Source: Terriglobia bacterium
Lineage (GTDB): Bacteria; Acidobacteriota; Terriglobia; 20CM-2-55-15
Assembly (NCBI GenBank): GCA_036496425.1
Contig: DASXLG010000257.1
Coordinates: 1-40,635 of the forward strand
Direction of reading: 5' to 3'
DNA length: 40,635 bases
Of this stretch, positions 1-40,635 are shown one piece after another. The notes below the pieces were generated by a model. It saw nothing but the letters and a program-made list of their open reading frames with translations. It made no database searches and was not told the origin of the DNA. Positions within the stretch are counted from its first letter, which is position 1. Each line of letters begins with the position of its first letter. Both the position numbers and the translations under genes were made by a program.

Positions 1-7
1 ATCGACG

Positions 8-57
8 GAGTCAGATCGCACGGCGGATGTAAAACGGCCGGCGCTGCGATCTGACTC
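8..57. repeat. Inverted repeat / hairpin at window edge
   Basis: A perfect 13-bp inverted repeat pairs GAGTCAGATCGCA (8-20) with TGCGATCTGACTC (45-57) around a 24-nt loop. It could be the terminator of a gene lying before the window or a dispersed palindromic repeat. No long T tract follows, so a classical terminator is not certain. Confidence 0.55.
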
Positions 58-142
58 ACCGATCGGAACTGCGCTTCTTCCAGTAGCTCACCCACCAAAG
101 CAAGCCAATTTCGCGGCCAGAGGATATACCCACGCCCACTAT

Positions 143-168
143 GTCGTCGCGGGCTTCAGGCCGCGTTC
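143..168 (+). repeat. REP-like GC-rich half element
   Basis: This 26-bp stretch matches the palindromic element found inside the M56 gene at 33584-33652, with two differences over 23 bases when compared with the reverse complement of that element's right arm. It contains the core GTCGCGGGCTTCAG. The in-frame codons upstream of the small gene at 222 lie over this repeat, which argues that they are not real coding sequence. Confidence 0.5.
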
Positions 169-221
169 GGTATCAAGAAAGAATTTCGGCCGAAATACCG
201 AAAGCAGTAAACTTGCCGGCT

Positions 222-434
222 ATGCGAACTCTGGCAGTCGCGCTCATTTTAACTTCAGTGCTGACCTTCGCCGTGGCGACGGCGTTGATTCTCCTGGGCC
301 AGCCAATTGTTCCAGGAATTCATACCGGCCCTGAAGGATTCTCACGAGCCTCATCGAACCTGGCACTAATCGCTATTGCATTGGGTGTGTGGTTTGGACC
401 CAGTACCGATTCCGGCAACGAGGACGACGACTAA
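222..434 (+). CDS. Small membrane protein, tandem paralogue A
   Basis: A 70-residue protein of unknown function. Two hydrophobic segments (about residues 4-24 and 45-57) flank a short polar loop with a TGPEGFSRA motif, and the tail is acidic (NEDDD). The open frame extends back to 141, but that extension runs through a REP-like repeat, so the ATG at 222 is preferred; no clear ribosome site supports either start. It is clearly related to the next gene: both have a ...LILL...TG..G.S.A..NL.LI.IA.GVW pattern. The two probably arose by tandem duplication and are probably inner-membrane proteins. Confidence 0.5.
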   Translation: MRTLAVALILTSVLTFAVATALILLGQPIVPGIHTGPEGFSRASSNLALIAIALGVWFGPSTDSGNEDDD

Positions 435-450
435 GAGGGCACATCAGAAC

Positions 451-636
451 ATGCGAAACCCAATGCTCCCTTCAGTCGTGCTGTTCTATTCGGTCGTTGC
501 GCTGGTGCTGGCGGTGACGCTCATCCTTTTACACGGATCTTCACTGTTGGGAACCGGAGCGCGGGGCTTATCGAACGCGTGCGAAAACCTCGTTCTGATC
601 GTGATTGCGATGGGGGTCTGGGTAAAAAGAAAGTAG
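451..636 (+). CDS. Small membrane protein, tandem paralogue B
   Basis: A 61-residue hydrophobic protein lying 16 nt after its paralogue. It has an N-terminal transmembrane stretch (about residues 7-27), a loop with GTGARGLSNACENL, and a second hydrophobic segment ending GVWVKRK. The basic tail replaces the acidic tail of the upstream copy. The ATG at 451 starts a frame that aligns with the paralogue from its beginning. No function is recognised. Such two-helix proteins could be small subunits of an envelope complex, but nothing here shows that. Confidence 0.5.
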   Translation: MRNPMLPSVVLFYSVVALVLAVTLILLHGSSLLGTGARGLSNACENLVLIVIAMGVWVKRK

Positions 637-638
637 AA

Positions 639-696
639 AGGTTGCAGGCTTCTGCATTTCACATTTGAACTGCAGAAACCTCCAATGATGCAACCT
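639..696. terminator. Nested hairpin between convergent genes
   Basis: Outer arms AGGTTGCA (639-646) and TGCAACCT (689-696) enclose a second imperfect stem: AGGCTTCTGCA (646-656) with TGCAGAAACCT (671-681). It sits between the convergent ends of the small membrane gene and the DUF6152 gene, so it may stop transcription from both sides. It includes the word ATGATGCAA, also seen in the palindromes near 3400 and 27850. Confidence 0.5.
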
Positions 697-717
697 GAAA
701 TAGGTTTTAAACTGTTT

Positions 718-1131
718 TCAGTTCGCGGGATTTGCCTTCTTCGAGTCGTCCCACTGCCCGACAACCTTGCCGTCGGCAAACCTGGCTGCGATGAACTCGC
801 CGGCCGGTGAGCCGTCTTTCATCGGATGCATCTTCATTGTGACTTTCGCGCCGGCGGGGAACGTCGATGGGCGATAGCCCTGGCGCCCCAGCGCGTTCGG
901 GCTGCCCCATTCCAGGCTCCATTCCGTCTTCTGACCCTTGGCGTCTTCCACGATCACCTGGATCCAGGTATGGGGATTCTTGAACTGGAACTCTTTTACC
1001 GTACCGCTGATTTCTGCGACTTTGTCGCTGTCGAAACCTGCGCCCGAATGATGCGCCATTACCGGCTGGAGCGCAAAAACCATGCCGGCAAGGACCACAG
1101 CGGCCAAAAGCGGCAGATGAGCTGACTTCAT
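718..1131 (-). CDS. DUF6152 family exported protein
   Basis: A 137-residue protein with a signal peptide (about residues 1-26) ending V-M-A just before HHS, so signal peptidase would leave His-His as the mature N-terminus. The body has the pattern I-S-G-T-V..F.FKNPHTWIQV followed by EWSLEWGSPNALGRQG and a basic-hydrophobic segment, looking like a small beta barrel. It is the first of five members in this window. An internal NPH histidine is shared by most members (ANH in one), suggesting a metal site; that is inferred, since the family's function is unknown. A strong GGAGG lies 9-10 nt before the ATG. It lies 27 nt downstream of the secreted-protein gene at 1159-1956 and is probably co-transcribed with it. 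Confidence 0.8.
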   Translation of the reverse strand: MKSAHLPLLAAVVLAGMVFALQPVMAHHSGAGFDSDKVAEISGTVKEFQFKNPHTWIQVIVEDAKGQKTEWSLEWGSPNALGRQGYRPSTFPAGAKVTMKMHPMKDGSPAGEFIAARFADGKVVGQWDDSKKANPAN

Positions 1132-1158
1132 GAGAAATATCCTCCTCAGGAGAAATCT

Positions 1159-1956
1159 TTATTTAAACGGTTTGCCGTCCGGACCCAGCGTCAGCGTCTT
1201 GCCGGTAACCGTATCGACCGGATTGCGATTGTTTTCGGCGCATCCGTAGTCGTACAGGCGGGTTCCTGCGGGCATCTTCCGGAATTGCTTGGTGACGGCC
1301 CATGGCTTTGTCAAAGCCTTCGGATCTTCAATCGTCATCTGAATTTCAAGGGTGTCCGGGGCGGTCTTGTGGATTCGCGTTGTCGCGTGAGCTTTGTCGC
1401 TGAGAACCAGACCGGTCCGGTCCAGAATGCTGTCGCCGTCGCGATTGCCTTTGATCGCGATGGTGGTAAACACGAGCGCATCGCCTTCCCAGTGCCCCAC
1501 GGAATCTCCGCTGTAGGTTTCCCACTGATCCTCAAGGTGCTTTCGTCCATCGGTATAAATCCGAAAGACGTTGGGGCCGTTTTCCGCCAGAATCCAGGAT
1601 TCTTCCGGCCGAATTACGAATTCATAAGGATCCGGAAGATTGAACATTCGAGGGTAACCCGCGGGCACGCCGCAGTTGGTGAAGACGTCCGGCAGCGATC
1701 CTTTGTCGCGCAGCGCGAGGCTCTTCTCATACATGGCTTCCCACTCCGCATTGTAGGGAGGGTGCTCCCGGACGCCGGGAGTGATCGACCCGCCCTGACC
1801 CGTCTGGGTGGCGCGGTCGAAAACAGTACCGCCCGTCATGGACCAGGCGCCGCTCCAATCCGGCAGCTTGTCGTAGGGGGTCATCGCTCCCTGCCCGTAA
1901 CTCGAGCCTGCCATCAGCAGACAAGCGATGATCATTGATGCGATTCGCTTATTCAT
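1159..1956 (-). CDS. Secreted GxWxG-family protein
   Basis: A 265-residue exported protein, counting from the ATG at 1956; an upstream in-frame start at 1980 would put eight polar residues before the signal peptide. After the signal sequence come PDWSGAW, a conserved Cys-Gly-Val-Pro segment, TDGRKHLEDQWETYSGDSVGHWEGDALVF, a Ser-Asp pair and an EDP...KPW segment. The G-x-W-E-G core and its surroundings recur in the secreted proteins at 24457, 25694 and 28410, so I treat all four as one superfamily common in Acidobacteriota. No enzyme motif is recognised; a lipocalin-like binding fold is possible. It is followed by a DUF6152 gene, a pairing repeated elsewhere in the window. Confidence 0.7.
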   Translation of the reverse strand: MNKRIASMIIACLLMAGSSYGQGAMTPYDKLPDWSGAWSMTGGTVFDRATQTGQGGSITPGVREHPPYNAEWEAMYEKSLALRDKGSLPDVFTNCGVPAGYPRMFNLPDPYEFVIRPEESWILAENGPNVFRIYTDGRKHLEDQWETYSGDSVGHWEGDALVFTTIAIKGNRDGDSILDRTGLVLSDKAHATTRIHKTAPDTLEIQMTIEDPKALTKPWAVTKQFRKMPAGTRLYDYGCAENNRNPVDTVTGKTLTLGPDGKPFK

Positions 1957-2036
1957 GACACCATTCGTTCCTTGATGCAATTTTCCATCAACTTATATAA
2001 CGTTTCCTGCGGCAAATGAAACGTTTTGGAGGTTCG

Positions 2037-2261
2037 TTGAAACGGAACGTCGTATTTACTTCAATCTGTCCGGGTTGCAATGCCCGCCTTAGAATCGAAT
2101 TCATAACTGAACCCGTCCGTACCGGAGCCATGTGGACTGTGGACTGCCCAGTCTGCGGGACGAGCAAGATGGTCGGCAGTGAACCAGTCGGGATCGCCTA
2201 CCAGAAGGATGGAAACTGGGTTGAATCGCAGCCCCATACCAATTACTCAGCAAACCGGTAA
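2037..2261 (+). CDS. Small zinc-ribbon-like protein
   Basis: A short protein with two CPxC knuckles (SICPGC near residue 11 and DCPVC near residue 39), the usual spacing of a zinc ribbon. The C-terminal part (EPVGIAYQKDGNWVESQ) is polar. Two starts are possible: ATG at 2016 without a ribosome site, or TTG at 2037 just after GGAGGT (2028-2033). I chose the TTG because of this site, although the spacing is short. A zinc ribbon could bind nucleic acid or a protein partner; no specific role can be assigned. It is divergent from the secreted-protein gene at 1956. Confidence 0.5.
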   Translation: MKRNVVFTSICPGCNARLRIEFITEPVRTGAMWTVDCPVCGTSKMVGSEPVGIAYQKDGNWVESQPHTNYSANR

Positions 2262-2349
2262 AACATTGGCATTTTCTGACCCGGTTGATTTTTGCATGAC
2301 CCCAAGTTCTGATATTTGAGTCCACAATCCTGAAGCTTGGAGAGTGCCC

Positions 2350-2607
2350 ATGAAGAGATTCGTATCGGGTTTGATTCTGGGAGTTTTCCTGAGTGCAAGC
2401 GTTATCACTCTAACTGCCCAAAACGAGAAAGCCATGCACCCGCGGCTCGCCAAGGCCATCGCGGCCTTGAAAGATGCGAGGGCGTACTTGCAAAGCGCCC
2501 CTCACGATTTCGGCGGACATAAAGCAGACGCCATCCGGGCGACGGACGAAGCGATCAAGCAGCTGAATTTTGCGCTCGCTTATCGGGGAAAAGAAGACAG
2601 ACGCTAA
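2350..2607 (+). CDS. Small exported helical protein
   Basis: An 85-residue protein with a signal peptide (about residues 1-23, ending LTAQ) and a mature part of roughly 60 residues with a heptad-like pattern: HPRLAKAIAALKDARAYL, then DFGGHKADAIRATDEAIKQL. The HP..A...L..A...L and FGGHK..A pattern occurs in many small periplasmic proteins of unknown function and would form two amphipathic helices. GGAGAG at 2339-2344 supports the ATG at 2350 over the GTG at 2344. It converges on the Ntn-hydrolase gene, with the two stops six bases apart. Confidence 0.65.
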   Translation: MKRFVSGLILGVFLSASVITLTAQNEKAMHPRLAKAIAALKDARAYLQSAPHDFGGHKADAIRATDEAIKQLNFALAYRGKEDRR

Positions 2608-2613
2608 GCCGGC

Positions 2614-3348
2614 TTATTTCGGACAGGCGGCGCTTAGATGAAGGTCCAGCTCCTGCCGCGTACCGAGCGGCATGATGTCTGAGCGCCGTTCCCGCACGAG
2701 ATCACAGATCTGATTCAGCCCGCCGTCCGAAAGGACGGCACCCACCCATTGCGGCGGACCATCGCTCGTCAGTTTTACGATACTGACGGGACCGCCGACC
2801 GTGACATCGGTTTGCGCGGACGCCTCGATTGCCGCTTTCAACGCGGCCACTCCTTCATCCATCGTGGCCTTGCGGTTCAAGCTGGTCAGGGTCTCGCGAA
2901 GCAGCGGCGAAGGCTTGCTCGCAAAATAACCCGAATTGGAGCAGCCCTGGTCCGCGATGGGAGATTTGGCGCAAATCATCGGCTTCCCATCCAGAAAACC
3001 TGCGGAAATCATCGCAATACCGGTGCTATTGGTAAAAGGCACGTACAGCAGGAAGCCGAACAAAATCTCGTTGACCGGCCGCGCCAGCAGAAATCGATTC
3101 CGGTTGACGAATGAACTGAACAGTTCGCCATCCAGGCTGCTCATTCCGGAAAGCGCCACGGCCGCGCCGCGATCGACGTAGATTTTCGGCATTCCATCCA
3201 CAAATGCGAACGCTTCGCCCTGGCCCGTCATGAAGGTCGACCGGGAATCGGCCGCGACAACGATCCCATCCGAACAGACAATGGCTCCGATAAACGTCCC
3301 GCCATATTGGTAGACGGCGAGCAGCAACAGGAGCCGGGATAGCAGCAT
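2614..3348 (-). CDS. Proteasome-like Ntn hydrolase with hydrophobic leader
   Basis: A 244-residue protein whose region 17-60 matches the start of proteasome beta subunits. After Gly16-Gly17 comes Thr18, followed by FIGAIVCSDGIVVAADSRST. Counting Thr18 as Thr1, Asp34 falls at position 17, and Lys55 (in MPKIYVDRG) matches the active-site Lys33 with a five-residue insertion. Further on, a QTDVTVGGPVSI segment keeps the Asp of the D-x-x-S-G-G motif but has Val for Ser. The leader MLLSRLLLLLAVYQYGG is hydrophobic, as if the propeptide doubled as a membrane or export signal. It does not look like HslV. The family call rests on motif reading. A TACAAT box 8 nt before the ATG and no ribosome site suggest a leaderless message. 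Confidence 0.65.
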   Translation of the reverse strand: MLLSRLLLLLAVYQYGGTFIGAIVCSDGIVVAADSRSTFMTGQGEAFAFVDGMPKIYVDRGAAVALSGMSSLDGELFSSFVNRNRFLLARPVNEILFGFLLYVPFTNSTGIAMISAGFLDGKPMICAKSPIADQGCSNSGYFASKPSPLLRETLTSLNRKATMDEGVAALKAAIEASAQTDVTVGGPVSIVKLTSDGPPQWVGAVLSDGGLNQICDLVRERRSDIMPLGTRQELDLHLSAACPK

Positions 3349-3384
3349 TCGGAGCTATTGTAGTCCGCCGTAAGTAACTCAGAT

Positions 3385-3436
3385 AAGAATATTGGACCAT
3401 TGCATCATTGCAAGTGGTACGTCGAGATGATGCAAT
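3385..3436. repeat. Palindromic intergenic repeat (GCATCAT type)
   Basis: ATTGCATCAT (3399-3408) pairs with ATGATGCAAT (3427-3436). The left side, AAGAATATTGGACCATTGCATCAT in sequence order, is nearly the same as the left arm of the larger palindrome at 27802-27906. It occupies the short gap between the Ntn-hydrolase and VKOR genes. Confidence 0.55.
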
Positions 3437-3441
3437 TTACA

Positions 3442-4338
3442 TTAGTTCGGGGCGGAGGTCACCGGTCCCTGGAATCCCGTCGCGTCGGCAAGCTGTTTCA
3501 ACGTCATGACCTCTTCAATTTTCTTACCGTTAATCACCCAGGTCGGATAGCTTTTGATTCCCATGGACTGGCACTCGGAAGCTTGAGGAGCATTCTGTCC
3601 GTTCGGACTGCACTCCACATAAGGAAGCCGGCCAACGGACGCGCCAAAAAACGATTTCTGCTGCTGGCAATGCGGACACCAGTATGCGCCGTACATTTTC
3701 GCGCCACTCTGAGCCAGGTGAACCGCGAGCGCCCGGGTTTGAAGATCTTCCGCCTTCGGCGCATCACCCAGAACTCCGATGTAATTGAGGTGAAGAATGA
3801 TAATAAGCGCGGCCGCAACCGGCGCGGTTTTGGCCAGCCAGCCGCCCCAATTGAAATTCGGCAGCGAGCTGGGGCGTTGATAGGTGACGAGAGCGAAGGT
3901 CACGATCATCAGCGTCAGGGACGACAGGCAATAGGGACATGCCGCGTGCAGCATTGTCAACGACACCGTTGTGAGATAAGCGCTGTATACCAGGCCGAAA
4001 AACGCGACGCCCCAGGCAGCCCACCAATGCCGGTCCGCTCTTTTGATGAACGCAATCGCAGCCAGACTGGCATATGCCAGGAAACCCCACGCCGAAGTGG
4101 GAAAACCGAGCAGCGTTGCCCATTGGCTGGATAACACGATGTCGCAACTGCTGCCGACCGTGCAGCCTTTGACGGAATTGCCCGTCCAGTGCGTCCAGGT
4201 GAGATAGCTCGTCAAAAGCATCCCGATAACGCTCAATGCCAGCAGGGGCCAGTTGGGCGACGTCCGCGTCAGCGGCCGTCCGGCGGCCGGCATCCTTACA
4301 ATTTCCCGTTCTCGTCTCGACTTGGCTTTCTTTCCCAT
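3442..4338 (-). CDS. Vitamin K epoxide reductase-thioredoxin fusion
   Basis: A 298-residue integral membrane protein. The VKOR domain (about residues 30-190) has the loop cysteine pair Cys59/Cys65, a conserved FPTSAWG segment, and the active-site CPYC (Cys134/Cys137) in a bundle of about five helices. The C-terminal part (about 205-290) is a thioredoxin-like domain with WCPHC (Cys221/Cys224) and the cis-proline motif SYPTWV. Bacterial VKOR homologues re-oxidise a DsbA-like partner using quinone; here the partner is fused, as in cyanobacterial proteins. It probably drives disulfide formation in exported proteins. The start is uncertain: ATG 4338 gives a basic 15-residue cytoplasmic extension, and ATG 4293 is an alternative. 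It is divergent from padR. Confidence 0.9.
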   Translation of the reverse strand: MGKKAKSRREREIVRMPAAGRPLTRTSPNWPLLALSVIGMLLTSYLTWTHWTGNSVKGCTVGSSCDIVLSSQWATLLGFPTSAWGFLAYASLAAIAFIKRADRHWWAAWGVAFFGLVYSAYLTTVSLTMLHAACPYCLSSLTLMIVTFALVTYQRPSSLPNFNWGGWLAKTAPVAAALIIILHLNYIGVLGDAPKAEDLQTRALAVHLAQSGAKMYGAYWCPHCQQQKSFFGASVGRLPYVECSPNGQNAPQASECQSMGIKSYPTWVINGKKIEEVMTLKQLADATGFQGPVTSAPN

Positions 4339-4390
4339 AACCGCTACACGCTACCGCAGCAGGGGCATTGGATCAAGCCCAAGTATGTTA

Positions 4391-4423
4391 TTGACACAAA
4401 CCGACATTTTCTCTACCGTGTAG
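4391..4423 (+). promoter_or_regulatory. padR promoter with overlapping dyad operator
   Basis: A perfect -35 box TTGACA (4391-4396), a 17-nt spacer and a -10-like TACCGT (4414-4419) precede the padR ATG by nine nucleotides. The dyad CTAC-CGT-GTAG (4413-4423) covers the -10 box, a fitting position for autorepression by PadR. The boxes are seen directly; the regulation is inferred. Confidence 0.6.
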
Positions 4424-4428
4424 GGCAA

Positions 4429-4806
4429 ATGCCTCAGATCGACTCACTCGGACATTTTGAGCAGATGGTTCTCAGCGCGATCGTGGCGCTCGGGGACAAG
4501 GCATACGGCGTCACGATTCACGAAAAAGTCGAGGAGCTTTCAGGGGATAAACCGGTCTCCGCCGGCGCCGTCTACATCACGCTCGACCGGCTTGAAGACA
4601 AAGGTCACATTCGCTCCTGGCTTGCGGATCCGACCCCGGAGCGCGGTGGACGGCGAAAGCGGTACTACCAACTGCAGGCGGCGGGCGCGCGCGCTCTCGA
4701 GGAGTCTTTGCGGACTGCCTTGCGCATGATCAACGCGGTTGAAGAATCGTGGGGCGGCATGCAGATGCCGGGACGCAAACGATGGAAACCCATCCGCCAA
4801 AGTTAA
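4429..4806 (+). CDS. PadR-family transcriptional regulator
   Basis: A 125-residue protein with the PadR winged-helix pattern: LGHFEQMVLSAIVALGDKAYGVTIHEKVEEL, then SAGAVYITLDRLEDKGHI, the wing with RGGRRKRYYQL, and a C-terminal helix TALRMINAVEESW. PadR proteins usually repress nearby membrane or transporter genes. The ATG at 4429 is chosen because it starts just before the PadR domain and lies next to a good promoter; the longer frame upstream has no family similarity. It overlaps the next gene by 25 nt and leads a four-gene ABC operon, the usual acidobacterial arrangement. An overlapping dyad at its own -10 suggests autoregulation. Confidence 0.88.
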   Translation: MPQIDSLGHFEQMVLSAIVALGDKAYGVTIHEKVEELSGDKPVSAGAVYITLDRLEDKGHIRSWLADPTPERGGRRKRYYQLQAAGARALEESLRTALRMINAVEESWGGMQMPGRKRWKPIRQS

Positions 4807-5876
4807 TCGAGGCTCTGGTCGAGAGACTCGTCCCGCCGGCCTGCCGTGAAAATGTGATGGGCGACTGGGATGAGAAGTACACGTCGCCGGCGGGTTACAT
4901 CCTTCGTGTTGTATCGGACTTGCCGTTCGTCGTCGCCAGCCAGATTCGCCGGACATTCCACGCGGCACTGTTCTTCAGCCAGGCCGCGGCGCTTTATATC
5001 GCGTTTGCGGGATCATCTCTCCTGGTGCCCAGGTATCTGTACGATGATTCCCGCCTGCTGCCGCTCACAATCGTCATCGGTGCCGTGTTATTCGCCCTCG
5101 TTTGCCGGGACGCCTATGCCAACCGCGAAGAGCATCCCGATGATAGAGCCCGGCGGGATCCCGTTTTTGCGATCGGAACCGGGCTCATCTGCGAACTTTT
5201 GCTTTTTGTCCTCGGCGGCTCAAGTTTGGTGCTGCCTTTCTGGATTTTGATTGCCGGCAGCGCCGCCGGACTGCTCATGGTCTACATGCTGCGGCGATTC
5301 ATTCATTCTTCGCCGCAGGACTCGCCGGCCACCGCGGGCGGACCCCAAACATCTCTGGACGAGCATCGGAAGGCATGGCGGTGGAATCTTCTCTGGTTGA
5401 TCGCGGGCTTGTTGATTATCTTCACACTTCCCAGCATCGGAAATAACAACGGTGGCAGCGTTCTGGATGCAGTATTCCTGGTGATTGTCGTTTTTCACCT
5501 TTTCCGTAGAAATAAAGATGGTTTCACCGGAGCCTCTCAGGAATATTCAGTTCTTTCCATCGCCGACGATCCCTACATCAACCAGCTCAAGCGAAAGCGC
5601 GATGGACTGGAGTTCTGGGCGGGTGCGTTCGCACGAGGCGGCGGCGGCATTTTGATTCTGGCGATCATCGGCTTTCATTTTGTCCCATTGGTTGCGGGAC
5701 GGATTGGCGGTCTGCCGTTGCCGGCAAATGTGAGCGGAACGCACATTTCGCTCAGCCTGATTGCGTTTGGGATCCTGACCGCATCCTGGATATTCGTCAG
5801 ATCGAGGAACCTGCGCGCGGCCCGGGCGATCCAGGACGAATTGGACCGGCTGAATACCAAAGACAAAAACCAGTGA
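4782..5876 (+). CDS. Permease-prefix-domain membrane protein
   Basis: A 364-residue membrane protein. The N-terminal 60 residues (ALVERLVPPACRENVMGDWDEKY) resemble the permease prefix domain that precedes FtsX-like permeases in Acidobacteriota. The rest holds about seven hydrophobic helices, with polar linkers around residues 180-200 and 245-275, but no FtsX signature was recognised. It sits between padR and the ABC ATPase and overlaps both (25 nt with padR, 4 nt with the ATPase), so translation is probably coupled. It may be an accessory subunit of the exporter or a target for PadR-linked signalling. ATG 4782 is preferred over a GTG at 4749. Confidence 0.7.
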   Translation: METHPPKLIEALVERLVPPACRENVMGDWDEKYTSPAGYILRVVSDLPFVVASQIRRTFHAALFFSQAAALYIAFAGSSLLVPRYLYDDSRLLPLTIVIGAVLFALVCRDAYANREEHPDDRARRDPVFAIGTGLICELLLFVLGGSSLVLPFWILIAGSAAGLLMVYMLRRFIHSSPQDSPATAGGPQTSLDEHRKAWRWNLLWLIAGLLIIFTLPSIGNNNGGSVLDAVFLVIVVFHLFRRNKDGFTGASQEYSVLSIADDPYINQLKRKRDGLEFWAGAFARGGGGILILAIIGFHFVPLVAGRIGGLPLPANVSGTHISLSLIAFGILTASWIFVRSRNLRAARAIQDELDRLNTKDKNQ

Positions 5877-6661
5877 CCAACAGCGGAAAACGTCCGGCCA
5901 TCCACGTCGAAGGACTGCGGTTTCGTTACGATGGCGCGGAAGTACTGCATGGAATTTCATTCGACATCCTCGCCGGCGAAGTCACCGGCCTCCTCGGCCC
6001 CAACGGCGCAGGCAAATCCACAACACTCAAGATCCTGACCGGAATTCTGAAGGCGCCCGAGGGTATCGCGGAGGTTGAAGGCTACAAGCTGCCTCAGGAA
6101 GCTTTCGAGGTAAAGAAACGGATAGGGTATGTGCCGGAATCTTCGGAGCTGTATGAAAGTCTCAGCGCTGTGGAATTTCTCGAGTTGTGTGGGCGTCTGC
6201 ATGAAGTCGAGGAAGGAATTCTGCAGGCGCGGCTTGGCGTTTTTATGGAGACGTTCGGGCTCTCGCGTCAGAAACGAAACCGGCTTGGTTCTTATTCAAA
6301 GGGTATGCGGCAAAAGGTCCTCATTTCGGCCGCCCTGTTGCACGATCCTTCAGTTCTGATTCTGGACGAGCCGCTGACCGGACTGGACGTTGAAAGCGTC
6401 ATGCTGACAAAGAGCCTGCTCACGGCGCTTGCGGCAAACGGAAAGTCGGTGCTCTACAGCTCTCATGTGCTGGACGTCGTGGAACGGTTCTGCGCCCGGG
6501 TTCTGATTATTGATCAGGGAAAGCTGATCGCCGACGGTTCTCCGGAGGAGCTGAAAACCAGAACCAACGAAGCAAACCTTGAAGGCGTGTTTCGCGGCTT
6601 GACGCATGCGGTCGACGCTGAACCGCGCATCCGCAACATCATCGACATCCTGCACTCATGA
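5873..6661 (+). CDS. ABC transporter ATP-binding protein
   Basis: A 262-residue nucleotide-binding subunit. Walker A GPNGAGKST is at residues 42-50, a divergent signature YSKGM at 141-145, Walker B VLILDEP at 161-167, and the switch histidine at 198 (SSH). The YSKGM variant is common in the CcmA/NatA-like exporter group. The start is a GTG overlapping the upstream stop (GTGA), and the stop overlaps the permease start (ATGA). Together with the 552-residue permease it should form an exporter at the inner membrane. The substrate cannot be read from the sequence. Confidence 0.93.
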   Translation: MTNSGKRPAIHVEGLRFRYDGAEVLHGISFDILAGEVTGLLGPNGAGKSTTLKILTGILKAPEGIAEVEGYKLPQEAFEVKKRIGYVPESSELYESLSAVEFLELCGRLHEVEEGILQARLGVFMETFGLSRQKRNRLGSYSKGMRQKVLISAALLHDPSVLILDEPLTGLDVESVMLTKSLLTALAANGKSVLYSSHVLDVVERFCARVLIIDQGKLIADGSPEELKTRTNEANLEGVFRGLTHAVDAEPRIRNIIDILHS

Positions 6662-8316
6662 ATAAGCTTCTGGCGCACCCTTTCGTAAAGAGCTCTCTTC
6701 GCGCCGCCGGCATCGATCCCATCCAATTCGGAACATTGCTCAGCTTTTTTTCCAAGCTTCGCGACCGCGAGGAATTCGAACTGGGATCGGCTCGAATGGG
6801 AATAGCGATCATCATCGGATTCTTCACGGCATTCAGCGCGTTGATCAATTTAATCGTGGTCGCGGTAGGAAAAGCATCGATCGTGCAGTTGGTCTGGGGG
6901 AATTATCTTTTCACGGCCTTTCTACTTCTGCCGGTACTCGCGACGGAAGCGATAAACACCTTTCTCAACCCCGTTGAAGCCGCGGCGCTTGCTCATCACC
7001 CGATTCGGGAAAAGTGTTATTTCACGGCGAAGCTGACCCATCTGCTTCTGACCACGGCATGTATTGTGTTTCCAATCAATCTCGTTCCCGCGGTGGCAGG
7101 TCTGAGCTTGAGAGGCGCCCGATGGTTTTATCCTCCGGTTTACCTGGCATCCGCATACGCTTTGGGAGTTTTTGTGGCGCTGACGGAATGCGGTGTTCTG
7201 GGGCTTCTGTTTCGAGTTATTCCGGCCGCGCGCGTGAGAAGTGTCGTTTTGTGGCTGCAGGTGGCTCTTTTCGCTTTGGTGATGGTCGGGCCGCAACTAT
7301 TGCGGCTGGTACCAGCCACCACATTCAGCTCGAGTTCAGGTTATTCGTCGGCGATACCGCTCACATGGTTCGTGGCGCTTGCATCGTTCCGCAGTCCGGA
7401 AGCGGCAGCTCTGCAATGGCCGGCGATTCCATCGATGTTCCTCTTCGCGGTAATGGTGTATTTCGGAATCTCAGCCCTGACGCAGGGGTACTTGTCGAAC
7501 GTCCATACGCTTCTTCGCAGCGGACCGGCAACAACACATAAACGGAGCGACTTTTTCGGAGGCATCATCCGGCGCCTCACAGGCAGGCCGTCCGGCCGTG
7601 CGGCGTTCGCTTTCACTTACCGCATGGCAGCAACAGATTGGCAATTTCGGCGAAGCGTCTATCCGATGTTGATTCAGTTTATGATCCTGCCGGTCGGGAT
7701 ACTGGTACGCGTGGGATTTCGGGCGTCTCCGTTTCAGCCCGGACCGCCGTCTTTTGCGCATTTTCTGCCCCACCTCGGCGGGCTGGCAGGCCTGCTCGTA
7801 TGCAACATGATCACGTACTCCAACCAGCACCGCGGGGCGTGGATATTCCTGATGGCGCCTTTGAATGGGATTCGTTCCTTTGTCGAAGGGATCTTCTGGG
7901 CGTTGTGGCTTCCGCTGTTCGCCGTGACGATCATGGCCACTCCAGTACTTGCGTGGTATTGGGGCCCGGCCGACGCATTGTTGTTTGCCGGCTATAGCCT
8001 TGCCGTCGGGTCGTTCTACTTAAGCTGGGAGTTGTTCTTGATTGATGGTTTGCCTTTCGCAAATCCACCCAAGTTCGGAAAGGGCTCGATGATGGCGCCC
8101 CTGGTCATCGCGGCACTGATTGGCGCCATGATTCTTGTTCTGCTGCAATGGCTGTTTATATTTCAAAGCCGCTTCGTCACGGCAGGCGCGACGCTCGCCT
8201 TCGCCGGCGCCGCGTATCTTGTCACACGAACGTCATTCCGTTACCTGGAAGTCAACATCACCCACAACCTGCATGTCATCGCGTCGGGACGCGCGACAAT
8301 GTTTGCGGAAATTTGA
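6658..8316 (+). CDS. ABC transporter permease
   Basis: A 552-residue polytopic membrane protein, last gene of the padR operon, starting in an ATGA overlap with the ATPase. It has roughly ten or more hydrophobic segments in two clusters (about residues 45-280 and 345-535), separated by a basic cytoplasmic stretch near 290-330 (THKRSDFFGGIIRRLTGRPSGR). The architecture fits a fused two-half ABC-2-like permease. No substrate motif is evident. It ends 27 bp from the convergent stop of the TonB receptor gene. Confidence 0.8.
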   Translation: MNKLLAHPFVKSSLRAAGIDPIQFGTLLSFFSKLRDREEFELGSARMGIAIIIGFFTAFSALINLIVVAVGKASIVQLVWGNYLFTAFLLLPVLATEAINTFLNPVEAAALAHHPIREKCYFTAKLTHLLLTTACIVFPINLVPAVAGLSLRGARWFYPPVYLASAYALGVFVALTECGVLGLLFRVIPAARVRSVVLWLQVALFALVMVGPQLLRLVPATTFSSSSGYSSAIPLTWFVALASFRSPEAAALQWPAIPSMFLFAVMVYFGISALTQGYLSNVHTLLRSGPATTHKRSDFFGGIIRRLTGRPSGRAAFAFTYRMAATDWQFRRSVYPMLIQFMILPVGILVRVGFRASPFQPGPPSFAHFLPHLGGLAGLLVCNMITYSNQHRGAWIFLMAPLNGIRSFVEGIFWALWLPLFAVTIMATPVLAWYWGPADALLFAGYSLAVGSFYLSWELFLIDGLPFANPPKFGKGSMMAPLVIAALIGAMILVLLQWLFIFQSRFVTAGATLAFAGAAYLVTRTSFRYLEVNITHNLHVIASGRATMFAEI

Positions 8317-8343
8317 TGTCGATCACCTTGTCACCTCCAAAGA

Positions 8344-11300
8344 TCAGAAGCTCATACGGGCGTTGAATGTGAATCTCCGTGCGCCCGTCGCGTTGGTGAT
8401 CTGTCCAAAACTGGTGGAGTTGATATTCACCGTGGGAGCCGAGAAATTGGGATGGTTCAATACATTGACCACGTCCAATCGCAACTCCAATTCCTTGCCT
8501 TCAGTGACTCTCACACGTTTGATCGCGTTCATATCGAATCCGAGGATGTTCGGGCCGGTGATTGTGCTCCGCCCGACGTTTCCAACGATTCCTGCGGCCG
8601 GATTCTGAAGCACTATCGCGCCATTGGCATCCTGAATGGCAAAGTTCGTCGACGAAGTATTTACGCTATTCAGCGACGTCAGCGAAGCGATTGCCGGGTC
8701 CTTCACCTGCGTCCAACCCGGGAAGTACGTCACGCCGTTCGATACGAACGTGAGTTTCCCCGTGTTGCTTGGAATCGACTGCAATGCAACCGGAGTGTTG
8801 GCGGAGCCTGTTTGCCACAACGATGCGATCGGCGCACTGAAGGTTAACGGAGCTCCTGTGCTGAAGCTCAAGATCCCACCAACCCCCCAATTCTCCGTTA
8901 GCCGCTGGACCCAAGCCGGGCTGCCGCCAAAAAACGCACGGTTCGGACCGAACGGCAATGTGTAGGTAGCGGTGCCGGTCAATATATGAGTCCGGTCAAA
9001 GCCGGCGCGCCCGTGTTCGAGGTTGATGTTGTTGGTATCGCGCGGCGTCACCGTCCCGTCGCCGTCCGAGATGTCGATGGCGCGGCTGTACGTGTAGGTA
9101 AATTGATTCGTCATTCCGTGATACTGGCGATTCGTTACCTGTAGTTGCATCGAATGGTAGGTCGAATTCAGCGAGCTGTCATACTGGTTGACGGCCGCAA
9201 ACTGCGGATTGAGTACAAACAAGTTTTGCGCGAAACCGTTTTGAGTATACAAGCCGCCGCCGCCGACACCGGCGAGGTTCGTCGTCTCGAAGTAATTTGC
9301 CAGCGACCCGACCTGGCCCGTTGCGAGATAGCCTCTCGTCGTCGAATTCTGCCGCAGTGCGGCCGAACCGGTTTCCGTGGTGCCGTTGACGGTCGAAGCC
9401 CCGCCGCCGATATTGATGCCTTTCAACAACGCATCGAAGAACGGCGAATCCTTCCCGGCCGCCGTGTCTTTGAACGCTTGTAAAAGCGTCGTGTTGGCGG
9501 CGGCGGCGTTGATATTTACATTGTTCAGATTACGACCGCCATAGAGGTGAGTACCCTTGCTCGCAACATACGCCACGTCAACGGTCAGCGTCCTCGAAAC
9601 CTGGCGCTGGATATCCATATTGATGTTTTGAACGTAAGGCGATACGCGATTGGTTGCGTATACGCTCAGCGTATCGCTGCGCGACCCGTTAAGCGGATCG
9701 GCCGAAAGGGGCGCAAACTGTTGCGGTATCGGCAGCGAGATACTTGCCATATTCAGGTAGGCGGTGGGATTGTAGGTGATACCGCCGCCGCCATTGATTT
9801 CCACGGCGCCTGGAGCGGCTCCGGCTATGGAATCGAGGATCGTGTTCGCCGACTTGAGCGCGCCACCGGTGTAATTGATACCGTAACCGGCGCGAAGAAT
9901 GGTTTTGTCTCTTCCGAACCACGGCAGCGAATAGCTGACTCCGACCGACGGAGCCAAACCCTTGTAGTAATCGTTGTAGAGCTGAACGCCCGGATGCGGC
10001 GAATTCTTGCCGACGAACTGATCCACCGTTAAAGTTCCGCAGCTGATTCCGCAGGCACCGGTTTCGGAGCCGCCGATCGGCAAGCCCGCGCGTCCCTTAC
10101 CTTCATAGGGCACACCGAAGTATTCCCAGTGAATGCCGAGATTCAAGGTCAATGATTCCCGAACCTTCCAATTGTCCTTTAAGAACATGCTGGCCTCATT
10201 GGAATGCCAGTCGCGGTCATGCATGGTGTAACCATCTTTGTAGCCCAGAAATTGCGTCGCCGTTGCGTTTGGAAGATCAAAACCTTCGGCAATCTTCGAG
10301 ATCGATCCGGACATATCGGTCAACATGCTCTGCGCATTGGCCGCGGTGGTAGCCGCTATGCCTGGGAGCTGCGCTGTCGTGAAACCACTCACAGCAAAAC
10401 CTGCGGCCGCGCCGAAGGTCGCCTGAGGCGTCAGGTTATTATCGTTATATCCGAACGTTTCGTCGCGACGGAACTCGATACCCATTTTCAGGGCGTGCTT
10501 ACCCTTCGTGATGCTGAAATTGTCGCCGTAATCCCAGAGCGGACTTCGCGATGTGCGCGTCGAGCCGAAACCGGCCGACCAGTTCATGAATCCATTCGAT
10601 CCGATGAACGAGGTGACTGGTTGAAACGGGATACCATTGTTCTGCGGGAGCAGCTTGAATGCTTGCAATCCGCTCCCCGTGGGGGAACCGGTGCCATCGA
10701 TGTTTCGTCCAAAATAAAACGGCGCCTCGCTTGCGATTGCGGATCGCCGCAAACCAAACCGCACTTCGTTGAGCATCGTCGATGAGAGCGTTGAGGTGAG
10801 CGTCACCGTATACAAGCGGGGCCACTTTGCGTGCTGGCCGTCGAAGCCGTTGGGATAACTCCGGAACCCCGCTTGCGAACTGTGGTCGTTGGAGTTTTCC
10901 AGCGTATAAACGCCGCTGAGTTTGTGCTTGGAATTGAAGTTGTGATCGATACGGAGATCGATCTGATCCCGATTGTTCTGGTCGTTCGAATTCCCGTCCG
11001 CCACATCCGTGCCGTAAATCGTACGGTTGAACCGTATGCCGGCCGTGTTCAATCCGTCGCCAACGGTGTAATCGTTCGGCAAAGGCATGTTGCCGAGCAA
11101 CGTATTCTGAACAAACCCGCTGGGATCAATCGACGGGCGAAGAGGGTCACGCGCTGTGCCGCCGGATGCGCAGCTCGTAGCCGACGGTGAAATCGGCGTG
11201 AGGTTGTAAATACAGAAGGCCTGGAGCGGCCCCGTGGCGGCCGCTGGCTGCACCGGATTTCCAAATCGGTCCACGGTAGGGGCATTCGTAGTCGACAGGA

Positions 11301-12312
11301 TATTGGCGTTGTTCACACCCGGGAAATACCGGAAGACGCCGTTCCGCGCCTGAGGCGTCAAAACCGTCCCGACCGTATTGGTTTTCGTGACGTCCCGCTG
11401 TTCGTCGAGCAGGACAAAGAAGAATGTCTTGTTCTTGATGATCGGTCCGCCGAGGCGGAAGCCAAACTGATTCCGATTTTCAAAATTCGGGCTGACCCCC
11501 TGCAGGTTATTGAAGAAGCTATTGGCATCGAGCTTCGAGTTGCGATTCGTCCAGAATACCGATCCATTGAGTTTGTTGCCGCCCGAACGCGTCACCATCT
11601 GAACCTGGCCTGCGCCGCGTCCGTTTTCCGCGTCCACGCCGGCGGTAACGACCTTCACTTCTTCAACCAGGTCTGGACTCGTGTACGATTGTGAAAACTC
11701 GCCATGGGTGTAGCGGCCGTCGGAATTGACAAATCCATCGCGCGTGACATTCACTGAACTCGTTCGCCCGCCCGCGAAGTTGCCGTCGATCTCACCACTC
11801 GAGCCGACGTCCAGCGATTGTGGGCCCGTTCCTGCCATTGTCAGGAGAAGATTCTGGATATTGCGGCTGCCGAGCGGCAGATCCTGCAACTGTGCCTGCG
11901 GAAGCACGGTCGCGACGGAAGCCGATGTCGTCTTGAGTTCGCTGTCCGCAGCCACCGAGACTTCGACCGTTTGCGCCACCGTCCCGACCTGCAGCGTGAA
12001 ATTCAAACGCGCCTGTTGGCCGATTCCCAACGTGAAACTGCTGACGACTTGACTCTGAAATCCCGGAAGCTCTGCCGTAACCTTATAAGCTCCGGTCTGC
12101 AGGCTCGCAAACTGGTACACACCGGATTCATTTGTTATTGCCGTGCTCACGATTCCAGTAGCGATATTCGTCGCCGTAACCGTTACGCCTGGAATCAATG
12201 CGCCGGACGCATCGCCGGCTGTCCCACCTAATGTAGCGTTCGTCGTCTGCCCAAATGCGCCGACACACAACACCACGCCAAGAACCAGCGCGCCAACAAA
12301 GCAGTTTTTCAT
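8344..12312 (-). CDS. TonB-dependent Oar-like outer-membrane receptor 1
   Basis: A 1322-residue protein with a signal peptide (about residues 1-22, ending GAFGQ), a carboxypeptidase-regulatory-like beta domain (LGGTAGDASGALIPGVTVTATN to AELPGFQSQ, about 25-105), a plug (LPLGSRNIQNLLLTMAG onward) and a long beta barrel ending in the aromatic RRFTFNARMSF. Such Oar-type receptors are much expanded in Acidobacteriota and are thought to import large or polymeric compounds through energy from TonB-ExbBD. ATG 12312 is chosen for its GGAGAG ribosome site; an upstream in-frame ATG at 12336 would add eight residues. Neighbours give no hint of a substrate. It ends convergent with the ABC operon. Confidence 0.9.
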   Translation of the reverse strand: MKNCFVGALVLGVVLCVGAFGQTTNATLGGTAGDASGALIPGVTVTATNIATGIVSTAITNESGVYQFASLQTGAYKVTAELPGFQSQVVSSFTLGIGQQARLNFTLQVGTVAQTVEVSVAADSELKTTSASVATVLPQAQLQDLPLGSRNIQNLLLTMAGTGPQSLDVGSSGEIDGNFAGGRTSSVNVTRDGFVNSDGRYTHGEFSQSYTSPDLVEEVKVVTAGVDAENGRGAGQVQMVTRSGGNKLNGSVFWTNRNSKLDANSFFNNLQGVSPNFENRNQFGFRLGGPIIKNKTFFFVLLDEQRDVTKTNTVGTVLTPQARNGVFRYFPGVNNANILSTTNAPTVDRFGNPVQPAAATGPLQAFCIYNLTPISPSATSCASGGTARDPLRPSIDPSGFVQNTLLGNMPLPNDYTVGDGLNTAGIRFNRTIYGTDVADGNSNDQNNRDQIDLRIDHNFNSKHKLSGVYTLENSNDHSSQAGFRSYPNGFDGQHAKWPRLYTVTLTSTLSSTMLNEVRFGLRRSAIASEAPFYFGRNIDGTGSPTGSGLQAFKLLPQNNGIPFQPVTSFIGSNGFMNWSAGFGSTRTSRSPLWDYGDNFSITKGKHALKMGIEFRRDETFGYNDNNLTPQATFGAAAGFAVSGFTTAQLPGIAATTAANAQSMLTDMSGSISKIAEGFDLPNATATQFLGYKDGYTMHDRDWHSNEASMFLKDNWKVRESLTLNLGIHWEYFGVPYEGKGRAGLPIGGSETGACGISCGTLTVDQFVGKNSPHPGVQLYNDYYKGLAPSVGVSYSLPWFGRDKTILRAGYGINYTGGALKSANTILDSIAGAAPGAVEINGGGGITYNPTAYLNMASISLPIPQQFAPLSADPLNGSRSDTLSVYATNRVSPYVQNINMDIQRQVSRTLTVDVAYVASKGTHLYGGRNLNNVNINAAAANTTLLQAFKDTAAGKDSPFFDALLKGINIGGGASTVNGTTETGSAALRQNSTTRGYLATGQVGSLANYFETTNLAGVGGGGLYTQNGFAQNLFVLNPQFAAVNQYDSSLNSTYHSMQLQVTNRQYHGMTNQFTYTYSRAIDISDGDGTVTPRDTNNINLEHGRAGFDRTHILTGTATYTLPFGPNRAFFGGSPAWVQRLTENWGVGGILSFSTGAPLTFSAPIASLWQTGSANTPVALQSIPSNTGKLTFVSNGVTYFPGWTQVKDPAIASLTSLNSVNTSSTNFAIQDANGAIVLQNPAAGIVGNVGRSTITGPNILGFDMNAIKRVRVTEGKELELRLDVVNVLNHPNFSAPTVNINSTSFGQITNATGARRFTFNARMSF

Positions 12313-12597
12313 TATGATCTCTCCACAGAGTTTCAAAGTCGTCGCACTTTAGACCAGAACCGGTGGCATGTCAAACGGACCGTGATTGCAAACGCCGTGC
12401 AAGACTGCAAGTGCATTCGGATAATTGCCTGTCGATCCGGTCACCAACTTGAATTCCAGCTGGGTGCCGGTTATTGAAACTGTCGTCGTTTCAGGAGGAA
12501 AAACCGACTGTGGTATTACCGATGTACACGGCGGGGCGAGTTCAATGTCATCCAACCGAACTGGATACAATAGCAGCCTTGCAGTCGACGATTTTAA
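12313..12597. other. Intergenic region without a supported gene
   Basis: This stretch holds the upstream region of TonB receptor 1. Short frames exist on both strands, including a minus-strand one containing TTVSITGTQLEFKLV, but none has a ribosome site, a recognisable family or a clear start. It may hold a decayed fragment; nothing further can be supported. Confidence 0.4.
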
Positions 12598-12819
12598 TCA
12601 CGATTGTGGCGGTTGGGGATTAATTCGCTTGATGGATTCGAGAAGCTCCTCCATGGTCACTGACCCGAAGATGTCATGCCGCTCCTTGGAATAATCGCCA
12701 TGGCCCGGATCGTACTGCATCATGAAGCGCATCGCTCCCCCGGGCCCCAATCGTTCGGTAAGCGCCTTCCATCCTTCCATCCGGATTTCGTAAAGAGACA
12801 TCGGAGATGAACGCGGCAT
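12598..12819 (-). CDS. Small partner of PIN-domain protein
   Basis: A 73-residue protein: MSLYEIRMEGWKALTERLGPGGAMRFMMQY, then GHGDYSKERHDIF and TMEELLESIKR. I recall similar short proteins (GP.GA.RF..Q...GHGDY..ER) next to PIN-domain genes in other bacteria, mainly cyanobacteria; this is memory, not a search. GGAGGAGAG lies about eight nt before the ATG at 12819, which follows the PIN stop codon directly (TAAATG), so the two are translationally linked. It may be the antitoxin of the pair, although antitoxins more often come first. Confidence 0.7.
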   Translation of the reverse strand: MPRSSPMSLYEIRMEGWKALTERLGPGGAMRFMMQYDPGHGDYSKERHDIFGSVTMEELLESIKRINPQPPQS

Positions 12820-13275
12820 TTATGACTCTCCTCCCCCAGGCGGTGGAAGCTGGTCCGGCCTGAGCACTTCCACACGAAGCTGCTTGCGCTGAGTGCGCGC
12901 ACGTTTCAGTAACCGGTCATCTGTTGTCACGAACCATGTCGCCGCCGATTGTTCTGCGAATGCAATGTGCAAGGCATCGAGCGGTGAGAAACCCGCAGCC
13001 GCAAGGGATCCAGCCCTTTCGAGAGTTTCCGCAGTCGGCATAACCCGAACTGCGGCCGACTCCAGCCATAGAGATGTCGCGAGCCGGCGATCTTCCCGCG
13101 GATTATGCTCGTTTTCTATATCATGGGCCGGCGATCGCACGAGTTGAATCCGTCCATCCTGGGCGGCATCCAGAACTGCTGCCACAGCTTCGGCTTCGCG
13201 CCGTACCCGTTCAGCACTCGCGTCATCAAACGGCCGCTTAAAGCAACAGATGTCAAGATATACGATCTCCTTCAC
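12820..13275 (-). CDS. PIN-domain protein (VapC-like)
   Basis: A 151-residue protein with the acidic residues of a PIN nuclease: Asp8 in VYLDICCF, Glu54/Glu56 in HDIENEHN, Asp100 in SPLDALHIAFAE, and Asp119/Asp120 in FVTTDDRLLKRA. PIN domains are Mg-dependent ribonucleases, and VapC toxins of type II toxin-antitoxin systems belong here. The C-terminus is proline/glycine rich (LPPPGGGES). The start is a GTG next to GAGAGG; a slightly different start is possible. It directly precedes the small partner gene. The pair is isolated between a TonB receptor gene and a DUF6152 gene. Confidence 0.8.
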   Translation of the reverse strand: MKEIVYLDICCFKRPFDDASAERVRREAEAVAAVLDAAQDGRIQLVRSPAHDIENEHNPREDRRLATSLWLESAAVRVMPTAETLERAGSLAAAGFSPLDALHIAFAEQSAATWFVTTDDRLLKRARTQRKQLRVEVLRPDQLPPPGGGES

Positions 13276-13545
13276 CTCTCTATCCTATCATTCGTCTACC
13301 GCCGCCGCGCGTCTTCAGGCCGCCGTTTTTGCGCGTCAACAACTTCCGGCCGGTCCTGGCAGGCGAATTGTATGCACCCCTGGCGGCGCAATCTCAGCTA
13401 CTTCTTACAAGACAGGCGACGCCAATTGCCAGCGTGCCACCAAAGACCACTCTCATGCGTCTTCCTCCGGCACTTCTTGAACCAGGCTTAGAATCTTATT
13501 GATCTCGACCCGGCTGAAACCCCCGGCTCGGTCGAGAACGACCGG
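13276..13545. other. Intergenic region, no gene seen
   Basis: About 270 bp between the start of the PIN gene and the end of the DUF6152 gene. It holds the PIN promoter region. Short overlapping frames on the plus strand have no family resemblance or ribosome site. No strong repeat or hairpin was noticed. Confidence 0.4.
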
Positions 13546-13911
13546 CTACTTGGTTTCGCAGCACCATTCCTTGCCGTTACCCGTAACCATCTTGGCGAGA
13601 ACACCTTCGGGCTTGCCGTTTTTGGCGGGATAGAGCGTCACGGTGACCTGGTCACCGGCTTTGATGGAGTTGCGGTTCCAGCCGATTCGAGTCCAGTTGA
13701 TGACATTGGGGCCTTCGCCCAGCCAATTGACGGTTCCAGTCTTGCCTGCGACATCGAAGTAAACCAGGACATGAGGATTCACGAACTTGAACATGGTCAC
13801 GGTACCTTTCAGGGTGACGGACTTACTCATGTCGTAAATTGCGGCGGTGCCGTGATGCGCGGTTAGTGGAACGGACAGGAACAGAAAGAAGAGGGCAACG
13901 CGGACGTTCAT
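13546..13911 (-). CDS. DUF6152 family exported protein
   Basis: A 121-residue member with a short signal peptide ending L-T-A before HHG, so the mature protein should again start with His-His. It keeps LKGTVTMFKFVNPHVLVYF with the NPH histidine, then a Trp-rich section (VNWLGEGPNVINWTRIGWN) and a GDQVTVTLYPAKNGKPEG turn. Two cysteines near the C-terminus (EWCCETK) are not found in the other copies and could form a disulfide or a metal site. The ATG overlaps the stop of the Sel1-repeat lipoprotein gene (TAATG), so the two are coupled. Confidence 0.8.
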   Translation of the reverse strand: MNVRVALFFLFLSVPLTAHHGTAAIYDMSKSVTLKGTVTMFKFVNPHVLVYFDVAGKTGTVNWLGEGPNVINWTRIGWNRNSIKAGDQVTVTLYPAKNGKPEGVLAKMVTGNGKEWCCETK

Positions 13912-15170
13912 TACTTAATGCTCCATGAATACTGGACGTTGGGTCTCCATTCGTGTTCCTTTTGCACCGCTTCTGCAATCTGATCCGGACGGGCCGTTTT
14001 CTCCAGGCTGGCCAGAAGCCTTGGCGAGTTCGGCTCGCCTGCGGCGGCGGCCAGATCCGCCCACATCACTGCCTGAATGACGTCCCTTTGAACGCCGCGA
14101 CCGGATGAGTACAACGTGGCGAGATTGAATTGCGCCGTCGCGTCTCCCTGATCCGCCGCCTTTCTTAACCATCCGGCGGCCTCAGCAAGGCTCGCAGGAA
14201 CGCCTTCGCCCTTCAGATACATGATGGCGAGGTTGAACTGTGCGTCGGAATGTCCCTGGTCTGCGGCTCTCCTGAACCACGTCGCCGCCTTTTGCAAGTC
14301 CCTGGAAACGCCGTCTCCAAAGTAATTCATGCTGGCGAGATTGAATTGCGCCTCTGCATGATTCTGCTCAGCGGCTTTGGTAAACCACTGGGCCGCCTGG
14401 TCCAGATTCTTCGGTACGCCCGCGCCTTTTTGATACATGAGGGCGAGCGCATTTTCGGCATCGGCATTTCCAAGCATTGCCGACTTTGTAAACCACTGGA
14501 GGGCTGCTCCGACATCTCTCGGAACACCGTCACCGTTGTAATACAGGGCTCCCAGATTGTACTGAGCGATGGGGTGATCCTGATCCGCTGCTTTCCTGTA
14601 CCATTGTGCAGCCGTCGCAGAGTCTTTTCGCACTCCTTCGCCGCGCGCGTACATCATGGCGAGATTGAACTGGGCATGCATTCTGCCTTGCTCGGCAGCT
14701 TTCGTGTACCACTCCGCCGCCATCGCAGGATCCAGGGGCAAGCCGTCTCCGCGGCCATACATCGCGGCCAGGCCCAGCTGCGCATCCGCATCGCCCTGTT
14801 CGGCTGCTTTCCGGTACCAATAGACGGCCTTCTGGGCATCGCGGGGCACGCCATCGGCGTCGTCATAGATCAGTGCCAGGGTCAGGAGCGCCTCCTGATC
14901 TCCATGTTCAGCAGCCTGGGTGTACCAATACGCCGCTTGCGCGCCGTCTTTCGACACGCCGGCACCGCTTTGATACATGACGGCGAGATTGAATGCGGCC
15001 GGCGCATAACCGCGCTTGGCGGCCTTCGTATACCATTCGGCGGCTTTGGCCGAATCGGCTTTAACTCCGTCGCCGTTCTGGTACTTAACGCCAAGATTGA
15101 ATTGCTGCTCGACGTTCTGGCGAGTGCACCCGGTGAAGGCTAATAGCAGAATGAGGGCGCTGATTCGCAT
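13911..15170 (-). CDS. Sel1-repeat lipoprotein
   Basis: A 419-residue protein starting with a lipoprotein signal (LLLAFTGC, Cys15), followed by about ten Sel1-like repeats of 36 residues with the pattern A..WY.KAAEQG.A.AQFNLA.MY..G.GV..D. Sel1 repeats form an alpha solenoid that usually serves as a protein-binding scaffold; the lipid anchor would place it at the periplasmic side of a membrane. It is co-transcribed with the following DUF6152 gene, which may be a client. No ribosome site is seen; a TAGAGT box seven nt before the ATG suggests a leaderless message. Confidence 0.9.
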   Translation of the reverse strand: MRISALILLLAFTGCTRQNVEQQFNLGVKYQNGDGVKADSAKAAEWYTKAAKRGYAPAAFNLAVMYQSGAGVSKDGAQAAYWYTQAAEHGDQEALLTLALIYDDADGVPRDAQKAVYWYRKAAEQGDADAQLGLAAMYGRGDGLPLDPAMAAEWYTKAAEQGRMHAQFNLAMMYARGEGVRKDSATAAQWYRKAADQDHPIAQYNLGALYYNGDGVPRDVGAALQWFTKSAMLGNADAENALALMYQKGAGVPKNLDQAAQWFTKAAEQNHAEAQFNLASMNYFGDGVSRDLQKAATWFRRAADQGHSDAQFNLAIMYLKGEGVPASLAEAAGWLRKAADQGDATAQFNLATLYSSGRGVQRDVIQAVMWADLAAAAGEPNSPRLLASLEKTARPDQIAEAVQKEHEWRPNVQYSWSIK

Positions 15171-15210
15171 GGCGCCGACTCTAATGCGGCTCGGAATCGC
15201 TTGTCAACGG

Positions 15211-15252
15211 GGGGAATTGGCTACTTTTTGTGCCTGTTGTGGCTAATTCCCC
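15211..15252. other. Inverted repeat in divergent promoter region
   Basis: GGGGAATTGGCTAC (15211-15224) pairs with GTGGCTAATTCCCC (15239-15252), with two mismatches. It lies between the divergent Sel1 lipoprotein and spermidine-synthase-like genes, so it may be a regulatory site or part of a 5' leader hairpin of the rightward gene. Confidence 0.4.
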
Positions 15253-15258
15253 AGTAGA

Positions 15259-17688
15259 ATGCGCGCCTATATGAAAGACCGCGCCGTCACGGCCCCGTTG
15301 CTGCCTCTGCTCCTGATTCTGTTCATCGGCAGCGGCTGCGCCGCGCTGATTTATGAAATCGTCTGGTCGCAACTGCTGGAGCTGGTGATCGGCGCGTCGG
15401 CTGTTTCTCTTGGAGTTCTCCTCGCGACATTCATGGGCGGCATGTGCCTGGGCAGCCTGTTATTTCCGCGACTGGTGTCGGCGCGCCATCATCCTTTGCG
15501 GCTTTATGCGCTGCTGGAAGTGGGTACCGCGGCGTTCGGCTTGTTGATTCTCTTCTGCATGCCTTACGTCGGCTCGATCTATGGCGCGATCGGCGCATTC
15601 GGGTTCTGGGGGATTGTTGTTCGCGCCACCATCTGCATCTTGTGTTTGATGCCGCCTACTCTCCTGATGGGAGCAACCCTTCCGGCGATTGCGCGGTGGG
15701 TACAGACCACTCCAAGCGGAATCGCATGGCTCGGCTTTTTCTATGGCGGAAACATTGCCGGAGCGGTGCTGGGATGCGTTCTGGCGGGGTTCTATCTGCT
15801 CCGCGTTTACGACATGAGTATCGCCACATATGTTGCGGCTTCGATCAACGTTGTTATCGCGGTGGCCGCCTTCCTCACCTCAAAAGCGGCACTATACTCG
15901 CCGCCGGATTTGGATTCCAAACAGTCGAATTCAGCCGTGCCGGGCTCATGGCCGGTCTATGTTGCCATCGCTCTATCGGGAATGGCGGCACTCGGCGCTG
16001 AAGTCGTCTGGACACGGCTGCTATCGATGCTGTTTGGCGCGTCTGTTTATGCCTTCTCCATCATTCTCGCCGTATTCCTGACAGCGCTCGGCATCGGCAG
16101 CAGCCGCGCATCAGCAATGTCGCGATGGAGTTCCAATCCCCGGCGCGATCTTGGCATTTGCCAGGCGCTTCTTATCTTGGCGATCGCCTGGTCAGCGTAT
16201 ATGACAAACAGCTCGCTGCCGTACTGGCCGGTGAACCCCACGTTGACGCTGAATTTCTGGGACAACTTTCAGATGGATATCTTCCGATGCGCGCTGGCGA
16301 TCGGGCCCGCAGCGCTGCTTTGGGGTGCGAGCTTCCCCTTGGCGTTGGCGGCAGCAACCGCAAGAGGCAAGGATCCGGGACGATTGGTGGGCGGAATCTA
16401 CGCCGCAAATACCATCGGCGGGATCGTTGGAGTGGCCGCATTCAGTCTGGTGTTCGTTGCCGGATATGGGACGCAGCAAGCGCAACAATCCTTGATTATC
16501 ATTTCCCTGGCCGCGGCGCTCCTGGCGCTCATACATGAAAACTTCAACAAGCGATCCCTCATACCTGCTGTAGCTGCCGTAGCGCTTGGCGCAATCTTCT
16601 TTATGACAATCCCCGTGGTTCCAGGGGGGTTCATCGCGTATGGGCGATTTTTCGCGAATGCTTCCTACAACCTCCGTAAAGACAAACCGAAAGTCATTTA
16701 CTCCGCGGAAGGCATCAATGCCGCCGTTGCCGTGACGGAGTTGCGCAGCGGCATCCGTAATTTTCATGTCGCGGGAAAGATCGAAGCTTCAACCGAGCCG
16801 CGGGACATGAAGATGCAGCGAATGCTGGGACATCTCCCGGCTCTGTACAATCCGGCACCGAAATCCATTCTCGTTGTCGGATTTGGCGCCGGGGTAACGG
16901 CCGGCGCATTCACGCTCTATCCCGGCGTCCAGCGCATCGTGATATGTGAAATCGAGCCGCTGATCCCCCAGGCCATTGCCGGATATTTTCGCAAGCAAAA
17001 CTACGACGTCCTCAAGGACCCGCGCGTTCAGATCGTCTACGACGATGCCAGGAATTTCATGCGCACGACACACGAGAAGTTCGACGTGATTTCATACGAC
17101 TCCATCCATCCGTGGGTCAAAGGCGCCGCATCACTGTATACGGAAGAATATTTCAAGCTGGCCCGCGAGCACCTGAATCCGGGTGGAACCATTTCACTTT
17201 GGGTGCCGCTCTATGAGTGCAGTATGGAAGCCGCGAAAAGCCAGATCGCGACATTTCTGAACGTTTTTCCAGACGGCACTCTGTGGGGAAACAGCTTCGA
17301 AGGGGCGGGCTATGACCTCGTGCTGATGGCCAAGAAAGGCGATCCCGCCATTGATCTTGCGCAACTCACCGACCGTCTCGCGCGGCAGGATCATTTAAAC
17401 GTCAAGTACTCGCTGGAAGATGTAGGAATCCATTCCGTCCCGGAACTTGCCGCGATGTACGCCGGCCGTGGGAAAGACCTTGCGCCGTGGCTTGCGGACG
17501 CACAAATCAATGACGATCGAAGTCTGAGGCTGCAATACCTGGCGGGTCTCTCATTAAACGACTACAACCAGGATGCGATCTATAAGACGATCCTCTCGTA
17601 CAACAAGTTTCCCGAGGATTTGTTTATCGGCCCGGCGGACATCAAGGCGGAACTCAAAGCAGCATTGGACCGCGCCCCAAAATCATAG
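15259..17688 (+). CDS. Membrane-anchored spermidine synthase-like protein
   Basis: An 809-residue two-part protein. Residues 10-470 contain many hydrophobic helices like a transporter-type membrane domain (FIGSGCAALIYEIVWSQLL, LLATFMGGMCLGSLLFPRL, PPTLLMGATLPAIARWV). Residues 480-720 form a spermidine-synthase-like Rossmann domain: SILVVGFGAGVTAGAFTLYPGVQRIVICEIEP, DPRVQIVYDDARNFM, VISYDSIHPWVKGAASLYTEEYF. The usual D-P-x-G-P-A motif of the active site is altered to HPWVKGAA, so aminopropyl transfer is not assured. Fusions of this type are widespread and poorly understood. ATG 15259 and ATG 15271 are both possible starts. Confidence 0.8.
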   Translation: MRAYMKDRAVTAPLLPLLLILFIGSGCAALIYEIVWSQLLELVIGASAVSLGVLLATFMGGMCLGSLLFPRLVSARHHPLRLYALLEVGTAAFGLLILFCMPYVGSIYGAIGAFGFWGIVVRATICILCLMPPTLLMGATLPAIARWVQTTPSGIAWLGFFYGGNIAGAVLGCVLAGFYLLRVYDMSIATYVAASINVVIAVAAFLTSKAALYSPPDLDSKQSNSAVPGSWPVYVAIALSGMAALGAEVVWTRLLSMLFGASVYAFSIILAVFLTALGIGSSRASAMSRWSSNPRRDLGICQALLILAIAWSAYMTNSSLPYWPVNPTLTLNFWDNFQMDIFRCALAIGPAALLWGASFPLALAAATARGKDPGRLVGGIYAANTIGGIVGVAAFSLVFVAGYGTQQAQQSLIIISLAAALLALIHENFNKRSLIPAVAAVALGAIFFMTIPVVPGGFIAYGRFFANASYNLRKDKPKVIYSAEGINAAVAVTELRSGIRNFHVAGKIEASTEPRDMKMQRMLGHLPALYNPAPKSILVVGFGAGVTAGAFTLYPGVQRIVICEIEPLIPQAIAGYFRKQNYDVLKDPRVQIVYDDARNFMRTTHEKFDVISYDSIHPWVKGAASLYTEEYFKLAREHLNPGGTISLWVPLYECSMEAAKSQIATFLNVFPDGTLWGNSFEGAGYDLVLMAKKGDPAIDLAQLTDRLARQDHLNVKYSLEDVGIHSVPELAAMYAGRGKDLAPWLADAQINDDRSLRLQYLAGLSLNDYNQDAIYKTILSYNKFPEDLFIGPADIKAELKAALDRAPKS

Positions 17689-17704
17689 GAAGGAACACAA
17701 GAAG

Positions 17705-17754
17705 CACAAAAAGCACAAGAGGCGCTTCTTCTTGTGCCTCTTGTGCTTTTTGTG
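17705..17754. terminator. Long hairpin of CACAAGAGG repeats
   Basis: A perfect 19-bp inverted repeat pairs CACAAAAAGCACAAGAGGC (17705-17723) with GCCTCTTGTGCTTTTTGTG (17736-17754). It lies between the convergent ends of the spermidine-synthase-like and TonB receptor 2 genes and could stop transcription in both directions. Its internal 9-10-nt units resemble sequences at 35118-35147 and 39401-39430. Confidence 0.65.
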
Positions 17755-17776
17755 TTCGTTCCGTGTTTCGCCCGCG

Positions 17777-20700
17777 TCAGAAGAAATATTTCAGAGCGAA
17801 CTGCACGTCTCTATTGAGGACGCTGCCGGGAGCGGCACCCACAGCTGAGGTGATCAAGCCGTAATTACTTGTGAGGGAGGTGGATGGATTTCCCGGACGA
17901 AAGCTGTTCGTCACGTTGTACATGTCGACTCTGGCCTGGATGCGCTGACCTTCCTTAATCTGGAAATTCCGGGACAAGGCGGCATCCCACTGCCAGAAAC
18001 CCGGTCCGACGATGTTGAACTTGCCGTGATTGGAAGACAGCGCACCCGTGGACGCCGCGACGAACGCGCCGGGAGCTAAATATTGTGCGCGTGGTCCGGT
18101 CGGCCGGCCCGGGGAGTAGGGATCCGCCAGCTTCTGAATTGCAGTCTGACCTGCCGTAGATCCGCCAATCAGGGCCGTATCCCCGCCACTGGCGATTGTG
18201 AGATAGCTGCCGGTATTCGCCCGAACAATGCTCGACACACTCCAACCGGTCAACGCGCCGCGGACCAGAGTATTGCTGAAACGTGGAACCTGGGCGATGG
18301 CCGTGGTAGTAAAGCGCTGCCTGAAATCCGTGCCGCAGTTGACGCGATTCCAATCATGTTGATGCACCGGCGCGGCGGCCAAACCGGTGACGCCGGGCAG
18401 CCAATTACCGTTGTTGTCGAAGAATGCCGTCGATGGAGTTCCAGGATCATGACCATTGATACTGGTGTAGGTATCGCCGGTATCCACGTTTGGCATACCC
18501 GTTAATGCGGGATTTCCGGTCAAGTCATTGATGCAGTGTGACCAGGTATAGTTCGCATTGAGAGTCAGATCCTTCGCCTGGCGCCGGACCGACAGAACCA
18601 ATCCATTGTATTGAGCGTTCTCCCCGGCTTCGAATGTATCCAGCGATGACGCATATTGACCTACCGCGGCGTTCGTCATCGAGAGAATCCTGCGATAGTT
18701 CAAACTGGTCGCACTGGAGCATGGTGAAGCTGAAGCCCTCGCGGCCGCCAGAGTGGCTACCTGGCCATCTGCCACGAGCAGACTCTGTGTCCCGCCGGCG
18801 CCGTTGGGAACCATACAACCTCCAGTCGATACTCCCGTGCCTGGAACATAAAGACCCGGATTCAGGGGATACGTTCCCCAACCATGACGCGTTCCATTGC
18901 CTGTATATTGGACGGACACAAAGAAGTTAGCTGGTAATTGACGCTGCACACTCAAGCTGTAGGTCTGGACGTAAGTCGTTGTCAGGTCCGGGGGTGTGCT
19001 GATGAAAGGACCGAACGGCGTAAAGGGAATACTTTTGTTCGACAGTGAGTTGTTGTACGGGAATGGGCTTACATTCGGTGCGAATCCAGCCCCGTGGAAA
19101 CCCGCCCACGGATTTGAAAGCGTCGCGGCCGAGCTTTGAGGACCAAAGCTTGTTCCGGTATCGTCGCCAAAAGGCGGAGCAATGTTGGTGTTGAAGTTCC
19201 ACTGCCCATTCACGAAATCATACGAAATGGCGTAGGAGGCCCGAATCGCCGTTTTGCCGTCGCCTTTCGGATCAAAACCCATGCCGATGCGGGGCCCAAA
19301 GGTTTTCCAGTTGTGGTTCAGACCCGCCTGCGCATTCGGAAATCCCGGATCTCCGGGATAACTGAAGCCCGGAGGCGCAGTGGAAAAAACCTGGCTCTTC
19401 TGGCCCGCCAACATGGCCTGGTAACTGAAGTTGTAAATGTGGCCATCGAGCTGCTGTTGCGGGAAGAATGGCTCCCATCGCACGCCTGCGTTTACGGTCA
19501 GTCTGTTTGTTGCTTTCCATTGATCCTGGACGTGATAGCCCATGTACCATTGCTTCATTAAAAGCCCGTTCGGGGCCGACTCCCGCAGCGTTGTCCAGTG
19601 CCCGAGCAGAAAATCTGCCCAGCCCAAACCGGTACTGGTGGAGTCCAGCGTGGTCTGCGAGGGCGAGAAGCTGAAAACCGGAATAGACCTCACATTCGCA
19701 TACGAAATCACTTTCCAGGTTGCGATCGATCCGCCGAAAGAAATCTGATGCCGGCCATGCGTTATGCTGATATTGTCTGAAATGTTTGCCGTATTGGTGC
19801 TGTTGGTGGCATCGGTCTGAACGCCACCCTGACCGCTAGCCGCCCCTACTCCTCCGCCGCTTGAATTCACAGCAAACTCGAACGTCTTCTTCAAATACGT
19901 AAAAGCGTTGATGCCCAGATCATTGACATCATATGCAAATGGGCCCTCTCGATGGATGAATGTCCGGTTCGCAGCCAGATTGAGACTGTTTATCATTGTG
20001 GGGCTGATCACATAGGTATCGCCGATTGTGAAGAAAGCTCCGGTGTTGTCCTGCCCGTTTGACCCTAGATTTGCCGTGTCCTGGAACCCCAGGTGTGAGG
20101 TTTCCAAAGTGTTCGGGACAGCAGTAAGTTGCGGAGTCAGGAAAAACCGCCCCGTTATCGTATTCTTCGCGCTTTTCTGATAATCGATTTTGCCGATGAT
20201 TTGCGAATCATGCGCGGAGTTGTAGCTCGTGTGCCAAACGCGCCCGCATGGATCATTTCCGACGGTACCTGAGTGACCGGTCTGCATCGGATTATCCGCC
20301 CACAAACTTAGCGGTGCATGGGTTGCACCGAACACATCGTCCTGCATGCCGTTGACCTGAGGCAAAAGGTGAATCAGCTTCACTGCCGCCGGGTCGAACC
20401 GTTTCGGGTCGATGAAGTTGGGGCTGTCCGTCAACCTGAGCTGCCCCGGAGTTCCGCCGGCAAAATTGTTGATCGGCACGCTCTGGCATCCGCCGATCTG
20501 ATTTTTGGAATCGGTATATACCTTGAGGAATTGTGAAAAATCGCCGTTCAGCATGGCAGGCGTCGGAAGGGTTACAGCTGAGTTTGTGGGATTCGATGTG
20601 CTGGTGGTGTACTGATACGCGCCGAAAAAGAACAACTTGTCTTTCAGAATCGGACCGCCAATGGTGCCACCGATCTGCTGCCGCCTCTGGGAGCCCTTTG

Positions 20701-21523
20701 TGGTCGAAGTATATCCCCGGGCTCCGAACTTATCGTTACGGTAGTAATCGAACACGTCACCATGGAATTGATTCGTTCCGGATTTCGTTACGGAAGCCAC
20801 TGTTGCGCCGCCCTGGAATCCGCCACTGGCATTCTGCGCTCCTGTCTGGATACTGAATTCCTGCAACGCATCGGGAAACGGGATTGGAAAGTTGAGGTTG
20901 TCAAAAGGATTGGTATGGAGAGCGCCATCCAAGGTGAATGTCGTCGAGCCTTCCGCCAATCCCTGTATGGACAACCCAACGCCGCCTTGCAGTGAACGCG
21001 TCGACGCGTTACCTGCGGTATCCGGAACGACTCCACCGGAAAGACCGAGCAAATCGGTCGGGTTCCGGCTTTGGAGAGGCAACTCCAGGATTTCCTGGTT
21101 TTCGATCACCTGCCGGACGCCGAGGTTCTGCGTCTCCACCAGCGTGACATTGGCATTGACCTCAACCTCCTGGCTCACCTGGCCGACTGCCATCGTGACG
21201 TTCAGGTTGGGATTCTGGTTAACGCCAAGTTCGATTCCAGTCTGAACAAAAGTGCGAAATCCCGGTAACGCCGCCTCCACCTTGTAAGGGCCTACCGGAA
21301 GATTCGGCAGAACGAAATTGCCGCGTTCGTCACTAACCACCTGGCGGCTGACATTCGTGCTCGTTTGCGTCGCCGTCACTTCCACTCCAGGCAACACCGC
21401 CCCGGAGGGATCCTTAACGGTGCCGTTTATCGTTGCGGTACCTTGAGCTTGCGGTGCAGCTGCGGAGTATCCGAACGTGGAAACGAGCAACAAATATAGC
21501 GTCGTCGCTAAGACACGTTTCAT
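17777..21523 (-). CDS. TonB-dependent Oar-like outer-membrane receptor 2
   Basis: A 1248-residue protein with a signal peptide (ending SAAAPQAQG), a carboxypeptidase-regulatory-like domain (INGTVKDPSGAVLPGVEVTAT to VEAALPGFRTF), a plug region (LELPLQSRNPTDLLGLSGGV; SIQGLAEGSTTFTLDGA) and a beta barrel ending in aromatic residues (DVQFALKYFF). ATG 21523 is supported by AGGAGGAG about seven nt upstream; the longer frame starting at 21598 lacks this. It is the last gene of the long minus-strand cluster, separated from the hydrolase gene by a hairpin, and is the likely outer-membrane entry point of that system. Confidence 0.9.
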   Translation of the reverse strand: MKRVLATTLYLLLVSTFGYSAAAPQAQGTATINGTVKDPSGAVLPGVEVTATQTSTNVSRQVVSDERGNFVLPNLPVGPYKVEAALPGFRTFVQTGIELGVNQNPNLNVTMAVGQVSQEVEVNANVTLVETQNLGVRQVIENQEILELPLQSRNPTDLLGLSGGVVPDTAGNASTRSLQGGVGLSIQGLAEGSTTFTLDGALHTNPFDNLNFPIPFPDALQEFSIQTGAQNASGGFQGGATVASVTKSGTNQFHGDVFDYYRNDKFGARGYTSTTKGSQRRQQIGGTIGGPILKDKLFFFGAYQYTTSTSNPTNSAVTLPTPAMLNGDFSQFLKVYTDSKNQIGGCQSVPINNFAGGTPGQLRLTDSPNFIDPKRFDPAAVKLIHLLPQVNGMQDDVFGATHAPLSLWADNPMQTGHSGTVGNDPCGRVWHTSYNSAHDSQIIGKIDYQKSAKNTITGRFFLTPQLTAVPNTLETSHLGFQDTANLGSNGQDNTGAFFTIGDTYVISPTMINSLNLAANRTFIHREGPFAYDVNDLGINAFTYLKKTFEFAVNSSGGGVGAASGQGGVQTDATNSTNTANISDNISITHGRHQISFGGSIATWKVISYANVRSIPVFSFSPSQTTLDSTSTGLGWADFLLGHWTTLRESAPNGLLMKQWYMGYHVQDQWKATNRLTVNAGVRWEPFFPQQQLDGHIYNFSYQAMLAGQKSQVFSTAPPGFSYPGDPGFPNAQAGLNHNWKTFGPRIGMGFDPKGDGKTAIRASYAISYDFVNGQWNFNTNIAPPFGDDTGTSFGPQSSAATLSNPWAGFHGAGFAPNVSPFPYNNSLSNKSIPFTPFGPFISTPPDLTTTYVQTYSLSVQRQLPANFFVSVQYTGNGTRHGWGTYPLNPGLYVPGTGVSTGGCMVPNGAGGTQSLLVADGQVATLAAARASASPCSSATSLNYRRILSMTNAAVGQYASSLDTFEAGENAQYNGLVLSVRRQAKDLTLNANYTWSHCINDLTGNPALTGMPNVDTGDTYTSINGHDPGTPSTAFFDNNGNWLPGVTGLAAAPVHQHDWNRVNCGTDFRQRFTTTAIAQVPRFSNTLVRGALTGWSVSSIVRANTGSYLTIASGGDTALIGGSTAGQTAIQKLADPYSPGRPTGPRAQYLAPGAFVAASTGALSSNHGKFNIVGPGFWQWDAALSRNFQIKEGQRIQARVDMYNVTNSFRPGNPSTSLTSNYGLITSAVGAAPGSVLNRDVQFALKYFF

Positions 21524-21631
21524 GTAGTCTCCTCCTACCAACCTTCTTGTTAAAAACGAACCTGACTCCACCCGAGAATCTGGCGCGAATTTAAGCACTT
21601 CCCCACAGTGAAGTCAAAGCAATAGAGAGAC

Positions 21632-21693
21632 AAATTAGCCGCAGATGACAGGGATGCCCTATCTGCGGCATCCGCGTCATCTGCGGCTAATTT
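21632..21693. terminator. 62-nt hairpin before TonB receptor 2
   Basis: AATTAGCCGCAGATGAC (21633-21649) pairs perfectly with GTCATCTGCGGCTAATT (21676-21692), and an inner stem pairs GGATGCC (21652-21658) with GGCATCC (21667-21673). It follows the alpha/beta hydrolase stop by about ten nt on the minus strand and may terminate or attenuate transcription into the receptor gene. The T6 run is on the plus side, so it may instead be a dispersed repeat. Confidence 0.6.
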
Positions 21694-21703
21694 TTTGCTC
21701 TGT

Positions 21704-23227
21704 TCAGAACGTGACTCGCGCGGCTTCCGCAATGACCAGCGGCTTGTAGACTGGAAGCGCCCAGCCCTGTTTCACGAGCTCGTCATAGCGCTTTGCAACC
21801 TGGCTCTGATAGTTCTTGGAGTCTTTGTAGAGTTTCTTCAACTGGTCTTTCGGCAGCGCGGTCTCGTAGTTTCCAAGGCCGCAGAGCTGATTGATACCCT
21901 GGACGCCGCGATTCGCAATCCACGGATTCGCGTTGGGAACCGGCGGGTCTGCCCCTTCGTTCGGAGTGTGGAAGCTCTTGGTCGGAACATCGACGTAGGT
22001 GTTCCGGATGCCGCCTTTAACGTTTCCGAATTCATCGAGGGCCAGCAAGGCGCCGTTCTTGCGGTCGTGTTCGGGTTTGTTGTCGGGATTGAAATCCACG
22101 TAGAACCGGTCGGCATGAGGAGGCATGACGCCTTTGTCGACCCATGCGAAAAGCTTATCGAGGGCGACAGACATCATGACGCCCATCGGATACCGGCTGA
22201 TCGGATATTTGCAGGGATCGGGGTAATACGCGCCCGCAAACCTCGAATCGATATGCGCCATCCCGGCAAATTCATAAACCCGGAGCTTGTCGTTGTCCGG
22301 CTGGGTTGTGCCCCGGCCCTGGAAGGTTTCGCGCATCGTGGGAACGAGGATCGTCGGAACGTCGAGCTCAGGGATCTGGCCGTTCGCGCTGGTCGGCATG
22401 AAGGCGTCGTAGATGGGCTTCATATCGGACAACCGCATCGCCATATGGGCATTCGTCAGGTACTGCGTGGCAACACCGGCAGAGGCCGAAGACCCGGTGA
22501 GGACCATCTTGCGGAGCGTGAGGCCGTTCAGCGGATTGTCTTTATGGTCGGACTTCAGCAGAGCTCCCACCTGCGCAATGATGTCGTTGGCGGTTCCGTT
22601 GGGAAGGACAAGGTCCTTGTAGCGGGTTTCATTGCTCGCGACCAGCCCAGGCGATGCGCTGGTCAGGATCTCGAGACCGATCACGCCGCTGTTCATCGCG
22701 TAGACCTGAACAAAGTGAAACACCCAGGGATTGCCGCTCGGGTGCATCGATTCGGCAAGAATCAAGCCATTGAATTTGCTGTTGTCCTTGGGTTTCCGGA
22801 TGACGATACGCGTTTTGTAGGCCTGACCGTTCGCTGCGGTTCCGGAAACGAAGTATTCCTTCGCCTCATAACCGTATTTCGCGTAGATGTCCTTCGCGGG
22901 AATCTGCACGTTCTTCACATCGTCGTGAGAGTCCATGAAGGTCTCGAAGAACGGACCCGGGCCGGTGACTTCGATTGCGGCAGGAATCGGAGCCACAACC
23001 TGCTTCACCGGCGCCGCTGCTTCGGCGCCGCGTTGTCCGCGGCCACCACCGCCGCGTTGCCCCTGGCCGCGCTGGCCTTGACCGCCGCCGCGCTGACCCT
23101 GGCCGGCACCCTGGGCCGGACTCTGTCCGGGCACCGGAATCGGTGTCTGTCCTAAAAATGTAATTGCGCTGAGCGCGACAATGAAGGCGCTCAGCGCAAT
23201 GGCTCTTCCTGGCAATTTCGTGACCAT
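21704..23227 (-). CDS. Exported alpha/beta hydrolase (Abhydrolase_10-like)
   Basis: A 507-residue protein. A signal peptide (about residues 1-27) is followed by a Gly/Gln/Arg-rich stretch (about 36-68, GQRGGGGRGQRG type) and then a domain that I match from memory to the PF20091 alpha/beta hydrolases. A G-x-S-x-S nucleophile motif (TGSSASAG) has its Ser near residue 247, and later come VYEFAGMAHID and ALLALDEFGNVKGGIRNTYVDVP, a signature segment of that group. It is probably a periplasmic esterase or related hydrolase; the substrate is unknown. ATG 23227 is chosen for AAGGAGAA eight nt upstream. It lies 43 nt downstream of the MBL-fold gene. Confidence 0.75.
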   Translation of the reverse strand: MVTKLPGRAIALSAFIVALSAITFLGQTPIPVPGQSPAQGAGQGQRGGGQGQRGQGQRGGGGRGQRGAEAAAPVKQVVAPIPAAIEVTGPGPFFETFMDSHDDVKNVQIPAKDIYAKYGYEAKEYFVSGTAANGQAYKTRIVIRKPKDNSKFNGLILAESMHPSGNPWVFHFVQVYAMNSGVIGLEILTSASPGLVASNETRYKDLVLPNGTANDIIAQVGALLKSDHKDNPLNGLTLRKMVLTGSSASAGVATQYLTNAHMAMRLSDMKPIYDAFMPTSANGQIPELDVPTILVPTMRETFQGRGTTQPDNDKLRVYEFAGMAHIDSRFAGAYYPDPCKYPISRYPMGVMMSVALDKLFAWVDKGVMPPHADRFYVDFNPDNKPEHDRKNGALLALDEFGNVKGGIRNTYVDVPTKSFHTPNEGADPPVPNANPWIANRGVQGINQLCGLGNYETALPKDQLKKLYKDSKNYQSQVAKRYDELVKQGWALPVYKPLVIAEAARVTF

Positions 23228-23270
23228 CACGTTCTCCTTGTAGCGTTTCGCGCTGTAGGCGCGGCCCATC

Positions 23271-24386
23271 CTATTTCTTCGGCTTTAGCGTTTTGTATAC
23301 CGCCTCAACAAACATGTCGGTAGTCCACGGGCCGGTTGCCGTACCGTACCGAAGATCGTAGTCCATTGTAGGCTTTGCAGCTCTCACCTGCTGCAGGGAC
23401 AGGCCCCGGTTCACCATGTCCTGAATGCGATCGCGAATGACCGTGCACATATCGCGGTAGTAACCGACATCGGCAGAGTCACTGAGGCGGCCATGCCCGG
23501 GGATGATCATCGTGCCGCCTTCTTCGCGGAACTCCGGAATCGAGAGGTCCAGGATATGGTTCAGCGCGTCGAGGACGCCTTGAATCGTGCCGCCTTTGTC
23601 GACATCGATGACCGGCCAGGTATCCTGGCGGAAAAGATCTCCCGAAACGATGACATCCGAGCCGCGGAAATACACGATGGTGTCTCCATCGGTCGTGGCC
23701 TTCGGCGCGTGGTACAGCATGATGCCTTCGCCATTCACAAAATTATTGAACTTCAGCTGCGGGAGACTGTACGTATCGGTCGGCAGCATTCCAGCCGCTG
23801 TGGGCTTCTGGCCGGGCTTGGTTTCGCTCAATCGGGCCAGCAGTTCTTCACGCGAAAAAATTGCGGCTCCCGAAGGGGCATACGCGCCGACGTTGCCGCC
23901 GGAAATTGTGACGCCGCCGCCGCTGATCTTTTCATTGCCGCCGATGTGCTCGGGGCCGATCGTTGTATTGATGATCCAGCGGATGCCTTCGGCCGGCGCC
24001 ACGCTGTTGAAGTTGATCATGCTTCGAGTTTCCGAAGCGAAGCCGAGTGGCTGGGGAATGGAGTTTTCAAGATTCTCGAGATACTTCACCGTCGCCAGCA
24101 GCTTGTCCGCGTTCTCCGCGGAGCCCGAATCCACCATCGCGACGCCATCGCGACCGACTTGAACCGCCACATTGGCGCCATTGGAGCCGGCGCCGGGAAT
24201 CAGAAAAACTTTGGTGTTCCGAACGCGCCAGAACGGCAGCGGCGGAGGAGCCATCGGAGTATTGTTCGCATTCAGGGACGAAACGGCACCTTGATACTGC
24301 GCCAGAACCCCCGTCTGACCGCTGATGCCGATCGCCACGGCCGCAGCGGCCGCCAGCAGGCTCGTTCGCAACAGGCAGGCCTTCAT
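23271..24386 (-). CDS. Exported MBL-fold protein with altered metal ligands
   Basis: A 371-residue protein with a signal peptide (about residues 1-30) and a metallo-beta-lactamase fold: NVAVQVGRDGVAMVDSG, the loop INTTIGPEHIGGNE, YHAPKATTDGDTIVYF, VIVSGDLF and IIPGHGRLSD. In usual members the loop reads NTHxHxDHxGGN and the next segment AHTDGD. Here the first two His are Thr and Gly, the Asp is Glu, and the later His is Thr, while the last His of the loop, the Asp of SGDLF and the His of PGHG remain. Metal binding may be changed or lost. ATG 24386 follows a GGTGA; a GTG at 24395 overlaps the stop of an upstream micro-ORF and is an alternative start. Confidence 0.75.
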   Translation of the reverse strand: MKACLLRTSLLAAAAAVAIGISGQTGVLAQYQGAVSSLNANNTPMAPPPLPFWRVRNTKVFLIPGAGSNGANVAVQVGRDGVAMVDSGSAENADKLLATVKYLENLENSIPQPLGFASETRSMINFNSVAPAEGIRWIINTTIGPEHIGGNEKISGGGVTISGGNVGAYAPSGAAIFSREELLARLSETKPGQKPTAAGMLPTDTYSLPQLKFNNFVNGEGIMLYHAPKATTDGDTIVYFRGSDVIVSGDLFRQDTWPVIDVDKGGTIQGVLDALNHILDLSIPEFREEGGTMIIPGHGRLSDSADVGYYRDMCTVIRDRIQDMVNRGLSLQQVRAAKPTMDYDLRYGTATGPWTTDMFVEAVYKTLKPKK

Positions 24387-24391
24387 TTCTG

Positions 24392-24433
24392 TCACCGGCT
24401 GCGCGCTACCGCGCTTGCATTCGCTCCGCTCAT
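24392..24433 (-). CDS. MSGAN micro-ORF upstream of MBL gene
   Basis: A 13-codon frame, MSGANASAVARSR, with GGGAG about eight nt before its ATG. Its TGA overlaps a GTG start of the MBL-fold gene (GTGA). Two similar micro-ORFs precede the DUF6644-like gene at 27165. It may be a coupled leader peptide or just part of a repeat; expression is not shown. Confidence 0.35.
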   Translation of the reverse strand: MSGANASAVARSR

Positions 24434-24456
24434 CGAAACATCTCCCATAAGTCGTT

Positions 24457-25254
24457 TTATTGTGCCGTACACGGCGTCGGGTTCCAGCCTTGTGCGTCGG
24501 GCAGCTTCCTGTAATGAGAACTCCGGATATGAGGCTGCTGAAGGTAGGTGGGATCTTCGGTCAGCGTGGAAACAACCAGCAACGACCAGGGCTGCGCTCC
24601 CGGCTCGTCATATTTGCTGAAGTATTCCGTGAATACGGCATTCGCGCTGTAGGGAACACCGTTTTTCTGCAGGTATCCCGGCTGCGCGCCTTTCGTCACT
24701 ACTTTCAAGTCGCCCGAGCGATCGGCTCCGCGTCCGGCGGTTTCCCAGCTTGCAACGGAATTGCCCTGCCAGTTTTTGGGATCAGCCGGATTGGGTTTCA
24801 TCTCGGGCGCATTCGTTCCGGTTGCGAAGTGGAACAACCGGGTCTGGTTCCCGTTATCCACTTCGACCTTGAGCGTATTGGCATCGGCCCACGTGATATG
24901 AAAGCGGGCCGGCAATCGCATCACGTTACCCGCGCCGTACGACTTGCATGCATCGCCGCTGGCTTCGTCCTTCGCGGGGTCCCAGGCGTTTGCAAGATCA
25001 CGGCCGGCCGGATTCAAAGGGATGCTGGGAAAATCGCCCTTCTTCGGCGTGATCATGCGCCAGCGCCAGTCTTCCGTGACAAGAGCGACCCAATAGCCGG
25101 TGATATCCACCGGCGCCGCCGCCTGTGCAGGCTGTGCCGCACCACCGCGGTTCCCGCCGCCCCGGCCGCCTCCTCCGCCGCCGCGCTGGGCGTAGAGAGA
25201 ACCTGTTATTGCCAGAGCAACCGTAATGACGAGCGTCAGCTTTCGGGATTTCAT
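24457..25254 (-). CDS. Secreted Gly/Arg-rich GxWxG-family protein
   Basis: A 265-residue exported protein. The signal peptide (1-22, ending LYA) is followed at once by QRGGGGGGRGGGNRGG (about 23-38) and an Ala/Pro linker. The mature domain has VDITGYWVALVTEDWRWRM, ACKSYGAG, HITWADANTLKVEVD and GYLQKNGVPYSANAVFTEYF, followed by TEDPTYL. The GYL-x-x-NG-x-P-x-S stretch and the DP segment match the protein at 25694. I know this type as a common acidobacterial secreted protein without a function. No ribosome site is clear. It lies 14 nt downstream of a DUF6152 gene. Confidence 0.7.
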   Translation of the reverse strand: MKSRKLTLVITVALAITGSLYAQRGGGGGGRGGGNRGGAAQPAQAAAPVDITGYWVALVTEDWRWRMITPKKGDFPSIPLNPAGRDLANAWDPAKDEASGDACKSYGAGNVMRLPARFHITWADANTLKVEVDNGNQTRLFHFATGTNAPEMKPNPADPKNWQGNSVASWETAGRGADRSGDLKVVTKGAQPGYLQKNGVPYSANAVFTEYFSKYDEPGAQPWSLLVVSTLTEDPTYLQQPHIRSSHYRKLPDAQGWNPTPCTAQ

Positions 25255-25268
25255 GACGAAAAACTCGG

Positions 25269-25679
25269 TTAGTCGAAGGTTTCCCCAGGCTTCGTGCCCC
25301 AGCTCAACTCCGGCGTCTCACCGGATGCGGGACGCTTCAAGCCTGTCATGCGCATGCGATGCTCATCGGGATTGCGGCCCGGATTGCCCGTGATGATGAC
25401 GTGGTCGCCAACCTTCAGCGTGTAGCGGTTGATGCCCTGACCACCGAGCTGCCCGGCGCCGCCCCATTCCACACCCCAACGCTGCATGACGCCTTTGGAA
25501 TCCATCGCATCCACCTGGACGAATGAATGGGGATTGCGGAACTGGAACTGGACCAGCGTGCCGTCAATCTTCATCGACTGGTCTTCATGGTACGTCGCCG
25601 CGAACGAATGGTGGGCGTACAGCTGAACACCGGAGACCAGCATGGCAACGGCGAAGAGAGCGAAAAGTGCGCGTTTCAT
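25269..25679 (-). CDS. DUF6152 family exported protein
   Basis: A 136-residue protein. The signal peptide ends L-Y-A before HHSFAATYHEDQS, so the mature end should be His-His-Ser. Then come IDGTLVQFQFRNPHSFVQVDAMD with the shared NPH histidine, VEWGGAGQLGGQGINRYTLKVGDHVIITGNPGRNPDEHRM, and a conserved tail WGTKPGETFD. It is most like the copy at 29918 (same HHSFAATY, GNPGRNP and WGTKPGETFD), so these two are recent paralogues. GGAGGAG sits six nt before the ATG at 25679. It lies between two GxWxG-family genes in one transcription unit. Confidence 0.85.
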   Translation of the reverse strand: MKRALFALFAVAMLVSGVQLYAHHSFAATYHEDQSMKIDGTLVQFQFRNPHSFVQVDAMDSKGVMQRWGVEWGGAGQLGGQGINRYTLKVGDHVIITGNPGRNPDEHRMRMTGLKRPASGETPELSWGTKPGETFD

Positions 25680-25693
25680 GAGTTTCTCCTCCT

Positions 25694-26542
25694 TCACTTA
25701 CCTTTCATTTTGTTTATGTATTCGGGATACATCGTTTGCGGCCCGCCGCGCGTTGCCTCAAACGGAATATCGTGCTTTTCGGCGTACTCATGAAGGTCCG
25801 GGTTTTTGCCGGGCAGCCAGCTCGGCACATAGCCGTACTCATGCGATTCTTCCTCAACAACGCTGCACGGATAGGGCGCCACAAGAGCATTGAGCGACAG
25901 ACGATAGTCCGTGGTCCGGACAAAGGGTTCGGTGAGGTAAACCGGATCGTTCATGATGACAGCTACTGTCAGATAGTCCCCATGACGCGTCCAGTGCTCC
26001 ACGACCGTCGCCTTGTCGCTGCGAGGCAGACCGTTGCGGCGCAGGTACCCTTCTTTGAGATGCGTTATGGTGACCGTTAATGTCTGTCCTTCCCATTTGC
26101 CGGTGGCGAAGCCGCCCCACGTGTGCTCCGCGAAATCCGGAGGGTGAGGACGTCCATCCAGCCAGACGGGCGTGTCCACGGAGCGCAGCCATTCCGTATG
26201 AAATGCCGTGATCTGGCGTGTAACCGGATTGACTTCCTTCGTGATTCGAAGCTGCGATGGTCCGCGCCAGATGTAATCGGCGCTGTGCGGACGGCATTGC
26301 CACTCCGGCAGTGTCTGAACGGATGCCTTCCAGCTATCACCTCTCAGGCGGGCCGCATCGTTGATGGGAATGCCGGTGTAGTCGCCGATCTCGGGTCCGG
26401 CAACGCGTTCCGGCTGGTCTTCGTAGAAGATCGGCTGCCATTCGCCGGAGAAATCCATCTGAGCGAACGCCGGACGCGAAAAAAGGATGGCCGCCACCAA
26501 CAGCAGTGGCGCCATCAGCGCAGTCCGCTTAGCCCTCACCAT
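25694..26542 (-). CDS. Secreted GxWxG-family protein
   Basis: A 282-residue exported protein. The signal peptide ends PAFAQ, followed by MDFSGEWQPIFYEDQPERVAGPEIGDYTGIP, a Cys-Arg-Pro segment, WLDGRPHPP, then FATGKWEGQTLTVTITHLKEGYLRRNGLPRSDKATVVEHWTR and NDPVYL. These elements match the other family members of this window. Several His, Trp and acidic residues are conserved between them, but no catalytic motif is known to me. ATG 26542 is chosen because AGGAGG lies just upstream; an in-frame ATG at 26548 overlaps that site. It is followed 14 nt later by a DUF6152 gene. Confidence 0.7.
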   Translation of the reverse strand: MVRAKRTALMAPLLLVAAILFSRPAFAQMDFSGEWQPIFYEDQPERVAGPEIGDYTGIPINDAARLRGDSWKASVQTLPEWQCRPHSADYIWRGPSQLRITKEVNPVTRQITAFHTEWLRSVDTPVWLDGRPHPPDFAEHTWGGFATGKWEGQTLTVTITHLKEGYLRRNGLPRSDKATVVEHWTRHGDYLTVAVIMNDPVYLTEPFVRTTDYRLSLNALVAPYPCSVVEEESHEYGYVPSWLPGKNPDLHEYAEKHDIPFEATRGGPQTMYPEYINKMKGK

Positions 26543-26610
26543 CGTCATCCTCCTGCCCAAACGGAAGTTCCGACAGACGTTAACACCCTGAATCTGCCAT
26601 GTCAAAACGT

Positions 26611-27165
26611 TTACTGCGGCAGCAGATTCTCGATATTGACGTCATCCGGTTCGGCCGTAACGTTGGGCCGGCCGGTGGTTGTAAAGCCGGTAAAACGGCC
26701 CAGAAATATGATCGCGATCCACAGCACAAGGGAGATCGCCGCCACCGTGCGTCCGGCCAACGGGGCTTTCGCGTCATTGTCCCAACGATGCACGGTGCGG
26801 GCGGCGGTCAACTCGAATACGAGCATGTTGATTCCGGCAAGCATCAACAAAACCATCTTCGTTCGGAAAAAAAAGTTGTGGTAGTACACGGCCGCGTTTG
26901 TGCTGAACATCAGGGAGCCCGTGACGACGGTCAGTCCGAAAGAGGCCCATGTCCATTTAAGGACATCCGACGCGATTCGTCTGAACGAGCGCTTGGTGGA
27001 TGCGATCCCGAGCAAACGCAAATCGATGACTGCAATCGTGCCGAACACCATCGCCAACCCCAGGACGTGGAAGGCCTCGATCAGCGGAAACCAATAGAGA
27101 GAATTGCGGATCGCTTCAGGTACGCTCGAGGATTCGATCGCGGAAAGGATGCCGGGAATGCTCAT
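26611..27165 (-). CDS. DUF6644-like membrane protein, copy 1
   Basis: A 184-residue integral membrane protein with about four helices. The first helix region has WFPLIEAFHVLGLAMVFGTIAVIDLRLLG; the end of the third has ELTAARTVHRWDND. The His in the first helix, the DLR.LG turn and the HRW motif are shared with the next gene upstream (27261-27776). Conserved His in helices of a small four-helix protein could bind heme, as in b-type cytochromes; that is an inference. The family name is from memory. Its ATG is two nt after the stop of an MSGAN micro-ORF. Confidence 0.7.
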   Translation of the reverse strand: MSIPGILSAIESSSVPEAIRNSLYWFPLIEAFHVLGLAMVFGTIAVIDLRLLGIASTKRSFRRIASDVLKWTWASFGLTVVTGSLMFSTNAAVYYHNFFFRTKMVLLMLAGINMLVFELTAARTVHRWDNDAKAPLAGRTVAAISLVLWIAIIFLGRFTGFTTTGRPNVTAEPDDVNIENLLPQ

Positions 27166-27253
27166 CTTTATTCGCTGTTTCGCCCTTTCGTACTCACATT
27201 CGCTCCGCTCATCTTGATTCCCTGTTTCGCCCTGTCGGGCTCACATTCGCTCC
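27160..27253. repeat. Tandem 47-bp repeat containing MSGAN micro-ORFs
   Basis: Two adjacent 47-bp units (27160-27206 and 27207-27253) differ at a few positions, and the first six bases of a third unit follow. Each contains CTCACATTCGCTCC and GTTTCGCCCT. The same word CATTCGCTCCGCTCAT is found at 24418-24433. The units fill the gap between the two DUF6644-like genes. Confidence 0.75.
27168..27212 (-). CDS. MSGAN micro-ORF 2
   Basis: A 14-codon frame, MSGANVSTKGRNSE, whose TAA ends two nt before the ATG of the DUF6644-like gene at 27165. Its start overlaps the stop of the preceding micro-ORF (ATGA). No separate ribosome site is seen, so it would be translated by coupling, if at all. Confidence 0.35.
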   Translation of the reverse strand: MSGANVSTKGRNSE

Positions 27254-27259
27254 GCTCAT
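27209..27259 (-). CDS. MSGAN micro-ORF 1
   Basis: A 16-codon frame, MSGANVSPTGRNRESR, beginning one nt after the stop of the upstream DUF6644-like gene and ending in an ATGA overlap with the next micro-ORF. The tight spacing of one nt, four-nt overlap and two nt across the chain is like translational coupling in an operon. Expression is not shown. Confidence 0.35.
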   Translation of the reverse strand: MSGANVSPTGRNRESR

Positions 27260-27260
27260 G

Positions 27261-27776
27261 TCACGCCTTCGGAGAGAGCGACCAGCTGCCCCAGACATTG
27301 TCATAGGCGATCAGCCGGCCCAGAATGACGATCCCGATCCAGATCAAAAACGTTATGATGGCCAGAGACTTTACGCTCCAGCGATGCAGAGACTTCTCCC
27401 AGTAACTTTCATTTCGTTTGAGCGCGACCTGGAAAACGGATGCGATCAGCGTACCGACCGCCACCAGGAACATCTTCAACCAGAATGAAAATGCCAGAAG
27501 CTCGCGTGCGGGCTCCCCGATAATCATGAAGATACCGGTGGTCAGCAGCACACAAAGCGCGCCGGTCAACCACGGGAAAAAGCGGCCGGTCGTTTCCAGC
27601 AGTGACTGATCCCGCCCCGCCAGGCCGAGGACGCGGAGGTCGATCATGAAGACCGAAGCGAGAACGACGCCGATCGCGGCGATGTGAATGGATTGGATCG
27701 TTGGAATCACCCACTCATGCGTCTTGATGATCAGACTCAGGGATGTCAGGGAAAGCCACTGCGTGAATTGAAACAC
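27261..27776 (-). CDS. DUF6644-like membrane protein, copy 2
   Basis: A 171-residue integral membrane protein related to the gene at 26611. It has TIQSIHIAAIGVVLASVFMIDLRVLG in the first part, three further hydrophobic segments, and HRWSVKSLAIITFLIWIGIVILGR near the end. The His/DLR.LG and HRW positions match those of its neighbour, so they may form a heterodimer. The start is a GTG with CGAGG about nine nt upstream. It is probably the first gene of the 27776-to-21704 transcription unit, just after the large palindrome. Confidence 0.7.
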   Translation of the reverse strand: MFQFTQWLSLTSLSLIIKTHEWVIPTIQSIHIAAIGVVLASVFMIDLRVLGLAGRDQSLLETTGRFFPWLTGALCVLLTTGIFMIIGEPARELLAFSFWLKMFLVAVGTLIASVFQVALKRNESYWEKSLHRWSVKSLAIITFLIWIGIVILGRLIAYDNVWGSWSLSPKA

Positions 27777-27801
27777 TGAAGAATTACCTCGACTTACATA
27801 A

Positions 27802-27906
27802 CTAAGAATTATTGGATCATTGCATCATCTGACGTTTCTTCATTGCTTCAACTTGATGAAATGAAGAACCGTTAAATGATGCAATGATCCAATGTTCTTA
27901 ACTTAG
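27802..27906. repeat. Large nested palindrome (GCATCAT type)
   Basis: ATTGGATCATTGCATCAT (27811-27828) pairs perfectly with ATGATGCAATGATCCAAT (27876-27893), and outer CTAAG/CTTAG ends also pair. Inside, TTCTTCATT (27836-27844) pairs with AATGAAGAA (27860-27868). It lies between the DUF6152 gene ending at 27903 and the DUF6644-like gene starting at 27776 and overlaps the last codons of the former. It may act as terminator or be a mobile palindromic repeat. Confidence 0.7.
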
Positions 27907-28388
27907 AACTCTGACCCGCCGAGCAATTCGTTGCCGGGGACGGAATCGCAATTTTTGCCGGCAGCGGGAAACACCGGCTTGCCGTCTTTGCCCATCGGGC
28001 ACTTGGCGATGGCGCCGGTGCGGGAGCCAAAATTGCTGCCGTCACGCAGGGGATTCACCTTGACGCTGAACACGGTACCCGCGCCAAAACTTTGCGCCGT
28101 AATCCCTTGCTGTGCCACAGCTGCAGCGCCGGCCATCTCGACGCCCCACCGGATCGGCTTTCCATCTTTGTCCCGCTCCGGCTTTCCATCCGGCCCGATC
28201 GGAATGAAGTGGAGTTCGGCATGATTGGCCTGAGCGACGAACTGTATGGCAACGCCGGTCAGCGTTACGGTCTTGGTCTGGTCGTACATTGCAAAGGAAT
28301 GATGCGCCAGCGCGGGTGCGACGAGAAAACCCAGGCAGACAACAGCCGAACAGCCCGCGATCGCAAAGGTTTTGATAACTCGATTCAT
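27903..28388 (-). CDS. DUF6152 family exported protein, long form
   Basis: A 161-residue member with a signal peptide ending A-L-A before HHSFAMYDQTKT. It has LTGVAIQFVAQANHAELHFIPIG, where ANH takes the place of the usual NPH, an insert GPDGKPERDKDGKPIRWGVEM, and a C-terminal extension with two Cys (AKCPMGKDGKPVF and KNCDSVPGNE). These Cys and the insert set it apart from the four shorter copies. AGGAG is seen about eight nt before the ATG. The gene lies 21 nt downstream of the large secreted-protein gene, so the two are likely co-transcribed. The last codons run into the large palindrome. Confidence 0.8.
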   Translation of the reverse strand: MNRVIKTFAIAGCSAVVCLGFLVAPALAHHSFAMYDQTKTVTLTGVAIQFVAQANHAELHFIPIGPDGKPERDKDGKPIRWGVEMAGAAAVAQQGITAQSFGAGTVFSVKVNPLRDGSNFGSRTGAIAKCPMGKDGKPVFPAAGKNCDSVPGNELLGGSEF

Positions 28389-28409
28389 AATAAGCTCCTC
28401 GTATTATTG

Positions 28410-29756
28410 CTATTTCTTTCCGTCCAGGCTGTTCAGCAGGTCCAGCACGTTGGCCGGCAGATCGTCTTGCGGCTTATCCCAGCCGGTTTCAAAATACTTC
28501 TCCCAATTCTGCGCCCATGGCCGGCCGTAGTAGTCGATGAACCGGGGATCGCTCGAGGTAAGCTGAGACGGTCTGCCGTTGACGTTCCGCAGATTGCTGA
28601 GGCATTCGATGTAAGTAAATCGCCGCGTGTCGTTATCAAGGTTCGCGACGCGATTGAATTGCATCGTGAGATGCAGAGGCTGAACAAAAGCCTCCGGATC
28701 ATAAAAGACAGCCTCGTGTTTCAGGCCTGCAAACGCGCCATTGTTTACTATGGGTTCGTAAGTCTCGATGGTCTCCAGTTTGTCGCTGTACTCGAACATC
28801 GAGTGCGACAGCGTCCAGGGCTGGACATTCGCCGTCCAGGTCACCAGCTTGGTTCCATCCCAGAAGCCGACCGTTTCGCCGTACCACTGCGGAACCTTCT
28901 GCACATGCTGCTTGCCGATCAGAACCTGGCGCAGGAAATTGGCCGCGATGCCGGAAAGGAATTGGATATTGCCGACGTTCATCGTCAGCTGGAAGTTCCC
29001 GCCCTGCGACGCTTCCGACCACCAGCGCATGAAGCCCTCGGGATAACAGAACGAAGCGTTCCACTGCGGCGAATTGTCGACGCCTTCGTGATAGTTCATC
29101 TGAACCATGCGCTTCTGGTATTCGGGCGTCAGGAGTGAAAGGATCGTGGGCACCTGGTTGATGGTTCCCCAGGTCCACTGGGAATCCGAGTACGAACGAT
29201 CGCGCGTGTACCAGCCATCCCAATCCGGAATCGTCGCCTTCGTGTAGACTGTCGGACCGCCTTTCGCTTTCGCCGCCGCCATTAAGGCTGCGTAGTGCTC
29301 CTTCGCTGTCTTGTAGGGATAAGGACTGACAATCTTTTCCCGCGGATAATCGATCTTGCAGTCGCCCCAGGAAGCCGAGTTGGGCGGCTTCTCGCCGATC
29401 CGATGCGATGTCCAGATATCCGTGATCTGCCGCGGAGTATTGCAGCGGAAGTAGCGTTGATCCGACCACAGACCGTTGTCTTTATAAAAGTTCTTCGAGG
29501 TGAACATGTCCATCGGCAATGCACTCATTCCGGCCGGTGGGCCCGGGAAAGTCGGAGTGTTTGCGCGACCGCCGCCGCCGCCGCGTCCGCCTCCGCGGCC
29601 GCCACTACCCTGTCCACCTTGTCCGCCGCGTCCCCGCTGCCCACCATTCTGCTGCGCACCTTGCGGCGCCTGGGTGTATGCCGTTGAGGTCAACACGATG
29701 GTGGCGAGCACGGCAAAGGTCGCCGTGACGAGGAAAACGAACAGTCTGGATTTCAT
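28410..29756 (-). CDS. Large secreted Gly/Arg-rich protein, GxWxG-like
   Basis: A 448-residue exported protein. The signal peptide (about 1-29) is followed by NGGQRGRGGQGGQG and further Gly/Arg repeats (about 37-64). The mature part is rich in Trp and Tyr; a C-terminal region has ETVGFWDGTKLVTWTANVQPW, FEYSDKLETIETYEP and FYDPEAFVQPL. This follows the order GxW(D/E)G..L, SD..E, DP of the secreted family at 1159 and 25694, so I place it as a distant, longer member. Its N-terminal half is not recognised. GGGAG lies nine nt before the ATG. It is flanked on both sides by DUF6152 genes. Confidence 0.65.
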   Translation of the reverse strand: MKSRLFVFLVTATFAVLATIVLTSTAYTQAPQGAQQNGGQRGRGGQGGQGSGGRGGGRGGGGGRANTPTFPGPPAGMSALPMDMFTSKNFYKDNGLWSDQRYFRCNTPRQITDIWTSHRIGEKPPNSASWGDCKIDYPREKIVSPYPYKTAKEHYAALMAAAKAKGGPTVYTKATIPDWDGWYTRDRSYSDSQWTWGTINQVPTILSLLTPEYQKRMVQMNYHEGVDNSPQWNASFCYPEGFMRWWSEASQGGNFQLTMNVGNIQFLSGIAANFLRQVLIGKQHVQKVPQWYGETVGFWDGTKLVTWTANVQPWTLSHSMFEYSDKLETIETYEPIVNNGAFAGLKHEAVFYDPEAFVQPLHLTMQFNRVANLDNDTRRFTYIECLSNLRNVNGRPSQLTSSDPRFIDYYGRPWAQNWEKYFETGWDKPQDDLPANVLDLLNSLDGKK

Positions 29757-29850
29757 GGTCTTGACTCCCTATCTCGTTTCACTGCAATCGGTTCGTGGCG
29801 GCAGTATACGACAAACCGTAAACTCGTGGTTCAACAAAGAAATTAGGCCG

Positions 29851-29897
29851 CAAAAGGGGAAAATTCGGGGGTCGCACCCCCGAATTTTCCCCTTTTG
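29851..29897. terminator. Perfect 22-bp palindrome
   Basis: The arms 29851-29872 and 29876-29897 pair over all 22 bases around a three-base loop (CGC). The stem has CAAAAGGGG, then AAAATTC and GGGGGT. It begins about 20 nt after the stop of the DUF6152 gene at 29918 on the minus strand, a good place for a terminator, but no run of T follows on either side. It may be a dispersed palindrome. Confidence 0.7.
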
Positions 29898-29917
29898 TCG
29901 CTAACCCTCTTCCGCGA

Positions 29918-30325
29918 TCAATCAAATGTTTCGCCGGGCTTCGTTCCCCAGGTATAACCGTCGGATGGACGCTGCAGGCGGATCATCCGGAGCCGGTGAT
30001 CTTCGGGGTTCCGTCCCGGATTTCCGACGATGATCACGTGATCGCCGACCTTTAAGGTATCGCGTCCAACGCCCTGACGGCCCAATTGGCCGCCGCCACC
30101 CCATTCCACGGCATACCGGATTAGCTCGCCGTTCGGCTGTTTCACATCAACGTGCACGAACGAATGTGGATTGCGGAAGAGGAACTGAGCCAATTCGCCC
30201 TCGACCTTCTCCTGCTTGTCTTCGAAGTAGGTCGCCGCAAAGGAATGATGCGCGGAGAGTCGCAGCGTCGACAGAGACACCAGCGCCGCAGCGGCAAGCA
30301 GCAGCATGATCCATTTGACCTTCAT
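29918..30325 (-). CDS. DUF6152 family exported protein
   Basis: A 135-residue member with a signal peptide ending L-S-A before HHSFAATYFEDKQ. It then has VEGELAQFLFRNPHSFVHVDVKQ with the NPH histidine, VEWGGGGQLGRQGVGRDTLKVGDHVIIVGNPGRNPEDHRLRM and the tail WGTKPGETFD. It is a close paralogue of the copy at 25269. GGAGGAAGA before the ATG at 30325 supports that start; an upstream in-frame start at 30340 lacks one. It is the most upstream gene of the minus-strand cluster, divergent from the maleate isomerase gene. Confidence 0.85.
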   Translation of the reverse strand: MKVKWIMLLLAAAALVSLSTLRLSAHHSFAATYFEDKQEKVEGELAQFLFRNPHSFVHVDVKQPNGELIRYAVEWGGGGQLGRQGVGRDTLKVGDHVIIVGNPGRNPEDHRLRMIRLQRPSDGYTWGTKPGETFD

Positions 30326-30403
30326 TCTTCCTCCTGGCAACCGGGTTATCCGCAGAATTTCACACCCGATGAACTGTTATGTCAACATCTGAATCTGCCG
30401 TTC

Positions 30404-30409
30404 TACAAT
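30404..30409 (+). promoter_or_regulatory. Candidate -10 box of a leaderless maiA
   Basis: TACAAT ends six nt before the maleate isomerase ATG, and there is no ribosome site between them. A weak TGTCAA lies 18 nt upstream. Transcription would start at or next to the ATG. Confidence 0.45.
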
Positions 30410-30414
30410 GAGCT

Positions 30415-31167
30415 ATGAATCGAACATTTCGCATCGGCCAGATTGTTCCCAGCTCCAACACAACCATGGAGAGCGAGATTCCCGCCATGCTCCACGCCCG
30501 GGAAGCCATAGAACCGGAACGGTTTACATTTCATTCCAGCCGGATGCGAATGAAGAAAGTGACCAAAGAAGAACTGGCTGCGATGGACGCCGACTCCGGC
30601 CGTTGCGCCGCGGAACTGGTGGACGCGCGAGTCGATGTACTGGGCTATGCCTGCCTGGTGGCGATCATGAGCATGGGCAAAGGCTATCACCGAGAGTCCG
30701 AAGAGCGCCTTCACGAAATCACCGTTAAAGAAGGTCACCCGACTCCGGTAGTCACCAGCGCAGGGGCTTTGATCGCAGGCCTCAAGGCGCTGGGCGCGAA
30801 ACGCGTGTCTCTAGTCGCTCCTTATATGAAGGCGCTGACCTGCATGGTCGTCGATTACATCGAGGTCGAAGGCGTTCAGGTTGCCGACAGCATCGCTCTC
30901 GAAATTGCGGACAACGTCGAGGTCGGCCGTCAGGATCCGATGGCGCTGGCCAGAATCTATCGCGATCTGAAACTGACCGGCATCGATGCGCTGGTGCTTT
31001 CCTCCTGTGTTCAAATGCCTTCGCTCGCCGCAGTCCCCATCGTCGAAAACGAATGCGGATTGCCGGTCGTTTCCGCCTCGATCTGCACCACCCATCAAAT
31101 GCTCCAGCGGCTCGGACTCAAAACCGTCGTCCCGAACGCCGGCGCCCTGCTTTCCGGAAAATTTTAG
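30415..31167 (+). CDS. maiA: Maleate cis-trans isomerase
   Basis: A 250-residue enzyme that converts maleate to fumarate, the last step of nicotinate-type degradation through maleamate. It closely matches my memory of proteobacterial maleate isomerases: RIGQIVPSSNTTMESEIPAM, FTFHSSRMRMKKVTKEELAAMDA, VDVLGYACLVAIMSMG with the catalytic Cys80, and VLSSCVQMPS with the second Cys198. It belongs to the Asp/Glu racemase superfamily and is cytoplasmic. No other gene of nicotinate degradation is seen in this window, so the gene stands alone, divergent from the DUF6152 cluster. The high similarity to proteobacterial sequences could mean transfer, which a tree would test. Confidence 0.93.
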   Translation: MNRTFRIGQIVPSSNTTMESEIPAMLHAREAIEPERFTFHSSRMRMKKVTKEELAAMDADSGRCAAELVDARVDVLGYACLVAIMSMGKGYHRESEERLHEITVKEGHPTPVVTSAGALIAGLKALGAKRVSLVAPYMKALTCMVVDYIEVEGVQVADSIALEIADNVEVGRQDPMALARIYRDLKLTGIDALVLSSCVQMPSLAAVPIVENECGLPVVSASICTTHQMLQRLGLKTVVPNAGALLSGKF

Positions 31168-31170
31168 CTG

Positions 31171-31199
31171 TTATTTTTATAACATTGGTGTTATACAAT
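31171..31199 (+). promoter_or_regulatory. BlaI-type promoter/operator of TIGR03435 gene
   Basis: TTATTT (31171-31176) and TACAAT (31194-31199) are 17 nt apart. Within the spacer lies the dyad ATAAC-N6-GTTAT (31179-31183, 31190-31194), which touches the -10 box. The ATG follows the -10 box after eight nt, without a ribosome site. The same layout precedes blaI at 32978-33006. Confidence 0.7.
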
Positions 31200-31207
31200 T
31201 AGCACCA

Positions 31208-32098
31208 ATGAAACAAGCAGCGATCTGGAGTTGCATTTGCGCCGCGATGGTCAGTCTGTTGCTGGCGTCACCGCAAAAATCGACTTTCGATGTGGCGACT
31301 ATAAAAAGCACGTCCGGAAGGCTGCCGAATGGTGCAATTCGCGTAGGAGCTGCTCCAATCGGGCATCCCGCGGCCGCGAGTCCCGGCCGCTTGTACTACG
31401 ATCGCGTTTCGTTGAAGTCCATCCTGCTGGTCGCTTTTTCCCTGAAGGAGATGCAGCTTGTTTGTCCGGACTGGATGGCAAGCGAATACTACGAGATCGA
31501 TGCCCGCATGCCGGTGGGAACGACACCGGAACGGATTCAGACGATGCTTCAGAACCTGCTCGTCGAACGATTCAAAATGACGCTCCATCGAGAGGTCAGA
31601 GAGACCGACGCCTACCGGCTGGTCGTTGCGAAAGGCGGCCCGAAGCTGAAGGAGGTCGAAGCCCCCAAAAGCAACGTTGTTATTCCGCCGCGTGGTCCAG
31701 TCCAGCGCGACGCAGACGGCTGGATGATCGCCCCCCGACGCCCGGGGCCCTTCGCGGACGATCGTTCGGATCGCAGCCGCTGGACGTTTCAGCAATCCCG
31801 CGTGACCGAGTTGGCAACGGCGCTGGAGCGGCGACTGAATCAGCCCGTCACCGATGCGACATCGCTGAAAGGGAACTACGACTTTACGCTGACATTCTCT
31901 GCCGATGGATTGCCCACGCTACTCGACCCACTAGGCTTTCCCGTCGCTCCTCCGATTGGAGTCGTACCGCAACCATTGGATCTCTCAAACGTCTTCACGG
32001 CTCTGGAGCAACAGATCGGACTCAAGCTCGAACGGACAAAAGGTTCCATCGATGAGCTTGTGATCGATCAGGCCACGAAAACGCCCGGCTCGAACTGA
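31208..32098 (+). CDS. TIGR03435 family exported protein
   Basis: A 296-residue protein of a family expanded in soil Acidobacteriota and without a known function. A signal peptide (about residues 1-20) is followed by STFDVATIKST, the typical FDVA.IK motif, then SLKSILLVAFSLKEMQLVCPDWM, RIQTMLQNLLVERFKMTLHRE, VVAKGGPKLKE, TSLKGNYDFTLTFS and ALEQQIGLKLERTKG.IDELVIDQ, all expected in family order. The start is set by the promoter and signal peptide; a longer open frame upstream overlaps the maleate isomerase gene and is not real. It heads a group with a second family member, blaI and an M56 gene, and shares its operator with blaI. Confidence 0.88.
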   Translation: MKQAAIWSCICAAMVSLLLASPQKSTFDVATIKSTSGRLPNGAIRVGAAPIGHPAAASPGRLYYDRVSLKSILLVAFSLKEMQLVCPDWMASEYYEIDARMPVGTTPERIQTMLQNLLVERFKMTLHREVRETDAYRLVVAKGGPKLKEVEAPKSNVVIPPRGPVQRDADGWMIAPRRPGPFADDRSDRSRWTFQQSRVTELATALERRLNQPVTDATSLKGNYDFTLTFSADGLPTLLDPLGFPVAPPIGVVPQPLDLSNVFTALEQQIGLKLERTKGSIDELVIDQATKTPGSN

Positions 32099-32113
32099 GA
32101 GAGGTATCATGAC

Positions 32114-32895
32114 ATGACAGCAAACCCGAAAAGTATCTGCCTGCTGCTCGTCCTTACATTTTCCACGATAGCCACTGTCCCTTCGGTCTTGTCTCAGAGG
32201 AATGAACTGGCCCAAGGTCCGATGGCATTCGAGGTGCCTCCGTCAAGGTCGCGGATCCGCATGGCGGCCCTACTGGTATTTTCAGAGAGGGAGACAAGTT
32301 TTACGCTAACAACGCCACGTTAAACATGCTCGTTGGTTATGCGTACGACCTGCGGCCATTCCAGGTGTCTGGAGGTCCCAAGTGGAGTGAGTCTCGTCCA
32401 TTCACAATCGTCGCCAATGTGCCCCCGGGGACGGCCGCCCCACAGACGACAATGGGGCGCCAGCAATTGGGCCAGATGTTGCAGGCCTTGCTCCGCGACC
32501 GGTTCAAGATGATCGTGCGCAGCGAGTCCAAAATGGAAACTGTTTACGAACTGGTCGTTTACAAGGGAGGCTCAAAGCTCAAAGAAGCGAAGGCGGATGG
32601 AACCAACACTAGCATTCGCAGCGGACCTCGACAGATCCTGGGCTTAGCTGCGAGGATGGATCCGTTGGCTCGGCTGTTATCCCAGCAGGTCGGCCGCCCC
32701 GTCACAAACAAGACAGGGTTGACCGGCCGGTACGACTTCACTTTGACCTTCGAGCCGGAGCTGACAACGGCTGCCACTGCAGTCCCTTCGATATTTGTTG
32801 CCCTGGAGGAACAGCTGGGCCTGGAACTGAAGACCGTCCGCGGGCCTGTAGATGCCCTTGTTATTGTAAGTGCCGAAGAGCCCAGCGAGAACTGA
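32114..32895 (+). pseudogene. Frameshifted TIGR03435 gene
   Basis: A second family member, 15 nt after the first, broken by one missing base near 32236-32238. The first frame gives a signal peptide and MAFEV, then turns to nonsense (PPSRSRIRM) and stops at 32323. The other frame continues as SVKVADPHGGPTGIFREGDKFYANNATLNMLVGYAYD, exactly what the family should have after FEV(A). From 32326 onward the frame is intact to AEEPSEN, with LLRDRFKMIVRSESK, TGLTGRYDFTLTFEPE and ALEEQLGLELKTVRGPVDALVI. A ribosome site GAGAGG precedes the start. It could be a true pseudogene, an assembly error or, less likely, programmed frameshifting. Confidence 0.85.
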
Positions 32896-32977
32896 GTGGG
32901 AACGCTGTTATGCTAACCCGCTTCTGTCCTGCAACACCCTTGAGCTTCCCAGAATCTTCTCATAGACTTTTGATGTG

Positions 32978-33006
32978 TTAGTTTTATAACGTTTATGTTA
33001 TTCAAT
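32978..33006 (+). promoter_or_regulatory. BlaI-type promoter/operator of blaI
   Basis: TTAGTT (32978-32983) and TTCAAT (33001-33006) are 17 nt apart, with the dyad ATAAC-N6-GTTAT (32986-32990, 32997-33001) in between. The ATG at 33015 follows after eight nt. The block from the dyad through the first codons is almost the same as at 31179-31216, which supports a common regulator, most simply BlaI itself. Confidence 0.72.
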
Positions 33007-33014
33007 TAGCACCA

Positions 33015-33404
33015 ATGAAACAACCGCTACATTCTGCACTCAGCCGCCGCGAGCGGCAGATCATGGACATCCTGTACCGGCTGGGCCGCGCCACCGCAAA
33101 TGAAGTGATGGCGGATCTGTCCGGCGAGCCGAATTACTCGACGGTTCGCACGCAGCTTCGCGTGCTCGAAACCAAGGGGCACGTGCGGCATGAGGAAGAG
33201 GGACTTCGTTACATCTACTTCCCGACGGCGCCGCGGCACAGCGTACGCCAGTCAGCGGTGAAGCATCTCATCGAGACCTTCTTCGGTGGGTCGGCCGAGA
33301 AGATGATGTCGACTCTCCTGGGAAGCGAAGGCTCGAAGCTGTCGGACGAAGACCTTGACCGCCTGGCGAAACTTATCGAAAACACGAGAAAGGGCAGGCG
33401 ATGA
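33015..33404 (+). CDS. blaI: BlaI/MecI/CopY-family repressor
   Basis: A 129-residue repressor: LSRRERQIMDILYRLGRATANEVMADLSGEPNYSTVRTQLRVLETKGHVRHEEEGLRYIYFPT is the typical winged-helix domain (about residues 8-75), followed by a dimerisation tail ending KLIENTRKGRR. BlaI proteins bind dyads at promoters and are released when the partner M56 membrane peptidase signals their cleavage. The gene has its own operator and overlaps the M56 gene by four nt (ATGA), the usual pair. Targets probably include the TIGR03435 genes just upstream. Here beta-lactams are unlikely to be the signal, since no beta-lactamase gene is near. Confidence 0.92.
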   Translation: MKQPLHSALSRRERQIMDILYRLGRATANEVMADLSGEPNYSTVRTQLRVLETKGHVRHEEEGLRYIYFPTAPRHSVRQSAVKHLIETFFGGSAEKMMSTLLGSEGSKLSDEDLDRLAKLIENTRKGRR

Positions 33405-35107
33405 TTCTCGCAATCCTGCAATCATCCGTGATTGTGATCATCGCGTTTGGAGCGGTTTGGATGGCGCGCAAGCAATCCGCGGCCTTGCGCCACGTGATCC
33501 TCACGGTGGCATTGTTCGCGTCGCTGATTGTCCCCTTCATCGGCGCGCTCCTCCCGGAACGCGCCCCCCGGCCTTCGCTTCACGTAGTCGCGAGCTTTAG
33601 CCCGCGTTCAGCCGCACTGACGCAAGGGGCGCGGGCTGAAGCCCGCGACTACACAAGAATCGCCGTTGTTTCAGAGTCCGGACATTCATATGCATTTGTG
33701 ACCTGGATTGTTGGGATCAGCATAACGTTGGCGCTCATCCTCACAGGCATGTTGCGCCTCGCCTGGCTCGTGCGTCATGCCCGGCCTTTCCCCGGCGAGT
33801 ATCCCTTCCGCATGAAGCGCGATGTCCGGATACTCCGAAGCAATTCCTCGGTCCTCGGCACCTGGGGTGTCCTACGGCCCTGCATTCTGCTTCCGGGCAG
33901 TTCGGAGAAATGGTCCGGTGATCGTCTGCAGGCGGTGCTGACTCACGAACTCGCGCACATCACGCGTTTCGACTGGCCGGTCCAGATGCTTGCCGAAATT
34001 GCGCGGGCCGTTTACTGGTTCAACCCGTTGTTCTGGTTTCTCTGCCGCCGGCTTCGCGCGGAAAGCGAGCACGCCTGCGACGACGCCGTGTTGAACACTG
34101 GAATCTCCGCGACCGATTACGCAACGCACTTGCTCGAACTCGCGCGCACGTTGAGAGGCTCCACCCAAACCTGGGCTCCTGTACTGGCAATGGCCAGGCC
34201 ACCGCATGTTGAAAGGAGATTTGTCGCCATGCTGAATCCGTCCATCAATCGCAAACAGGTAAGCCGCAGAATCATTTTTATCGCCGGTATTCTTGCGCTG
34301 TTGATCACTCTGCCGATCGGGGCTGTCCGGGCAGGCCAGGACAGCAAGCCTGCTGTCCTTTCGGAAATCGTTACGGTCGTAAAACCGGCAGAGTCGCCCG
34401 CGCCGGCTCCCCCTCCAGCGGTTAAAAGAGCGGCGCCGCGGGTGAAGCCGGTGCAGGGCCTCGCAGACGGGAGCCTGTCCGGAACTATTTCGGATGCAAC
34501 CGGCGCAGTGATTCCGGGCGTTAGCGTAACCGTGTCGAGCAGAACGGTCAGCCAAAATGCGGTCACCGAGACCGACGTGCAAACAACAACGACCAATGAG
34601 GTCGGTAGTTATGAATTTCGCGGATTGACCCCCGGCCCATACATCATGAAAGCGATGCTGCCCGGCTTTGCGCTGTTTCGATCTGGCGCGCTGCAGATAA
34701 CCTTCGGACAGAACGTAGTCGAGAACGCTACCCTGTCCATCGGCAGCATGCTGCAGCGGGTGGAACTTACGGTTGCCGGACAGGCCAGACCAAGGACTGT
34801 CTCAACCAATGGTCCTGTCCGTATCCGCGTCGGGGGAAATGTCGTGGCTGCCAGACTCATCACTCAGGTCAAGCCGTACTACCCGGAGGAGGCAAAGGAG
34901 GCCGGCATCGAAGGCATCATTCACCTTCAAGGTTTCATCGGAAAGGACGGAACACTGATCGGTTTGAACGCGACGAATAACATCAACTATCTGAGCAAAG
35001 CCGCCCTCGAAGCCGTCAACCAGTGGCGCTACTCGCCGTCGCTTCTCAACAACGAACCGGTTCAGGTCCCCACATCCATCGACATCGAATTCAAATTGGA
35101 ACAGTAA
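33401..35107 (+). CDS. M56 peptidase-CarboxypepD_reg-TonB_C fusion
   Basis: A 568-residue membrane protein of three modules. The BlaR1-like M56 part (about residues 1-310) has transmembrane helices, the zinc motif HELAH near 183-187 and EHACDD near 222. After a helix near 295 and a proline-rich linker (ESPAPAPPPAVK) comes a carboxypeptidase-regulatory-like beta domain (about 355-435, SGTISDATGAVIPGVSVTVS), then a TonB C-terminal domain (about 480-566, TQVKPYYPEEAKEAGIEGIIHLQGFIGKDG). Usual BlaR1 proteins carry a penicillin-binding domain instead, so the sensed ligand is likely different. Residues about 62-84 are encoded by an inserted palindromic repeat. It is coupled to blaI. Confidence 0.9.
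   Translation: MILAILQSSVIVIIAFGAVWMARKQSAALRHVILTVALFASLIVPFIGALLPERAPRPSLHVVASFSPRSAALTQGARAEARDYTRIAVVSESGHSYAFVTWIVGISITLALILTGMLRLAWLVRHARPFPGEYPFRMKRDVRILRSNSSVLGTWGVLRPCILLPGSSEKWSGDRLQAVLTHELAHITRFDWPVQMLAEIARAVYWFNPLFWFLCRRLRAESEHACDDAVLNTGISATDYATHLLELARTLRGSTQTWAPVLAMARPPHVERRFVAMLNPSINRKQVSRRIIFIAGILALLITLPIGAVRAGQDSKPAVLSEIVTVVKPAESPAPAPPPAVKRAAPRVKPVQGLADGSLSGTISDATGAVIPGVSVTVSSRTVSQNAVTETDVQTTTTNEVGSYEFRGLTPGPYIMKAMLPGFALFRSGALQITFGQNVVENATLSIGSMLQRVELTVAGQARPRTVSTNGPVRIRVGGNVVAARLITQVKPYYPEEAKEAGIEGIIHLQGFIGKDGTLIGLNATNNINYLSKAALEAVNQWRYSPSLLNNEPVQVPTSIDIEFKLEQ
33584..33652. repeat. Palindromic REP element inside M56 gene
   Basis: The arms 33584-33606 and 33630-33652 form a 23-bp inverted repeat with two mismatches; the core is GTCGCGGGCTTCAGCCCGCG as read from the right arm. 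The element is 69 bp, a multiple of three, and stays in frame. It codes for a stretch (SFSPRSAALTQGARAEARD) between the second and third helices. A half copy is at 143-168. Confidence 0.8.
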
Positions 35108-35117
35108 AAGCGAACGA

Positions 35118-35147
35118 CACAGGAGGCACAAATTCATGTGCCCCCTG
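35118..35147 (+). terminator. Hairpin after M56 gene
   Basis: CAGGAGGCACA (35120-35130) pairs with TGTGCCCCCTG (35137-35147) with one mismatch, 12 nt after the M56 stop codon. No T run follows. The sequence ACAGGAGGCACA also belongs to the CACAAGAGG repeat family seen at 17705 and 39401. Confidence 0.5.
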
Positions 35148-35301
35148 CCCCTTGATAAATGCAACCGTTAAACGCTCCTGGTTGACGGGCAGCTTGGGGT
35201 TGAGTTGCGCATCAATTGAAGGCGCCGCCGCCACCTTTCCCGTCGCCATTTTTGATTGTCTGGCCCTCAAAGCCACCGACGGACGCACTATCTTCCTCCG
35301 A

Positions 35302-35715
35302 ATGGCTTTACCGATAGAATATACCGCCATTGCGACGAGGCCCGATCGATTGCGACGAACGACTTGGCTGTATCACTTCACGGACGCGAGAAACATCCCG
35401 TCGATACGGGAGTCGGGCGGACTCTGGTCAACAGCCAAACTTCGCGAGATGGGCATCGAGTTTTATCCCGGAGGAAATCAGCATAGCCTCTACGCGTATG
35501 CTGGGTTCACCGATGTCGAGTTCAATCCTCACCGGTCGATTAACTGTCAGGCTCGCTCAGCAGCGTTGTTTCTATCACTCTTGAAACGGACGGAGTTGGA
35601 CAGCGCACTGCAATCACCTAGCAACTTCGTTGAGACGTTGGTACGATCGCGATACCGTCCCCAACTACGTAGTGATGACTTCGCCACACACGGCTTATTC
35701 TCGCAGAAGAGATAA
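35302..35715 (+). pseudogene. DarT-like (DUF4433) fragment, probably decayed
   Basis: The first half of this frame (about 35349-35520) reads TWLYHFTDARNIPSIRESGGLWS, then LREMGIEFYPGGNQHSLYAYAGF, which recalls the start of DarT-type ADP-ribosyltransferase toxins (YHFT...N.PSI...GG; PGGN..S). DarT modifies thymidines in single-stranded DNA. The second half does not continue in the family pattern (no HLCF-like strand was seen in any frame), and no DarG macrodomain partner lies nearby. The start at 35302 has no ribosome site. I read it as a remnant; the family match is by eye only. Confidence 0.35.
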
Positions 35716-35973
35716 CTCGCAAATTGCGCTTCATTGATTCCACCGTTCTGTGCGTCGAGCTTTTGCTTTTCCATCATTAACCAGTCGTGCAAGCGCCACC
35801 ACATCTGCGTATCGTCTTCGAGAATGTCCATCTCGCTGACGTCATCTCCATCGTTGCATTCGCGTCCCGCAGCTAACATTTCTCATCTGCCGGCCCGGGA
35901 AAGTGTGTCGCAACCTCCGCCGCTCCCGCCGAAGTTGCGTGATCGAACTGCTGCCGGTATAGAATCTGCAAGC
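35716..35973. other. Intergenic region before secreted protein gene
   Basis: About 260 bp with lower GC than its surroundings. A minus-strand frame (35547-35879) crosses it but shows no recognised family. Near the end, TTGCGT (35935-35940), 17 nt and TATAGAAT (35958-35965) form a plausible promoter eight nt before the ATG at 35974. Confidence 0.4.
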
Positions 35974-36987
35974 ATGAGCTTGCCCCGGACAGTTCTCCTT
36001 CTTTCCGTCGTCATCACAGCGCTTGCTCTTGGCGTGGACCCTGCGCCGGGCCAGAAGCTCGCGCCGATTCTAGGGCAGGTGGCGGGCGCGCGGACCCCGT
36101 GTACGCAGGACACACGTATCTCACTGGAAAATATCGAGAACTACAACTGGAGCTATTGCAACTTGGATCTGCATTCGTTTTGGAACAGCTTGCAGGTTCC
36201 TGTGGGCCGTTTCACCGGCTCGGAATTGTTATTTGATGTATCGAGCACGTATGGGGATGTCGACGGCGATGGCATCGATGAACGGCTCCTGCATCTGAGA
36301 CTTGAATTCAATCAAGTTTCGAGAATCGTGGTCCTCAAGCCTCCAACAGCGCAGGTCAATCGATGGCGTACCGTAGCTTTTCTGGATCTGGACACGTTCC
36401 ATCTTGATCCGGAAGGTCGCGTCGTGACAAGCGGCCGGGAACGCTGGCTTGCGGTCAGTCACATCGAAAAGGCCTGGGGAACCGGTATATTTCAGGAGAA
36501 TGAGAGCTGGTACGCGCTTAGCAACGGTCGGTTTCGCGAAGTGTTGAGCTTTCCAGCGGAGGGACATGTCACCCGCGTAGGCGCTCCTGTGATCGAAGTG
36601 AAGTTCAAAACAAGTGTCGAACTGGGCCGTTTCGACGGATCGAAAAATGCGATCAACGTCCAGTACACCACGACGGTAGGAGACTTTGCGGATCTCCCCA
36701 TCCGTACAGCGGTTCGGTTTACGAAGTCGCCATCCGCTTCTGCATTCACGTTCGATCCCGCGGGATCGACGATTTCGAGCGGTGATTTTCTCGCAATCCT
36801 CAACATCGACTCCGGGAAGCTCACAGATCAGCGCTTCCTGAACTTCGCTTATCCAGCGCTGCGCGTAGTGGCGCACCGCGACGCATCGGCGCTGGAATGG
36901 CTGAGTGAGTTGCTTAACTCGTGCGACGCAACGACGCAGAAGGCCTGCGCTAGCCTGACAAGCGCGCTCGAATCAAGACAACGGTAG
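35974..36987 (+). CDS. Exported protein of unknown function
   Basis: A 337-residue protein with a signal peptide (about 1-26, MSLPRTVLLLSVVITALALG). It has two cysteines in the first third (RTPCTQDT and WSYCNLDLH) and two near the end (LLNSCDATTQKACAS), so disulfides are likely. A segment YGDVDGDGIDERLLHLRLEF resembles a calcium-binding DxDxDGxxD loop, as in FG-GAP or dockerin-like repeats. The rest seems beta-rich. The longer open frame upstream is not protein-like; ATG 35974 is preferred because the signal peptide begins there and a TATAGAAT box lies just upstream. No family is recognised. Confidence 0.65.
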   Translation: MSLPRTVLLLSVVITALALGVDPAPGQKLAPILGQVAGARTPCTQDTRISLENIENYNWSYCNLDLHSFWNSLQVPVGRFTGSELLFDVSSTYGDVDGDGIDERLLHLRLEFNQVSRIVVLKPPTAQVNRWRTVAFLDLDTFHLDPEGRVVTSGRERWLAVSHIEKAWGTGIFQENESWYALSNGRFREVLSFPAEGHVTRVGAPVIEVKFKTSVELGRFDGSKNAINVQYTTTVGDFADLPIRTAVRFTKSPSASAFTFDPAGSTISSGDFLAILNIDSGKLTDQRFLNFAYPALRVVAHRDASALEWLSELLNSCDATTQKACASLTSALESRQR

Positions 36988-37100
36988 GCCTTGCAGATAT
37001 CGCTGCTGCCCAGGTGAGGCGACCCGACCAAAATCCTTAGAAGCAATTGATCGCGGTTTTCGATGAGAAGACATTGCCCCCGGCGGCGTTCGCGTCGGGG

Positions 37101-37160
37101 AAAGCCGTTTCCCGTTCGGGAAAGCCGTTTCCCATTTGGCAAAGTCATTTCCCATTCGGC
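37101..37160. repeat. Three tandem 20-bp repeats
   Basis: Three units of AAAGYCRTTTCCCRTTYGGS lie at 37101-37120, 37121-37140 and 37141-37160, with a decayed fourth. Each junction carries a GGGAAA...TTTCCC or similar dyad. They are 110 bp upstream of the Fn3-like gene and could be an operator array, or a simple repeat. Confidence 0.8.
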
Positions 37161-37269
37161 AAAATCGGTCCGCCCGTTTTAAATAGTGAGCGGGTGAGAG
37201 ATGCGGCGGCAAGGGCCGCCTGCGGATCTGCCCAAAACCGTTAACCATTAACAAAGGAGGAGGCACATT

Positions 37270-37908
37270 ATGCCAAAACCAATTCGTTCCAAAGCGTTGG
37301 CCGGCTTTTTCAAGCTGTCCGACGTGGATGTCGTCAGAGACGGCATCTCTGTTCAGACCAATATGACCGGTAATTCGAAATTCCCGAATCCGCCGGTCGA
37401 TCTGGCGACCCTGAAGACCAACCTCGACTCGCTGACGACACTCATGTCGCAAGCGGCCGACGGAAGTAAGAAGGTCATCGCTCAGAAAAACCAGCAACGT
37501 GAAGTCGTGATCGGAATGTTGCGGCTGCTCGCGCGTTACGTCGAGAACGTTTCTTTAAACGACCCGACGGCGTTCGAGACGAGCGGATTCCAGCTTGCTT
37601 CAAGGCCGAAGGCGCAAACTGCGCCGTTGTCCGAGAAGATCCGCAAAATCGATCACGGTCCCAACAGTGGGCAGATTCTCGTTTGGCTCCAGTCCGTTCT
37701 CAAGGCGGGCAGCTACGAGCTCCACTTTGGGCCGGCCGTCAACGGCGGCGCACCCACCACCGGGACAACGCAAGGCGTCCTGGGAGTGAAGTTGCCGATC
37801 GTTCTGACGGGCCTGACGCCGGGCGCCACCTATTTTTTCCAGGTGCGCGCTCTGCTTCAGGATGGTTTCACCGACTGGAGTGACCCGGTTACGTTCATCT
37901 GCACGTAG
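37270..37908 (+). CDS. Protein with C-terminal fibronectin-III-like domain
   Basis: A 212-residue protein without a signal peptide. The N-terminal half is helical (LATLKTNLDSLTTLMSQAADGSKKVIAQKNQQREVVIGMLRLLARYVENVS). The C-terminal half (about 115-212) ends like a fibronectin type III domain: SYELHFGPA, then VLTGLTPGATYFFQVRALLQDGFTDWSDPVTF. The usual role of Fn3 domains is protein or sugar contact. A very strong AAGGAGGAGG lies before the ATG, pointing to high expression. It is followed by a hairpin, so it may be a single-gene unit. Confidence 0.75.
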   Translation: MPKPIRSKALAGFFKLSDVDVVRDGISVQTNMTGNSKFPNPPVDLATLKTNLDSLTTLMSQAADGSKKVIAQKNQQREVVIGMLRLLARYVENVSLNDPTAFETSGFQLASRPKAQTAPLSEKIRKIDHGPNSGQILVWLQSVLKAGSYELHFGPAVNGGAPTTGTTQGVLGVKLPIVLTGLTPGATYFFQVRALLQDGFTDWSDPVTFICT

Positions 37909-37920
37909 CTGAGTAAAGAA

Positions 37921-37961
37921 TGCGGCAGTCGAGACGGAAGTCTTACGTCTCGATTGCCGCA
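37921..37961 (+). terminator. Terminator-like hairpin after Fn3 gene
   Basis: TGCGGCAGTCGAGACG (37921-37936) pairs with CGTCTCGATTGCCGCA (37946-37961) in a 16-bp stem with one G-T pair and a nine-nt loop, followed by TTTGACTC. It lies 12 nt after the stop, so it is probably the terminator for the Fn3-like gene. Confidence 0.7.
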
Positions 37962-37979
37962 TTTGACTCATCTCTTAGA

Positions 37980-38801
37980 ATGAGCACATCCAGTTCGATG
38001 GAAACTCCAGAACATTTGCCGATTGTCATTCCGCCGCTGACGTCGCGCACCGACGAAGGCGAGCTGTATATGCGGCCCGAAGCCGTGGAGGCCGAACTTC
38101 TGTCGGTCTTGCCGCAGGGGCCGGCGGAATGGATCAAGGGCAGAACGAAACTCAAAAGCGAATCTCTCGTCTTTTTGCACCGGTACCTCCGCCGCAGCAA
38201 AGACGACGACGCCGCCGGCCGGCTCCAGCAGGAAATCAACGCCCGCACAATGCGAATGGGCAAGCGGTGGATCTACGGCATTGACAAGGAGGGAACCGAC
38301 TTTATCGTGTCCGAGGTCGAAGCGGAAATCGATGAGCTTCTGCTCGCCGAAATACCGTCGCGCCAGAGCGAGTATCTGGAGGTCGGATTCGGACAGACCG
38401 TGTATCGCCGCACCAAGGACGCCGTCGAACGTTTCAAGAACACGCCGTTCGCCCACAAGGGCAATACTGTGACGGAAACCTATGACGAGAACGGACAGGA
38501 GGAGGTCGACCTTCTGGAACAAGTTCCGGACAGCGGCGCGAGGCCGGAATCCGAAGTGCTTTGGGCGGATTGGGTCGAGAAAACTCTAAGGTTCGTCACG
38601 AATCCGAAGCATCGCGAGGCGGTCATTCTTCGCTATCTCCGAGGATGGCCGATCACCAGTAAAGATCCGGAGGAATCGTGTTTGTCGAGGTACTTCAAAG
38701 TCAGCTCGCGGCAGATCCAGACCTGGATCGACATCGCACTCAAACAAATGAAAGACGGAATGATGGGAGAAGGTTATGGCACAGCAAAATACCGCTTTTA
38801 G
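37980..38801 (+). CDS. Sigma-70-region-4-like protein
   Basis: A 273-residue, highly charged protein. The C-terminal part (about 205-262) reads TNPKHREAVILRYLRGWPITSKDPEESCLSRYFKVSSRQIQTWIDIALKQMKDGM, resembling the helix-turn-helix of sigma-70 region 4, where HREAVILRYL is the first helix and SSRQIQTWIDIAL the recognition helix. A middle segment (TDFIVSEVEAEIDELLLAEIPSRQSEYLEVGFG) is acidic. No clear region 2 was recognised, so it may be a diverged sigma factor or another DNA-binding protein. It overlaps the next gene by 26 nt, so the two are co-transcribed and probably work together. Confidence 0.55.
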   Translation: MSTSSSMETPEHLPIVIPPLTSRTDEGELYMRPEAVEAELLSVLPQGPAEWIKGRTKLKSESLVFLHRYLRRSKDDDAAGRLQQEINARTMRMGKRWIYGIDKEGTDFIVSEVEAEIDELLLAEIPSRQSEYLEVGFGQTVYRRTKDAVERFKNTPFAHKGNTVTETYDENGQEEVDLLEQVPDSGARPESEVLWADWVEKTLRFVTNPKHREAVILRYLRGWPITSKDPEESCLSRYFKVSSRQIQTWIDIALKQMKDGMMGEGYGTAKYRF

Positions 38802-39360
38802 CGACGTACTGGCTGCCCTGAAGACGGAGGAATCCGAGCCGACGTATTCCGCGCTCGCGCGCTGGCAGGAGCGGTATCCAGAATTTCACAACGACCTGGA
38901 AGACTATTTTGCAAACTGGGCGACTTCCATTTTCAACGCGTTGGAGCCCGTCGACCTTGACGCGGAACCCGGCCCGAACGAGCGCTGGCTCACGGATTTC
39001 GGCGTGGCCTACGCGATGCAGATCATGCGGCGGCAGGAAGCCGGAATCCCCGATAACCGGATCGAATCGCTGACGGATTTCGAACGGCTAGTGCTGACGG
39101 CGATGAAAGCGCAGCGCACACCGCGCTGGCAATACCTCGACCGGATTACCGACACAGTCCGGGAAATGTCGAACCATCACTACCTGCGGAGCGCGGTCCT
39201 CGAGGCTCTTCAGTCGCTGGAAAAGCGGTACGTGATTTTCTCGTGGTCGCCCAGTCCCGACAGGCATCCCGATGAATCCGGGCGAACGTATCTTTTTCTG
39301 TCCTCCATCGGCGCGGCCTCGCTGAAACAGGCAAGGAAGGCGTCCCACAGGAGGAATTGA
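38776..39360 (+). CDS. PadR-like winged-helix protein partner
   Basis: A 194-residue protein. The N-terminal part (AALKTEESEPTYSALARWQERYPEFHNDLEDYFANWA) resembles the short RYP.....L..FF motif often found at the start of regulatory proteins. The C-terminal part (about 95-190) looks like a PadR-type winged helix: SLTDFERLVLTAMKAQ, YLRSAVLEALQSLEKRYVIFSW and GRTYLFLSSIGAASLKQA. This is by eye, using the real PadR gene at 4429 as a guide. GGGAGAAGG precedes the ATG inside the upstream gene. It may regulate, or be regulated by, the sigma-like protein. Confidence 0.55.
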   Translation: MAQQNTAFSDVLAALKTEESEPTYSALARWQERYPEFHNDLEDYFANWATSIFNALEPVDLDAEPGPNERWLTDFGVAYAMQIMRRQEAGIPDNRIESLTDFERLVLTAMKAQRTPRWQYLDRITDTVREMSNHHYLRSAVLEALQSLEKRYVIFSWSPSPDRHPDESGRTYLFLSSIGAASLKQARKASHRRN

Positions 39361-39400
39361 CGGCGAACGTTACCGGGAACATTTCCAACATCACCCCGAT

Positions 39401-39430
39401 GTGCCTCCTGTGCCTCTTGTGGTTCCTTCC
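39401..39430. repeat. CACAAGAGG-type repeat
   Basis: GTGCCTCCTG, TGCCTCTTGT and GGTTCCTTCC follow each other here. The complement reads GGAAGGAACCACAAGAGGCAC, much like the sequence at 17690-17723. It lies in the gap before the MFS gene and has no own inverted arm. Confidence 0.55.
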
Positions 39431-39460
39431 TCCTTCCCGTTTTGTCGTACAATCCCCGCC

Positions 39461-40635
39461 ATGACAACCGTTGCAAATGAAGAGCGCGGAGCCTTTGCGT
39501 GGGTGGCCGACCTTGGCCAGGCGGAACGGCGCGCCTTTGGCGCGTGCGTTGGAGGATGGGCGCTGGACGCGATGGACGTTCAGATGTTCAGCTTCGCCAT
39601 TCCCGCGCTCATTGCAACCTGGGGCATCACGCGCGGGCAAGCCGGAGTGCTTTCGACCGCGGCGCTGCTCATGTCTGCTGTCGGCGGATGGCTGGCGGGA
39701 TGGTTTGCGGACCGTTACGGACGCGTCCGTACCCTACAAATCGCCATCGCCTGGTTTGCGGTTTTCACTTTTCTATCCGGCCTGGCGCAGAACTATTCCC
39801 AGATGTTCGTCGCGCGAGGCTTGTTAGGTCTGGGCTTCGGCGGCGAATGGGCGGCGGGCGCAGTATTGCTGGGAGAATCGATTCGCGCTCAGCATCGGGG
39901 TAAGGCTCTCGGCACCATGCAAGCCGGATGGGCCGTGGGATGGGGTGTTGCCGCCATCTTGAACGCCGTCTTCTTTACACTGCTTCCCACCTCAATCGCA
40001 TGGCGCGGATTGTTTCTTGTCGGAATCGCTCCGGCGCTTCTGGTGTTTTTCCTCCGGTGGTATGTCGAAGAGCCGGCTGTATACCTCAATACACGAAAAC
40101 AACTCGCCGCGAGCGGCGACAAGCCTTCGTTCTTTGAGATTTTCCGTCCGCCGCTGCTGCGCATCACCTTGCTGGGCGGACTGATGGGTACTGGAGCGCA
40201 AGGCGGCTATTACGCCGTCACGCAGTGGCTGCCGACCTACCTTCGTACCGAACGAGGACTCTCCATCCTCGATTCGACGGGATACCTGATCGTGCTGATC
40301 ACCGGCGCCTTTTGCGGCTACATGTCCGGCGGCTATCTGGCCGATCGGATCGGGCGCCGCCTGACGTTTCTGGTCTTCGCGATCGGAGCAGGGCTCGTGG
40401 TTGTGACGTACACAGCTTTTTCTTTCGGAAACCACACGATGCTCTTCCTGGGATTTCCGCTCGGTTTCTTTGCGTCGGGCGTCTTCAGCGCGATGGGAGC
40501 GTTCTATACCGAGCACTTTCCAACCCGCGTCAGAGGCGTCGGCCAGGGCTTTGCCTATAACCTCGGCCGCGGCACGGGAGCACTATTCCCGACGCTCGTG
40601 GGATATCTTTCCGTACATATGCCGCTGGGGGAAGC
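39461..40635 (+). CDS. MFS transporter, aromatic-acid:H+ symporter-like (partial)
   Basis: The first 391 residues of a major facilitator transporter, cut by the window end. It begins MTTVANEERGAFAWVADLGQAERRAF, with the first helix region containing GGWALDAMDVQMFSFAIPAL, where the Asp (D-x-M/F-D) is typical of aromatic- or organic-acid symporters. Loop motifs GWFADRYGRVRTLQ (about 83-96) and GYLADRIGRRLTF in the second half are the family's G-x-x-x-D-R-x-G-R signature. A conserved GLGFGGEWAAGAVLLGE follows the fourth helix. It probably imports a small organic acid into the cytoplasm. There is no ribosome site, but TACAAT (39448-39453) ends seven nt before the ATG, suggesting a leaderless message. 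Confidence 0.88.
   Translation, partial: MTTVANEERGAFAWVADLGQAERRAFGACVGGWALDAMDVQMFSFAIPALIATWGITRGQAGVLSTAALLMSAVGGWLAGWFADRYGRVRTLQIAIAWFAVFTFLSGLAQNYSQMFVARGLLGLGFGGEWAAGAVLLGESIRAQHRGKALGTMQAGWAVGWGVAAILNAVFFTLLPTSIAWRGLFLVGIAPALLVFFLRWYVEEPAVYLNTRKQLAASGDKPSFFEIFRPPLLRITLLGGLMGTGAQGGYYAVTQWLPTYLRTERGLSILDSTGYLIVLITGAFCGYMSGGYLADRIGRRLTFLVFAIGAGLVVVTYTAFSFGNHTMLFLGFPLGFFASGVFSAMGAFYTEHFPTRVRGVGQGFAYNLGRGTGALFPTLVGYLSVHMPLGE

Follow-up and report, generated by a model that had tools for sequence, protein, structure and literature searches.

DUF6152 proteins as putative exported OB-fold metal-binding proteins with a conserved His-His N-terminus and a dedicated partner family

The proteins of the DUF6152 family (PF19649) are probably exported metal-binding proteins, in which an OB-fold domain uses its own N-terminal histidines and operates with a dedicated partner; we hold this reading with rather more confidence than doubt. 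Motif, conservation, coupled loss of histidines, predicted fold and gene linkage were established by computation, and from them we infer cleavage, metal binding, the geometry of the site and function as follows. A DUF6152 protein would be exported and then cut by signal peptidase I just ahead of a His-His pair, whereupon the free N-terminal His1 and His2 would meet the invariant His29 where the chain turns into strand 2. The three histidines would jointly hold a transition metal ion in a histidine-brace-like manner, copper being the likeliest metal and nickel or zinc possible. The protein would act outside the cytoplasm with its secreted partner, to which it is at times fused, by capturing metal, by delivering it to the partner or through a metal-dependent action with the partner, and a CopD-like DUF6644 membrane pair may join in a smaller share of the operons. 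Catalysis is a somewhat less likely role than capture or delivery. Pfam gives no function for DUF6152, and a literature search found no mention of the family.

The window, that is, the whole stretch of 40,635 nucleotides that was analysed, encodes five DUF6152 proteins, all on the minus strand and all scoring as members (55-101 bits against a cut-off of 27). Together with partner genes and a tandem pair of DUF6644 genes, which is placed between the partner gene at 25694 and the DUF6152 gene at 27903, they are as follows (mature chains are predicted).

718..1131, minus strand: DUF6152 protein (PF19649, E 3.6e-29), mature chain 721-1053
1159..1980, minus strand: partner protein adjoining the 718 DUF6152 gene (partner HMM, E 3.5e-43)
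13546..13911, minus strand: DUF6152 protein (PF19649, E 1.3e-25), mature chain 13549-13857
24457..25254, minus strand: partner protein downstream of the 25269 DUF6152 gene (partner HMM, E 7.9e-8)
25269..25697, minus strand: DUF6152 protein (PF19649, E 8.7e-23), mature chain 25272-25613
25694..26605, minus strand: partner protein adjoining the 25269 DUF6152 gene (partner HMM, E 2e-29)
26611..27165, minus strand: DUF6644 membrane protein of the tandem pair (PF20349, E 2.1e-10)
27261..27776, minus strand: DUF6644 membrane protein of the tandem pair (PF20349, E 3.2e-13)
27903..28388, minus strand: DUF6152 protein with ANH replacing NPH (PF19649, E 6.8e-15), mature chain 27906-28304
28410..29756, minus strand: partner protein between the 27903 and 29918 DUF6152 genes (partner HMM, E 9.2e-12)
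29918..30340, minus strand: DUF6152 protein (PF19649, E 2.3e-20), likely start ATG 30325, mature chain 29921-30250

The initial annotation of this DNA had pointed to an A-x-A-like signal site followed by HH in all five DUF6152 proteins, and every one of the sequences bears this out, with HH immediately after VMA, LTA, LYA, ALA or LSA. The His of an NPH motif (ANH in the protein at 27903) follows at about mature residue 28-29, and both AHH and this His are invariant in an alignment of the five proteins. For the protein at 25269 the best start is ATG 25679, the signal peptide is predicted to end in LYA and the mature chain to begin with HHSF, and codon 25527-25529 encodes the NPH His as mature residue 29. 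An ANH or AAH variant is likewise found in the DUF6152 members L073 and L104. The protein at 27903 was also considered as a lipoprotein modified at Cys13, which was judged unlikely because the preceding hydrophobic stretch would be too short. The gene at 13546 adjoins that of a Sel1-repeat protein.

The wider family supports, as a prediction, the mature His-His N-terminus that had been proposed. An alignment of 161 distinct members on His-His shows Ala, Gly or Ser at -1 in every one and Ala, Leu or Val at -3 in 150; Pro is the most frequent residue at -4, and most signals have a length of 18-28 residues. This signature matches what signal peptidase I normally recognises, and it puts the predicted cut directly before His-His. 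When the five window proteins were checked with a simple rule-based scan, the HH site was returned, among other candidates, in four, and the exception at 29918 failed the rule solely through the Arg at -4 (TLRLSA), a residue that is tolerated at that position of a signal peptidase site. According to the main text of a 2025 survey of N-terminal-His metalloproteins (PMC12537917), the first mature residue of secreted proteins is rarely His (2.6%). Because His is rare there and DUF6152 relatives are often about 30% identical, the near-total conservation of His-His is not a matter of chance.

Domains gathered from the window's genome, its relatives and named genomes gave 395 distinct DUF6152 domains with readable positions; L438, in which the NPH region reads X owing to masked bases, was excluded from the counts. 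All three histidines are kept in 386/395, so that conservation of HH and NPH is high rather than poor across the family, and the NPH His, already noted as kept in the window, accompanies His-His in 386/386 members having it. No domain has His-His without His29, and among the nine that have lost His-His, four retain His29 and five do not. Loss of His29 in 0/386 domains with His-His versus 5/9 without it corresponds to a Fisher probability of 1.6e-9, a value that overstates the significance because kinship is ignored. Since the alignment patterns of the collection scan favour HH or NPH, Pfam-based and N-terminus-blind searches were added as checks. An HMM built without the N-terminus found no additional HH-less members in the searched loci, and the His-His result is therefore not a product of the search.

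The only single-domain protein without the histidines is the very divergent L425, in which all three are missing. The other eight members lacking His-His (L053, L062, L063, L066, L194, L204, L211 and L213) are fusion proteins, and their predicted mature start is mostly Gln, a residue that could cyclise at the N-terminus. A column-by-column check found that all eight keep G18, V20, W25, P28, W46, E49, L56, G60, W61 and G69, with His1 present in 0/8, His2 in 3/8 and His29 in 4/8. Because these fold-defining columns are intact, the set of histidines has been lost selectively, and E49, retained in all eight, was set aside as a metal ligand. A tree of 47 fusions requires a minimum of five changes of His-His and three of His29, and every His29 change falls inside a lineage without His-His; a phylogeny-aware independent-pairs test counted 1-2 concordant and 0 discordant changes, which is not significant with so few pairs. 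The coupled loss indicates that the three histidines evolve as one unit, as is expected for one metal site, which His1, His2 and His29 may together form, judging from the sequences. If so, the members that have the fold and lack His-His would be ready-made natural controls, equivalent to metal-site knock-outs. A free N-terminal His is by nature a strong metal chelator.

With the mature 25269 protein and 123 relatives as input, AlphaFold2 gave a model of mean pLDDT 86.1 (residues 11-90 average 94-97 per block), with the element order b1-b2-b3-a-b4-b5, strands 3 and 4 flanking the helix. Foldseek lists OB-folds as its PDB matches, namely single-stranded DNA-binding proteins, lysyl-tRNA synthetases (anticodon-binding domain), PriB and exonuclease VII. 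A model of a DUF6152 fusion protein (pLDDT 92.7, pTM 0.87) shows the same barrel, and its listed PDB matches are essentially OB-folds. As modelled, DUF6152 is thus a five-stranded OB-fold barrel, in agreement with the small beta barrel suggested in the initial annotation. A search of the PDB with the DUF6152 profile gave one weak adhesin match and nothing informative.

In the model, His29 sits at the turn into strand 2. Covarying pairs among the members with all His intact (12-78, 7-79, 8-47, 8-31 and 9-27) give indirect evidence that the N-terminal segment lies next to the 4-5 loop and to where strand 2 begins, and this covariation earns some credit because the same calculation recovers the expected strand pairings 31-47 and 70-93. 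Between columns that hardly vary, the pairs 1-29 and 2-29 among them, covariation is unreliable alone, and the signals between the invariant columns 1-29, 1-69 and 2-60 in the His-intact set were regarded as artefacts and not used.

The proposed ligands, a free N-terminal His and an internal His, resemble those of the copper histidine brace of LPMOs and CopC (PMC10952591). However, LPMOs and CopC are immunoglobulin-like beta sandwiches with one N-terminal His, whereas DUF6152 has two consecutive conserved ones, and its predicted fold is not that of CopC or LPMOs, because both the element order of the AlphaFold2 model and the listed Foldseek matches are those of an OB-fold. In DUF4198, DUF6702 and the anglerases, the signal ends right before a conserved His, and the site is completed by histidines inside the chain, namely His18 in DUF4198 and His28 and His32 in DUF6702; these proteins are secreted and have metal-binding or transport roles (PMC12537917). 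DUF6152 is likewise predicted to be exported and cut before a conserved His, with an internal His as proposed further ligand. The N-terminal-His families described there are beta-sandwich or immunoglobulin-like proteins with one such His, in contrast to the predicted OB-fold and two histidines of DUF6152, and their N-terminal His is conserved at 79% in DUF4198 and 65% in DUF6702, as against near-totally in DUF6152. Four families found by the N-terminal-His criterion bind transition metals experimentally, with Ni or Cu measured, according to the same survey, from whose main text DUF6152 is absent; its supplement may include it.

CusF and SilF, like DUF6152, are small periplasmic five-stranded OB-fold barrels associated with a metal ion, which in DUF6152 is a proposal, and they have been termed the sole OB-fold proteins with metal-ion binding as their only function (PMC10656224). 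In these two proteins methionines, with a Trp close by, make up the site, for which a free N-terminus is unnecessary (PMC10656224), whereas the site of DUF6152 is proposed to be N-terminal. Neither CusF nor SilF occurs among the PDB matches of the DUF6152 profile, and there is no Met among the conserved DUF6152 columns. Because CusF and SilF, the only OB-folds so described, use a different site, an N-terminal-His site on this fold would be new if the proposal is right; no report of such a site on an OB-fold scaffold was found.

A long C-terminal extension is present in 25 of the first 169 DUF6152 ORFs. It is mostly a domain of about 230 residues starting with PRWPDG, which is also encoded by free-standing genes, and its family is characterized by the motifs PRWPDG...WEGDTLVV...DDPxAY and by two invariant Cys, which suggest a disulfide. 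A partner gene lies within 2.5 kb of 32/46 single-domain DUF6152 copies in the window's genome and of 85/98 elsewhere, compared with a single partner gene across 328 kb of control DNA taken from the window's genome, and the order fusion, single DUF6152, partner is recurrent. Pfam gave no credible match for any of the 59 partner members examined, and a PDB profile search gave no match; the partner thus belongs to a secreted family that is undescribed and has neither a Pfam model nor a solved relative. The dedicated partners and the fusions speak for DUF6152 being a module that acts with its partner. Matches to the fusion profile number 101 in the window's genome and 118-155 in most close relatives. 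DUF6152 matches number 51 in the window's genome and 36-97 in other members of the genus, with none in most families of the class to which the window's genome belongs, and a fusion-type alignment matched 14/149 sampled genomes of the phylum. Named DUF6152 loci belong to Acidobacteria (gp5, gp6, Bryobacterales and Vicinamibacteria) and Gammaproteobacteria; one locus, L103, stands in a record titled as a Bordetella parapertussis MAG, probably a misnamed environmental bin.

The role of the site can be judged partly from the neighbouring genes. In copper import of the CopC/CopD kind, DUF6152 would pass copper to the DUF6644 membrane pair, and the adjacency of such a pair to DUF6152 at 9/24 loci, other genomes included, would agree with this (about 6e-5 under an assumed 8% background, for loci chosen among the best matches, a selection that counts against the reading). 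A weak similarity to CopD is seen in 3/24 DUF6644 members, one His is invariant in DUF6644, and the member at 27261 matches CopD (PF05425) at E 0.0011, under the CopD cut-off. Copper supply through YcnJ requires CopC and CopD sites (PMC13344008). However, the window's genome has only 6 DUF6644 matches against its 51 of DUF6152, and the association therefore concerns a subset of DUF6152. Import as a general role was rejected because DUF6644 genes are too few, and as an account of the family it is unlikely, although the DUF6644 pair makes metal transfer plausible in some cases. No established copper genes were found near DUF6152, the CopD similarity of DUF6644 being below the cut-off. An improbable reading is that the histidines have a structural role, or bind haem or a non-metal ligand, the barrel being a ligand-binding OB-fold of the ordinary kind. 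Usual ligands of OB-folds are nucleic acids, sugars or peptides, and CcmE, a periplasmic haem chaperone, is among the weak fold matches, but only the histidines are lost jointly while the fold columns stay, and the cleavage site is conserved exactly ahead of His1.

A catalytic site has a modest chance of being correct, short of likely. DUF6152 would then be a small redox enzyme that depends on a metal and resembles oxygenases or peroxygenases, and its paralogues and partners would provide a range of substrates. The 36-97 copies per genome and the diverse partner family fit this, up to 97 copies being unusual for a simple metal chaperone, and by analogy such numbers argue for a resemblance to substrate-diversified systems more than to a household chaperone. 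AA9 LPMO genes can number up to 60 in fungi (PMC10354095), and the LPMO expansions of wood-decay fungi offer a parallel; known N-terminal-His sites range over transport and catalysis (PMC10952591). PQQ dehydrogenases and cytochromes c occur among some DUF6152 neighbours, but these counts are small and unspecific, the sequence suggests no substrate, and DUF4198 and DUF6702 showed little if any activity as oxidases or peroxidases (PMC12537917). A bolder version, which we consider doubtful, is that of a new class of OB-fold metalloenzymes with a double-His N-terminal site and partners, kept in about a hundred copies for many environmental substrates; such a class would be an independent bacterial counterpart of the LPMO expansions.

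If the preferred reading, a metal-binding protein acting with a dedicated partner, is right, a hitherto unstudied family with 36-97 copies per genome in several Acidobacteria lineages would be a metal-binding family, and it would provide a first handle on the partner family, which is more numerous than DUF6152 and has no Pfam model. Elsewhere in the window, the minus strand encodes two large barrel proteins of the outer membrane (8344-12336 and 17777-21598) that carry carboxypeptidase-regulatory domains and OMP_b-brl_4, one of them with a TonB plug match. An 809-residue protein at 15259-17688 (plus strand) has as its sole match a short spermine-synthase-like domain (residues 519-647). At 30986-35107 (plus strand), two DUF3738 genes precede an M56 (BlaR1-like) peptidase that is unusual in being fused to both a carboxypeptidase-regulatory domain and a TonB C-terminal domain.
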